A stretch of 64,000 bases of DNA from Deroplatys truncata (lineage: Eukaryota; Arthropoda; Insecta; Mantodea; Mantidae). This document shows, piece after piece, positions 1 through 64,000 of this stretch. The translations under genes were made by a program, and so were the position numbers. Below the pieces are notes generated by a model that saw nothing but the letters and a program-made list of their open reading frames with translations, made no database searches and was not told where the DNA came from. How positions within the stretch are numbered: position 1 is the stretch's first letter; each line of letters begins with the position of its first letter. Location of the stretch: assembly GCA_030765065.1 (NCBI GenBank), contig CM060977.1:91591795-91655794 (forward strand), given 5' to 3'.

Positions 1-1070
1 GTGATGTTCTATCTGGCGACCTTTAGCTTGAGCTATCAATCTGCAGTACAGCTTCCACTGGAGCAAACGGTTACGAAATACAGGATGTCCAGTTTATTCC
101 ATTCCTCCTGGCAGCTTTCCAGAGATCATCCAAAGTTCACGGCCGCCTGCTTCCAAGGGCTCTTTTCAGTAACCCAAATGCACAAAAGTCTATCAGTAAT
201 GCATCAGATGACTTTACACATCCCTTGCAAAAATATGTTGTACACCCTTGAAGAGGGTAAACCAGGTCTCGGGAAATTTCACTTTAAATGACAATCATAG
301 ACGCAACGCGGATGTCGCTGAATGGTATGGAATGTATTCCCATTACTCTCTCTATGTTCCCCAAAAATTTTTAGGTTGAAGCAGATGTATGAATTGATGC
401 TTTATCCGGATTCTACCAGACTTTATTTAGATCTGCACCATAGACAGCAGGGATTTCTGTATGGAAAATTGGTATCAGGACGTTAGCTGATAATATGCCG
501 AGTTGATTTTCACATTTTTATGTACACGACAAATGTTTAATTTGTCAATGTAACTGTACCTTCCTATTACCTACCATGAAGCCAATGGGGAAAGTTTCGT
601 TAGTTTCCTTATACCAATTTTCAAATTTGTTTCTTCCCTTGGTCGGTAACATATAGCCCAGGGTTTGTTGCAGTCACTTAGATAATCACATGCCTCATTT
701 AAAAATACAACAAACATCCACTTTTCACCAGCTAGGTATCGTTCACCCAGCTTTCTACTGTTAATGGCACGTTCTGCAATGTGTTTAGGCAACAGCTTAT
801 ATCTCCGACTCTTATGGTACTTTTCTAGATTTAAATCCTGGTTGATTATGGTGTTCATAGTAGTAACAGAGTACAATGGCCATCCGAGTTGCAGGATTTG
901 GTCCAGAGGCTTTGGCCTTTAACTTCCAAATTATCTCCAGGGTACGACTGGTGGCCGGCTGTGTATTTCCCTGTTTTTGCCCTTTGGAATAAGTCCTGAT
1001 GTTGCCTTACGTTTTTTGTTGATTGAACATGAGATTACTTTCTTGGATATAGTAAAATCACGTCTCTTGC
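1..1070 (-). pseudogene. Decayed Tc1/mariner-type transposase, runs off the left edge
   Basis: Read on the minus strand this is a cut-and-paste transposase broken by several stops and frameshifts. From about 876 down to 571 one open stretch holds KLLPKHIAERA and AGEKW, then NEACDYLSDCNKPWAICYRP around the expected first catalytic acidic residue. Near 420-370 NPDKASIHTS matches the second catalytic region (family pattern xxDKAxxHTS). About 215-160 reads DFCAFGLLKRALGSRRP, the block following the third catalytic residue. The end of the window reads GRQIEHH, a typical C-terminus, after another frame change. About 80 bp of extra sequence separates the second and third blocks. The upstream part (1000-880) is weaker. 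Family assignment follows from block order; the clade is not determined. Certainly inactive. Confidence 0.7.
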
Positions 1071-1325
1071 ACGCTTAATAATCTTAGAATACAGGTATTT
1101 TGCATCGGTAAAGGCAATAGCGTACCCTTATAAGAATGGTTATATTTTTGACGCCATTTGATGCAGCAAGAACAAGAGCACGCAACTGAGCAAACACAGT
1201 GGTACACTCATACCACTGAACTTTCATTCGGTTCCACGTGTTTCAGCGCGGAGCTATTGTGCTCGTCTGATGCTGTTACCATTGATCGTGAACAACACTC
1301 CATAATTCAAGATATATATATATAT

Positions 1326-1566
1326 TTGGGTAGAGGGATTTTCTTGAAAAATCCTCGTGTCGTATCCTTGAAAGACGCCAAACTAAATACGAAATTTGAT
1401 ATTTAACCCACTTTTCGTTTTTGAGTTATGCTGTTTACAGAAATACACACACAAAAGCGCACACAGATAGACGTTTTTCTTTTCCTAAAAATTAGTTTTT
1501 ATTCAAGGAGTCTCGAAACGTGTAATTCCCACGAGATCTCGGTATCGAACTTTTGGATGGTACAGA
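1326..1566 (+). mobile_element. W1 fragment, right half
   Basis: Matches the right third of W1: the GATTTTCTTGAAAA block, the TTTTTGAGTTATGCTGTT block, a short CA-rich tract and the ATCTCGGTATCGAA block. It lacks the left end and the final GTAGAGAAAGT. Two short frames crossing it are by-products of low stop density. Confidence 0.6.
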
Positions 1567-1899
1567 TAAAGACAAAGAAAGGTATAGGCTTTGGTGTTTT
1601 ATATTCTGTGGATTTTTCTACTCCATTGAATTCTCAACCAAAAGCCAAGGTCTTCTTCGCAAGCATGTTCTTTTGCAACTCCAACGTGTTCGTATTCAAA
1701 CACATGGGCATTGTAAATACTTTTTAATCTTTTAGTAATTTATGAAATTAAATTAGGCTTTTTTATGGTTCACTATCCGTCAGAACGAATTAGGCTTTTC
1801 AATGATGAAAGAAATAACATCGGTGGAGAGGGTTTTGAGATTACCCTAAACACACACGCACTTACACGCGCACACATTTTCTCTGTTTGTAATATTGGT
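1567..1899. other. No recognised feature
   Basis: AT-rich sequence with a short CA-rich patch at about 1848-1873. I see no gene, tRNA-like box or repeat shared with the rest of the window. Confidence 0.5.
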
Positions 1900-2046
1900 A
1901 TGCATATATGGTATTTTAATTAAAACCGTTAGAGCCATGTTTGAAACAACAGAAATAAGGACAATACATTTTTTCCATGTAAAGAATAATTTGCGGTAAG
2001 GGAATTTTCTTGGCTTCGTGTCGCATCCTTGGGATACACTGCATTT
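1900..2046 (+). mobile_element. W1 fragment, middle
   Basis: Contains the W1 blocks GGTATTTTAATTAAAACCGT, CATGTAAAG and TTTTCTTGG followed by GTGTCGCATCCTTGG. It lies just left of a full W1 copy in the same orientation, so it may be the remnant of an older copy into which the next one inserted. Confidence 0.55.
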
Positions 2047-2086
2047 ACAGTATACGTTTGTGTTTAGCAGCTAAATGATTAACGAA

Positions 2087-3049
2087 AAATCTGATGTGTT
2101 ACGGTCACATGACTTTCTCTACTCTTGCACAAACTATTTTTATAAACTCTTATTCTCCATCTATTTCATATTAATCGAGATAAACATTTGCAGATACGAT
2201 CTTTAAACATGCAAAGAGAATTACATTTTACACATAGCGACCAGTTCTAAAAATATTTGAGTATCGCTTAAAGCGTAGTATGTTCCCCTTGTTTTGTAAT
2301 TACAAGGACAATATAGAAATGCAGTAGCCTTTAAGCATAGACATATGTCTTAATAGCTGGTTGCTATGTGCAGCACCATTCACTTTGCCACAGATTAATA
2401 CTCTTTGCATATCCAAGACAAAAAAAAATGAATAAGGAATTCCCATTTGAGAAAATAAGTATTGAAAAATTTAACGGAATAACATGCAATATTTCTTAAA
2501 TGGTTCACTGAATAAAAATAATGTATATGACATAAATTGTGTATTTTAAGGCGATCTAAATTTTTTGTGTAGTAAAATTTTGTCTATCTCTTATGGTTTA
2601 CCAGTTATGCAAAAGTTGTTCACAATGAAGAATACTTTTGGAGACATTCCCAAAAAATTCAAAATATAAATTTTATTTGTCATGAAAGTATCTTAAACAT
2701 ATGATACTTTAATCAAATCGTTAGAGCCATTTTTGAGCAAATTAAAATTTTCGAAAAAATTACCATGTGAAGGGTAATCTGGGATAGGGGGATTTTTTTG
2801 AAAACCTTCGTGTCGCATCTCTGGAAGATACTGAACGTAAATACCAAGTTTGGTGTTTATCCGACTGTTCTTTTCTGAGTTATGCTGTTCACAGACGCAT
2901 ACGGACACACGCCGACATGTTTCCAAAAATGCTTTTTTTTGGATTCAGGGGGTCTCAAAACATATATTTCCGGTGAAATCTCGGTATCGAATTTTTGGGT
3001 GGAAACAATACTTCCCCTACTTACTATACGTAGTAGAGAAAGTAAAAAA
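2087..3049 (+). mobile_element. W1 element, near full length
   Basis: Reference copy for W1. The left end reads AAAAATCTGATGTGTTAC, then CACATGACTTTCTCTAC. The right end reads TAGTAGAGAAAGTAAAAAAG. The ends share an inverted ACTTTCTCTAC core. Internal blocks in order: ATTAATCGAGATAAACATTTGCAG, a block with TTTTAATCAAATCGTTAGAGCC, GTGTCGCATCTCTGGAAGA, a short CA-rich stretch (about 2893-2910), and GAAATCTCGGTATCGAATTT. Just inside the right end CTTCCCCTAC can pair with GTAGTAGAGAAAG, a small hairpin. No transposase frame is visible, so I read it as non-autonomous. I cannot see a convincing target duplication because A/T runs flank both ends. Confidence 0.8.
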
Positions 3050-3458
3050 GTCATACAGTAATTACGTACATGGGGAGACTATCCTCTTTTACTTCACCTT
3101 TTGTGTCATTTTCAGAAAGGACAAACTACAAACTGCCTCAAATTATTTCACTGAATATATACAACAAAATTATTCTCAGCATCCAGCTTGTTATGTGGAC
3201 GGGGGAGGGTTACAGACGGCTTTAAACACTTTTAAGTAAGCGTTCGTGATACTACATGTAGTTCGGCGATAGAGCAATCTGAAACAAGAGCTTTAAGCCA
3301 CTAATAAAACACACCGAGGACAATTTAAGAAAATGCAAATGCGGAGAAATCAGCATTTCCATTTCGATGCATTAAGAAACGAGTAAGACAAACTCAAGCA
3401 AAGAACTGTAGATACTTTCTACTTCAAGACTTTATTTAATGGTTCCATCTTTGAGTTG
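3050..3458. other. No recognised feature
   Basis: Spacer between W1 and the mariner-type element. No feature seen. Confidence 0.5.
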
Positions 3459-3460
3459 TA

Positions 3461-4802
3461 AAGGGTGATTTATGAAGAATTGACACATTTCTTTCTTTAA
3501 TTATTCTGTTCGAAATTCACTCAAAGCGCCAATTTTAGCATCAAATTAAGCAGAATGTTCTGGAGTTTCGATTACCTGTCACAAGATGTGCAAATGTTCA
3601 TGTTTTATTCGTAATTGTTAGTTTTATTGTAGACAAGTGTTTTTGAGATTTTGTTCTAGTCAACGTGAAAATGAAGTACACATTAAATGAACGACTCTTC
3701 CTTCTAAAGTCATACGGGATTACGAGCTCAATTACAGGTACTCAAAGGGAATACCAGAGAGAATTTGGTGTTCGAAATCCTCCCCAATGAAACACAATAC
3801 TGGGAGTGGTAAATAAATTGGAAACAACTGGATCCTTGGTGAGTGATAGAGGCAAAACTCGTTCATCTAGGCTTCCCACGGTTATTGATATAAGAGCACG
3901 ACTGGATCAGTCACCCAAAAATCATTAAGACGCTTGTCGCAGGAGAAGGGTACAGCTACTCAATGTGTCAGAGATCTGTGAAAAGTGCAGGCCTAAAGCC
4001 ATATAGCATTATGGTTGTCCATCAGTTACAGGAACCAGATAAAGAAAGACAACTGAATTATTGTCGTTGGTTTCAGGCGTTCATTGTGCAAAATCCTGGC
4101 ATATTATCCAGCACATGGTTCACAGATGAAGCATGGTTCCATTTATCCGGCTATGTGAACTCAAATAACTCGCGCTATTGGGTCAGCGAAAATCCACATG
4201 TTATTCATGAAGCACCTATGCACCCGGTTAAAATCGGAGTTTGGTGCGCAATATCCGCACAAAGAATAGTGGAACCAATTTTTTAAAACAATGTGAACAC
4301 TGCAGAGTACCGACGGATTTTCATGGAGTTTACTGATCAACTAGACGATGTAGAGCTGTATTAAGGATATTTTCAACAGGATGGCGCTACATGCCATTCA
4401 TCAAATGAATCCATGACACTAACTGCAAGTTTATGGCGACCGGATAATTTCCAGGAATCTGTGGCCACCGACATCTCCGGATTTGACATCGCCGGATTTC
4501 TTTCTATGGGGTTACTTAAAAGACAGGGTTTATGCCACATGTTCCCAGATATTGGACGATCTGAAGCACAACTTTACACAGGATATTCAAGTATTGACAA
4601 GAGTCCTCTAACGAGTGGCCAGTAAAATGGAATGACGTGTTGAGTTGTGCCTTATGCAGGATGGAGGACATTTTCAAAATTGGATATAGAGGTAAATAGT
4701 CTCCCAATTGCTCTGCATTTCAGGTATAATAAGTTGTCGCTAGCATAACTCGTTTTGGAACATTTAAGGAAATAAATGTTTCATTCTTCATAAATCACCC
4801 TG
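3461..4802 (+). mobile_element. Complete but inactive Tc1/mariner-type DNA transposon
   Basis: 1342 bp. The left terminus reads AAGGGTGATTTATGAAGAAT; the right terminus is its inverse complement with one mismatch (CAGGGTGATTTATGAAGAAT). A TA dinucleotide sits directly outside each end (3459-3460 and 4803-4804), the expected target-site duplication. Similarity between the ends continues for about 30 bp. The interior is a transposase pseudogene reading left to right. Structure is complete, but the frame is broken, so it could only move if a related transposase acted on it. Confidence 0.88.
3671..4689 (+). pseudogene. Tc1/mariner transposase, frameshifted
   Basis: Starts at an ATG (MKYTLNERLFLLKSYG), a plausible N-terminal DNA-binding region. 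A stop occurs at about 3786 and frame changes follow near 3960. The longest intact piece (3963-4286) holds STWFTDEAWFHLSGYVNS, whose TDEAW carries the first catalytic Asp, then RYWVSENPHVIHE and VKIGVWCAIS. A stop at 4284 and frame changes follow; FQQDGATCHSS (about 4373-4405) carries the second catalytic Asp, and SPDLTSPDFFLWGYLKD (about 4474-4523) the third. The frame ends near GGHFQNWI. All three catalytic regions are recognisable, in three different frames. A catalytic-site frame is well supported; activity is excluded. Confidence 0.85.
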
Positions 4803-4804
4803 TA

Positions 4805-5389
4805 GAAGGACGAAAAGTGTGGAAAACCAATTTTCACTGTTGAAATTAGGGTTTGTATTTTTTTTATTCATTTATACCAAAGATTAAACACTATTTTAGG
4901 ACTTGTTTGTTAGGGTTGTAGTTCTATAATTTAAAAATAAATAATTAAAATAGTATGACTATATACATTTTACAATGTTCGATGGATGTGGTGAATAAAT
5001 TTAAAAAAAAACATTGCAACGATATGTTCTACTAAAAGTTTCATGCAATGGTTTTATAAATTTTATATTACAGTGGCTTAAATTAAGTTTCAAACAGCTT
5101 CTGTACATGAATCGAAGACAAAGAATAAACGTTCTATTGTTTCATTTCCACAAGTGCATTCATGATCCTTTTTTATGATATGAAATCGTCGGAAATATGT
5201 ACCAAATTTGCCGTGATCAGAAACACATTGTGTCATTATAAAATCAGGGAAGAATTCTTTACACTTAGGCGACTCTATATATCAGGGAAACATATATTTC
5301 ATGTTATTGAGCCATTGCTGCTATTTATCCACTGCGATAAGTTTGTACGAGAATACTTACAATATAGTATTAATCAGCATTTTGTCGGG
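4805..5389. other. No recognised feature
   Basis: AT-rich spacer. A 112-codon frame overlapping 5162-5500 has no motif I recognise and its composition resembles the surroundings. Confidence 0.5.
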
Positions 5390-5665
5390 AATTCAAACTT
5401 GGGGATTTTTGACGGTGCTCTCTCGACCAACTACGTCCTAGAAGGAGGCCTTATGGTCAGTTCTTTAATTAAATATTTAATTCTTTCTTTTGAAATGTAG
5501 TTCAGTTTATATTAGGTAAATTAAAGATTAGAAAGATCGGGAACAGAATTTACACGTCTATTGATGTCACCCCCTTTTACTACCCTTCCAGCAACCGCAA
5601 CCTGTAACCCTCTTGAGTTACAGTAACCCCTTGTGCTACACTCCCCCATCCCTTGCATGACGACT
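5390..5665. repeat. LTR-E-like dispersed repeat, copy 1
   Basis: Shares ordered blocks with 23430-23765: ATTTTTGACGG, GGTCAGTTCTTTAA, GTAG(T)TTCAG/A-TTA, GGAACAGAAT-ACACGT and CACCCTTCCAGC-ACC. Identity is patchy. Order and spacing suggest an old long terminal repeat or other dispersed element; no ends were found. Confidence 0.4.
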
Positions 5666-7430
5666 GATGAGGGCGTCGATGGCGTCGTCGTTGGCCTTAC
5701 GCAACAATTGGTGGAGGCGCCGTTCCCTACTTCCATTTATTAAGTTTTTGGTTCGATTCCCATCCTCCCATCCATGTCTCTAGGTTGCTCTTGTTTTTTA
5801 CCGGATCATGCATCATGTTTCCCCAGTGGTAAGGGTGATCAGCTACTAATTTTTTAGGTCCACTAATTCTTTTTAGCATACTGTACGAGTCCTGTGGTTC
5901 TTGTTTTAAGTGAAATGCCTCCCACTGTAAACCATAATGGACATATAATTCTGGTTTCTACAGAGTGCTTAGGCGTAGGTTTAAATTTTCTTTCTTTCCA
6001 GTGTTTTTTTCTCAGAATCCTAATGGTTCTAATTTGGGTTATTAATAAAAGTAGCATTCCCAGAACAGATAGCGTAAATTTCATTGCACATTGAGTATGG
6101 GATCCATGGTTATTCTGAGTTTGGTAACAGTATTTCTTTGAATGTCGTGATGTATATAGTTTTATAAGTGTTAGATTGCTCTAAATTCTAAATTAGATTG
6201 CTTACAGGAAATTTATGCACCTCCTTAACTTTCATGTTTCACTCCTTTTCCATAAATTATAAATGGTATCGAATTACAATCAATTACATTTATTGTGCTA
6301 TAATATAATTTGAAGATGGATTTACTTGTAATTTTGTACATATTGTTAACATGTTGAGATTTTAGAGACTGAAAAACCTTTTGTTTGTGTTTTCAGAAAT
6401 CTAATTTTTCATGCAGTATTGTGGTTGAAATATTTCGTTTTTTATCTGTTAGCTGCACTACAACTCTAGACCTACATGCTACTAATTAATTTTCAGTTTA
6501 GTTATACGTTTTCCTGGCTATTAACAACAAAATCTATTACACTTTTCGATTTCTTAATGCATTAACGCAATGAACTATGTTTGCAGAATACCTGCCTTTG
6601 AGTATTTACGGTTAATGTCATATCATTTGTGGTAAATGCAACGTTGTGAATTTTTGCTGAATTTATTCGACCAATGAATCATTTAATTTATAATTATTGA
6701 CAAACTATAAAGAATTTTGCTGCTAAATTATTTTGATACGTTGCGCAATTTTGCAACCCCTGCATTTATTTATGTTATAATTTGGGAGCAGAATAACCTA
6801 TAGAGTTAGTTAACGCACTGCGTATGGTATGCGAAAAAACAGCAACTACACACGCACGCACGCACATACACACACAAAACATAACACCATTAGTTTCTAA
6901 TGCCAATTCATTACAGGAATTCCGGTGCTTTAATCTTTTTATAGGTATATTCGCATTGTTATCATATAAATCTGGTTATCAGAGGAAAATCAAATCTCTG
7001 CAGGAAAAGATATGAACTACTGGGGGTTGATAAACCCAGATGATCATCTGGGAAAATTTAGTTAATAACATACTGTCCCTTATTAAAGGGACAGGACTAC
7101 TCGTATTTAACCAAAATGATAGAGATAGGAGATAATACAATAAACCTTATAGGTTTCAGTTCCATCTTTACATAAGTCAAGTCAAGTCTGTCTAGAGATT
7201 CTCAGTAGTCTACTGACTAATTTTTCTCTGCTTCATGTCTGTTATTAAACCCATTATAAAGTGCATGAGTAATAGTATACGCTCAAATTCTCAGACAGCT
7301 GCATAAATGTCATCTGAGAGAGAAACACAGCCCGGTTCTTCAACAATCGCAAGAGATCTCTCACTCATTAACATCGAAGTCATATAAATCCGCAAGTCCA
7401 AGTTTGGGTTTAAGCAAAGTGGCATCTACC
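5666..7430. other. No recognised gene; one perfect palindrome
   Basis: AT-rich, no gene or mobile-element motif recognised. It contains a perfect 18-bp palindrome CCCAGATGATCATCTGGG (7035-7052) and a short CA-rich tract (about 6849-6880). Confidence 0.5.
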
Positions 7431-8061
7431 TGCAGATTCCTACAGTCCAACATCGAAGGAGTAGTACGCTTGGATACAGGAGGGGGAACGAAGAGGTCGG
7501 AGCTCACGGGGCCTCATTCCTATCTCTGAATTGTTAGGGGGAGGGGGTTCAAACTTCGCCTCCCTCCTCGTTACCCAAAGACTTTACCTCCCTTTGACTC
7601 TACATGCACCTTCCGTTTCGCAAACTTCTGTATACAAGAACGGGAGAATGGGCTATGCTCCCGCCATTTGCAGTCGGTCGCGCCAGGAAGCGGACAAAGG
7701 CAAGAAAGATAATAGCGCCAGTCCTTTCGCATCTTATAGTCTACTTAGCGCTACTTTGGGCTCTCGCCATTGGCGACTATTAATTTTCAGTGGAATTGCT
7801 ATATTTGAGCTGCATACGTTAATTATTCTGCTCTTATGGCTAGTTTTTAGAACATGGAATAGTTCATGTTGAAATGTATTTCGTGATTAGGCTGAATACG
7901 TTTCCCGTATTACAACAGTATTACACTGGTTTTCTTTCACATGTGGACATCAGCCACCGCAGCTCGGACTCCCGCCGAAACAGTTATAATATTCCCGCAA
8001 CTACTACCTTACCTTCTCATATTTGCAATTACAATTACAATGATAATAAGCACATACCTTA
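7431..8061. other. Locally GC-richer stretch, unidentified
   Basis: About 7440-7760 is clearly less AT-rich than its neighbours and has purine and pyrimidine runs (GGGGGAGGGGG near 7537-7547). A 113-codon frame (7531-7872) crosses it, but its translation has no recognisable domain and ends in a hydrophobic stretch at ordinary sequence. It could be an old retroelement terminus or a regulatory island. Confidence 0.35.
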
Positions 8062-8400
8062 TCATAAGAGATGTTGGAAATGTCCTCTATTAACACATTT
8101 CTGGTATTTTCTCAGGAAATTTTCCATTCACACTCAGGAGTTTAATATCCAAAATTGAGTGTATTACTCGCCTGATGTTTTCGTTTAGTTCTTACAATGT
8201 ATGGAGGGGGGTTGTTTTTCAAGTTTCCCCATAGATACAAATCACATACAGTTAAATCAGGGGTTCATAAGGGTCATAATTCTCTACTTATTCAACTATC
8301 TTGAAATTCCTTGAATTAAATTTAGTACTGTATTGCACGGCAGTAAAGTCTTGTTGGAAAAATCCAGACTGACATTCTACTGTTCAAAAAATTGTGTTTG
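8062..8400 (-). pseudogene. C-terminal part of a Tc1/mariner-type transposase
   Basis: Minus strand, read from 8400 downwards: SGFFQQDFTAVQYS is a decayed version of the second catalytic block (FQQDGATAH type). PDLTVCDLYLWGNLKNN (about 8250-8200) is the third catalytic block (SPDLTPCDFFLWG type). After further decay the frame ends CVNRGHFQHLL and a stop at 8062-8064, a typical C-terminus for this group. It differs from the copies at 1-1070 and 3671-4689 and so represents another family. Truncated and inactive. Confidence 0.68.
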
Positions 8401-8487
8401 TGTAGGATATTCCTGTACCTCTATGTACTTATTTTTTGTTCTATAATATTGCGAGAAACAACCGAATAGCGACAGCATTTTAAGAAC

Positions 8488-8830
8488 ATTTTATGTGTTA
8501 CATTCACATGACTTTCTCTACCCTATAACGTTTATTATTTGTTCAAAGTTTTTTGAGACATGGAAGGGGGAGATAAGGACGTCGCGCTGCGGTGCGCAGC
8601 TATCACAAAGAGCCACCACACGTAGCCTACCTGGGCACGAGCAACCGATTTTCTACCTTCCCCTATCTACTGTCTGAAAGGACCCTGAACAAAGAACAGT
8701 AGGTATACCACATGTTTTAATGCATGGCCTCAAAACATATATTTGCGGTGAAATCTCGATATATCGGGTTTTTGGGTAGAATACAACACTTTCTCTATCT
8801 ACTAGGTACGTAGCAGAGAAAATAAAAATA
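8488..8830 (+). mobile_element. W1 element with replaced interior
   Basis: Has the left end (TATGTGTTACATTCACATGACTTTCTCTAC) and the right end (GTGAAATCTCGATAT ... GCAGAGAAAATAAAAAT) only 340 bp apart. The middle of W1 is missing; about 8560-8700 holds unrelated, GC-richer sequence. This is an internal deletion derivative or a recombinant. Confidence 0.65.
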
Positions 8831-8877
8831 GGCTTTTGTAAGGCTAGTCTATAGTAGCTACATAAAATAAAGGGCAT

Positions 8878-8917
8878 GGGTAGAGAAAGTAATATGAATG
8901 TAACGAATTATGTTTTC
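8878..8917 (-). mobile_element. W1 left-end remnant
   Basis: GGGTAGAGAAAGTAATATGAATGTAACGAATTATG is the W1 left terminus in inverse orientation, standing alone about 50 bp from the previous copy. Confidence 0.5.
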
Positions 8918-9139
8918 TAATATTACAGACTTCTTTCGATATAAACAATAAGTTACCTATGTTTAACTAGAGAGAGGAAAGATATCATTAAGTTGGGACT
9001 TGAAAGGATATTTAATTTGCCATAAATTAATTTCCAGAGTAATTGTTTATAGTATAAAATGTGAAAGACAAACAGGGAAGAAGTAACGTGAAAGTTGATA
9101 TCCTAATTATCGACGGAGATATATAAATAAATAAGTAAA

Positions 9140-9965
9140 TGATAGTAAAATAGAGAAATAATTGCAATAAATAATTTCTCTTTATATTAAATGAATGTAT
9201 AATGTAATAAGCTTGAGTTTAAATGCCTGTCCGGAAAAATTAAGGTAATTAGGAAGCGGTTAGCGCAAGTCATTAGTATCAGCCGAAGTAGCGAACGCAT
9301 GTGCTTAAAGATTCTGGGAATCCAGTTTGGAGTTAAATTCAGTATGTTTGCAGGTACGTAGGCGAATTATGTAAATTAGATATCCAAAATAAATTCTGCG
9401 AAAGGTGAAAGGCTCAGTTAGCCACAAAGTAAGATACGTGCATGAAGAGAGTTTGATATTAGCCCGGTCAAGATGTAAAGTTGGAAGGGGGAATAATATG
9501 TAGACGGAGCTAAAAATAATAAAGGCGTGTAATTTTAGATCACAGAATCACTCTCTCTAGTACCGCCACCGGTACGTGCTGCTCGTGTGATATTTTAAGC
9601 GCCTAATGACGCGCTTGTGTGAGTAAGATTTCGGCAGGTTTCGCCGATAAGCATTTTAGCGACTAGCGGCAAATTAGGCTTCTAGTTTCTTTATTGCGGA
9701 AATAGTTATTTCCAACCGTAACTTTGGTGGTGCAGAAGTTAGCAGTTATAACAATTAAGTTGTTACAATTTTGAGTGCTGCGATTTATAATCAGTTTCAT
9801 TCTTGATTGTCAAACGATTGGCAACTGACTTCAATAACTCAAATATTAGTTCACAATAAATTTCTCAGTCAATTTAAACTGGGGATCCCTTTCACAATAC
9901 ATCCACGCATACCCAGAGAAAGGTCTCATAGCTTACCACTGGAGCAGCTGGTGGCGCCCGAGACA
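9140..9965 (+). repeat. LTR-A copy 1, putative long terminal repeat
   Basis: Shares about 800 bp of ordered similarity with 55669-56520 in the same orientation. Shared blocks include ATAATTGCAATAAATAATTT, CGAACGC, GTGAGTAAGATTT, TTCTAGTTTCTTTATTGC and AAATTTCTCAGT-AATTTAAACTGG. An AATAAA sits near 9857-9862. The right edge reads GGTGGCGCCCGAGACAAC (about 9950-9967), which resembles a primer-binding site of the tRNA-Lys type (TGGCGCCCGA). A retrotransposon LTR followed by a primer site is the best reading. No gag/pol frame follows, so the element is truncated or a lone end. The left boundary is uncertain. Confidence 0.55.
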
Positions 9966-11603
9966 ACAACGAGCTACGAGATCACGGCAGTAGAATCAAC
10001 ATCAGAAGCAGGTAAAGTAAATGGCTTCAAAAGTGACGGTCATCGTTACTGCAAATTGACACCACATCGTGGTGGAAACTTCGCGCTTCAAAGTTACGTA
10101 ATCATGTAATCAACTTGTTAAAGAAAGAAATATTTACCAAAGTAACATTGTGAAACAAAATCTCAAGGTAAGAAAAGGTTTTAAAAATAAATAACCGTTA
10201 TATAAATAAATATGAAATTAATGTGTAAAAATCATAAACAGTTGAAAGCGTAGAGAAACGGAGGGAACCAACAATGTGTTCGCATTGTAGGAGGTAGGGG
10301 AAGGGCAACATGTTTTAGGAGACGCGAGAGAGAAGTTATACGCAGCAGACGAGTTAGATAAACGTAGAAGAATCTCAAGACATATAGTGTAGTATTTAAT
10401 ATTGCAAGTGGTTCAGGAGACGAACAATTACCGTAAGATTTAAGCTTATGTGGGAAAAGGCTCCGGATGTAAACAATATTTACCCCGCCAAAATAAGTCC
10501 CGTAGATTGAAAGAATTACATTACTTTGAGAAGTACCTGGGTTTATCTAATACGAAGCATTTAATATCATTGCTCCCACACATTATTGAAAAGAAGTCTT
10601 GAAATAAAATTTTGTTAATAATAATATAAAGTTATTAAGTAACTTTGCTGCATCCTAAATATAGCGTTACATACTCTTGCTTTATCCAAACAAGGAACGC
10701 AGGTATAGAATTCTGTAGTTTCTTGAGACTTTATTGGTGGCAAGAAAAAATAAAAAACTAATTAGGTATTAGTTAGTTACTACATTGTATTGGTAATTTC
10801 CGTGAATTAAAAGAGTGGATTACTTTATTGTTGTTACAACTTGTATGTTTTAAAATGGCAAAAAATTCATAACAATTTATTTGAAAATTTTCAAAAAAGC
10901 GTTTTAAACAAACAACAATATAAATAATACATTACTTGAGTTCTTATTAAAGTAATTTAAAAACCAAACATTTCTGATACCCAATTCGGTGCGCTTGAGT
11001 TATACTCTAAACAGCTAGCCGACCAATTAATTCATATTTTACAATTGGAAGCCGACCGACAAATATATTTTATTTGCACCACATCATCATGTTCATTCTG
11101 AATATACAGGCTAACATACAATTCTTGCAATCGCTGGAATGACGCGTAAGAAAGAGGGTTCCAGAAGACGAAAACTTTCCTACTATTTTTCATATTTCAC
11201 CGCTGAAGTAAGACAGTTTTTGGGGCGAGAACACCGGTCCTGTTCTAAGTGTCTGCCGCAGCAACTGGGGGTGGAATATTTGTAACCATCCATCACGTAA
11301 GTAACAGCCAGGGGGAGAGTCGTAAGTAACTTGCCAGCCAGCAGCCGGTGAGCTTAAACCAAAAAACTCATGAGTTACCAACTTGCTCATTAGTTATATT
11401 CATACCAACTTGGAACATTTTCAAATAAAGATTTTAAAACGAGAAGAAGAAGCGATTGGAAAGTGGCGAAGGCAAAAGAGCACCTGGATCAAGGAATCTC
11501 ATTGTGGCAGTTCACATTTTCCTTAACTGTCTAGGATATTCAATGTTTGTTGAGGTTATAAAACTGCAAGAAAAGCGGTTATTGGCATAAGTCAATAATA
11601 CAA
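9966..11603. other. No recognised gene
   Basis: Begins with about 150 bp that could be the untranslated leader of the LTR-A element, then AT-rich sequence. A 66-codon minus frame at 11190-11390 has no domain I can name. No shared repeats seen in the rest. Confidence 0.45.
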
Positions 11604-11768
11604 TAAAAATCTGATGTTAGCACTCAAAAGACTTTCTCAACTCATTCTTCTGCAAACTATTCTTACAAAAAGCTTATTCTCCTACCTATTACCTGTTAAT
11701 ACAGATAAAACTTCATTACTCATTTTGTGGTAGATATAATAAGAATATAATAAGCTAAAGCGGTGTCC
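11604..11768 (+). mobile_element. W1 fragment, left end
   Basis: AAAAATCTGATGTTAGCACTC then AGACTTTCTCAACTCATTCTT, followed by the left-end blocks of W1. Similarity stops near 11768. Confidence 0.6.
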
Positions 11769-11845
11769 AATATTTTCAAAGCCGATCTCTATGTATTGGA
11801 TTCTATTTGTATGCCACCTTTAAAATCTAAGGTCATATCGGCGAC

Positions 11846-11990
11846 TTTTTACTTTCTCTACCATGTACCTAGTGGGTGGACAAAGTATTGCATTCCACTC
11901 AAAAATTCCAAATAGAAATTTCACCAGATGTACATATTTTGAGGCACCTAAATACATGCAAAGCATATTTAAAAACATGTCCGCGTGTGT
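11846..11990 (-). mobile_element. W1 fragment, right end, inverted
   Basis: TTTTTACTTTCTCTACCATG, CATTCCACTCAAAAATTCC, TTTCACCAGATGTACATATT and AACATGTCCGCGTGTGT are the W1 right-terminal blocks in inverse orientation. With the preceding left-end piece in plus orientation, this is a junction of two truncated copies. Confidence 0.65.
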
Positions 11991-12280
11991 TTAAATTGAC
12001 CCTAATTTTAGGTTCTCATTTAAAAAACATAAATTCACCCTAAAATAACCATCATAACGTCTTTCAAAGAATTTACTTTCCCCCATAACATCAAGCAACT
12101 TTCTTAAAGGCATTTCTTTTTGCAACGCTTAATTTTGGAGATATTGTATAGTCTCAACTTAAATGGTCCACCCTGTACATAATTTGCAGTTTCTCATTTC
12201 ATTAAGCAGCGGATTTCTTTCTCCATGGGAAGTTTGTGATGTTTTTATACGCAAAAAAATAAAAACAGAGCGATATATAC

Positions 12281-13137
12281 AAATCTAATGGTTGCACTCA
12301 CATTACTTTCTCTACTGTTGTATAAACTATTTTTACAAACGTTTATTCTCCATCTACTTCATGTTAATTGAGATAAACATTTGCAGAAACTATCTTATTG
12401 CTAATTTTCTTGTAAGTGCAAGGGAAATATGGTAAGCTTTAAGCGATAGTCAAATCTTTTAAGAGCTCGTTATTATGTGGAGCATGCCATTCTCTTTGAA
12501 TGTCCAGGACATAAAAAAAGAATAATGAATTCCCATTTGAGAAAAAGTGTAAATGTTGGAAAATTAAAACAATTTAAAGAATATCTTGGAAATGGTTCAC
12601 TGGACAAAACAATTATATGATATAAATTGTGTGTTTTAACGAGATACACATATTTTGTGTAGTAACATTTTGTCTATCTCTTACGGTTTACCAGTTATAC
12701 GAAAGTCATTCAGAATGAAGATGACTTTTGGGAACATTCATAGAAAATTCAAGATATCCATTTCATCTGCCATGAAAATATCTTAAACATATGATATTTT
12801 AATTAAAACGGTTATTCTATTTTTGAGAAAATAAAACATTTCGAAAAATGTTCCATGTAAAGGCCAGTCTGGGATGGGGGATTTTCTTCAAAATCTACGT
12901 GTCGTATCCTTGGAAGACACTAAACTCAAATACCAAGTTTGGTTTTTATCCGGCTTTCCGTTTTTGAGTAATGTTGCTCACAGACAGACAGATAGACAGA
13001 AAAACAGACACGCACACGGACATGTTTCCAAAAATGCTTTATTTGGATTCAGGGCACCTCAAAACATATATTTCCGGTGAAATCTCGGTAACAAATTTTT
13101 GGGTGGAATACAATCTTATCCTAGAGAAAGTAAAGAT
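12281..13137 (+). mobile_element. W1 element, near full length
   Basis: Starts AAATCTAATGGTTGCACTCAC, then ATTACTTTCTCTAC, and ends CTAGAGAAAGTAAAG. All internal W1 blocks are present in order, including GTGTCGTATCCTTGGAAGA (12899-12917) and a CAGACAGACAGATAGACAG tract near 12980. About 860 bp. It belongs to the subtype with CTCTTGTACAAACTATTTTT-like sequence after the left end. Confidence 0.78.
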
Positions 13138-13189
13138 GACAATGGGCAGGGATAACAGTAAGAGCATTTAACCAATATTATTATTGTTT

Positions 13190-13400
13190 ATTAACGAAGC
13201 TGTATAATTTTCAGGATCATAGCGCCGCCGGTGTGCCGGAATCAGGTCCCGCAGGAGTTCTTTTACATGCTAGTAAATCTACTTACACGGGGCTGTCTTT
13301 TTTAAGCACACTTAAAAACCATCGGTCTGGGGTTTGAATCCGCGATCTTGGAATCAGAAATACAGTCCCCAGACCAACAGAATCAAACTAGAAGAATTGC
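13190..13400 (-). mobile_element. Short interspersed element with a tRNA-like end
   Basis: The right part, minus strand, reads GGATTCAAACC (about 13343-13333), a pol-III B-box-like motif. The block GTTCTTTTACATGCTAGTAAATCTAC (about 13258-13283) resembles a repeat I remember as widespread in arthropod genomes. Orientation is inferred from the B-box. No second copy lies in this window, so this rests on recall plus the box. Confidence 0.4.
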
Positions 13401-13401
13401 C

Positions 13402-13403
<2 letters not shown>

Positions 13404-13432
<29 letters not shown>
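13404..13432. repeat. (TTC)n microsatellite
   Basis: About nine uninterrupted TTC units. Confidence 0.9.
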
Positions 13433-14737
13433 GTTTTCTTTGCATATTAATTTTGCCTTTGTATATTAATTTTGGCCTTCATTTTATTTTATCTTTTTGT
13501 TTTTTTTTGTTTTTTTTAGACGTTTAGTGTATGTTGGTTACTGGGAATGAATAAGGTTATATTGATGTGACTTAAACTGCTATTATTTATCAACCGAGGT
13601 TTTCTCTATAAATAACGACGAGGAAGCCCAAATATGACAACGTGGAAGTCATTCAGCTGCATTCACGAGAAATCATTATTACAAATTGTAGTATTCGTAA
13701 TTGTTTAGCAGTCCTTTTGCATAGTGTTTTCTTAGTGTTCAAATTCGTTTGTTCTTTATAGAACCTGAAAGTTTTAAGTAACTGTTGTAGTATCTTGTGT
13801 AATAATTTTTAAATGTCTTAAACGTATTGGGAAAGTGCAAACTAAGGCTAAAATAAATGTTCAACGGATATAGCATCAAACCATTGGCCGGGTATTTCAG
13901 CCAGTAAGGCTATAATCGTGACACTATTAAGCTTGAAGTATGGAATCTGCAGTTTTCATTCTTAGATTCACCAGACTGTATCCTTCTTAAAGAAAGTTTT
14001 CTTATACGATTCTCTCCCCTTCACAGCATTTCCTCGTTCCCTCCTCAACAGTCCAGTTTTTCCAATTAGAAAACTTCCCGCGCCTTCTTAATTACAGAGA
14101 GTGAGTGAAGCATTGCTTTCTCCGCGGTTGGCGACCAAACAACCGCAGCGCCTCTAGGTGTTATAATCCACACCATAGGTAGTAATGACAAAGTTCTTTT
14201 TCTTTCTTTTCTCCTACCTCGTTCTTCGCACTCTTTCCCTCAGTTAAAACACTTCTTCACTTTGCCCATCCTCGAGACTTTTTCTCTATGTTAAAAAAAG
14301 CAATTTCTACATATGAAATTAAAGTATGTTTATGGCAGTTTCTCTCTTTTACAGTAATGGATTTTTTCTCCCGCGGAAATAATTTAAAGAGGTTTCCTCA
14401 CGCTTGGATGCGGCATAAGTACATTATGGAATAACTTTATTTCTTGATGACTTCATTTTCTTCAAGGAACAGTGCTTCATAAAAAGTGAAATAAATCCTT
14501 GTGCAAGAGTGAGAGTTGAAAAGTTTCGGCCTCAGATAGCTGATGTACTTAATGCATTTCAAATAGACGCTGCTGGAAATCATTCTGCCAAGTTTCTCTA
14601 CACTCACTGTGCGGCAGTGTTCTAACTTCTATAATTATTAACAAATGCATATCGTTAGCGCATTTAATATATTAAATTCTATAGGTTGATTTTGAAATTT
14701 TATTCACAAGAAGCACTCCTCTCGTTCATCGAGCGAA
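13433..14737. other. No recognised feature
   Basis: AT-rich, T-rich near 13495-13517. No gene, tRNA-like box or repeat shared with other parts of the window. Confidence 0.5.
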
Positions 14738-15075
14738 GATGGGGACGCGGTAACATGTGCGACCCGCATTCGGGGATCCCGGGTTCGATCCCCGGCGACT
14801 TCTCACCCTGACTCGTGGGATCCCCCCCGGATCGTCAGGCTTAGGTTGTTACTCTTGTATCACGACTTCCTGCCTCTCATTTCCGTTATTCATAATTTCC
14901 TTCATTGCCATTGGTATCAAAGCTGCAGGACCAGGCGACGTAGTTCGGCGGGTTGCGGCTGGGCGGTGGAGTGGGGTTTGTAGAGGTTTCTTCCCTGGCG
15001 TCGTTGCGGCATTGCTCAGTTAGGACCTGCCTCTGAGTGGGTCCCACTAGGAGGAGGGAGGAGTCCATAGGGAAT
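14738..15075 (+). mobile_element. SINE-2 copy
   Basis: tRNA-derived head: GCGGTAAC, GACCCGCATTCGGG and the B-box GGTTCGATCCC at 14782-14792. The body (TCGTCAGGCTTAGG ..., GACCAGGCGACG, GCGGCTGGGCG, GTAGAGGTTTCTTCC, GCTCAGTTAGGACC, CCTCTGAGTGGGTCCC) recurs at 27090-27448 and, inverted, at 25950-26330. It is strikingly GC-rich against its surroundings. Such an element is transcribed by RNA polymerase III and copied by a LINE enzyme. Confidence 0.78.
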
Positions 15076-15099
15076 ACTATTTTCTTTGAACAAGATCTG

Positions 15100-15297
15100 T
15101 CCGGCATCGCCATACGCCAGAACATAGGAAAGATGAGGAGACGGAATGAAAGGGAAATGATGGAAAGAAAATCGTGTTAGAAGAGAAACCACCCAGCATT
15201 CGCATACCGAACAGGAAAAACCACGAAGAACCCAAGGTCAGAATCGGCGGTCGATGGGACCTCACGGGACCTCATACGCTACCGCGGAGCCACCTGG
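15100..15297 (-). mobile_element. SINE-2 head, inverted
   Basis: Minus strand reads the same head and first body block: GAATGCTGGGTGGTTTCTCT and CGATTTTCTTTCC. Together with the plus copy directly left it forms a head-outward inverted pair, able to fold as a long imperfect hairpin. The B-box is decayed. Confidence 0.65.
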
Positions 15298-15710
15298 CTT
15301 GATTCCCACACGAAATAACAATAAGCGTTTATTTTTAAAATTAGTATTGATATAAATAAATATAACATGTTATAAGTAATGTCGCGGTAATCTGTTCGTG
15401 TTATATTTTTTACTTGGCGCCTGTTATTGTTTTGCTATTTTGAATTTTGGGTTCTTTATCCTCCGGCTAGCTATTATTACTCAGTGGAGCAAATATCTCT
15501 GAGCAGGGCCTGTAAACGGAAAGGAGTTGTTACTAAAAGATAACACTGATAAAAGAATTTATTTTCACACTTTTATTGCCGTCACACTTAATTAATAGTT
15601 CACATCTTTAATCTTTATACACGCCTGACTGAAACTGTTATATTTCCAAATGTAATTACTGTCGAAATAGTTGTCGCGTACTTCACATTTTGTAACTAAC
15701 TTTACGACGC
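15298..15710. other. No recognised feature
   Basis: AT-rich spacer, nothing identified. Confidence 0.5.
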
Positions 15711-15890
15711 GAGAGATTCTTCCAAGCTGTATGACATTCACCCCACGAGAGATTCCTCAAAACTGCGCGACTTGTATCTCGTGAATGATTCTTTAGAACT
15801 GCGTGATATGTACCTCGCGAGAGATTGCTAAGAACTGCGTGATTTGTACCTCGCGAATGATACTTTTGAACTGCGTGAAACATGCTTATG
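15711..15890. repeat. 36-bp minisatellite, five units
   Basis: Units start at 15711, 15747, 15783, 15819 and 15855, exactly 36 bp apart. The core pattern is GAGAGATT(C/G)-(5 to 7)-AACTGCGTGA-(T/C)TTGTACCTCGC, with GAATGATT alternating at the unit start. Since 36 is a multiple of three, a minus-strand frame (15683-15883) reads as a 12-residue repeat, but it has no other support as a gene. Confidence 0.88.
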
Positions 15891-16634
15891 GCTCGAGAAT
15901 ATATACTCCTTCACCTCGAAATGCCTAAACATTATAATAGAGCTGCTATTGGTTACTAAATCGCGCCAACATTAGCGTCTGTTTTGTAAGCCAATCACAA
16001 TTACTATACATATGCTCTAGGGAAGATATTCCCTCCATTTCTAAAGAAACGCACGCTACCCTGACGTCATTTGTTTGTCTCTTCTTAGTGATAAACAACT
16101 CACCCCTCTCGCTTTATTGTTAGCCACTCTATTGTCAGTTTCAGTGAGGCCGTGTAAACTTATTTCCTAACAATGCTTATGGCTAACAAACATCTAAAAT
16201 CATTGTCATACAATAATGTTAGTTTACACTACAATCACTCTGGCATTCACAGTGTTGTGATATAAAATACTACCTCAGTAATAATAACAATAATAATAAT
16301 GTTCTAAACTAACAATACGTATTCTCCTATCATTATCTGTGACACATAATTTTTAAATAAAAAGCGATCTTTTTCACAACCATCTCTGATTGTACAGACT
16401 GGTTGGGTTAGACACTAAACGGTAGAGTGGGTTGCCTACTCTCACAATTTGCAGGCGCTCCGAGTTTTGAGGGAAATGGATTTTGCCCCATGTTTCCGGA
16501 AAAGGAATCCGCTAAGCTGAATTGTGGCAAGGCTGTTCTTGCCAGCCTGCTTTAAAACATACCATGCAGGGCACTTCTACAACTGAATTTCCGCGCTTAT
16601 TTTTCCAAATAAAAAACCATGCGAATACTGACCT
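15891..16634. other. Possible promoter-like region, no gene
   Basis: Holds CCAAT-type motifs (CTATTGGTTACT near 15946, GCCAATCACAA near 16001) and a TGACGTCA site at about 16061-16068, a cyclic-AMP-response-element consensus. These follow directly after the minisatellite. No open frame of substance follows. The motifs are real, the promoter reading is weak. Confidence 0.3.
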
Positions 16635-17758
16635 ATTTTTACTTTCTCTACTACGTATAGTAAGGGAAATATTGTATTCCACCAACAAATTCGATACCGA
16701 GATTTCACCGGAAATACACGTTTTGAGGTCCACTGAATAAAAAAAAGCATTTTTACTTTCTGTACTATATACCGGTAGTAAGTAAAGCAAATACTACATT
16801 CCACCCAAAAAGTCAATAAGGAGATTTCACCGAAATACATGTTTTGCGGTCCCCTAAACCCCCCAAAAACATTTTTACTTTCTCTACTACATATCAGTAG
16901 TAAGTAGGGAAAATACTACATTCCACCCAAAAATCGATACCGAGGTTTCACCGAAAATACATGTTGTGAGGCCCCTGAATGCAAAAAAAGGTTTTTAGAA
17001 AACGGTTCGCATGTGTGTCTATGTGTGTGTATGCGTGTGTCTGTAAATAACATAGTTTAAAAACGAGAATTCGGATAAACACCAAACTTAGAATTTAGGT
17101 TCAGTACCATCCAAAGATGCGACACGAAGATTTTTAAGAAAATCCTCCACCCCAAAATACTCTTTACATGGAGCATTTTTCGAAATTTTTTATTTTCTAA
17201 AAGTGAATGGTTCTATTTTGGTTAAATACCATATATTAAAAATATGTACATGACAACAAAAAATGTATATCTTGAATTTTATGGGAATAGCCTGCGAAGT
17301 CCTCTTCATTTGTGAACAATTTTGTGTAACCCTGTATAGGTGGTAAACGATAAGCGATATATACAGAAAATGTAGATCTCTTTAATGTACAATTTATTTC
17401 CAGTAATTCTTTTTTGTGGCATAAGCCATTTCGATGATATCCATTATTAATGGTTCTAATTGTTCATTACTTAGTCATTCCCTTAAAGTTCTGTTAACAT
17501 TCAGCTGTTTCTCGCGATGTCATGGAAACGGTATGGAATTTTAAGACCAGCATATAGCGTCCAGTTCTTAAACATTTGACTATCGCTGGCTGTTCCCTTT
17601 GTGTCAATAAGGAAATGTGTAATGTAGCTATTTCTGCAAAGGTTTATCTCGATTAAAATGAAGTAGTAGTAAGCTATGCTTTAGTAAGAATAGTTTGGAT
17701 ACCACCATTAAGCGATAGAGGGTAAAGAAAGTCATGTGAATGTAACATAAGATTTTTT
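16635..17758 (-). mobile_element. W1 element with triplicated right end
   Basis: Right terminal module occurs three times in tandem, beginning at about 16636, 16751 and 16872 (period 115-121 bp). Each repeats TTTTTACTTTCT(C/G)TACTA, the CATTCCACC block, GAGATTTCACCG and ACATGTTTTG-like sequence. The unit then continues through a GT-rich stretch (about 17010-17045), AAATACCATATATTAA and on to the left end GTAAAGAAAGTCATGTGAAT (about 17722-17741). Full otherwise. Confidence 0.8.
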
Positions 17759-17917
17759 AACTACTCTTGACTTTTCAATTTGGGTTATTGAGCTTTCCAT
17801 TGTTGAAAGTGCTCTGAGCATAGTCTGTTGTGGGTTATGTTCCTCTCTCATGATTTATACTTGTTTATCCACGTGGATCATCTGAAAGATAGCAAAAGCA
17901 AATAGCAGTTCAGGACT

Positions 17918-18052
17918 GACCACATAGCTCAGTCGGCAGAGCATCTGTCTGCTGTGCGAGGGGTCCCATGTTCGATTATCAGCTGGGTGGGGGGCAGGAA
18001 TTTTCCTCTAGCTAAGATTATTGCTTACCCTCCCTAGACTCTAAAAGTGTGA

Positions 18053-18093
<41 letters not shown>

Positions 18094-18115
18094 AACTTAT
18101 GTATAAAACCCAAAG
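17918..18115 (+). mobile_element. SINE-3 copy with (GT)n tract
   Basis: Head reads CATAGCTCAGTCGGCAGAGC, a tRNA D-arm with an A-box, then TGTTCGATTA, a decayed B-box. The body CTAAGATTATTGCTTACCC leads to (GT)n at about 18052-18091 and a tail ATGTATAAAACCCAAAG. Similar head-body-GT order occurs at 22362-22545 and 29596-29785. The head does not fold as an intact tRNA. Confidence 0.68.
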
Positions 18116-18251
18116 AAAAATCAGAAATCCAATGACAACTGCATTTGAGTTAACACCACTGCCGATAGGAATGTGTTCTGAAGGTGAAAGGCCTCTGATA
18201 TATGACCATTGCATTTAAAGGTGGGGAATAAATGGAACAATTAAGAACATA

Positions 18252-18722
18252 TGATATATTAAATTCACATGATTTTCTATATCTATCTTTCACGTAAGAG
18301 GGGTTCCGGCTCCTTCAGCTGCCGTGGTGCAGGCACTGCAGATCCTGAGCACTCGTGGCACTTCTGACGTTAAGAAGTACGCTGGGCCAAACATCCGAGC
18401 CTCGCCAGTGAGGGCGTTATTTGGATTGGGTTGGACTCGAGGGACAGTGGTTTCCGATACTCATGGGAGACTGGGTGCGTCTGGGCGGTTGTGAGACACC
18501 TCAAGTCCTCCGGTACCGCCCTGGATAGCCGGTAGGTGGCCTGCTAGTGGGCTATCGGCGCCACCGAGGTTGTTTGGTAGTCTTCCCCTTTGGTTGACAC
18601 GCATACGTGCTGGGGTCCTTACCGGCTATCGTATATTAGTGAGTATACAAATTATGCTTACGAAAGATTATTTTTCTACCCACTTCAGTTTAATCTAATC
18701 GAGACAAACCTTTGCAAAAATG
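18252..18722 (+). mobile_element. W1 left-end fragment, interrupted
   Basis: 18252-18290 carries the W1 start (ATTCACATGATTTTCTATATC) and 18625-18722 resumes with ATTAGTGAGTATACAAATTAT and the TAATCGAGACAAACCTTTGC block. About 335 bp of unrelated GC-rich DNA separates them. W1 similarity ends near 18722. Confidence 0.65.
18291..18624 (+). other. GC-rich insertion with an open frame fragment
   Basis: Unlike everything around it in base composition and inserted into W1. One frame is open for roughly 65 codons (about 18302-18497). It reads VPAPSAAVVQALQILSTRG and then SDVKKYAGPNIRASP and VRALFGLGWTRG before a stop. I do not recognise it. Plausible sources are an untranslated or ORF1-like part of a retroelement or a processed gene fragment. 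Short similar sequence flanks the insertion (CTATCTTT / CTATCGTA), a possible target duplication. Confidence 0.4.
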
Positions 18723-19058
18723 TGTGGAACATCTCCCGCCAATGTTTGCCTGTAATATGTTGTGAACGATGTAGTGACACCAAGGTAACTATATAATAAA
18801 CCACAGGTAATGTGTTAAATGTGAAATTAAGTGTATTTTGTTATGAATATCCCACGCCTGCTTTAAATTTGTGCAGCTAAGCTCCTGGTCCTCCCGTTGC
18901 CACTGCAGTTACGCTCTCCAATGTTTATGCCGGAGTAACTAAATTTAATATTTTTAGCTGCAAAATCTTTTGACCTCACCCCGGTGTATAACAATACTTC
19001 TGCTTCTTACTATATGCAGTCTAAAGAGTAATAAGTATTTGCAGAAGATCTACGTGTG
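18723..19058. other. No recognised feature
   Basis: Nothing identified between the W1 fragment and SINE-1. Confidence 0.5.
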
Positions 19059-19336
19059 TCTCCTCCGTGGTGTAGTGGTTACAATGCTAGCATCTACTTT
19101 CCGAGATCGCGGATTCAAACCCGGCGGAGGGCAATGGATTCCTTAGCATGGCTTCCTTCGCAAGGAAAGTAAAACCGGTGGTCCCGTGTCGTAGATTTAC
19201 GACTCGTAAAGGAATCTCAAGCCCTATAAAGAGGCCTCTGAGCAAAATTTCCGATCTTTCACGCCCAAAATAGAATGAAAACTAAGAACCACAGCAGTTA
19301 AAGAGCGTCGATAAATAAAACTCAATTTAATTTATG
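19059..19336 (+). mobile_element. SINE-1 copy 1
   Basis: tRNA-derived: A-box TGGTGTAGTGG (19068-19078) and B-box GATTCAAACCC (19112-19122), about 34 bp apart as in tRNA genes. The body is shared with three other copies: CTTAGCATGGCTTCCTTCG, GGTGGTCCCGTGTCGTAG, TCAAGCCCTATAAAGAGGCC, TTTCACGCCCAA, GTTAAAGAGCGTC. The tail is AATAAAACTCAATTTAATTT. This is the copy with the best-preserved A-box. Flanks ATCTACGTGTG and ATCCACGCGAGTGTG are a possible diverged target duplication. Confidence 0.85.
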
Positions 19337-19337
19337 A

Positions 19338-21125
19338 TCCACGCGAGTGTGTTTGTGAACAGCATAACTCAAAAACAAATATCTGATGTATTATGTTCAG
19401 TATCTTTTAAAGATGTGGTACGAAGATTTTGAAGAAACTCCCCCACCCCAAAACATGAAAAAGCTCATCGAAATTATATATTTCCCAAAAAATGGCTCTT
19501 AACGATTTTGATTAAAATACCATATATTAAAGATATTTGCATCACTAAGAAAATGTGTATCTTGAATTTTCTGTAAATAGCCTGTGAAGTCCTCTTCATT
19601 CTGTATGACCCTTGCATAGATAACTACTAAACCGTAAGAGATACACATCTTACAACACAAAAATCTTTAAGAAAGGATATAAATTAAGAAATACCGAAAA
19701 TTGGTATTGGGAAGGAACGGAGTTGAAGTAGTGAGGACAATTGACCATCTGGGAGTAAGGCTCAATAGTGCAGGGGATTGGGGAAAACAGAAGAAAAAAG
19801 TACCAGCAATGGGGAAACAGGCAATACAGGTGATCAGAGCATGTGTGACCAAAATACCAGAAATGCAAATTACGTGGCTAGAAACGACATATAGCACAGT
19901 GTTGGAAGCAAGTATGTTATACGCAGCAGAGATATGGAGGCTGGAAAAACGATGGAAAATGTAAATGCTATACACAGGATTTTTATTTTTGCAAAATAAG
20001 CCTGGGATTACTAAGAAGTTCACCGAATGGAGTAGCACAAGTAGAACTAGGGAGAGTGGGAGCCAAAGGCAAAATGGTGGAAATGGCAATCAAATACTGG
20101 TTCAGAACAAAGCTACTAAGAGGAAAATGAGATATTAAATCAATTCTTGGTTGTGCAGGAGAAAATGGGGGGAAAGGAAACTTGGATGCACAAGATACAG
20201 ACAACATTGGAAGAAATAGGAATTGGGGGAAACATGGGCAGAAAGAAACAACAAAAGTAAGGTATTCTGGAAAGAAATTAGAACAAGAGTGGAGGTTATT
20301 GAAAAGCAAGAAATTATAGGTAGTTTAAAGGATAAAAGGCCATTAATAGGTTAAAAGTATTTAAAAACTGAATGCGGAAAAGAAAGGTGCATCGAAGTAT
20401 GCCACAAAGAGACCAGAATGGGGTATGCATGGACGAGGATAGGTGTAATGAATTTAAGTGGTCTAACAGGGAGAAGGGGGAGAGATGTACTAAATGTAAT
20501 GGATTGCATGACAATTGGTATTATTTCTGGAATGCGAGGACTCGGATAAAGGAAGAGAGAATTTAATACTAGACAAATGGAAAAAATCACCAACAGAGCT
20601 AAAAGGAACATTTTTAATACAAGATCACATGAATATATGAAGAAAAAACAGGAAAATATTTAGGAAAATTAGGTTAGAGACGTGAAGCAAATTGGAGAAG
20701 ATACAGAAAAAACGTAACAAGGCAAAAAAGTAAATAGTGGAAAATTATACTTCCTGGTTATATACTCAACAGAATGTTAAATATAAGGGGAAGAGGAATA
20801 ATAAGGAACTCAATTGCATTGTATACATTGCATAAATTACATATAAGTACAAAGTAGACAATAAATCATTGATTCATTCACTATAACACAAAAAATGTAG
20901 ATCTCGTTAAAGCGAACAATTTATGTCAAATAATTTTCTCTTGACGTTCAGCATTTCTGAGACATTCTATGTTATTGGTTTTAATTTTCAAATACCTATT
21001 TGTTTCAAGTGGTAAGTCACTATTCTTTTTTCTCGTGGTCATGTATGCAGCATGGAATTTCAAAGCTATCACATAGCGATCCGCTTTTCAAAAATCTACT
21101 ATCGCTTTAGACTACTGTACCTATC
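19338..21125 (-). mobile_element. W1 element split by a LINE
   Basis: 19338-19663 carries the W1 middle-right blocks in inverse orientation (GTGAACAGCATAACTCAAAA, CCCACCCCA, TTAACGATTTTGATTAAAAT). The next W1 block, AACACAAAAAATGTAGATCTC, resumes at 20885 after the LINE and runs to about 21125 (CACATAGCGATCCGC). The right terminus was lost where SINE-1 abuts and the left terminus is missing. Confidence 0.75.
19664..20884 (+). mobile_element. 5'-truncated LINE, C-terminal part of reverse transcriptase protein
   Basis: Flanked by a 10-bp direct repeat AACACAAAAA (19654-19663 and 20885-20894), a target-site duplication, so boundaries are precise. The frame at 19701-19964 reads GVEVVRTIDHLGVRLNSAGD and ASMLYAAEIWRLEK, which match the thumb/post-RT region of non-LTR retrotransposon proteins (DHLGV, LYGAEIW patterns). 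After a frame change near 19965, AQVELGRVGAKGKMVEMAIK and YWFR continue it. The rest is frameshifted and rich in Lys/Arg/Glu. The catalytic domain is absent, as usual for 5'-truncated copies. The tail ends AATAAATCATTGATTCATTC without a long poly(A). Confidence 0.8.
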
Positions 21126-21254
21126 ATATCTTAAGTTCTGTCACAGATTTAAGAAACAATTTAAGGGTTAAATGAAAACATTTTTGAAGTTTTTAAATAC
21201 AGTTTAATAGAGCAGATTACGAACACTTTGCATTATCATTTCACTCAAAAATGC

Positions 21255-21865
21255 CCACATCCGCCACTGCTCGCCCTAGGGTATTTTTAGACTTTCAAGA
21301 TTGCTGTGACTTGAAGAGCTAGTCTTGGTCTCTAAAATGTATCACGATTTATAGTCCAGAGGATTCAGATCTGGACTGGACGATGACCAATTCGTATGGG
21401 TGATGAAATCTGGAACTTGTGCTTGAGCCACTGCTGAGTCTCCCAAGCTTTATGGGCGGAGTGTTGTCCTGTTGAAAGATCCAATGAACACCGGCGAACA
21501 CTGTCTGGTTAAAAGGTTTCAGAACTTCCTCCACACAGACACTGGCAATTGTCCTGACCGCCTTTTCGCAGGAATGAACATCGGCAGCCTCTGTGTACGA
21601 GGCTCCCTACCAAACCATCACTGATGCTGGATGATGACACGACGAACCCGAGGAGTAACCTGGCGTGATTCCTTACGACTCCCAGCACACACTCGGTCGT
21701 TCTTCCTGTTGAATTTCTGCCCTATTGTGAACAATTTTGCATCTGAAAAAAGGATTCCCCGATGTCGATTTTTGGGTGGCACTTAAGGAGGTTACGTGAT
21801 CTCTCCAGTGAGACGGGTGTTGAGCATGTGTTCTGTACATCGGCAGTAAGCTCAAAGGCCTAGGT
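21255..21865 (-). pseudogene. Tc1/mariner transposase remnant
   Basis: Minus strand, read downwards: GNPFFRCKIVHNRAEIQQEE, then HHPASVMVW-GASYTEAADV (HPxSVMVWWG block), VRTIASVCVEEVLKPFNQTV, WIFQQDNTPP (second catalytic Asp) and, after a frame change, SSPDLNPLDY (third catalytic region, about 21385-21355). These are strong family signatures. The N-terminal DNA-binding half is missing. It is a different family from the element at 3461-4802 (which has SPDFFLWG). Confidence 0.78.
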
Positions 21866-22250
21866 ATTGATTTAATAGGCTATATTTGAACCGCTGCACC
21901 ATTTTTGTTTTATTTCCTAACAGGATTTCTTATGTCATATTACCAAACTTTCATTATCATATCCGGGGTTCGAACCGAATGAGACGGCCAGATTTTGGTT
22001 TATCATCAACACTAGAAAGATGGTCGAATCTTTTAACGGTCCGATAAATAAATCTGAATGAAATTCCTAGCGGTTTTAACAAATAAAAAATCGCCTTTGG
22101 ATACTCTGACACTTATGCAACGTTATTACAGCTACATGATTTTCTTTCACAGACCATTCCATCTTGAAACAAAGATGAATATTGAATTTCAATAGGTAAT
22201 ACTGCTGAGGAAGAATGTTTATTCAAGATAACAATTCCAGAAGTTGCTAC
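21866..22250. other. No recognised feature
   Basis: AT-rich. GGGGTTCGAACCGAATG near 21965 resembles a B-box but no A-box or repeated body accompanies it. Confidence 0.4.
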
Positions 22251-22350
22251 GTATTTTCGTGACAGTATTTATGATAAGACTAGCCATTCTTCTTATACCT
22301 ACAAGAAAATGTGTAATGAAAGTCTATCTCAATTAACAAAAAGTACATAA
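22251..22350 (-). mobile_element. Weak W1 fragment
   Basis: ACCTACAAGAAAATGTGTAAT then CTATCTCAATTAAC and AAGTACATA follow the order of W1 left-region blocks in inverse orientation. Short and diverged. Confidence 0.35.
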
Positions 22351-22361
22351 GACCACCATAT

Positions 22362-22545
22362 TAGTTTCCAGATCCAGAGGTCCCGGGTTTGATTCCGGGC
22401 TGGAGAATGGGAATTTTACTTTAGCCAAGATTATTCCCCCTCCTCCAGAGGTTCTGAAAGTGTATGTGAAACTGTAAATATGTGTGTATGGTGTGTGAAT
22501 TTAAAGTTTATAAAGGAAACCCAACGTGATTAAACCAAAAGTTAC
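22362..22545 (+). mobile_element. SINE-3 copy, head truncated
   Basis: B-box GGTTTGATTCC (about 22386-22396) preceded by CCAGAGGTCCCG, then the SINE-3 body GCCAAGATTATTCCCCCTCC, GTGTATGTGAAACTG, GT-rich sequence and AAAGGAAACCCAACG. The A-box part is missing. Confidence 0.6.
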
Positions 22546-23429
22546 AGAAACGACAGAAAGAAATCAACACGGCTTCTTTGGACAAACAGCATTTGTTACC
22601 GCTTCTAGAGTACGTCACGACTTCACTTTATTGGGTGGTGGTGCCACTTGTAGGTGCTATCAGGCCTTGTGCTGTATATCGCACCAATAAGCATACCTAT
22701 GCTACTTCTGTTAACTCATTGGCAAATTACGAATAGGTATAGGTGAGGAATGACGACCGATTTTGTCGATTTTCGCGAGGTTAATTGCGAATATACAACA
22801 AATGTCTCTTTGGAAGTGCTCTTGAATATGGGTAAATTCTCGAGATGTTAGCATTTTAGTCCTCAAACATCAGTTATAGGTTGTCATATAAATGAGCGTT
22901 TCCTAGTTATTTACACGTTCTTAAACATGGCAAGCTATAGCCCCCTTCCTTCTTCCACGCCAGCGCTATCTTAAGTCACGCCTTATTAACGCCGTTACAG
23001 ACGATCTAAAGTCGGATGTAAATTACTTCTTGTGGGAGTGTACACACTAGTAAACATCAATGCCAATGAACAATTGTTCCAAAGGCAAAGCTGACGATAT
23101 GACCGTATGCGTTAAAGGCGGTGCACATAAATGGAAAAAAATAGGTAGATAGAAGTACAATGTGCCGGTTAGGCTTTATTTTACAAGAATGTAATAAATA
23201 TAATTTTATAAATTCGAGATATTCAGGACAAAGTCTGTTTGAGTACATCGATGAAATTGGCTTTAGAATTCATGCGAGTCATTTCCCGGATGCTTATGTA
23301 AGTGGAGGTTTGATGGTATGACTTTAAGCGGAAATGATCACCTCATGTTCGACACATGGGTGCATTATGAAAATGACGCTGACACTCGCTTACATCAGTG
23401 CTACTTAAAGTACTAACCAGCACACTCCT
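22546..23429. other. No recognised feature
   Basis: Nothing identified; no frame of note and no shared repeats seen. Confidence 0.5.
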
Positions 23430-23765
23430 CGGGTATTTAAACGTGGAGAATTTTGACGGCTGGAGATCTGACTATCACTTGCTAGCCGAACTCTGTGACG
23501 GTCAGTTCTTTAAATTTATTTTGTTCTAGCTTACAACTTTGACGTAGGCCCTAGTCACGACGAGGGGGGAATGTCGGACTTGTTACGTCTACAATGTAAA
23601 CCTAAAAGCTGTCTAGTTCTCTCCCTCTTGCAATGTAGTTTAGATTAGTTATTAGCCTATCTTGGAACAGAATCACACGTATAATAGTATTATCCTTTCA
23701 CCACCCTTCCAGCTACCCGTAACATATAAACCTCTCGATGACGTCCTGAACTACGTCCTCGTCAC
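23430..23765. repeat. LTR-E-like dispersed repeat, copy 2
   Basis: Partner of 5390-5665, with the shared blocks listed there (AATTTTGACGG, GGTCAGTTCTTTAA, GGAACAGAATCACACG, CACCCTTCCAGCTACC). About 60 bp longer between blocks. Nature inferred, ends not seen. Confidence 0.4.
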
Positions 23766-23781
23766 AATAAGCTTACATAGC

Positions 23782-23846
23782 AATAGTTTGTAGAAGAGGG
23801 AGTAGAGAAAGTCATGTCATGTGAATGTAACCATAAGGTGTTTCAC
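23782..23846 (-). mobile_element. W1 left-end remnant
   Basis: CAATAGTTTGTAGAAGAGGG then GTAGAGAAAGTCATG, a duplicated TCATG, and GTGAATGTAACC: the last 60 bp of an inverse W1 unit. The body is absent. Confidence 0.6.
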
Positions 23847-23952
23847 TATTAAAGTTTGCAGGCTTTCTAGAGAAAATCAAAGATTGACAAGAAGTCAATG
23901 TAGCAGGGAACTTATTCGTACGTTTGAAAACTTTGTAGGCCAAAATTCTCCG

Positions 23953-24810
23953 ATTTTTTACCTTCTCTACCAAGTACATAATAGGTAGAGCCGGTAGAGA
24001 AGGTTTTGCGTTCCACCAAAAAATTCGATACCGAGATTTCACCGAAAATACATGTTTTGAGGCCCTGTGAATAAATAAAAGATACTATTAGAAAAACGTT
24101 CGCGCGCGCGCGTGTGACTGTGGACAGCATAACTCAAAAACGAAAAGTTGGATAACTACCAAACATGATATTTCTGTTCAGTACGTTCCAAACATACGAC
24201 ATAAAGATTTTCAATAACATCACCCTATTCTAACTACACTTTACATGGAAAAATGTTGCAAAGTTTTGATTTTCTAAAAATGGATGTAATTATTTTGATT
24301 AAAATGACATATGTTAAACATATTAACATAACAAATAAAATATATGCGTTGAATTTTCTGGAAATAACCTGTGAAGTCTTCTTCATTTATAAGGAATTTT
24401 GTATAATCTTTGGTAACTGGTAAAGATTACCCAATAGACGAAAACGTACTACACAAAAAATGTGATCATTTTAAAATACACAATTTATTTCAAATAGTTA
24501 TTTTTGTGGCATCAGCCATTTCGGAGATATCGGTTAATAATGGTTCGAATCGTTCAATACTTTGTCATTCTTTTCAGAGTCCTTTCGATATTCACTTGTT
24601 TCTCGCGATTGCACACAAAGGACATGAAAGTTTAAGGTCAGCACACAACTTCTAGTTTCTAAACATTTGACTTTTGCTACTCCTTTTATATCTATAACGA
24701 AATGTGTAATGTAGCTATTTCCGGAAAATTTTTCTCGACTACAATTAAGTAGATAGGAAAATGAACTTTCGGAAGGATAATTTATATACGTATAAATAAG
24801 GGGTAGATGG
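23953..24810 (-). mobile_element. W1 element, near full length, left end decayed
   Basis: Begins ATTTTTTACCTTCTCTACC and runs through GATACCGAGATTTCACCG, a CGCGCGCGCGTGTG tract in place of the usual GT run (about 24092-24116), GTGGACAGCATAACTCAAAA, TTTTGTGGCATCAGCCATTT and AACGAAATGTGTAATGTAGC. The final GTAGAGAAAGTCATG is degraded to GGGGTAGATGG. It belongs to the subtype with the CCATTTC-GAGATATC block. Confidence 0.75.
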
Positions 24811-24854
24811 TACAGTTTTCATGTTTTCTGTTCCTGTTGTTTTCCGTTATACTT

Positions 24855-24995
24855 ACGGATACACACACATTTACAAATATCCATGCCCAAGGTGTGACTG
24901 GAACCCGCGATCCCCTGCACCCCGAAGCACCAAAACTAAGCACTTCAGCGAGCGCGGTCATGAGGACCGGCATAATTAAGAAGTCCTGGCTTCAA
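24855..24995 (-). mobile_element. tRNA-like SINE fragment
   Basis: On the minus strand GCGCTCGCTGAAGTGC is followed by GCGGGTTCCAGTCACACC, a B-box-like motif, then a short GT-rich tail (CACACACATTT on plus). Resembles a tRNA-derived SINE head plus GT tail. Only one copy in the window. Confidence 0.4.
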
Positions 24996-25683
24996 TAGGA
25001 TTGCAAATTTCCTAAATCCTGCTCAAATGATATGCCATTGTGCGATCGCGTGATAACTGCCATCGAAAATAATACAACAGGATACAACACGCCAGTCATT
25101 GTGGCGGAAATAACTTTACATACAGGATTGTCACCCTCTGCTCTTTGCTATCTCATTCTTTCTCTCTCTCTCTCCCGTCAAATATGGCTTCCTTTCGGTT
25201 GGTCGAAACTGCACGGATTTCGCTGGGGTTAGAGACGAGGGAGGGGTGCTTCATAAATATGTAAATGGAACCCCGTAAGCGAGTACAAAAGGCATACTAA
25301 TGCTAGGAAAATTCCAAATTAAAATCGGACTCATGTCCCCGCAACATCCACGTCACAAAATCCGCACCAGAGGAAATAATTATACCTATAGTACCCATTT
25401 TAACCGCTTATTGCTCTGAAGGAGACAAAATAGGCAGATTATTGAATAATAATATAGTAATTAAATGTAAACACTGCATGAAAGTATTATCTGAACAAAC
25501 AAAATCAATATTCAGAATGAACATTTAGAGCACGTAACGATGTATGAAGCAATTTCTACAAACCAACATTCATCATGTACTATAAAGGTTTTCCTGGATT
25601 ATTCTGATGTAGTAAGAAAATTAGAAAGAAGATTAGATTGCTTTGTACGCGGCGACATGGACTATGGTGTACTTTATTTCAAA
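24996..25683. other. No recognised feature
   Basis: Contains a short (TC)n patch at about 25157-25170. Otherwise nothing identified. Confidence 0.5.
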
Positions 25684-25775
25684 ATGTAGCTACGCGTATG
25701 CAGTGGTAACGCGTAGGTCTCTCAATCGGGAGGTCTCGGGTTCGATTCCCATTGACCGCCCTAAGGTAAACATAT
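25684..25775 (+). mobile_element. SINE-2 head
   Basis: GCAGTGGTAACGCG (A-box-like), CTCAATCGGGAGG and B-box GGTTCGATTCCC (about 25740-25751) followed by TTGACCGCCC. The matching body does not follow; an inverted SINE-2 does. Confidence 0.6.
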
Positions 25776-25784
25776 GGACGAACG

Positions 25785-26330
25785 GAGGGCTTCTGCAACC
25801 GGGGCAGTGCACCGCAAGTAGGCCGTAACGGCCCCTTTTGCTTCTACCATGATCCCTGGGTGGTAGGGATGAGGGGAGAGACCCGAAGGGCAACCAGATC
25901 CATATGACGGTAGGCACAAGCATGCGCGCTGTCCATAACGTTTCTAGATCAAACGCATCCGACGCCGTCCGGGTCCACGCGCAAGCTTTAATCCCTTGGC
26001 GGTCTCCCCGCTGGTGGGGCCCACTCGGAGGCGGGCCCGAACTGAGCGGTTCTCTCGCAAGAACTCCAAGGAAGAAACCTCTACAAAGCGCACATCCACC
26101 GCCGAACACCGTAGCCTGGTCTTAAAACCCTGAAACAGTGAAGGAGATGATAAACACAGAAAACGAGGGGCAGGAAAGTCGTGGTAGAAGAGGAAGCATT
26201 CCAGCATTCGCTTACCGACCCAGGGAATCCACGAAAAACCGATGGGTAAGAGTAGGCCCTTGCTGGAGATCGAAAATAAATGCGAATCACACACGCTACC
26301 GCGATGCTACCTCGCTCGGTCGCGGTTTTC
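25785..26330 (-). mobile_element. SINE-2 copy, inverted and extended
   Basis: 25950-26330, inverse complement, matches the SINE-2 body at 27090-27448: AAACGCATCCGA at its end, GGGCCCACTCGGAGGCG, AACTGAGC, GAAACCTCTACA, GCCTGGTCTTA, GGGGCAGGAAAGTCGTGGTA and GCATTCGC. 25785-25890 is a further GC-rich block recurring at 29022-29125 in the other orientation. The head is decayed. Confidence 0.68.
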
Positions 26331-26334
26331 CCTA

Positions 26335-26640
26335 GTCAATAGGCGAATTCTGGGGTTGCTTCTCATCTGCCCTGATTTCCTTTCCATCCTTTCCATTTAA
26401 TTCCGTTTCCTTCTTATGCTTAAGGTGTGTTAATAGGTTTCGTGGTGTATGGCGGTACCAGACAGATGGCGCAGATGCTTGCTCAAAGGAGTCTTCACCG
26501 TGGACACCAGAGGGCTGCGGGTCGTTCATCGTCATCTCTGGGCAGCTCCAGTGGTGGTACGAGTCTTCCGCGCGTCTCTGCAGCCTGTCTGCTTGCGGCA
26601 ATAGATCCCTTGTAGGTCGCGAAGTGTCCATCTCTGTTGT
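26335..26640 (+). mobile_element. SINE-2 related element, variant body
   Basis: Begins with the block GCGAATTCTGGGGTTGCTTCT, then switches to a body found inverted at 38056-38340: CTTAAGGTGTGTTAAT, GGCGCAGATGC, TCCACGG/GACACCAGAGGGCTGC and CGTCATCTCTGGGC. So SINE-2-like heads exist with at least two different bodies. A 99-codon minus frame here is not supported as a gene. Confidence 0.55.
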
Positions 26641-27089
26641 ATACCGTGAAAGCCCTATCCCACCGAATTACATAAATCTGCTAAATTCAAACGCATTATC
26701 TTAGACTGAAACTTTTACAGGATATAGACGCAGGACTTCTACATTCATTGATCTACTTTTATCCAATAGGTTTGTTTAAGAAGGATGATACCCTGTTTTT
26801 TTAATTTACTGTCTTTTGATGAAAATGTATCAGCAATTATGTTTTTTAATAACCAACCCTGTTATCAACACCAGACTAGATCCACAACAACACTAAAAGG
26901 TTGTTTTTATAATTTTTACTATCCTAAAATTTAGTTTAACTGTCTTCAATAGATACTGAGAAAACCTCCATTTCATTAATACCAGAAAATGTCATTCAGA
27001 GAAAGCATTTCAAATGAAAAATGGAGAAAACAAACTTTCGTATATTTGCAAAGAAAGAAATCACAATTCTAAGGAGGAAATTGGCGCTG
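26641..27089. other. No recognised feature
   Basis: AT-rich spacer, nothing identified. Confidence 0.5.
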
Positions 27090-27448
27090 CAAAAGTGTGC
27101 GACTCGCATTCGGGAGGTCCTGGGTTCTATCCCCGCGACCGTCCATTCTGACCCATAAGTTTTTCGTGATCAGCAGACGAATGCTGTGGTGGTTTCTCTT
27201 CTACCACGACTTTCCTGCCCCGCATTTCTTGTATTCATCATCTTCTTCATTGTCACCTGTTTCAGGGTTGTAAGACCAGGCGACGGAGCTCTGCAGGTTG
27301 CGGCTGGACGTGGCTGTGCTTTCTGTAGAGGTTTCTTTCCTGATAACGTTGCGAGACTGCTCAGTTAGGTCTCGCCTCCGAGTGGGCCCCATCGGGGAGG
27401 ACCGCCGAGGGTCTGGAGGATTGTGGGCGGAGACAAATGCATCCGATA
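27090..27448 (+). mobile_element. SINE-2 copy
   Basis: Head GTGCGACTCGCATTCGGGAG with decayed B-box GGTTCTATCCCC (about 27122-27133), then the complete body: CAGCAGACGAATGCTGTGG, TACCACGACTTTCCTGCCCC, ACCAGGCGACGGAGC, GTTGCGGCTGGACGTGG, GTAGAGGTTTCTTTCC, CTGCTCAGTTAGG, CCGAGTGGGCCCC. Best full-length example in the window. Confidence 0.75.
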
Positions 27449-27789
27449 TGGAAAAGTTAATCCCTCTATTTCCGGAATTATTTTCCTATATATGCCGCTC
27501 TTCCTCAAATTCCTAAACCGGCTTTTATATCCCTTTCACTGGCATCACAACCGAAGCCATTCAAATGGCCGTGATCATTAGAGTGGTACGAAATGGACTG
27601 GCCATCCATTCAAAGCCAAACGTCGCGAGTTGAGTTGCAGCGATGACAGTAAAATGTGCCTGTGGTAAAGGAAGCTGAAACGGCAACTCTAGGCCGAGCC
27701 CAAGAACTGTAATTACAGATAATTTATTAATTAACTTTTATTGATATTAAATCGTACTATGTAAATATCTTTTTCTCATACTGCTTGTT
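27449..27789. other. No recognised feature
   Basis: Nothing identified. Confidence 0.45.
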
Positions 27790-28530
27790 TATTTTAAGAA
27801 GGGTGATTTAACGTTATGTATCTATCTAGGTTACTAATATTAGTAGAGTTATGAATGGTTTAATGTAAATAATTTAAGCGCTATGTTAAAATACTGTCCA
27901 CGATGAAATGTTTTAGCTACAGGAATAGTGCTTTCGAAGACAGAAAACCTAGTTTTATTACCTCTATTTGGTCGCAGTGCCATTATTCCTACAGCGAGGG
28001 TGTAGCGCCTTTGTCCCTTTATTTGATAATTCGCCGTGACCAAGTGAGCGAGACAGATAGCCTAACGGTAAATGTAGGAAAAGCCGCGATTTATATTAAA
28101 CTTGGACCAATAAGATCTCTGGAAGTTTATTCGAAATAGTTAGACGCGTCGAGTCGCGCTAAAAATGGACCAATAGGAAAGGAAGCAGCTCCAGAAGCCT
28201 GCGACTATAAATGGATCTGTTCGGAGCAAATTCGAGGCAGTTTTCGTAATGTGTGGTCAGGGAGAGATGCTGCAGGATGTGTGAGATATCGCGCCAAAAC
28301 AGGGAATCAAGATAGTTTTAGAAACACACCTAAGATCCGCTACTCGTAAAGAGATAATAAGCATATTTAAACTTTGTGTCATATCCGCGCCGTAGTTTAA
28401 CAGCGGTGGACAGTATTTTACGGCGGCAAGACCAGTGTTGTATACTACGAGTGTTAATTAAATAAAGAGAAACGGCAGTGTCATCTTTTCATAAACAAAG
28501 CACGTCTATGTCTTCCTATATCACCACCCG
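27790..28530 (+). repeat. LTR-D, single putative LTR-like promoter region
   Basis: A GC-richer stretch with promoter and polyadenylation signals in LTR order: GGACCAATAGGAAAGG (CCAAT box, about 28165), GACTATAAATGG (TATA box at 28206-28211), then about 250 bp later AATAAAGAGAAACGG (near 28461). No partner copy is in the window and ends are not defined. It could instead be a genuine promoter with a lost gene. Confidence 0.35.
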
Positions 28531-29021
28531 AGATCTACGCTTTCCCTTACCGAGGATAAGTCCATGCTCCTATATAGTTTAAAGAAAACTACTGCAGCTA
28601 GCCGAGGATAAATTGAAGAGAACCAACACACTGTGAACTTCTGGAACCAACGGGAGAAGCATCAAGGTAAGCCTAACAGCAACGGATGAGGAGGTGACTG
28701 CCGCAAAGCGGAGGGCCCAAGTAAACTAAACGGTGTAATGGAACGCTTGGATGCTGACGGAACTACATTTGGCTGCAGTCGCATGCATTTGATAGTAAAA
28801 AAGCACACTGCAGTTTTATTGAAAACATTTAAAATGTTTACAATATATTATATTAAAATGTAATATTTTACAATATAAAAAGCTATAAATAGCTTAATTT
28901 TGTTTCTGAAGGTTAGTATAATATGAAATTAGAAAAAAATCATTAAAAACTAAAACTTAAAAAAACCTTTGTAATGAATGTGGTACACCGGGCTATAAAT
29001 GTTAAGGGCCCCGTACTTCGG
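28531..29021. other. No recognised gene
   Basis: The first 200 bp may be the untranslated leader of the LTR-like element to the left (GGAACCAACGGGAGAAGC near 28641 could be a primer site). The rest is AT-rich. Confidence 0.35.
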
Positions 29022-29125
29022 ATATCCCTCCCTCCCAGGAGTTGGTAGGAGCAAAGTGGCCCGTTGAGGCCTACTTGCGGTGGTCTGCCCAGGTTTCGGC
29101 TCCCCTCCTTTCGTCCGAGCACATA
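29022..29125 (+). repeat. GC-rich repeat block shared with 25785-25890
   Basis: GAGGCCTACTTGCGGTGGTC and the flanking CTCCCAGG, GGTAGGAGCAAAGTGGCC match the inverse complement of 25785-25890 (CCGCAAGTAGGCC, GGCCCCTTTTGCTTCTACC) at roughly three in four positions. Confidence 0.55.
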
Positions 29126-29339
29126 GAAGCTGACATACTTAATAGTAGTAACAATTTGTAGAGCAAAACTTCCCCTAAAGGATACCATTCTGTGCAGTAT
29201 TAGATGGCTATATCAAAGATAAGCTAAAAACCTGGGAACATAAGACAATAACTAGCTATTTATAACAAGTTTCGAAGCTAAATCATGCAAAACAGTTCAC
29301 AGGACTTTCTGCGAAATGATAAAAAAAAAAAAAAAATCT

Positions 29340-29460
29340 CCCCGGCAAACAGGAGCTGAGGATGATAAATGGCCTCCTTACTGGATACTGCCCTCTTAAG
29401 GATCATCTTTACAAAATGAACAAGGCATATGCCATGTGGCCCACACAAGCCGTCCTTAGT
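29340..29460 (+). pseudogene. LINE C-terminal fragment
   Basis: Reads PGKQELRMINGLLTGYCPLK and DHLYKMNKAYAMW. This matches a block near the C-terminus of R1/Jockey-type LINE proteins (GLLTGHCxLxxHLxKMG, before a zinc knuckle). The same block occurs at 37880-38050 and, inverted, at 36505-36870. The Cys residues of the knuckle are lost. Preceded by an A-run at 29320-29336. Confidence 0.6.
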
Positions 29461-29595
29461 TGAAGTTAGCTTATACCGGATAACGCGGACGCCAAAAAGT
29501 TTGCCTAAGCAGAACTGCAAATGGGGCTTCATACTCACAGAGAGAAGACCGCTAAATGAAAGACCAATGCTTGAAAACGAACACTGTAACAGCTA

Positions 29596-29785
29596 TTACT
29601 GGTCCCAGAGCTCATTCGGTAGAGAAACTGCCTTCTGTATGAGGTGTTCCGGGTTCGATTCCAGGCTGGGCTCCAGAAAGTTGGTTTAAATAGAAACATT
29701 TCACGACATGCCCGAGTCTGTGTTTGAATGTGACAGCACCAATGTGTGTGTGTTTGTTATCGGTTATTTAATAAGCAATTCGCCC
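29596..29785 (+). mobile_element. SINE-3 copy
   Basis: tRNA-like head CAGAGCTCATTCGGTAGAG (A-box), B-box GGTTCGATTCC (29653-29663), then CAGGCTGGGCTCC, a diverged body and a short TGTGTGTGTG tract (about 29743-29753) with a TTATCGGTTATTTAATA tail. The two boxes are about 45 bp apart, consistent with a tRNA-derived SINE. Confidence 0.65.
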
Positions 29786-30114
29786 CTTAACAAGAATTCA
29801 GGATTGTCGCTTGACGCAAACCTGAGCACACGTGTCATTTAGCTCCATGACAGTTAATCTACAATCAATACAACTATATGCCACTAATTGTTGCCGCAAA
29901 GTTAACAAGATTAAACAAAATTCTATTTTATTATATTTATGTACCCTAAAGGTGCGTTAGAATTAAATTATTTTCTGTTAGTGCTGCATTCATAATAAAC
30001 ATGTGCCAAAACATGACCACCTTTGTGGATGAACTGATATTCTCCACGTTCTCCCTGGAAACATCGATAATTTTTTAACATCTCTTCGTGCATAAAAATA
30101 AATAAAACAAATAA

Positions 30115-30294
30115 AAATAAAAAGTGTGCAGAAGGCAGATACCGCGTCTGAAAATGTTCAGAAGACAGTCTTCGAACCTCAGCTGCATTGTGGTGCGTCT
30201 TCGTACAAATCGTAAGCATATCTGTGTGTTCGTTATTGGTGAACGTTACCTTTTTGTCTGAATGACCTGGCTCGAACTGTATGCAGGAGATCAC
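30115..30294 (-). pseudogene. DUF4817-like N-terminal domain of a transposase
   Basis: Minus frame contains VTFTNNEHTDMLTICTKTHH and NAAEVRRLSSEHFQTR then LPSAHFL. This follows the helix-turn-helix pattern of DUF4817-type transposase N-termini (FTxxEYxDMxxIYGxCxxNAxxAxRxYxExFPxRxxPxxxxF). The rest of the protein is missing. Assignment is by pattern recall. Confidence 0.5.
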
Positions 30295-31787
30295 GCGATG
30301 TTTATCAGTACGAAACTACCACGTAACACCTGTAGACAGCAGTACCACCTCAGTAACCTTTCGCTTAGTACCTGCACTGCCCCTTTGAACAGCAGTGATG
30401 TGGCAATTTATTTTGCACCTATGTATGTGGGAAACATAAAACCATAAAGAAGCGCATATTTGGGCCATCTGGTACTTTGCGAATGCGAAGCAATTGCCCG
30501 ACAGAGAATAAAGCACCTGACGTTTACTTTTCCAACTCCAGGATATACTGCCTTAACATCACGCAAGAACATTATAGGCTATATTAAATTAAAATGGGAC
30601 TTGTAGAGTAGAGTATTTACAATAGATCTGTTGTAGGTCGCAGTGCTGAGAAGTTGAAAGGCTTATACTACCTCATTTTAATCTAATCTAATCCCCTGAA
30701 AGATGCGCTAAAGTTTAACACTCTACTCGAAAGTGTTTAGGAACTATGATGTTTTTCTGTGTTTTTTATAGTACAAATGACATTTGCACTACCATTTTTA
30801 AAAATATAAATATTGTATCTAAAATAAAATATATATGAAATTAAAGAGGAAATTACAATTAATAAGCCTGCAGAAGAAGCTAAAACTGTTATTTTTTGGG
30901 GCATTTTCACTATTTAGTCTCACCTTGAGCAGCAAATGTGAAATTTATTCCTGTAAGGACGCATATTGAAAGCCTTTATTTGTGTTAGGGAATGGGAGAA
31001 ATCAGAGGTAGATGACGTGCCGAAATCAAAATACAATATGTAAATGTAGCCGGGTAGGGCATTGCCAACTCCGCAGATTGCCGCATGTTCCCTGTGTCGG
31101 CACCAATGTTCATTTCCCAAGCTGCATGTCATTCCGCTTCTGTGAACATCTGCTGACATTCTAACTCATATGCCACGTATTACAAACTGTTAATTCCAGC
31201 GGCAGAATTGGTATGTAAGTTACCAAATGGTCCATGATGTTCTGCTGTAACAAGATGACTGACTCTCGTGCATCTCTCATGAGGTACCATTAGGCACAAC
31301 TTGCAATCAAATTGGAGGTTTCTTTTGGAAGTACACACTGGTACTGGTAATTAAATTCTGATAATATACAAATAAGAGGAGTATATTTGTTTAGTCAAAC
31401 GCTCAGACATTTTGTACACTGTCATTTATCTTCTGGCTTCCCATTGGTTTTACTTCAATGACTCTGAAGTGTTTGACACCAGTTGAGAGGTTCCCAATCC
31501 ATAGTGCAACATTCTCCTTAGACTAGATTACAGTGCGGTCGTTTTAAGATGAGGCCACAGACCGGCTATATGCGTAGCACGTTGTACTGCAGTGACCTCG
31601 GTGTTTTTCCGATGCGCAACTGGCGGCGCATGACGTGTACAAGATTATCTTAACGCTGTGGTTTAGTCGCTGCTTTGTCTTCGTGCTGTAAATAGAGTTG
31701 TGCATCTCCAAGGTGAAAGTTTATTCAAAACATCTGTGTTATGTGATTTACTTAAGAGTGTTAATGTCTTGTTATTAGTCCATCGCA
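30295..31787. other. No recognised feature
   Basis: Unassigned. About 31500-31790 could be the 5' part of the transposon whose N-terminal domain begins at 31788. Confidence 0.45.
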
Positions 31788-31887
31788 ATTCCTGTTGACA
31801 AATTCACCCTTGAACAACGAATTTTTATGTATGATACATATGTAAAAACCGAATCGTGTAGACAGGTGTGTAGACAATTCCAAGTAG
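31788..31887 (+). pseudogene. Transposase N-terminal fragment
   Basis: Reads IPVDKFTLEQRIFMYDTYVK and TESCRQVCRQFQ, the first helices of a Tc-like/DUF4817-like DNA-binding domain. It stops about 20 bp before LTR-B copy 1, which therefore probably inserted into or truncated it. No later part of this protein is found in sequence. Confidence 0.5.
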
Positions 31888-31908
31888 AGAAGTTGTTAGG
31901 CGTCTGGT

Positions 31909-32803
31909 TGAGGCAGTATTTTAACACTTAAATAATTTCAGTCTAATTATATAATATGTGAATTCAATAACAGCCTGCCTTGAAGCAATATGTGTATGTA
32001 ATAATTTGTAAAATTGTGTAACAATCATTGCACATGCTTATATTATTGTATCCATGTGTAATAATGTTATGTGAATGTATTACGTAATTTAATAATGAAG
32101 GAACTGTGAGAATAATAAGTTAAAAGCTGCTAACAAGGAGGTAACAATGAGGTAGCCTTGAGTCAATAATGAGTAAGGAAGTTTAACAGTACTACTTGTG
32201 ATTCTTGTAGTAACAATAATGTAATTTTAGTGACAGTTTATAAAATAGCCAATCAACAACCAGAAAAAGCTTTAGTTAAATGAAGGTATTCTATTGGAGT
32301 AGGATTAGCCAATCAGAAACTGAAATATAGCAACATTTACACATCTAGAAGTCAGTTGCCTGCAAACAGTGTTCCTAACCGGACGCGAGACACATCCTTG
32401 AGAGATTTAAATACGTATTCGTGTGAGACGAAAAATAGTTTACGTGTCAGAAAAAATGTAATTAATTATTAAAAAGAATCTCACAGCTCTCTATATCAAT
32501 GAGGTGTTATTTAAATCGTATCAAGTATTAATAAAAGGAGTGAAGTAAAATTATAATCTGTGTAAGCCTACATTCTTGTTGCACCACAACCCTGCTAAGA
32601 GAAACCCATGTCTCTAAAATAAATCCTGACGCAGCCGAGGCAAATATAAACATAGATATTTAAAAAAAAACAGTTTAATTACAAAGTTAATATCTTTTTA
32701 AACTTGGGGCAAAGGCCACCTGAAAGTACATTTGGGGCGAAGGCTACCGGAAACTGTTCACTATACGTGCGGTGGCAACTACTACAAGTTCGGCTCCCCA
32801 ACA
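31909..32803 (+). repeat. LTR-B copy 1
   Basis: 895 bp, bounded by TGAGGCAGTATTTTAAC and CGGCTCCCCAACA, the TG...CA termini of an LTR. Two CCAAT boxes (AGCCAATCAACAACC near 32250, AGCCAATCAGAAAC near 32309) and an AATAAA at about 32618 appear in LTR order. Similar copies lie inverted at 36874-37721 and 45249-46137. I see no target-site duplication (CTGGT left, GTTAA right) and no internal sequence. Confidence 0.75.
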
Positions 32804-32986
32804 GTTAAAAATAATACATCATCTTTAAACTGACTTTCCATACGTAACAGCAACATACATTTTCCCATGGTTAATACGTTTAGGACAACGAGATCGTTAA
32901 GCGCTAAATCTAAGAAGTGAAAATGATATCTAACGGAGGAAAGAATTAACGAAATGGCTACATTTATTTGTGGGAAACCCTAAAAG

Positions 32987-33800
32987 AAAAATCTATGATA
33001 CATTCACATGACTTTCTCTACCCTTTATCTTTATTAGTGGGTATACAAATTATTCTTACTAAAGCTTGCAGATATAGCTACATTACACATTTCATTATAG
33101 ATACAAAGAAAACAGCGAGTCAAATGCTTAAGAACTGGATATACTGACCTTAAAATTCCGTACTGTTTCCATGCAATTGAAGAGAAACAACTGAAAATCG
33201 ACGGGACTTAAAAAGAATGAGAAGTGTTGAACAATTCGAACATTTATATCTCAGAAACGGCTTATGCCCAAAAGATTATTTGAAATAAATTGTGTGTTTT
33301 AAAGAGATCTACATTTTTTGTGTGGTATGTTTTCATCTATCGCTTAATGTTTACCAGTTACACAAGATTATAGAAAATGTGTCCGAATAAAGTAGAATTC
33401 ACAGGCTATTCCCACAAAATTCAAGATATACATTTTATTTGTTATGTAAATATCTTTAATAGATGTTATTTTAATCAAAATCGTTAGAGCCAGTTTTTAG
33501 AAAATCAAAAATTTCCAATAATGTTCCGTGTAAAGTTTAGTTTGGGTTGGGAAATTTTCTTGAAAATCTTCATGTCGTATCTTTGGAGGATACTGAACCC
33601 AAATGCCAAGTTTGGTATTTATCCGACTTTTCGTTTTTGAGTTATGCTATTCACAGACACACACAATCACCTTTTTCTAAAATTGCTTTTATTGGAATCA
33701 GGGGGCTTCAAAACATGTAATTACAGTGAAATCTCAGTATGGAATTTTTGGGAGGAATGCAATACCTACTCCACCTATGTACGCAGTAGAGAAAGGAAAT
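32987..33800 (+). mobile_element. W1 element, near full length
   Basis: AAAAATCTATGATACATTCAC left, GCAGTAGAGAAAGGAAAT right. It is the second W1 subtype: after the left end CCTTTATCTTTATTAGTGGG and TATACAAATTATTCTTAC, then CATTTCATTATAGATACAAAG. Carries ACACACACAATCACC rather than a long CA run. Confidence 0.8.
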
Positions 33801-34312
33801 AACATTTATAGGAACAATCCCCACACCATAGACAAACTTGAGGACAATATAGAAACAGAAATTATGAACATAACGTAAGAAGAACTTATGCGTGTGAATG
33901 GAAATTTCATCCGACGATGCCAGGGATGTCTTCACCACAGTTGGACACTTCCAACACCACTGGTACCAAGGTTAGTATTTATTATAACGCATGTTACTAT
34001 CACTCGTGGATAAGTAACGCGGCAATTACGGAACGAAAAGAGCCCAGTGTAAAAGAGAGTGAGGATTAAAGCATAGGCGCGATCAGTGGCCTCACCATAA
34101 AACGATCGCGCTGTAGATATTCAACAGGGAGATGAACACGAGCAACATACCCCTATCTAACCGCATCGAAGTCTTAGGTTTATTGTATGGTTTCCTCCCT
34201 GTTTCATCACCTACTTACACTCTAATAAGTCTCAGGTGTCTATAGATTAGGTTTCTACTAAATAGAATCTCATTTGGATCAACGGTTCCAAATTGATTGC
34301 ATATAGTTTTGT
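33801..34312. other. No recognised feature
   Basis: Nothing identified; the minus frame overlapping its left edge has no recognisable motif. Confidence 0.45.
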
Positions 34313-34478
34313 GTTCTAAAATTTCCGGGCTGTTTTGCCATATCCTGCAAGTTACAATACTTTGTCCTAACGTTTCGTCCCTGTCTATAATGGACATCTT
34401 CACAGACAAGGGACAAAACGTCAGGCTAAAATATTTTAACCTGCAGACCACGGCAAAACAGCTCGGACATTTTAGAAC
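34313..34478. repeat. Near-palindromic hairpin, arms about 75 bp
   Basis: The left arm GTTCTAAAATTTCCGGGCTG TTTTGCC... returns inverted as ...GGCAAAACAGC TCGGACATTTTAGAAC. The centre is GTCCCTGTCT, loop ATAATGGACATCTTC, ACAGACAAGGGAC. Several mismatches keep it imperfect. The CTAACGTTTCGTCCC / GGGACAAAACGTCAGG part resembles inverted sequence seen in fold-back insect repeats. Long frames on both strands here follow from the symmetry. Confidence 0.8.
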
Positions 34479-34938
34479 AAAAATTATAGACACCGGCCGT
34501 GAAAGCTTACGTATATATTTGATTGTACACCCGGTTTTAAAAAAGGTATTCCATATTTTGATATGTGGTAGTATGGACCAAAACAGAAAAAGATTTCCAG
34601 TAAACATGGGCTTTAAAATGCATTCCTTAGGAGCTATGACCACTTGTTCATCTTCGCTTCTGTGAAACATCTCTTCTACTGCAACCTCTACGTACGACCT
34701 ACATTAGGCAGTAAACAAATGAGGGCACACTACTCTGTTATTGTCCATGTATACAGCACGCATTAAACATCTGTAAGTGTTGTTACTGTAAACCGTATTC
34801 AAAGTTCTGGGAAAGTGCAACGTATATTCTTATTAGTTCTAATGGAATAAATTTGTGTTTTGATAAGTTTGTGAAACGCTTTTACATTGCAGTTTTATCT
34901 TTAAATCTTTAGTGTATAAAACCTCGATTAATAACTTA

Positions 34939-35079
34939 CGAAAACTACAGGAAGACGTCATCAATGCCTGCCAGAACATCCGTGACCAACCTGGAGTGGT
35001 GAGAGTGCACGATTCCCTAAGACGTCGAACAGAAGTATGCCTTACTATGAATGGGCACCATATTGAGCACCTCCTTTAG
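34939..35079 (+). pseudogene. Tc1/mariner transposase C-terminus
   Basis: An intact 46-codon end of frame: RKLQEDVINACQNIRDQPGV, then VRVHDSLRRRTEVCLTMNGH and HIEHLL before a stop. This is the standard tail of Tc-like transposases (INACxxIRxxPGVxxRVxxSMxRR...GHHIEHLL). The catalytic domain is deleted. Sixteen bases later a different transposon begins. Confidence 0.75.
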
Positions 35080-35095
35080 CGATGGTTTACAAGTA

Positions 35096-36227
35096 GAGGA
35101 AAGTTCCCTATATTGAACCACTTAAGCCTAAATAGTAAATACTTATAATTTCAATCAAAATTTTCAGAAACACAAGCTTTAAGGTGACAAATCCTTGCAC
35201 TGTAAATATCCTAAACACAATTTAAAATTAATACAATTATCAATTAAATAACATTTAAGAAGTGAGATGGTGTAAATCGGTTCAAATTAGGAACGTGGTC
35301 CTTAAATTGAACCACGCGTGTCTTAAAATGATCCACATACTTTTAAGTTTAAAAATATATGTTTATTAATGCAAAATACGCATATTTTATTGTACATTCA
35401 AAACAAATATGCTATCAGCAACAAAAGTAGGGTCCAAAATTGTGATAAGAATAGCAATTTCCTTGAACATTTTGAATTTTTATATAATGACAATCACTTG
35501 ATTTTTAGAATAGATAGTATTTGCAAATATAGAGTTTTTACTAATTTTTACTCTCATACAAAAGAGTCCAATAGTCTTCACAATAAAAGACTTTCTTCTT
35601 GGCACTAATTTTTGCACACTTTTGATAAAGTCATATCCTATAACTCATACACTGGATCATTTCCATAATTTCAGACAATTCACAATACACATATTCATGT
35701 CATCGACTGTTTTTAACGTGATTTTTTTAACTTAGCATATTATATGGATATTTATTCACACGATATACTATTCGCAGTTGAGCAATCCTAGAACTTCAAT
35801 AGGTTTCCTAAATTGGAGCAGTTCAATATAGGGTGCAAACAGTGATTAAATTTACGAGCCACGCCACTTTGGAAGCTTTAGCATCTATGTGACAAGCAGA
35901 GACGTTGCTTGTAAAAACGTATGCATGAATATTGTTGCTAAATAAACATAACAGGTAATATATGTATGTATATATAGGTCATCTCAAAGTTATCTAATTC
36001 GTCGTATAAGCTTAGCTGGACGAGTCAAATATTACTTCTGAAGCACCAAAAACACACACACTTCATACAACTGAAACCACAGCTCAGAATGTAAATTCAA
36101 CAACGCCAAGCATTCATAGCTGTACACGCTACGGTTCTGCTAGGATTATGGTGCCATCTGTTGAACAGTTTGGAGAATATCGGAGCCGTTCAATTTAAGA
36201 GGTGGTTCAAATTAGGGACATTTCCGC
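35096..36227. mobile_element. pogo-like / TA-inserting element without transposase
   Basis: 1132 bp with TA on each side (35094-35095, 36228-36229). The left end GAGGAAAGTTCCCTATATTG and inverse right end GCGGAAATGTCCCTAATTTG are about 26-bp inverted repeats continuing into AACCAC. Related motifs recur inside (GGTTCAAATTAGGAACGTGG near 35279, CTTAAATTGAACCACGCG near 35302, TTCCTAAATTGGAGCAG near 35804), a subterminal arrangement typical of transposase-binding sites. No transposase reading frame; a 79-codon AT-rich frame inside is unsupported. Confidence 0.7.
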
Positions 36228-36504
36228 TACAGATCGTATGTGATCGCAAGCAGATTACATTAGAAGCTATGCTGTTTCACAGTAATAGAGTAATGTGTCC
36301 TCATTCGTTTACGGCATTCTGTAGGTCATACAAAGAGCTTGCAGCAGAAGAGATGTTCCAGAGTAACGGAAATGAACAAGTGCTCGTAGCTCTTAAGGAA
36401 TGCATTTTAGAGCCCATGTTTACCGGACATTTTGTTTTTATTGTTTTGGTCCATGCTACCACCCCTCAAAATATGGAATACTTTTTTTTTAACATCCTGT
36501 ATAC

Positions 36505-36870
36505 TCATTGCACTAGAATATTAAGTGCGAAACCCTTTCCTTCCAAACCACGCATCCTGCATATGGGTCTTCTGAGAGCCCCATTGTCTGTAGGTGTTTT
36601 TTATAACTTCCATGGCCAATTATCAGGTCCACCATGAGCCACATCTGCTTCTTATTTAATTTAAGGACATCAGTAGTTCTTCTAAGCTATGGCTGATATA
36701 TCACTACTTTCCATGTACTTGTTTCTGGATATGTTTCCAGTAGCCTATATGCTGTCTTTGAACACAGTCTAACAGTTTTGTCCTTACTATTGCATTTGTT
36801 TGTTGAGGTAGGTATTGTCTTTATGTTATTTGCACCACGCTTTGGGCGTCAATTTGAAGAAGGGTGATTT
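36505..36870 (-). pseudogene. LINE C-terminal fragment, inverted
   Basis: On the minus strand DVLKLNKKQMWLMVDLIIGH and GSYKKHLQTMGLSEDPYAGC match the C-terminal block of R1/Jockey-like LINE proteins (LxGLLTGHGxLxxHLxxMGLxxDPxCxxC). The preceding part (about 36870-36680) is frameshifted but continues the same way. Partly overlaps nothing else; LTR-B copy 2 begins directly after it. Confidence 0.6.
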
Positions 36871-36873
36871 TAG

Positions 36874-37721
36874 GAGGAGCCGAACTTGAAGTAGTTGCAA
36901 CTCCACGTATGGTACCCGGTAGCCTTTGCACCAAATTTAAAAATATTAACTTTGTAATTTGACTGTTTATTTAAATATTATATACTTATGTTTGCCTCGG
37001 CTGCGTCAGTATTATTGTTAGAGACATGGATTTCTTTGCAGGGAGTAGTGCGGCTAAGAATGTAGGCTTAAACAGATTATAATTTTTACTTCACTACATT
37101 TATTAATCCTTGACACAATTTAAATAACACTTCACTGATATAGAGAGCTGTGAGATTCTCTTATTAATTACTGGCACTTTTTAACACGTAAACTATTTTT
37201 GTCTCACATGAATACGTATTAAACTTCTCGAGGACGCATCTCGCGTCCGGTTAGGAACGCTGCTTACAAGTAACTGACTTCTGAATTTGTACAATTCGCC
37301 CTATTTCAGTTTCTGATTGGCTAATCCTACTCTAATAGAATACTTTCATTTAACTTAAGCTTTTTTCTGGTTGTTGATTGGCTATTTATAAACTGCTTCA
37401 AAATTCATTATTGTTGCTCCAATAATTACAAGTAGCATTTTTAAACTTTCTTATTCATTATTGCCTCAAGGTTAACTTATTGTTACCTCATTTTTAGCAA
37501 CTTTTAACCGATTATTCTCACGGCTCCTACATTATTAAATTACGTAATATATTCACATAACATTATTGAAGATGTACATAATAATATAAATATTAATGCA
37601 ATGACTGTTACATGCATTTTATATATTATATTATACATATATTGCTTTAAGGCGGGCTGTTATTATATTTTATATTATATAAATTGACTGAAACCATTTA
37701 AGTGTTATAAATACTGCCTCA
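36874..37721 (-). repeat. LTR-B copy 2
   Basis: Inverse copy; GGAGCCGAACTTGAAGTAGT at its start corresponds to the right end of LTR-B, TACTGCCTCA at its end to the left terminus. CCAAT boxes (GATTGGCTAATCC, GATTGGCTATTTATAA on plus) are conserved. The terminal CCCCAACA is diverged here, but 40-60 bp outside it CACGCTTTGGGCGTCAATTTG is shared with copy 3, so part of the internal sequence remains. Confidence 0.72.
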
Positions 37722-37724
37722 TTG

Positions 37725-38055
37725 TAAAGAAGGTCGCAAGGGGAGTGCGCACCGTCTTTGGACAGTAGAAGCGTGGTACTTTAAGCTACCCCTTAAGGGT
37801 CACTTCCTAATTCTCTAGATTTCAGGAAACGAGTCTATTACCCTGATGGAGAGGACCTGATGAGAAGGGTTGTCGCTATCTTGCAGGCCACAATACTAAG
37901 CGCAGACATTTATATATAATGGGACTTACTCAAGACCCTTTATATAGGAAATGTGGGAGGGAACCTGAAATGCTAAGGATTTACTATGCAGAAATATGTT
38001 TCCCTAGGCCCTGTTTCTTAGAACCTGACGAATAAGAAGGGCCCACTATTGGACC
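37725..38055 (+). pseudogene. LINE C-terminal fragment
   Basis: About 37895-38080 reads KRRHLYIMGLTQDPLYRKCG then REPEMLRIYYAEICFPRP and CFLEPDE before a stop. It matches the block HLYxMGLxxDPLCRKCGxExET...CECxAL...RxxYLGSxFLxPED near the end of R1/Jockey-like LINE proteins: the CxxC pair is half kept. Plus orientation, unlike 36505-36870, so these are two separate insertions on either side of LTR-B copy 2. Confidence 0.62.
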
Positions 38056-38340
38056 TGCCCAGAGAGGGACGACGAGTAACCGTTATAACCAGGCAGCCCT
38101 CTGGTGTCGACGTTGAATACTCCTTCATTCGCGCCATTTGTCCAGTACGGCCTCACGCTGCGACTAGAAGCACACTTGAAACATGACAAAGAAACGAAGC
38201 GAAAGGGAAACGAGGGAAAGGAGATGATGGTAGAAGAGAAACCATCCCAGAATCAGGGAAACAAGAAAAGCTCAAGGTCAGTTTCAGCGGTCGACGGGAA
38301 TTAAACCTGGGACCTCCCAAATGCGAGTGAATTCCCAGTA
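38056..38340 (-). mobile_element. SINE-2 related element, variant body, inverted
   Basis: GCCCAGAGAGGGACGACGAG and GCAGCCCTCTGGTGTCGACG and GTCCAGTACGGC match the inverse of 26380-26560. The right end on the minus strand gives TTCGGGAGGTCCCAGGTTTAATTCC-like head (38320-38296). Head and variant body together, full length about 285 bp. Confidence 0.6.
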
Positions 38341-38354
38341 AACTCTTCATATCG

Positions 38355-39243
38355 ATTTTTTACTTCCTCTACCACCACATGGTAGGTAGAGAAGGTAATG
38401 CATTCCACCCAAAAATTCAATACTGAGATTTCACCGGAAATACATGTTTTGAGGCCCCTGAATACAAATGAAGCATTTTTGGAAACATGCGTTTGTGTCT
38501 GTATCTGTACGTCTCTGTGTCTGTGAACAGCATAACTCAAAAGCAAAAAGTACGATAAATACGAAACGTAGTATTTGGCTTCAGTACCTTTCAAGGATGC
38601 CACACCAAGATTTTCAAGAAAACCTCCTACACTATCATTTGCATGCAAGATTTTGCGAAAATATGAACTTTTCTAAAAAAAACAGCTCTAACAATTTTGA
38701 TTAAAATATCATATATTAAGGATATTTACATTATAAATAATATATAATATATCTTAAATTTTCTGAGAATAGCCTTTGAAGTCCTCTTCATTCGGAAGGA
38801 ATTTTGTATGATCTTGTTTAACTGGCAAACATTAAGCGATAGATAAAAACGTACTAAATAAAAAATGTAGATCTCTTTTAAACACACAGTTTATTTCAGA
38901 TAATTCTTTTTTGTGGCATCAGCCACTTCAGATATCCGTTACTAATGTTTTAAATTGTTCAATACTTAGCCATTATTTTGAAGTCCTGTCAACATTCAGT
39001 TGTTTCTCGCGATTCCATTGAAACAGTTATAAGGTCAGCACATAGGTGCAGTTCTTAAACATTTGTCTATCGCTGTTCCCTTTGTATCTATAACGAAATG
39101 TGTAATGTAGCTATTTATGCAAAGGTTTATTTGAATTAAAATTAAGTTGATATAAAAATAAGCTTTGGTAAGACTAGTATGTACACCCACTAATAGACGA
39201 TAGAGGGTAGAGAAAGTTATGTGAATGTATCAAATCAGAAATT
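38355..39243 (-). mobile_element. W1 element, near full length
   Basis: From ATTTTTTACTTCCTCTACC to GGGTAGAGAAAGTTATGTG (39205-39223) and the terminal AAATCAGAAATTTTT. All blocks of the second subtype are present in order. Directly followed (39241-39295) by TTTTTGGGGTGAAATACAAC ACTTCC, a piece of another W1 right end in plus orientation. Confidence 0.82.
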
Positions 39244-39295
39244 TTTGGGGTGAAATACAACACTTCCTCTGCTTCAGAAGCGTAGTCAAAAATTA

Positions 39296-41204
39296 TTAAG
39301 GGGGTTATGTCTAGGGTCCAGTTTTAAACAATGTGTATCAATCCAAATTATAAATATGAATTAATTCTGAGTTGAAATATTTAAATAAAGCGATTCTATA
39401 TTCACACATTAAGGTGCAGCAATTGGAATTAAAATTAGAATAGAACGCTTTGTGTATTCTTACGTTGCAAATGTGTTGTGAAATGAGAATGACGCTGTGA
39501 AGTATTTTGTATTACCGTTGCAGGCCATTTCATTTCACCACAAAATAAGGTTTTCTAGTTATTTCTAAACTGGGAGATATTACAATCATTTGGAAACCAC
39601 TCAAATTTAACACCAGAATGAAAACATGCCACGATGATCAACGCCATTAAAAGACGTTGCTGTGACCTTTGGCGACGTTGTTTAAGCCTAAATATAGCAC
39701 TACCAGTGATACTATTAGGAAGTATCTCATTCCTGTGAACCTAGAAATAGTATGCTATTATTTTAACAAAGCTTGTTTGCTATTAATTTCTAATTTTTTT
39801 AGCAAGGGGGTTTCAAACCGTAAAACCTGCTACGTCTCTGATCTGCTTTATGTAGGTTTGTATACATCTAAATTTGAAAACTTCTGCATAAAACCCTGAC
39901 AGTCTTCGAATAAGTGGCTGAAAATTAAAATTTAATAATAACTGATACATTAAAACCCCTGTATAAGAAGTATGTGAATGGTCTTTCACGAATACGAAAA
40001 TCAGTGAACGTTCATTGTGGAGCTTGTTAAGTCCACTCGGAAATATACCCATGTCATAGGCAGCCGGTAGCGATGACGTGATGAAGTGGTGCTAACGAAG
40101 ACTAACGAAGGAAAATCTAATATTTGTAAACCAGAATGACAATAAGGTAAACCTTATTACAGTGAGGGAGGGTGGTAACCAGAGAATCACATTATTAGCT
40201 GCGTGAAATGTGAAACTGGGAAACAGGCACACACCTAGAGGTACATCAGGCAGCCGAAGCTCACTTCCATGCAATAGCATACATGAATGTATTACACATT
40301 TGTATTTGTAGTATACATTTTACACACACCATTGTCGTCTGTCTTTAACAATATAACTGGCTTCATTTACAACCACCCTGCAGAATAGCGCTCTGGGCCG
40401 TTTTCTGTAAATTTAAACATTGAAATAATACATTTAAGGGAAAATGGAACTGCATTTTCTAACCTTTTAAATTTTAAAGCTCTCGACTTGAAAATTGGCA
40501 CACTTAATAACGAGTAAATAAAGAAATGTCTGTGTCAAAGCTCTAGCTCAGATAGTTTCTCATATAATAAAGATTTTTAATTAGCAAAAAAAAAATATTC
40601 AAATTTTCTAAACCCCCTCTACAGATTCACATTTGTCAGAGAAGTATGTTAATGACATTTTCTAATACTTTATTATAGTGAAAGATTTCATTGAAGTTTA
40701 TGTTATTACGAGTAGTTGCAGAAAAATAAATGTTTTTATGAAATTGTTGGTGTTAAAATTTTCCTCTTTTCAGTACAAAATAGAGCAAAACTGAAATGTA
40801 GGGAATACATTTCATGCGCAAAACTGAGCAAAAACACATACACAAAGGGTCCAGTCGGATTAAAAGGGAGTGAACGGGTGATTTAAACATATCACTGGGG
40901 TTTTAAAAACGCAGATTATGAAAAACGTTTGGCTAAAATGATTCACAGGTATGTGTAGAATATTTGTGAATTAATTAAAAATAGGAAATGTTGTCATTTT
41001 TACCTAAAAACTCACTCAAGTGTTCCTTAAGCGGATTTATCTGTGAAGTTTCCAAAACCCTAAGTACTTACTCTACTAAGATTTAAAAAAAATTACCATA
41101 TCTAATGTCTGGATAGAGAATTTTGCTTGCAAAGTTTTGGTGCATATAAATTAAGTCACTCCTGGATTGTGCGTTTTAAAATACAATTTTATACTATTTT
41201 ATAA
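39296..41204. other. No recognised feature
   Basis: 1.9 kb of AT-rich sequence without gene, tRNA-like box or repeat shared elsewhere in the window. Frames up to 79 codons lack motifs. This may be the largest stretch of background sequence here. Confidence 0.5.
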
Positions 41205-41936
41205 AAAAATCAGATGTGTTACATTTATATGACTTTCTCTACTCTCTATCTCTTATTAGAGAGTATACAAATTATTTTTACAAAAATTTATTTCCTTAAC
41301 TACTTTATTTTAACCGAGATAAACCGTTCCGGAATTAGCTACATTACGCATTTCATTATAAATACAAAGAGAACAGCGATAGTCAAATGTTAAGGACTGG
41401 ATGCTATATGCTAGCCTTAAAATTTCATGCTCTTTCCATGACATCGGGAGATCAACTGAAAATCTACAGGACTTTTAAAAGAATGGCTAAGCATTGAACA
41501 ATTCGAACTGTTAATAACGGTTATTTCGGAAATGGCTGATGCCACAAGTGCTTTAAGGAGTTATCTAAATTTTTTGTGTAGTTCGTTTTCGTCTATCACT
41601 CAACGTTTAACAGTTATACAAGCTTATACAAAATTCCTTCCGAATGAAGAGGACTTCAAAGGCTATTCCCCGAAAATTCAAGATATACATGTTATTTGTC
41701 ATGCAAATATCTTTAATGTATGGTATTTTAATAAAAATCGTTAGAGCTTTTTTTAGAAAATAAAACATTTCAAAAAGTGTTCCATATCAAGGACAGTTAA
41801 AGGTGGGAGAATTTTATGAAAAATCTTGGTTGCACATCTTTGGAAGGTACTGAACTGAAATACTAAGTTTGGTATTTATTCAACTTTTCGCTTTTAAGTT
41901 ATGCAGTTCACAGGCACTCACAAACACCACTCGCAC
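41205..41936 (+). mobile_element. W1 element lacking its right end
   Basis: AAAAAATCAGATGTGTTAC, ATGACTTTCTCTACTCTC and the second-subtype blocks, running to the CA-rich position (CACAAACACCACTCGC) where it abuts an inverted W1. The last ~150 bp are missing. Confidence 0.75.
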
Positions 41937-42805
41937 CTTTTTATAATTACTGTCTCTACTACGTATAGTAAGTAGGGGAAGTATTGTATTCCACCCAAAA
42001 ATTCGATACCGAGATTTCACCGGAAATATATGTTTTGAGACCCCTGAATCCAAAAAAAGCATTTTTGGAAACATGTCCGTGTGTGTCTGTCTGTCTGTGA
42101 ATAGCATACCTCAGAAACGAACAGTAGGATAAACACTAAACTTGCTATTTAGGTTCAGTATCTTCCAGAGATGCGACACGAAGGTTTTCAAGAAAATCCC
42201 CCCACCCCAGATTACCCTTTACATGGAACATTTTTCGAAAATTTTAATTTTCTCAAAAATGGCTCTAAAGATTTTGATTAAAATATCATATGTTTAAGGT
42301 ATTTTCGTGACAAATGAAACGTATATCTAAAATTTTCTGCGAATGTCACCAAAAGTATTCTTCATTGTGAACGACTTTTGCATAACTGGTAAACTATAAG
42401 AGATAGACAAAATTTTACTACACAAAAAATGTAGATCGTGTTAAAATACACAATTTATGTCATATACATTTATTTTGTTGAGTGAACCATTTCCGAGATA
42501 TTATTGCTTGTTATTTCCTTAAATTTTCCAATACTTTTTCTGAAATGGAAATTCGTTATTCATTTTTCTTTTTCTTTGTCCTGGTAATACAAAGAAATGG
42601 AATACTCCACATAGCAACCAGCTGTTAAAATATTTGACTATTGCTTAAAACCTACCAATTCTCCTTGCATCTACAAGAAAATTGGCAATAAGATTAACGT
42701 CTCGATATCTCGATTAACATGAAACATATGGAGAATAAGCGTTTGTAGAAATAGTTTGTACAAGAGTAGAGAAAGTCATGTGAGTGTAACACATCAGATT
42801 TTTTT
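41937..42805 (-). mobile_element. W1 element, full length, inverted against its neighbour
   Basis: Starts TTTTTATAATTACTGTCTCTACTACG and ends GTAGAGAAAGTCATGTGAGT followed by GTAACACATCAGA. First subtype. With 41205-41936 it forms a right-end to right-end inverted pair of about 1.6 kb; since the two are of different subtypes the pair arose by insertion rather than fold-back duplication. Confidence 0.8.
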
Positions 42806-42810
42806 TGGAG

Positions 42811-42922
42811 CGGAGTTCAGAGGGCCTGAAAAGATGTATTTCTGGTGAAATCTCGACATCCAATTTTTGGGTGGAGGACAATACTTCCCCTACTAACTAT
42901 ATGTGATAAAGGAGGTAAAAAA
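42811..42922 (+). mobile_element. W1 right-end fragment
   Basis: CAGAGGGCCTGAAAAGATG, GTGAAATCTCGACATCC, TTGGGTGGAGG and a decayed terminus GATAAAGGAGGTAAAAAAG. It directly precedes duplicated segment A. Confidence 0.65.
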
Positions 42923-44315
42923 GAAAATGGCTACTGGAGTTCAGGGCATAATTTTGTCCGGTATAAACGATGAATTTCTTTACAATATGTTTTTGAGAAC
43001 TAGAAAGCTTAACACAAATGTTGAGAAAGTCGCGAAAGGATACCGCGCTGAAGGAATTTGATGGTTATTAGGACACATGACAGGCAAATAGGTAAAATAA
43101 AATTATTATTTATAACAGTGTAACACACCTAGAATATCATCAGCAAATGCATCTAGTTTTATGATAACAGAGAAGTTTAACACTACCCAAGATAAACACA
43201 AAAAGAATGTAGCAATTGACAACTACGACGCGTAGCGATGCAAAGAGTGAGGTTAAGGTATTATCGACGAAACACATAGGACTGGTTACTTCATAACCTA
43301 CAAAAACACCGTTCAAACACAAATGTAACATAGCACAAGTATGTGCGATATTCAGTATTTGCAAGTCATGTGTAAGTTAAATGACACCACAAGCTTCGCG
43401 ATGCCGGTGATGACCAGATTAGTAGAGGCCTTCGGAGCTCTCTAGGATTAAGTTTAAATTATTGGAGAATAAATTCATAATTCGTGCGTGTTTATAATGT
43501 GGGTTTACTCCAAACAAGTGCAAAACTAAACTAACTTTTATCATGTCTGGGTACGACACAAAGCAGCGGTTGACATTAGAAACAATTTTGGTCGAATAGA
43601 GAACACGAGTAAAAGGTAATGCTCTTGATGTCATTGCTTTGATTGAGTATTTTTAGCTGTTATATTTAAGTATTATGCGAGCCGTAATGGGAATGGTACT
43701 TGATCTCGTTGCAGTGATTGAGTTATATCTTGTTAACGGTGACGTCGGTAACATTGAAGTGTAATTTTCAAAACTCAAATTAAAAACAAAAATTAAGGAA
43801 TACAATGACAGAAGCCAGGTTAACTGCGTTACCTATTTTTAGCATAGAAAACGGAAGATACCGTAAACTCGTATAATAGCAGTATAAGATACAACCTTGC
43901 ACAAAACGTAAGGATATACACTCCTGTACTCTTAGCCTATCGCAACAAGTCACACAGTCGGTGCTTGTATTTTGTATAACGTAGTTTTAAAATCATAATT
44001 TGCATCCGAACACGCCGTGTTCATTCATATTTATTTCACAGTACCGTAAGCACTTGTAATAAGAAATAATAATACTAATAGTTTAATATCAGCTGATTGT
44101 GAAAAAACATGTCAATTGCTACACAAGTTTCAGCAAAACAAAGCAGTGATTAGATATCAAGCTGACCATGTATGATTCGCAGTATAGCCAACATTAGTTT
44201 TAAACAGTTGAATAGCTATCTAAGGAATAAAACTGCATCTTAGAACTCGTCGCCGCTAGGGTATTCCAAGAATAACCATTCCAAGATTTATTCCGAGTTC
44301 CTACAGTCGACCCTA
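42923..44315 (+). repeat. Duplicated segment, copy A
   Basis: Collinear with 47275-49765 over its whole length, at about three in four to four in five identity by eye. Anchors: AAACGATGAATTTCTTTA, GACGAAACACATAG with GGTTACTTCATAA, GATGACCAGATTAGTAGAGG, GTGGGTTTACTCC, TTGTATTTTGTATAACGTAG and AACAGTTGAATAGCT. Copy A lacks both insertions present in copy B. The start codon context AAAATGGC and the phrase INDEFLYNM are kept in both, but copy A is closed by a stop after about 44 codons. Function unknown. Confidence 0.85.
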
Positions 44316-44710
44316 AGTCTTAATACGTCCTATAACAACCCAAAGGGAAATTTTAGGCCAGCTTTGCTTCACCGAGTCCCCAGACTAGATTCTTTTCTTG
44401 TGTTCTTGTACCGAAGATGTGCCCTCTAAAATCCTTACCCCATCTTCCATTTCTCCCTCCTTGTTACTTCTGTTTCTGCGCTTGGATGCACAGTGTGACA
44501 GCAGGAAGCGTAAAAAGGGTCCCTTCCGGTGAATAGAAGGTGACGTAGACGAGATCTCTCTCTTCCTATTGACTGTTCTCCCTTCATCCACGAAGTAACT
44601 GAATCTACTTCTCGCGGAACCTTTGTTTCTATGTTACTTTGTATTAAATATTGTTTTTATATAACTGTATCCTGTGTGACTGGTTACAGACATTGTTATA
44701 GTTAGTAGCA
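44316..44710. other. No recognised feature
   Basis: Spacer; a 68-codon minus frame at 44385-44591 has no motif. Confidence 0.5.
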
Positions 44711-44882
44711 ATTTTTAGTACGTCTACTACCTATCTATGTAAATAGAGGAAGTATTATATTGCTCGCAAAAATTCGATATCGAGATTTACCAGAAATACA
44801 CGCTTCGAAACTCCTAGAATCCCTTCCCAAGAACAACAATTTTTAGGAAAATGTCCTCTGTGTGTGTGTGTGTGTGTCTATC
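44711..44882 (-). mobile_element. W1 right-end fragment
   Basis: ATTTTTAGTACGTCTACTACC, AAAAATTCGATATCGAGATTT, ACCAGAAATACACG and AATTTTTAGGAAAATGTCC, ending in a GT run. Truncated there and joined to SINE-2. Confidence 0.65.
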
Positions 44883-44897
44883 CGTCTTTGTACCGAG

Positions 44898-45165
44898 TGG
44901 AATGGCCCAGGCGGTAACGTCTGTGGCCCGCATTCGAGACGTCCCGGATTCTATCCTCGGCGACTGCCCACTCTTACCTATGGGTTTTTTCGGAAGCTTT
45001 CCTGGGTCGTCAGGCGAATACTGGAGTAGTTTCTTTCATCCCCCGAATATTCTGTCCTCCATTTCGTTACATTAATCATTTCATTCATCCTTCATCCCGT
45101 TTGATCTGTTACATGGATTGAAGTGTCAGCGATGGTGTTTCGGTGCTGCTTGACAAGTGAGAAGA
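44898..45165 (+). mobile_element. SINE-2 copy, truncated
   Basis: TGGCCCAGGCGGTAACG, GCCCGCATTCGAGACG, decayed B-box GGATTCTATCC, then GTCGTCAGGCGAATACTGGAGT. The GC-rich body end is replaced by ATTCATCCTTCATCCCG and a short unique tail. Confidence 0.6.
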
Positions 45166-45248
45166 TATGGTTTTATTATTAAGTTGTATTGTTATATGCC
45201 CCACGCTTTGGGAGCCAATTTGAAAATGTAGTTGTATTGTATTTCAAC

Positions 45249-46137
45249 TGTTGGGGAGCCGAACTTGTAGTAGTTGGAACCGCACGTATAGTAAACAGTT
45301 TCCGGTAGCCCTCGCCCCAAATGTACTTTCAGGTGGCCTTTGCCCCAAGTTTAAAAAATATTAGCTTTGTAATTAAACTGTTTCTTTAAATTTATATATT
45401 TATGTTTGCCTCGGCTGCGTCAGTATTTATTTTAGAGACACGTTTCTCTTAGCAGGGTTATGGTACGACAAGAATGTAGGCTTACACAGATTATAATTTT
45501 ACTTCACTCCTTTTATTAACGCTTGATACGATTTTAAATAACACTTCACTGATATAGAGAGCTGTGAGATTCTTTTATTAATTACTTTTACTTTTAACAC
45601 GTAAACTTATTTTTCGCCTCACACGAATACGTATTATATTTCTCGAAGACGCATCACGCATCCAGTTACAAACACTGTCCGCAGGAACTGACTTCTGAAT
45701 TTGTAAATGTTTCTCCTTTTCAGTTTCTGATTGGCTAATCCTACTCCAATAAAATACCTTCATTTAACTAAAGCTTTTTCAGGTTGTTGATTGGCTATTT
45801 TATAAACTGTCACTTTTATTTACATTACTGTTGCTCCAATAATGACTAGTAGCATTATTAAACATTCTTACTCCTTATTGCCTCAAGGTTACCTCATTGT
45901 TATCTCATTGTTAGCAACGTTTAACTTATTATTCTCACAGCTCCTACCTTATTAAATTACGTAATACATTCACATAACATTATTGCACATGGATACAATA
46001 ATTTAAGCATATGCAATGACTGTTACATGCATTTTACAAATTATTACGTACACATATTGCTTCAAGGCGGGCTGTTATTGAATTTACATATTATATAATT
46101 AGACTGAAATTATTTAAGTGTTAAAAATACTGCCTCA
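45249..46137 (-). repeat. LTR-B copy 3 with retained internal sequence
   Basis: 889 bp from TGTTGGGGAGCCG to TACTGCCTCA. Read on the minus strand it is TGAGGCAGTA ... CCCCAACA, then about 40 bp further (45222-45203) GGCTCCCAAAGCGTGGGGC, which resembles the GGCGCCCAACGTGGGGC primer-binding sites of insect LTR retrotransposons. So this is a 5' LTR plus leader, cut off before any gene. CCAAT boxes and the polyadenylation AATAAA of copy 1 (ATTTATTTTAGAGAC here) are largely conserved. Confidence 0.75.
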
Positions 46138-46455
46138 CAGGGAAAAGGATGCTCTCTGTGAACTTTCTCCGTTCCTCGGCCTTCGGCTGATTGTCGAGGT
46201 ATAAGGACCTCCCCCTGGGGGGGCCGTTGGACCTTATGTGGAGCGGAATTCTCAGTCTGCCTGTCCAACTACCCGGCGTCTATATCTGGAAGCTATAAGG
46301 ACCCTGTCTTGCTGTGCCGTCACTTATAATTCCGGTTGACCGTTGTCTCCCCTCACCTCATCCCTCCCTCCCGGGAGCACCCCATCGTGGAGTGTGGTAC
46401 AATATCTTCATTCCTGGATCGGTGCCGAATCCTCTCCGCTTCACAATCTATTCCA
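46138..46455. other. GC-rich stretch, unidentified
   Basis: CCTCCCCCTGGGGGGGCCG and CATCCCTCCCTCCCGGGAGC stand out against AT-rich surroundings. Three frames are partly open but none has a motif I recognise. It may be a retroelement fragment trapped between LTR-B and W1. Confidence 0.35.
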
Positions 46456-46569
46456 ATCCGTCCTTGTGTCTTATCTGTGAACAGTATAACGTCGGTTAAA
46501 TTACCAAACTTGGCATTTATGTTAAGCGACTTCCAAGGATGAAACACGAAGGATTTCAGGAAAAAACCC
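46456..46569 (-). mobile_element. W1 fragment, cut at a SINE-1
   Basis: GTGAACAGTATAACGTCGG, AAATTACCAAACTTGGCATTT, CTTCCAAGGATGAAACACG and ATTTCAGGAAAAAACCC. It stops exactly where SINE-1 copy 2 starts, near the same W1 position at which SINE-1 copy 3 lies. Confidence 0.7.
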
Positions 46570-46852
46570 TGGGATACTATGCTAGCCTCTTGGTTCCCGA
46601 GGTCGCAGGTTCAAAACCGGTGGAGGGCGATGGCTTTTTTCGGGCGTAAAACCCCTTAGCATAGCTTCCTTCGGAAGGGAAGCAAAGTCGGTGGTCCCGT
46701 GTCGTAGATTTATGACTTCTAAAAAGACCTCAAGCCTAATAAAGAGGCCTCTGAACAAAATTTCCCGTCTTTCACGCCCAATATAGAATGGGGCGCTAAG
46801 GACCACAGCAGTTAAAGAGCGTCCATAAATAAAACTCAATATAATTTTTAAC
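46570..46852 (+). mobile_element. SINE-1 copy 2
   Basis: GATACTATGCTAGCCTC, B-box GGTTCAAAACC (about 46608-46618), TTTTTTCGGGCGTAA, TAGCTTCCTTCGGAAGGG, GGTGGTCCCGTGTCGTAG, CACGCCCAATATAGAATGG, AGAGCGTCCATAAATAAAAC. The A-box portion is cut off. Confidence 0.82.
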
Positions 46853-47274
46853 AAAACCAACAGCTTCAAACTATCTTTATATTGTGACTTTGTCCAGTTC
46901 TTAACTGACACTTTACTAAGTTCTGTGTGTCTCTTCGTTAATGTGATCTAAATCAATTTTTCACTATCACTTGACTTTCTTTGAGACGTAGCGAAATACG
47001 CACGACGTATCCTGTTCTTCCGAACTGTTCATTCGCTGGGAAGTCGATCAAGAGACTTCTCTGCAGTATTCACTGCACGTCACAGTAGTCGTCACAAACT
47101 CGCTCGGAGAACAGTCCTTTTCTTCACACCGGAAACGCACTCGCTTTACCTCGTTCACTGACTTGTTCACTTGTACCGGTTGTTCATTTTTATTCGTGAT
47201 TTCCTGCGCATTTAATGGCGTCATCGATGCCATTGCTGATGAAGCCAGTTTATGCACCGTCCGAGAATAGAGAA
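46853..47274. other. No recognised feature
   Basis: Slightly GC-richer spacer up to the duplicated segment. A minus frame (47048-47308) has no motif. Confidence 0.45.
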
Positions 47275-47285
47275 TAAAAAGGAAA

Positions 47286-47498
47286 ATGGCCACTTGGGCA
47301 CTGGACACAATTTTGTCGGATATAAACGATGAATTTCTTTATAATATGTCTTTGAGAACCAGAAAGTCTAACATAATAGGTTATGGAGGTGGTCCGATAA
47401 ATGAATACATTGGCACTGAGATTCAAGTTGAGAATAGATATGGCGTTGAGATATGGCGTTTGATAGATAAAATAAAGTTACTATTTAAAACAGTGTAA
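47286..47498 (+). other. Short open frame with a start conserved in both duplicate copies
   Basis: 70 codons beginning MATWALDTILSDINDEFLYN and containing MSLRTRKSN. Copy A starts MATGVQGIILSGINDEFLYN and MFLRTRKLN, so the first ~27 codons keep frame and wording, then both diverge and A stops early. No signal peptide, membrane segment or family recognised. It could be a first exon, part of an old element, or chance in a duplicated sequence. Confidence 0.2.
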
Positions 47499-47555
47499 CG
47501 TACTTAGATTATTATCAGCAACAAGTCTAGTTTTATGGCAACAGTGAGGTTAAAT

Positions 47556-47714
47556 AAAGTGGAGAGATGGTATAGTAGCTTTATCCCATATATACAGCCT
47601 AGGGGCTAAATATGGGGGAGCTAGAAAACTGGTGCACTAGACATAAGTTTTAGATGTAAGCTTTATTTGTATTATTGTAATAATGATGAAAATAAATATT
47701 ACTTACTTACTTAC
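47556..47714 (+). mobile_element. LINE 3' tail insertion
   Basis: About 155 bp present only in copy B. It ends AATGATGAAAATAAATATTA followed by (CTTA)n, a short tandem tail typical of some LINEs. Sequence on both sides resumes alignment with copy A (GGTTAA... / ACGATAAACAC). Heavily 5'-truncated. Confidence 0.6.
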
Positions 47715-48467
47715 TAACCACGATAAACACGAAGTGCAATGTGGCAATTCGCTAACACGTCGCGTAGCGATGTAAAGACTAAGATTCAATTGTTATCGAC
47801 GAAACACATAGAGTTGGTTACTTCATAAGCTACAAAAACACCATTAAAAATGTAACGTAGCCACGAGTATGAACGTTAGTGATATTCTGTGCGATATTCA
47901 GTATTTGGAGAATATGTGTAAGTTTAACAATGGTGAAGCTAATGATACAAGCTTCGTGATATGGGGAGGAGGTACCGGTTATGACCAGATTAGTAGAGGT
48001 CTTCAGAGCTCCCATATCTAATTTAAGATTAAGTTTAAATTATATGAGAACCAATTCATAATTTGTGCGTGTCTACAATGTGGGTTTACTCCGAACGAAT
48101 GCGGAGATAAACTCACCTTCATCACTGTCACGACGCAAACCAGCTGAATGACATTAAAAACGAGCTTCGGTCGAACAGAGAACACGACCAGTAAAAAAAT
48201 AGTGCTATCGATATCATTGCTATGATTGAGCATTTCTACCGTTACATTTAAGTATTGCCATCAGCAAAATGCGAGCTCTAGAGCGAATATTTTCCTAATA
48301 TCCTACACTTACGAGATATTCTAATATTTCTGTTGGTTAATAATACCTGTTTAGTAAATTTTTTAGGTAATTGATCTCGGGGCAGGGATTCAATTATATC
48401 TTATGTTGGCAGCGAAGTTTGTAACAATTAAAATGTAGTTTTCAAAGCTCGTATTAAGAAAAAGGTG

Positions 48468-49271
48468 GGTAATTATGCAGAACTACGGCCGCTCGAAAAA
48501 AACAACGAATTCCGGTGTTAATGGTAGATTATTTTATGCTGATTACGTTTTTACCAATTTGGTTTGTCGGAAAGGTTCCGTAATGGTGTTACACGTTAAT
48601 TTATTGCATGCGCGTAGCGACGCTTATTTGCGGATATTTATTAAGAATGCTGGCTAGAAGGAGCAGGATATGGATAAAGAAGCTTTATGACACATTTGAG
48701 ATGTAAACATATAGTTAATATTAATTTGTAGTACCTAAAACCTGGGTTTCATTGTCGGACTTAAGCTTATATAAAAAAAACTAATCTAAGGCTAACCTTC
48801 CGTGAATTCAGAAACTTAAGCTTATATAAAAAAAACTAACCTAACGCTAACCTTCCGTGAATTCAGAAACTTAAGCTTATATAAAAAAACTAACCTAAGG
48901 CTAACCTTCCGTGAATTCAGAAACTTAAGCTTATCATAACCAACGTTAAGGAACGCACGCGAGCGAAGCGAGCGTGCTTTGAGGATAGCTACGACTGCTA
49001 ATTAACCTAAGTTTTTATAAAAAAAACTAAACCTAACCTCCCGAAAATCACAAAGCTTAGGTTTTATAAATAGGTAATCATAACCATCGTTAAGGAACGC
49101 ACGCTCGCTTCGCTCGCGTCGCTACGCGCATGCAATAAATTAGCGTGTAACACCATTACGGAACCTTTCCGACAAACCAAATTGGTAAAAACGTAATCAG
49201 CATAAAAGAATCTACCACTAACACCGGAATTCGTTGTTTTTTTCGAGCGGCCGTAGTTCTGCATAATAACC
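48468..49271. mobile_element. 804-bp inverted-repeat DNA transposon, 8-bp target duplication
   Basis: Terminal inverted repeats of 156 bp (48468-48623 and 49116-49271), four mismatches by eye. Ends GGTAATTATGCAG and GGTTATTATGCAG. An 8-bp direct repeat AAAAGGTG flanks it exactly (48460-48467 and 49272-49279). Copy A of the surrounding duplication lacks the insert. Inside are three 55-bp tandem units and short inverted motifs built from GCGAGCGAAGCGAGCG. Both inverted repeats carry the same short frame (MQNYGRSKKTTNSGV), a side effect of the repeat. No transposase: non-autonomous. An 8-bp duplication fits hAT, P or Merlin-like superfamilies; I cannot choose. Confidence 0.9.
48759..48935. repeat. 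55-bp tandem repeat inside the 804-bp transposon
   Basis: Units begin at 48759, 48814 and 48869 with a partial fourth at 48923 (periods 55, 55, 54). Unit core: ACTTAAGCTTATATAAAAAA, then ACTAACCTAAGGCTAACC and TTCCGTGAATTCAGAA. Almost identical units indicate recent expansion. Confidence 0.9.
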
Positions 49272-49980
49272 AAAAGGTGTTTTAAGGAATAAATGAGAGG
49301 TTTTGAGCATTGAAAACGAAAGATAAGATAAACTGCTATAAGTTACAACTTTGCACAAAAGGTGAGGTTATACACTCACATACTCTTACTTATCCCAACA
49401 TGTCACATCGTCTGTGCTTGTATTTTGTATAACGTAGTTGTAAAATCCTAATTTTGCATCCGAACATGCTTCTGAGCATTCATAACTATTTCACAGTACC
49501 ACAAAGAGTTCAAATAAGAAATAATAATAGTTTAGGAACAGCTGAATGTGAAAGCAATGCGAAGTTTTATACAAGTTAGTGATTACGTGTCAAGCTGGCC
49601 ATGAGCTGCATTCGCAATGTAGCCAACATTACTTTTAAATCTGCAAACAGTTGAATAGCTGTCTAAGGAATAAAATTACATCGTACAGCTTGTCGCCACA
49701 TTTATACCGTTGATAGGGTACCTATTCCAAGGTTTATTCAGAGTTCGTAAGTACAACCGGCCCTTAATGTAGAAATGGCGGATAATGTTATCATTACTGC
49801 GATGGGAGGGAAAGTAGGAAGGCTGGTTGTATTAGCGAAACCACATCCAGAGTGTGATTGCTTTTTCTTCCGCAAACGATCACTGGTCCTTCTCGGTTGA
49901 GAAGCATGTGGCTTCAATGTAGGCTCTCCAGTCAACTATGGCGTCTTTCTTGCTCTATCGCTGGGCCGGAAATCACGAAT

Positions 49981-50120
49981 AATTTTTACTTTCTCTACCG
50001 CGCACATAGTAAGTAGAAAAGGTATTACATTCCACCCACAAAATTCGATACCGAGATTTCACGGGAAATACATGTTTAGAGGCACCCTGAATCAAAAAAA
50101 AAAACGCGTTTAGAAAAAGG

Positions 50121-50173
<53 letters not shown>

Positions 50174-50858
50174 TTCTGTGAAAAGCATAGCTTAAAAACG
50201 GATAGAGCAAATTTGGTATTTAAATTAAGCAACTTCCAAAGATGCAACACGAAGATTTCCAAAAAAAAAATCCCGCAACAGAGACTACCCTTTACATGCA
50301 ACATTTTTCGAAAATTTTGTTTTTTTCAAAAATGGCTCTAACGATTTTGATTAAAATACGATATTTTAAGATATTTTAATGGAAAATGAAATGCATATCT
50401 TAAAGTTTCTGGATATGAACCAAAAAGTCTTATTCATTCTGAATGATTTTTGTATAATCGGCAAATCGTAACAGATAGACAAAATTTTATTACACAAAAA
50501 ATGTAGATCTCGTTAAAACACAATTTGTCATATACACTTTTTTGGCAAGTGAACCATTTCCGAGATATTCCTTGTTATTTTTTTTAATTTTCCATTATTT
50601 TCAAAGGGGAATTAGTTATTCGTCTTTTTTATGTCCTGGACGCACAAAGAGAATGGAATGCTCCACATAGCAACCAGCTCTTAAAAGATTTGACTATAGC
50701 TTAAAGCCTACCATATTCTCTTGCGCCTATAAGAAAATTAGCAATAAGATAATTTCTGTAAATGTTTATCTCGATTAACATGAATCAGATGGAGAATAAG
50801 CGTTTATAAAAATAGTTTGTACAAGAGTAGAGAAAGTCACGTGAGTGCAACACATCAA
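49981..50858 (-). mobile_element. W1 element, full length, array unit 1
   Basis: AATTTTTACTTTCTCTACCG to GTAGAGAAAGTCACGTGAGT GCAACACATCA. Contains the longest CA/GT run of the family (about 50126-50172). First subtype. Confidence 0.85.
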
Positions 50859-50998
50859 TTTTTACTTTCTCTACTACGTATAGTAAGTAGGGGAAGTATT
50901 GCATTCCACCCAAAAATTCGATACCGAGATTTCACCGGAAATACATGTTTTGAGACCTCCTGAATCCAAAAAAAGCATTTTTGGAAACATGTCCGTGT

Positions 50999-51035
<37 letters not shown>

Positions 51036-51506
51036 TGTGTGTCTGTGAACAGCATAACTCAAAAACGAACAGTCGGATAAACACCAAACTTGGTATTTAG
51101 GTTCAGTATCTTCCAGAGATGCGACACGAAGGTTTTCAAGAAAATCCCCCCACCCCAGACTACCCTTTACATGGAACATTTTTCGAAAATTGTAATTTTC
51201 TCAAAAATGGCTCTAACGATTTTGATGAAAATATTATATGTTTAAGATAATGTCATGAGAAATGAAATGTATATCTCGAATTTTCTGGGAATGTCTCCAA
51301 AAGTATTCTTCATTGTGAACGACTTTTGCATAACTGGTAAACCATAAGAGATAGACAAAATTTTACTACACAAAAAATGTAGATCGCGTTAAAATACACA
51401 ACTTAAGTCATATACATTTCTTTTGTTGAGTGAACCGTTTTCGAGATATTGCTTGTTATTTCCTTAAATTTTCCAATACTTTTACTTTTTCTCAAATTCG
51501 TTATTC
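50859..51506 (-). mobile_element. W1 element, array unit 2, left part missing
   Basis: Starts TTTTTACTTTCTCTACTACG and follows unit 3 almost base for base as far as CTCAAATTCGTTATTC, where it is cut and unit 3 begins. The GT run is at about 50996-51048. Confidence 0.85.
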
Positions 51507-52437
51507 TTTTTACTTTCTCTACTACGTATAGTAAGTAGGGGAAGTATTGCATTCCACCCAAAAATTCGATACCGAGATTTCACCGGAAATACATGTTTTG
51601 AGACCTCCTGAATCCAAAAAAAGAATTTTTGGAAACATGTCCGTGTGTGTGTCTGTGTGTCTGTGTGTGTGTGTGTGTCTGTGTGTGTGTGAACAGCATA
51701 ACTCAAAAACGAACAGTCGGATAAGCACCAAACTTGGTACTTAGGTTCAGTATCTTCCAGAGATGCGACACGAAGGTTTTCAAGAAAATCCCCCCACCCC
51801 AAACTACCCTTTACATGGAAGATTTTTCGAAAATTTTAATTTTCTCAAAAATGGCTCTAACGATTTTGATGAAAATATCATATGTCTAAGATAATGTCAT
51901 GGGAAATGAAATGTATATCTCGAATTTTCTGGGAATGTCTCCAAAAGTATTCTTTATTGTGAACAACTTTTGCATAACTGGTAAACCATAAGAGATACAC
52001 AAAATGTTACTACACAAAAAGTGTAGATCGCGTTAAAATACACAACTTATGTCATATACATTTCTTTTGTTGAGTGAACCGTTTTGGAGATATTGCTTGT
52101 TATTTCCTTAAATTTTCCAATACTTATACTTTTTCTCAAATTCGTTATTCATTTTTTTTGTCTTGGATATGCAAAGAGTTATAATCTGTGGCAAAGGGAA
52201 TGGTGCTGCACCTAGCAACCAGCTATTAACAGATATGTATGTGCTTAAAGGCTACTGTTTTTCTATATTGCCCTTGTAAATATATATTCCCCTTACATCT
52301 ACAAGAAAATTAGCAATAAGATAGGGTCTGCAGATGTTTATCTCGATTAACATGAACTAGATGGAGAATAAGCGTTTGTATAAATAGTTTGTACAAGAGT
52401 AGAGAAAGTCATGTGAGTGTAACACATCAGATTTTTT
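51507..52437 (-). mobile_element. W1 element, full length, array unit 3
   Basis: Complete: TTTTTACTTTCTCTACTACG to GTAGAGAAAGTCATGTGAGT then GTAACACATCAGATTTTT. A frame of about 100 codons (51802-51482) spans its right half, as in unit 2 (51179-50874) and in 57608-58042. Confidence 0.88.
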
Positions 52438-52667
52438 TTTCTCCTGGACATGCAAACAGAATGGAAATGCGCCACATAGCAAACAGCGTTAAAATATTTG
52501 ACTATCGCTCAAAGCCTACCATATTCCCCTTGCATCTACAAGAAAATTAGCAATAAGATTGACATCTCGATATCTCGATTAACATGAAGCATATGGAGAA
52601 TAAGCGTTTGTAAAAATAGGTTTACAAGAGTAGGGAAAGTCATGTGAGTGTAACACATCAGATTTTT
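52438..52667 (-). mobile_element. W1 fragment, array unit 4, left end only
   Basis: CTCCTGGACATGCAAACAG through GTAGGGAAAGTCATGTGAGT and ACACATCAGATTTTT. Only the left quarter of the unit. Confidence 0.75.
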
Positions 52668-52925
52668 GTGTGTGTGTTTTCTGTACCACGCACATAGAGA
52701 TAGAGAAGGTATTGCATTCCACCCAAAAACTCTATACACGTTTCAATGGAAATACATGTTTCAGGACCTCCTGAATAAAATAAATTTAGAAAAAGGTCTG
52801 TGTGTTTGTCTATGAACAGCATAACTAAAAAACGTTAAGTCGGATAAACACCAAACTTGGTATTTAGGTTCAGCATCTTCCAAAGATGCGACACGAAGAT
52901 TTTCAAGACAGTATCTCCATATGTC

Positions 52926-53736
52926 GTCCTCCGTGGTCTAGGGATACCATGCTAGCCTCTAGTTCCCGAGGTCGTGGCTTCAAATCCGGCGAAGGACGAT
53001 GGATTTTTTCGGGCGTAAGAATCCTTAGCATGGCTTCCTTCGGAAGGGAAGTAAAGACGGTGGTTCCGTGTCGTAGATTTACGGTACGTGAAAGAACCTC
53101 AAGCCTGATAAAGATGCATCTGAACAAAATTTTCGGTCTTTCACGCCCAATATAGAATGCGACGCTAAGAACCATAACAGTCAAAGAGCGTCCATAAATA
53201 AAACTCAATTTAATATTGTTACATGTTGGGATGAAAGCCGAAAAGGTTACCAGAAAATGATTAATTCAGGTCAGCCGAACTCGCACATGGGGCACAACTC
53301 ACTGGTAGCAAAAAGACCGGGACCCTGGTGTGTAATTTTAAGGGAAGGCGTGGGTTTTTATATTACATTGAAAGATTAAATAACACGATTACCTGGGATT
53401 TATTCACAAAAACGTTTGGCTTCTCTACATAGTTAACAAAGGACACATGATGAAGGCAGATGCCACAGACCGTAGACCGGCCACACACAACTGGTTCCAA
53501 CGACCACTTACTCTCGAATGAAGCTATCTTGCCCCCACCAATCGCGTCTAGCCAAAGCCAGATAGGGCTGGCGTCATACTAGATATTTTCAAACAGATCC
53601 CTCCCTTTGGCTGGTCCGCGCCAAAAGGAAAGACCGTCAAGCCAAAATATAATTAAGGGGATCCAATATTGCTACGTCTGGTAGCAACAACATAGCACAA
53701 CAGTGCATCTGGTAATAACAATATTAATAATACGCC
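52926..53736 (+). mobile_element. SINE-1 copy 3, inside W1 and itself interrupted
   Basis: CTCCGTGGTCTAGGGATACC (A-box region), B-box-like GCTTCAAATCC, CTTAGCATGGCTTCCTTCG, CCGTGTCGTAGATTTACGG, TTTCACGCCCAATATAGAAT. Flanked by ACAGTATCTCCATA (about 52909-52922) and ACAATATCTCCATA (about 53733-53746), a 14-bp target duplication with one change. Its tail CAATTTAAT|AT is split by the LTR at 53217-53720. Confidence 0.88.
53217..53720 (+). repeat. Solo LTR (LTR-C) inside SINE-1
   Basis: 504 bp from TGTTACATGTTGGG to GGTAATAACA: TG...CA ends with a short inverted repeat (TGTTA / TAACA). ATAT is duplicated on both sides (53213-53216, 53721-53724), a 4-bp target duplication typical of integrase-inserted LTR elements. 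No internal region, so recombination between two LTRs has removed it. Orientation uncertain. Confidence 0.78.
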
Positions 53737-54359
53737 ACAATATCTCCATACCGAACTATCCTTTATATGTACAGTTTTTGGAAATCTTTGATTTTATAAC
53801 TGGCTCTAACATTTTGATTAAAATAACATATATTAAAGATGTTTACATGACAAATAAAATGTATATCTTAAATTTTTTGGAAATAGCCGTTGAAGTCCTG
53901 TTCATTTGGAACGCATTTGTATACTGTTGTATAACTGGTAATCGCTAAGCGAGAGACGAAAACGTACTACACATGTAACAGCTCTTTAAAAACACACAGT
54001 TTACTTCAAATAACTTTTTTGTGGCTTAAGCCATCTCCGAGATATCTGTTATTAATGGTTCGAATTGTTCGATAGTTTGTCATTCTTTTTAAGTCCTGTT
54101 GACAGTCAGTTGTTTCTCGCAATTGCATGGAAACAGTATGGAATTTTAAGGCCAGCATATAGCGTCCAGTTCTTAAACATTTGACTATCGCTATTCTCTT
54201 TTTATCTATAAAAATGCGTAATGTAGCTATTTCTTCAAAGATTTATCTGGATTATAATGGAGTAGATGAAAACGTAAGTTTTCATAAGAATAATTTGCAT
54301 ACCCACTAATAAACGACAGAGGGTAGAAAAATTCATGAGAATGTAACATCTGATTTTTT

Positions 54360-55668
54360 TTTAAATTGGAGACAGATGCTTTATGGAATCAGCCAGTCTA
54401 AGGGTGAGTAGCAGACGGTTTTTAAATCAGTATTTTGTGCTTCTCGGTTAAATAAATTCCGATGGAATAGTTGAACAAAGTTATAATGTTCGTTTTTCTT
54501 GTCACGGATATTTCAAATTTAATTTTGTTTGGGGTGAGAAGTTGCTGTTGATAGATCTCGACATTCCGTTTTCATCGATCATACAGCGCTGCGAATAGTC
54601 AGTGGTACCTCGGTCGGGTCGACCAGTGCACGTCAGGCGGTACCGTTCTCATCAGCCGCAGCCTGTTCACAGCGAGACTTAACGTAACCTATCATCAGTT
54701 TTTGTATCACTTCAGATGTCGTGCATGTTAAGGGAACCTAGAAGCGATTTTCTTTGAAAAAGTCAATTATTTTTTACTTTTATTTTTGGGAATTTCCTCT
54801 TTTAAATGGTATATACTACACGATTGTTAACCATGTCAAACTTTGAACAGGAATAAGGCTATGTGTCAGACATGCATTGATGTTTAAACTTGAAACCACA
54901 TTTTCTAAAAGTTTATTTTTTAATTATAAACTTCTTTTCCAAATTGTTATTGAACCTAATTTGATGAAATTTTCAGGACTTGTTTATATGAATATTGTAT
55001 ATATACTGAAACAATTACTGGGAGAAAATTATTTCTGAGTAACTAATGATCCTTAATAAAATCAGAAAAGGTATTCCACATAAAGCAAGATTCGATACTA
55101 TAAAACAAGATGAAGTAAAAGTCATAAAAATTGATAAATTTCCTATAAAAGGAATATCTTGTAAATTTTTTACATTATGAATTACTATTTCCGCTTGTTT
55201 CAGCGTGAACACAAGGAATGTATGAATGTACTATTAAAACATTGGTTATGTAGCTTTAGCAGTTTCAGAGACAAAGAAAATATTTAAGCACATAATTTCA
55301 AATCCATGAGACAAGTAATTCAAGGTTGCCTTAATAGATAATGCTACCTACTGACCAGTAATGGGATTCCTATTCGTTAGTCTTATGTAGAAGTAATAAT
55401 ATTCATAGCTGCTACCTGCATGTCATAATTTGTATTTTAGTTGCAGAAAAAGTCTGAAGTGTTACATATGACCTTTTCCACCCATTAACGTTGTGATCCA
55501 ATGTGGATCACAAAGCATAACCTAGCAATTCAGGTAATCCTTCTCTAGACCGGCTTGGTACCTTCATTGATATTTTTATGTCTTGAGTATCAGACATAAA
55601 TCTTATGGCCACACCATATTGCTAGAGTCGCCTGAGAAAAGTAGAATTGAGTTTTATTTATAAACGCT
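54360..55668. other. No recognised gene; small hairpin
   Basis: Unassigned AT-rich sequence. Near 55493-55513 TGTGATCCAATGTGGATCACA forms a short hairpin (8-bp arms). The 54595-54680 part is GC-richer without recognisable motif. Confidence 0.5.
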
Positions 55669-56520
55669 CACTAAGATAAAGAAATAATTGCAATAAATAA
55701 TTTCCGTGTATTAAATCAATGTGTAATGTAATAAACTGAGTTGGAAGATTTGTCCGAGGAAAAGGTCATTAGCGGGTCATGTTAAGGAAAGTCATTAGTA
55801 ACAGCGTGAGTAACGAACGCGTTAAGTATAAAAAATTTTGAAAGGCAGTTTAGAGTTAAATTCTGTACCTTTGCAGTCACGTAGGCCAATTCTGTAAAAG
55901 TGAAAGGTGGATGAAATTCTCAGAGTTAGGGGTAGTACCGCCTGGTAACAAGGTTAACAAACGCACACGTAAGAATTGTAAGATCCGCGCAATCAGGAGA
56001 CTTGGTGGAATAGTTCTAAAGTAGGCGGAGCTTAAGTAGTATAAAGACGTGCATTGTAATCAAAGAGGGACTGATCAACATTCGTTCGTTCACACATTCG
56101 TGACTTAATCTGGTGATTACTCGTGTGCTATTTTAAGGGCCTAGTGAAGCACTCTTGTGAGTAAGATTTAGCGGCCATTGCAAGGGGATTTTCCGGTAAG
56201 CATTTTACCGACTCGCGGAATTTTACGCTTCTAGTTTCTTTTATTGCAGAAATAGTTATTTCAAACCGTAAAATTAATACTGCAGAAGTTAGCAGGTACA
56301 ATAATTCACTTGTTATAGTTTCGAGTGTTACAATTCAGAGTCAGTCTAGTTAGGCATCTTCAAACGGTCGGCAACTCGCTTCAAAAGCTGAAGTATTAGA
56401 TCACATTAAATTTCTCAGTAAATTTAAACTGGTGTTATCCTTTCACAATACATTCACGCCTACCCTGAGAAAGTACTCATAGCTCTACCACTGGAAATGC
56501 AGGCGCACGCGACAACAAAA
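55669..56520 (+). repeat. LTR-A copy 2
   Basis: Partner of 9140-9965. Here the promoter is clearer: AGTAGTATAAAGACG (TATA-type, about 56036-56050) with GACTGATCAACATTCG about 30 bp downstream as a possible start. TTCTAGTTTCTTTTATTGC and AAATTTCTCAGTAAATTTAA are shared. The primer-site region is decayed to AGGCGCACGCGACAAC. No gag/pol follows. Confidence 0.55.
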
Positions 56521-57052
56521 CGTTATCAAACTGGTGCACCATCGCGGCATCAATTAACTGCTTCAAGTTTCACCACATCAAAGTTGCCGTCTGGTGGAGC
56601 GACAAAGGATGCTTTTAAAGTAGGTTCCGTTGTTCAATAAAATAAGAACTGCTGAATATTTGGGCTAACTAACTTTTTATTCTAATCTATATAATTTAAG
56701 CTTTCTTTCCAGACAGTTTTCACAATCAATTAAATTCTAATTCTGGTGTAGAAAAATTCTACTGGCTCCTCCTAATAGAAGTTCAACACCAGTCCATAAA
56801 AAATCGTAATTTTTAATATGCATTTTTTCTATGAGTAAGATTCCAGAAATTGCGTTATTGGCATCATTGGTTTCAGGGGTTGGGGATTGAAACTAGTTCA
56901 GATCTTTTATCACAGAGTGCCTGAAAGTAAACAATTATGAATCTGCAAGTTAATGTGATGCTAGCCAATACAAATGACTCATTATTTATGTTCTTCTGGA
57001 AGCTTTCGTACATGTCCCCAAATGTTTCTTAAGAGATTATCACAATTTTACA
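56521..57052. other. No recognised feature
   Basis: Possibly LTR-A leader in the first 100 bp, otherwise AT-rich spacer. Confidence 0.45.
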
Positions 57053-57910
57053 GAAAAATCTGATGTGTTGCATCACATAACTTTCTCTACTCTTGTAAAA
57101 AATATTTTTACAAACGATTATTCTCCATCTACTTAATGTTAATGAGATAAAGTTTGCAGGAACTGTCTTATTGCTAATTTTTTTGTAGGTGCAAGGGGAA
57201 TGTGGTAAGCTTTAAGCGATAGTCAAATCTTTTAAGAGCTGGTTGCTATGTGGAGCATTCCATTCTCTTTGCATGTCCAGGACATAAAACTAATAACGAA
57301 TTCCCATTTTAGAAAAAGTATAACTATAGGAAACTTCAGTCAAATAACAAGGAATGTCTCGGAAATGGTTCACCCAAAAAAAGTATATGACAAATTGTGA
57401 GTTTTAATGAGATCTATAATTTTTGTGTAGTAAAACTTTGTCTATCTCTTACGGTTTAACAGTTATGTGAAAGTCATTCAGAATGAAGGAGACTTTTGGG
57501 GACATTCCCAGAAAATTATGATAAACATCTCATTTGCCATGAAAATATCCTAAACATACAACATTTAAATCAAAATCGTTAGAGCCATTTTTGAGAAAAT
57601 AAAAAAATTGAAAAATGTTCCGTGTAAAGGGCAATCTGGGATGGAGGATTTTCTTGGAAATTATTGTATCGCATCCTTGGATGATACTAAAGTCGAATAC
57701 CAAGTTTGGTGTTTATCCGAGTTTTCGTTTTTGAGTTACGCTCTTCACACACTGGCAGACAAAAACACACACGCGGACATATTTCCAAAATGCTTTATTT
57801 GGATTCAGGACACCCCAAAACACGTATTTCCGGTGAAATCCCGGTGTCTAATTTTTGGGCGGAATACAATACTTCTCTTACTTACTATACATAGTATAGA
57901 AAATAAAAAT
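57053..57910 (+). mobile_element. W1 element, full length
   Basis: AAAAATCTGATGTGTTGCATC to ACATAGTATAGAAAATAAAA. First subtype; ACACACTGGCAGACAAAAAC replaces a pure CA run. A 144-codon frame (57608-58042) runs out of its right half into flanking DNA; the last third (TPETATRFLDVLAAELRDEA) is outside W1 and unrecognised. Confidence 0.8.
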
Positions 57911-58206
57911 TTAACTCCGGAAACAGCTACACGTTTCCTAGATGTACTGGCGGCGGAACTCCGTGACGAGGCTCTTAAAAACGTATGCTATACTAACACA
58001 AATGTTCGAAAAATATTTATAACTGGTAAAAACGTAGTGTAAAAAATAAACTATCGAAAAATATTTAGTAGGTCGTATTTTATTGCAAAACCGACCTTAC
58101 TTTTAAAATACTCCTCGTAGATTTGTAACTTAGTGCATTGTTATACGGGCGTGCGAAGTGCATTATTGCAGAATCGAGGAATAGTTTGAAAAGACGAGAC
58201 GAAGAC
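57911..58206. other. No recognised feature, one open stretch
   Basis: 57911-58040 is the non-W1 end of the frame named in the W1 entry to the left (LAAELRDEALKNVCYTNTNV). Composition is ordinary; no domain recognised. Confidence 0.35.
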
Positions 58207-58532
58207 GAGCTATAACCAGACTAAGGATCCGGGACAACTTGAGACTGAAGTGAAGTTTACTGTGCATCGAATGGGGTAGAATGAGGTTGTTTAATGGTGA
58301 TGACGTGTGCAACCCGCTTCGTAACTAGAGGTATAATACTCTTCCGTTTCTCATTCCGATGTACGTGTCTTACTTCATTTTTCACCATCACTAGACTGTA
58401 CTGTTAGCAAATATGGCAGCGAATTGACGTCTTTGTTTACACCAACAGTACTGTGTTTGTGGTACTCTATAGTAAGATTGCACATACATTGGCTGTTAAC
58501 TTGTCCCGGATCTTTAGCCTGGCTATAACTAA
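58207..58532. repeat. Inverted repeat, 34-bp arms about 260 bp apart
   Basis: CTATAACCAGACTAAGGATC CGGGACAACTT (about 58207-58240) returns inverted at 58499-58532 (AACTTGTCCCGGATC TTTAGCCTGGCTATAAC); 28 of 34 positions match by eye. A non-autonomous transposon with these as ends is possible, but I see no target duplication. Confidence 0.65.
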
Positions 58533-58871
58533 CACAATGGCTTGGTAGCCTCTATAATTAAAGAGGTTTTGAGCCAGTTGTTTGATGGTTGATGCCGACT
58601 CAAAGTGGTTTGTTTGAAAATAATAATAGAGACGATAATAGAGATTCAGCATCTCAAGATGAATTTGAAGTCTAAGACATGGATTATGAAAACATAAATA
58701 TTGAAGCTGCGTGGAAAATTTGGTGCGCGTAATTGATTCATAAAAAATCTAAATGAGATATGATATCTCCATATTTAATTACAGTTAATTAACTTTCAAT
58801 AATGCTCGAAATACCATAATTTATTCTGCTCGAAGTGTAATTTCACTGTAATATATTACTACTGATTATTC
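58533..58871. other. No recognised feature
   Basis: AT-rich spacer. Confidence 0.5.
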
Positions 58872-59748
58872 AAAATCTGATGTGATACATCCACATGACT
58901 TTCTCTACCCTCTATCTTTATTAGTGGGTATACACACTATTCTTACTAAAGTTTACTTCTCTATCTACTGTATTTTAATCCAAATAAACCTTTGCAGAAA
59001 TAGCGATATTACACATTTTCTTATAGATACAAAGAGAACAACAATAGTCAAATGTTTAAGAACTGGATACTACATATAAGCTAACCTTAAGATTCCATAC
59101 TGCTTCCATGCAATCGCGAGAAACAACTGAATGTTGACAGGACGATAAAAGAATGACCAAGTAATAAACAATTCGAACAATTAATAACGGATATCTGATA
59201 AATGATTTATGCCAGAAAAAAATTATTTGAAATAAATTGTGTGTTTTAAAGATATCTACTTTTTTGTGTAGTACGTTTTCGTCTATCCCTTAACGTTTAC
59301 CAGTTATGCAAGATTATACAAATTCCTTCGGAATGAAGGCTTCATAGGTTATTCCCAGAAAATTTAAGATATACATTTCATTTCTCATATAAATATCTTT
59401 AATATATGGTATTTTAATAAAAATCGTTAAGAGCCATTGTTTAGAAAATAAAAAAAATTGAAAAATATTCTGCGTGAAGCGTAGCTTGGGGTGGGGTATT
59501 TTCTTGAAAATCCTCGTGTCTCATCTTTGGAAGGTAATGAACTTAAATACCAGGTTTGTTATTTATACGACTTTTCGTATTTGAGTTATGGAGATCACGA
59601 CACACACGCGCGGACATTTTTCCAAAAATGGTTTTTTATTCAGGGGACCTCAAAACACGCATTTCGGTGATATATCGATGTAGCCTTTTTGGGTGGAACG
59701 CAAATACTTTCTCTGTGCACTAGGTACGTGGTAGCGAAAGTAAAAATG
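58872..59748 (+). mobile_element. W1 element, full length
   Basis: AAATCTGATGTGATACATCC to GTGGTAGCGAAAGTAAAAAT. Second subtype (CTCTATCTTTATTAGTGGG). The CA tract is short (CACACACGCGCGGAC). Confidence 0.82.
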
Positions 59749-60144
59749 TAGACTTCCTGCCGCAAGTTTATATTGTATGTCATACCGCTACAAAACTTAT
59801 ATTGGTAGATATGGGTTTCCTTGGAAACGAATTCATGTGTTGGAATTCTAAACTTCTTTCTGTGTAAATATCATTGGGAAAATATAGAAAACATAGGATC
59901 GTGCAAAAAATAATTTTCATTCAACACCAGAGTTTTACACTAAACAGTTTCGAAAGCTGAGGAAAATGCCACGTCACCTCGAACCTATTGTACATGCAAA
60001 CGGGCTGAAACAGAAAAAGAAGATAATAGGGTGCAGAGATTGGTTCATCATAAATTCTTTCGTAGTCTTTAAATAAACAAATGCAAATGTATCGAAACTG
60101 CATTTGGTGAGGCTGAAATTTAAATACCTAGATAGATATATCAT
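59749..60144. other. No recognised feature
   Basis: Spacer between W1 copies, nothing identified. Confidence 0.5.
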
Positions 60145-60891
60145 CAAAAAATCTGATTTGTTCCACTCACATGTCCTTCTCTACTCTTGTACAAACTATT
60201 TTTACAAACTATTATTCTCATCTTCTTCATATTAATCGAGATAAACATTTGCAGAAACTTATCTTATTGCTAAACAGAATCTTATTGCTAATTTTGTTGT
60301 AGGTGCAAGGGGAATATGGTAGGCTTTAAGCGAAGTCAAATCTTTTAAGAGCTGGTCGCTATGTGGAGCATCCCATTCTCTTTGCAAAAATGAATAACGA
60401 ATTCCCATTTGAGAAAAAGTGTAAGTGTTGAAAAACTCAAACAAGCAACAAACAATATCTCGAAATGCTTTATTTTTTGTGTAGTAAACATTTGTCTATC
60501 TCTTGTGGTTTACCAATTATGCAAAAGTCATTCAGAATAAGGAGAACTTTTTGGGACATTCCCAGAAAATTCATCATATACATTTTATTTGCCATGAAAA
60601 TATCTTAAACATATAATATTTTAATCAAAATCGTTATGGCCATTTTTGACAAAATCAAAATGTTGGAGAAATGTTCCATGTAAAGCGTAGTATAGCGTGG
60701 GGGATTTTCTTGAAAGTGTTGGTGTCGCATCTTTGAAATATACTGAACTTAAATACCAAGTTTGGCATTTATCCGACTTTTCATTTTTGAGTTATGCTGT
60801 TCACAGACACACACGTGAAATCTCGATATCAAATTTTTGGGTGGAATGCAATACTTCCCCTTCTTACTACACGTAATAGAAAAAGTAACAA
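60145..60891 (+). mobile_element. W1 element, internally shortened
   Basis: AAAAAATCTGATTTGTTCCAC to CACGTAATAGAAAAAGTAAC. First subtype. The CA tract and the block after it are deleted (ACACACACG joins directly to TGAAATCTCGATATC). Confidence 0.78.
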
Positions 60892-61407
60892 AAAGTCTAT
60901 AGCTGTTTCAATAATGTAAAATATACTTGAAATCCTTTTATTTGTAGAATTTTGATTAGCTTCGCTACAATTTGCATATTTGGAAATATAAACTCTACGT
61001 CATATGCTCTGAAGCGTAACGTTACGTTTGCGCTTATAGTGAGCCCACGCTGCTAATGGCAGTTGCGGATCTACGTGTAGTCCAATTTCTGAAAACTCAA
61101 GCTCTCTCTTAACCATATCATCGCCTAGCACCGGCACGATTTTAACTTAACACCTTTGCATGCTTCCATTAATATCATGGGCACAAGTAACGGGTTTTAT
61201 GCCCCAGTGTAACTTCCTGGAAGGGCGATATTCCAATGCACTGCCGTTCACGATAAATTATTCTGGTGAACGTCGTATATAATTTGATTATAATACAAAA
61301 CGCAGCACTGCTGTACAAAAATGCGAGGAACGGACGCAAAACTTGTAGGATATAAAGACAGAGATAAATATGCCTTAAGCCACATATAATAAAAAAAAAT
61401 ATAATAA
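60892..61407. other. No recognised feature
   Basis: Unassigned spacer. Confidence 0.5.
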
Positions 61408-62078
61408 CAATTTGATGTGTTACATTCACATGACTTTATCCAACCTTTGTTGTAGAGTATATAAACTATTCTTAGAAAAGTTTATTTTGCTATCTACTTC
61501 ATTTTAATCGAGATAAACGTTTGCAGAAATAGCTCCAGTACACATTTCGTTATAGTTACAAAGAGAACAGCGATAGTCAAATGTTTTAGAACTGGACGCT
61601 ATATGCTGGCTTAAAATTCCATACTGTTTCCACGGAACCGCGAGAAACAACTGAAAATCTACAGGACTTGAAAAGAGTGGCCAGATATTGAATAATTCGA
61701 ACCATTAAAACGGATATTTCGGAAATGGCTTATACCACAAAAGAAGCGATTTAAAATAAGTTGTATATTTTAAAGATATCTACTTCTTCTGTGCAGTAAG
61801 TTTTCGTCTATCGCTTAAAGTTTACTAGTTATACAAGATTGTACAAAATTCTTTCCGAGTGAACAGGACTTTAAAGGCTATTCTCAGAAAATTCAAGATA
61901 TAGATTTTATTTGTCATGTAAATATCTTTAATATATGTTACAGCCATTTTTGAGAAACTAAAATCTTCGAAAAATGTTCTATGTAAGAGGTAATTGGGGT
62001 GGGGAGTTCTTTTTTGAGAATCTTATTGTCGCATCTTTTGAAAATAGTCAACTTAATGCCAAGTTTGGTTCTATTCGA

Positions 62079-63359
62079 AAACTCTATAGCATTAGACTTT
62101 GAAAAAGCATTTGATTTTACCAATAGAGAAAAATTATGGAACATGATGGACAAAAGGGGATATCCCCCTCATATATTAGAAATAATTAAAAGTATATATA
62201 GAGATACACAAGCTATTATAAATATGGACAGTTAAAAACATAAGAAATAAAAGTGAATCAAAGAGTAAGAAGGGATGTAGCCTTTCTCCCACGTTATTTA
62301 GATATACGTGGATGGTCTGATTAAGATTTGGCAAAAGGAAGGGAGTGAAGCAATACAACTAATGGAAATAAAAACTTAAATATGATTCTCTACGCTGATG
62401 ATGTAGCAATAACACAGGATGATGATGACTGTCTACAACGTTCCGTGTATAAAATGTATTTATTGGGAAAGGAATATAATTTAAACATATCACAAAGAAA
62501 ACACAAATAATGGTACATCGAGGAAAATATCTGGTAAGTTCAAAAATAAGTATTGAAAATAAATGCCTGGAACAGCTCTCGAATTTCGGTTATTTGGGTT
62601 GTGAAGTAAGCTTTGATTTAGACAAGGATTTAGAAAACAAGAAACTCAAGTTTCATTAGATATGCGGAACTCGAATAATGGAACAATGAAAGAAACAAAT
62701 TGAAATTTTATAAAACAATGGCTGTTCCAGTGCTCATATATGGAAGCGAAACCTTAAAGAGACAAAAGTAAAATACAAGCAACAGAAATGAGGTTTTTAG
62801 AAGTTAAAGAAACCACCAGACGAGATTTAATAAGAAATGAAAGAGTTCAAGAGGAAGTAGGCATATATAAATTACAAGATAAAATAGAAGAAAATAAACA
62901 GGATTGGAAAGAACATATGAATAGAATGAAGAAAGAATGAAAGTTTTAATAAGAAGATGCACTTCTTATGGAAGAAGAGAGGTAGGGTGTTCTAGAAGAT
63001 GTGCTAGCCTCTAGTTCCCAAGGTCGCGGGTTCAAACCCGGCGGAGGGCGATGGATTTTTTCGGGCGTAAAAATCGTTAGCACGGCTTCCTTCGGAAGGG
63101 AAGTAAAGCCGGTGGTCCCGTGTCGTAGATTTACGGCACGTAAAAGAACCTCAAGCCTGATAAAGAGGCCTCTGAGCAAAATTACAGGTGTTTCACGCCC
63201 AATATAGAATGGGACGCTAAGAACCATAGTAGTTAAAGAGCGTCCATAAATAAAACTCAATTTAAATTTCAATTTAGAAGAAGATGGGCGCAGTTGTTGA
63301 AATGCGAAGCCGGAGCAGGCAGAAATGTCTAATCCCTGAGGTGAACAAGAAGAGAAGAA
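62079..63359 (+). mobile_element. 5'-truncated LINE with reverse-transcriptase palm
   Basis: Starts within the palm: LDFEKAFDFTNREKLWNMMD (motif A with the first catalytic Asp) and HILEIIKSIYRDTQAIINMD. After a stop and frame changes it reads KGCSLSPTLF-like sequence (about 62270-62300) and ILYADDVAI, the YADD catalytic box at 62391-62402. Then NKCLEQLSNFGYLGCEVSFD (about 62560-62620) and the C-terminal TMAVPVLIYGSET and EMRFLEVKETTRRDLIRNE, in broken frames. The end (RRWAQLLKCEAGAGR) is cut by SINE-1. Pattern resembles RTE/CR1-like LINEs; clade uncertain. Distinct from the LINE at 19664-20884. Confidence 0.82.
63001..63278 (+). mobile_element. SINE-1 copy 4, inside the LINE
   Basis: Lacks the A-box portion; begins GTGCTAGCCTC, B-box GGTTCAAACCC (63030-63040), then the complete body and tail TAAAACTCAATTTAAATTTC. 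AGAAGAT flanks it (62994-63000 and 63279-63285). Best-preserved body of the four copies. Confidence 0.87.
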
Positions 63360-63537
63360 GGTATCTATCCGATTTTTCGTTTTTGAAAAGAGACACGCAC
63401 GCATGCACACAACACCTTTTTCTAAACATGTTGTTTATTCGGGAGTCCTCAAAACACATGTTTACAGTAAAATCTTGGCATCGAATTTTTGGGTGGAATG
63501 CATACCTTCTCTATGTACATGGTAGAGAAAGTAAAAA

Positions 63538-63780
63538 CTGTTTATGTTACATTTACATGGCTCTCTCTACCCACTATCGTTTATCTTTATAGAGATTCCA
63601 CAAACTATTTTCCAAACAATATTTTTCTATTTATTGATATTAATCGACATAAACCATTCCAGAAATTGTTTCATTATATATTTCCTTGTTGGTACAAGGG
63701 GAATACAGGAAATATTTAAAAACTGATCATTATATACTGACTTGAAATTCCACGTTCTTTCCATGGCATCACGAAAAATA
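63538..63780 (+). mobile_element. W1 fragment, left end
   Basis: TGTTTATGTTACATTTACAT, GGCTCTCTCTACCC and following left-region blocks (TTAATCGACATAAACCATTC). It starts directly at the right terminus of the previous W1 and is cut after 240 bp by another W1 left end. Confidence 0.65.
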
Positions 63781-63790
63781 ATTCAAACTA

Positions 63791-63880
63791 AAAAATCGAA
63801 TGTGTTGCACTCACATGACCTTCCTTACTCATACTCGTACAACATTTCTTACAAACCTTTACGTTGTCGTTCAGGGTTGC
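63791..63880 (+). mobile_element. W1 fragment, left end, near window edge
   Basis: AAAAAATCGAATGTGTTGCAC, TCACATGACCTTCC and ACTCGTACAACATTTCTTAC: the first 90 bp of a W1 of the first subtype. The last 120 bp of the window show nothing recognisable. Confidence 0.6.
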
Positions 63881-64000
63881 TGCTAGAAAGTAGCCATTAT
63901 TATTTATATTTTATGTAGTATTTTCTATCAATAAATAAAGGAATAAAGTTTAACTGCCGGCTAAGAACGCTTAAAAACAAAATAAGATTAAACAATACAA

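Follow-up and report, generated by a model that had tools for sequence, protein, structure and literature searches.

Several described systems of mobile elements come close to the repeat family analyzed here, and they are summarized from the available parts of the papers cited. The DINE-1/INE-1 elements of Drosophila carry subterminal inverted repeats (subTIRs), a second partial inverted repeat (IR) next to the 5' one, a GTCY-type microsatellite and a stem-loop after the 3' repeat, lack an open reading frame (ORF), insert at TT without duplication and reach very high copy numbers (PMC2374699). In the mite Metaseiulus, non-coding HINEs share their ends with partner Helentrons that encode Rep, helicase and endonuclease, insertion occurs in T-runs, no modification of the target site was seen, and at least 11 identical subTIR bases serve as the published criterion for a family (PMC4067079). 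The Cg_HINE/Pearl elements of bivalves show a 5' subTIR, a complementary IR, a GTCY-like microsatellite, a 3' subTIR and a palindrome (PMC7492417), and the FoHeli elements of Fusarium (Helitron2) possess asymmetric terminal inverted repeats, insert into themselves and can display several short 5' termini together with a single 3' terminus (PMC5148889). Each of these features was encountered again in a repeat family of the mantis Deroplatys truncata, here called W1.

W1 was studied in a window of 64,000 nt, which is the whole stretch of DNA that was analyzed, and at further loci of the same genome. A search profile built from 10 near-full copies gave 42 matches on both strands of the window that cover 16,754 of the 64,000 bases (26.2%), and no match was obtained in the reversed window used as a control. 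These values are in close agreement with the initial annotation, in which an abundant, apparently coding-free repeat in both orientations had been estimated at about a quarter of the window. With hardly any doubt, W1 is a HINE, that is a non-autonomous Helentron of the non-canonical rolling-circle kind, and it is DINE-1-like; this reading is based on its anatomy, its insertion into T-runs and the presence of similar Helentrons in the same genome. Relative to the open literature, W1 appears to be a new family of the known HINE kind. No report of it was found by title or start of the abstract among the papers listed, four 13-letter strings from the W1 ends retrieved from paper texts only literature unrelated by title, and no literature joining Helentron with cockroach was found.

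The copy singled out by the initial annotation occupies positions 2085..3049 on the minus strand (5' end at 3049, 3' end at 2085, T-runs included) and is a complete HINE of variant A2. When it is read on the minus strand, a T-run at the 5' end precedes the subTIR ACTTTCTCTAC(T), with which a second inverted repeat is nested, and the GT/GTCY microsatellite; towards the 3' end follow the other subterminal repeat, a short hairpin, CAGA and a further T-run. These are class features taken from the available parts of PMC4067079, PMC2374699 and PMC7492417. Its 5' terminal T-run (T6 on the minus strand) lies at 3044..3049 and is followed at 3010..3043 by the 5' subTIR ACTTTCTCTACT and its partner IR AGTAGGGGAAGT, which could form a 12-bp hairpin. 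Then come the GT/GTCY-type microsatellite, the length of which varies between copies (2890..2919), an internal inverted duplication of about 180 nt that marks variant A2 (2207..2396, limits approximate), the 3' subterminal inverted repeat GTAGAGAAAGT (2112..2122), the 3' hairpin ATGTG-7-CACAT (2094..2110) and the 3' terminal T-run (2085..2089), all on the minus strand. The genome consensus, obtained from 26 genome copies, has a length of 967 nt; it starts with TTTTT, ACTTTCTCTACT and the partner AGTAGGGGAAGT, contains the GT/GTCY tract at about 140-180, and ends with the inverted AGTAGAGAAAGT, the palindrome ATGTG-7-CACAT after the 3' subTIR, CAGA and TTTTT.

It had been noticed before that the ends of W1, although otherwise unlike, share an inverted core. 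In the 26-copy consensus 12 identical bases are common to both ends, in keeping with the subTIR length of 11-15 bp that characterizes HINEs, and in the 11 window copies with both ends the core matched at 11 of 11 bases in three, at 10 in six, at 9 in one and at 7 in one, so that 9 of the 11 copies match at 10 or 11 bases. The second inverted repeat beside the 5' subTIR is provided by the 12-nt partner AGTAGGGGAAGT, and the resulting 5' hairpin folds better than shuffled sequences, with z = -2.4 for the consensus of lineage A and z = -4.1 for that of lineage B. With regard to covariation, the arms of the 5' IR pair within copies no better than between copies (20 copies; 556 of 5,000 shuffles reach the observed value). 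At the 3' end, a stem of at least 5 bp was present in 9 of 21 window ends as compared to 10% in shuffles; taken alone, the 3' hairpin shows no folding advantage over shuffled sequences (z = -0.22). The CA/GT tract of variable length described previously corresponds to a GT-rich tract, which had a length of 15-57 nt in the 11 of 14 copies where it could be measured; the search pattern misfitted in the other three copies, and at least one GTCY unit occurred in 9 of the 11.

The likeness to DINE-1 described here is one of layout. In the available part of PMC2374699, the subTIR of D. melanogaster DINE-1 is ATACCCGTTACTC, as compared to ACTTTCTCTACT in W1, and the hairpin stem measures 7-11 bp, as compared to 5 bp in W1; the central tandem-repeat array of DINE-1 (PMC2374699) was not seen in the aligned W1 copies. 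Similarly, the central satellite-like tandem arrays that the available text of PMC7492417 describes for Cg_HINE/Pearl were not seen in W1. In contrast to the mite families, which lack a DINE-1-type IR according to the available part of PMC4067079, W1 possesses one.

No coding capacity was found in W1. Its longest stop-free stretch amounts to 81 aa in the A consensus and 97 aa in the B consensus, and three ORFs overlapping W1 gave no Pfam match above cut-off. Nor was an autonomous partner found inside the window itself, where Pfam gave nothing above cut-off for 16 ORFs of at least 120 aa and four Rep or Walker-A motif patterns were absent from ORFs longer than 45 aa. Scans of the window with Rfam (gathering threshold) and for tRNAs were empty, and exact scans for W1 patterns gave no match in viral contigs (three patterns) or genome contigs (one pattern).

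At the 5' side, at least two Ts lie directly outside the subTIR in 19 of 21 window ends (11% of positions by chance) and at least five Ts in 15 of 21 (0.6% by chance), and 20 of 21 window 3' ends have a T-run of at least three within 40 nt of the subTIR. For the genome, 27 loci from among the best matches outside the window and locus L001 made up 28 loci, from which L011 and L018 were dropped for want of a proper end pair, leaving 26 copies. T-runs accompany these copies on the 5' side in 25 of 26 cases and on the 3' side in all 26, and beyond the Ts no more than 0-2 nt are common to the two flanks, a duplication of the Ts alone being possible. W1 integrates within T-runs, where no target-site duplication is formed beyond the Ts, as compared to insertion between TNAT and T in the case of FoHeli1/2 (PMC5148889, available part). 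Five of the 26 genome copies interrupt W1 sequence that is otherwise continuous, at different T-runs, and five directly follow a W1 3' end; among the 11 window copies, those at 41938 and 51503 interrupt W1 sequence of this kind. Nested copies therefore supply empty sites for W1 insertion, and these place the true limits of W1 within the T-runs, a few bases away from the ends proposed initially. When the joined flanks of the 11 window copies were searched, spanning matches were obtained for four, of which only c41938 and c51503 were counted; c49976 was dropped as it matches itself through its neighbour and c38355 as it gave only short matches to W1 end sequence.

An older reading of DINE-1, according to which W1 would be a cut-and-paste MITE with a TT target-site duplication, would account for inverted repeats near both ends, and the flanking T-runs could hide a 2-bp TT duplication. 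However, in the consensus the inverted repeats of W1 lie 5 nt from one end and 22-27 nt from the other, and neither elements in which several 5' ends are combined with a single 3' end nor a Rep/helicase partner that shares the ends, both described below, fit such a mechanism; we consider this explanation very improbable. With its lack of coding sequence, the absence of a duplication beyond the Ts and the 3' hairpin of its consensus, W1 also resembles a canonical Helitron (Helitron1) or a derivative thereof, which would be characterized by a 5'-TC end, a 3'-CTRR end and insertion between A and T. Such ends and such an insertion site were not found for W1. The lack of CTRR remarked on in the initial annotation applies to both ends, and the Helitron-like TC start mentioned there is a coincidence, as that end is the complement of the W1 3' end (...CAGA plus T-run). 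Moreover, subTIRs are located near both ends, W1 sits in T-runs, and the partner with the same ends has a C-terminus resembling an endonuclease, the feature by which Helentrons are distinguished in the available part of PMC5148889; we consider a canonical Helitron a very improbable identity for W1 as well. TC...CTRR ends are not expected in W1 because it is of the non-canonical Helentron/HINE kind; the earlier remark on the missing CTRR was sound, but the class had been left unassigned, although W1 is a rolling-circle element. It was also correct that W1 could not be assigned to hAT, Tc1 or a satellite. In our analysis hAT and Tc1 were rejected only through the absence of a duplication, and a satellite was rejected on the basis of ends, target and partner.

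Besides the copy at 2085..3049, complete copies of lineage A are located at 12273..13143 and 57048..57917, both on the minus strand, and complete copies of lineage B at 32982..33802 (-), 38355..39244 (+) and 58867..59753 (-). A near-complete lineage B copy lies at 23952..24802 (+), a 5'-truncated one at 61403..62082 (-), a lineage A copy with both ends and an internal deletion at 60142..60897 (-), and fragments with a head-to-tail junction of a 3' end and a 5' end (...CAGTTTTTACTTTCTCTAC) at 63360..63862 (-). At 41938..42809 (+), a complete A copy is found within an A-run (a T-run on the opposite strand) that belongs to a B copy at 41200..42927 (-), and the B copy is thereby split into the parts 42927-42799 and 41942-41200; the join at 41938, the 5' end of the inserted copy, is unclean, with a few irregular bases and a short host stretch absent. 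A further complete A copy (49976..50863, +) is connected head-to-tail through a shared TTTTT with a copy of variant A3 (50858..52672, +), and the latter is split at an internal T-run into the halves 50858-51510 and 52432-52672 by another complete A copy (51503..52441, +), for which uninterrupted paralogues represent the empty site. In both window nestings of complete copies the inner copy belongs to lineage A, the host being A once and B once.

The W1 copy at 52676..54363 (+) is split by an unrelated insert of about 820 bp (about 52920-53738), which shows a direct repeat of about 10 bp (TATCTCCATA) at its edges. This insert is probably another mobile repeat, because the peptide KLSFIYGRSLT... 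is common to ORFs at three sites, namely 52903-53265 within the insert, 46582-46947 and 62946-63434. An ORF fragment at 3894-4286 (+) is transposase-like; it has 193 relatives, some of which carry PF13358 or PF16087 (DUF4817), and termites are the only organisms named among the 120 listed, which would point to an insect host, perhaps close to termites and cockroaches. Tandem repeats outside W1 matches occur at 48759-48939 (55-bp unit, 3.3 copies) and at 15761-15878 (36-bp unit, 3.3 copies).

The two sub-lineages recognized by the initial annotation are real. Aligned rows of lineage A (8) are 78-93% alike and those of lineage B (8) 74-81%; between A and B the similarity drops to 0.57-0.58 in alignment columns 600-800, which correspond to the "left third" named there but read from the other strand, and the ends are common to both. 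The 26 genome copies show 94.6-97.4% identity to their own consensus, and the mean identity between copies is 92.8%, a pattern that, judged from these identities, is star-like. Variant A3 carries CAGCGTTAA in its 3' half. Of the 11 A3 cases seen, seven were broken at the internal T-run (L064, L065, L071, L073, L074, L061/L062 and window 52432-52672, as opposed to the uninterrupted cases L013, L095 and twice L061/L062); such breaks were more frequent than in other A copies, in a sampling biased to Helentron flanks.

For the abundance of W1 in the genome, 60 windows at round coordinates fixed beforehand (20 of 2 kb and 40 of 0.5 kb) were sampled on contigs C1-C16. W1 accounted for 13,542 of the 60,000 sampled bases, or 22.6% (bootstrap 13.9-31.7%), and the reversed control gave one W1 match. 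Because the two samples differ (26.0% versus 15.7%), "about a fifth" is a fair statement of the W1 share of the sampled sequence, which is much for one rolling-circle family. According to the available parts of the respective papers, all Helitrons together reach 17-22% in the assemblies of morabine grasshoppers (PMC7754599), 7-20% in gomphocerine repeatomes (PMC7486953), 4.23% in the silkworm (PMC3789558), 6% in vespertilionid bats and 6.62% in Heliconius (PMC4067079). On contig C16 (707 Mb), W1 was present in only one of six sampled windows (453 of 6,000 bases), as compared to 24% elsewhere, which is too few to judge; possibly, C16 is a W1-poor chromosome, perhaps the X.

Elsewhere in the genome, Helentrons with a Rep/helicase protein were found. 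With 150 of 291 candidates scored, PF14214 (Helitron_like_N) gave 152 genomic matches, of which at least 15 lie in open frames of 2,300-2,543 aa. The first Helentron copy (L061/L062) has a frame of 2,441 aa, for which Pfam reported PF04843 (5e-10), PF20209 (5e-17), PF14214 (7.5e-29), PF05970 (9.5e-29) and PF21530. When the last 225 aa were searched alone, the endonuclease PF14529 narrowly passed (1.8e-6; 28.2 bits, cut-off 27.4) and PF03372 remained below its cut-off; PF14529 was not reported when the 1,431-aa piece was searched in full. Among the 120 listed of 334 relatives, those with Helitron_like_N and PIF1 come from a spider (52% identity), flies, psyllids, a flea, molluscs and rotifers, and some close ones, e.g. 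P0121, also show PF14529. As judged from these profiles, the combination of Rep/helicase and a weakly scoring endonuclease is the Helentron layout, and it differs from that of the fungal proteins in the available part of PMC5148889, which are without an endonuclease.

In 12 of 12 further Helentron copies, which are 95-99.5% identical to the first one over the 0.6 kb compared, the match to the first copy stops right after GTAGAGAAAGTTATGTGAATGTAACACATCAGA plus four Ts. A W1-type 3' end is present in all 13 Helentron copies examined, the first one included, and the 5' end of W1 in all five copies seen at the 5' side; in the first copy, about 850 nt of the 5' side show 92% identity to the A2 consensus. 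At the 3' end, the last 33 nt of Helentron and W1 are 94-97% identical and the last 60 nt 63%. On these comparisons, W1 and the Helentron share both ends and would be members of the same family by their subTIR, and they would be separate subfamilies by the 80% rule (PMC4067079, available part) because their last 60 nt are only 63% alike. The Helentrons are the likely autonomous partner of W1. Their 5' W1 part may have come from W1 and not the other way round, or W1 may be a deletion form of the Helentron, and inverted W1 pieces behind the shared 5' part favour some exchange. Another group of Helitron_like_N loci (L029-L048), most of them with stop codons, probably represents other Helitron lineages; W1-type end motifs were encountered near 1 of these 20 (L038) in the 3.3-3.5 kb examined for each.

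The 3' flank of the first Helentron copy is not W1; altogether, 8 of 13 Helentron 3' flanks are W1, seven of them at one internal T-run (model position about 648) and one at another (L063-L074). When T-runs with minimum lengths of 5 to 9 bases were counted in 124 kb, those at this W1 position made up only 3.9-9.4%. All five Helentrons seen at the upstream side are preceded by one or more outer W1 5' halves that break off at the same T-run, and L077 has two such halves and the end of a third. The outer 5' halves are 92-99% alike, and identity cannot tell which of them moved with the Helentron because a window copy of the same variant is itself 94-98% identical to them. Serial W1 3' halves were observed downstream of Helentrons, and the same was seen in the preset-coordinate window L095 and in L022. 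Both sides were seen for five Helentron copies. Three of these are nested, with a W1 half on either side; in the other two (L078/L068 and L050) an outer W1 5' half is present and a W1 3' half is absent, their outer halves being 99.2% alike.

By analogy with Helentron biology, the Helentron protein would nick at the 5' end, the helicase would peel off a strand during re-copying, the 3' subterminal repeat and the hairpin would mark the stop of copying, and the released copy would be joined into a T-run. New W1 copies and Helentrons would often land in or beside old W1 copies, because W1 contains a T-run at about model position 648 and is bounded by T-runs at its ends, and such landing would generate nested stacks and head-to-tail pairs. 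A start at an outer 5' end with a stop at the first 3' end would give elements in which several 5' ends precede a single 3' end. The two copies L078/L068 and L050 fit copying from the outer 5' end to the first 3' end, as expected. In the window, the composite copy at 16641..17759 (+) has three 5' ends (16641, 16755 and 16877), joined at internal T-runs, and a single 3' end (17759); FoHeli elements of Fusarium with several 5' ends and one 3' end have been explained in the same way by their authors (PMC5148889, available part).

Alternatively, nested stacks and elements with several 5' ends could stem mainly from unequal recombination, slippage at T-runs or copying of whole blocks, and not from repeated self-insertion. 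The array at 16641-16877 is a tandem repeat with a period of 122 that could grow by exchange between TTTTT tracts; however, its units are only 79-85% alike, and two of them clearly, the third barely, are closer to dispersed copies than to each other. Copying of whole blocks predicts an outer W1 5' half in front of the Helentron, as was seen in all five cases accessible at the 5' side. In contrast, the W1 3' halves behind the seven Helentrons are 75-97% alike, no closer mutually than to uninterrupted copies, and the Helentron ends before them are 97-99.8% alike; owing to this difference, the seven look like insertions in different W1 copies and not like one nested block copied whole. In addition, complete W1 copies sit in W1 at several different T-runs. 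We regard recombination, slippage or block copying as an unlikely main cause. As a tentative model, which we would not yet call probable, W1 and the Helentron may constitute a self-seeding expansion system, in which the T-runs of W1 would be preferred targets and outer 5' ends would move composites, with the family at about a fifth of the 4.3-Gb genome and many very similar open-frame Helentrons remaining.

What is more than routine about W1 is its abundance as a single family, the closely similar Helentrons alongside it and its layered self-insertion. The question of its class, left open by the initial annotation, is answered by a HINE with a likely autonomous partner. Very similar Helentrons (95-99.5% where compared) beside very many W1 copies are unusually good material, and the W1/Helentron pair is a natural substrate for the study of Helentron cutting, of stopping, of the choice of T-runs and of the role of the endonuclease.
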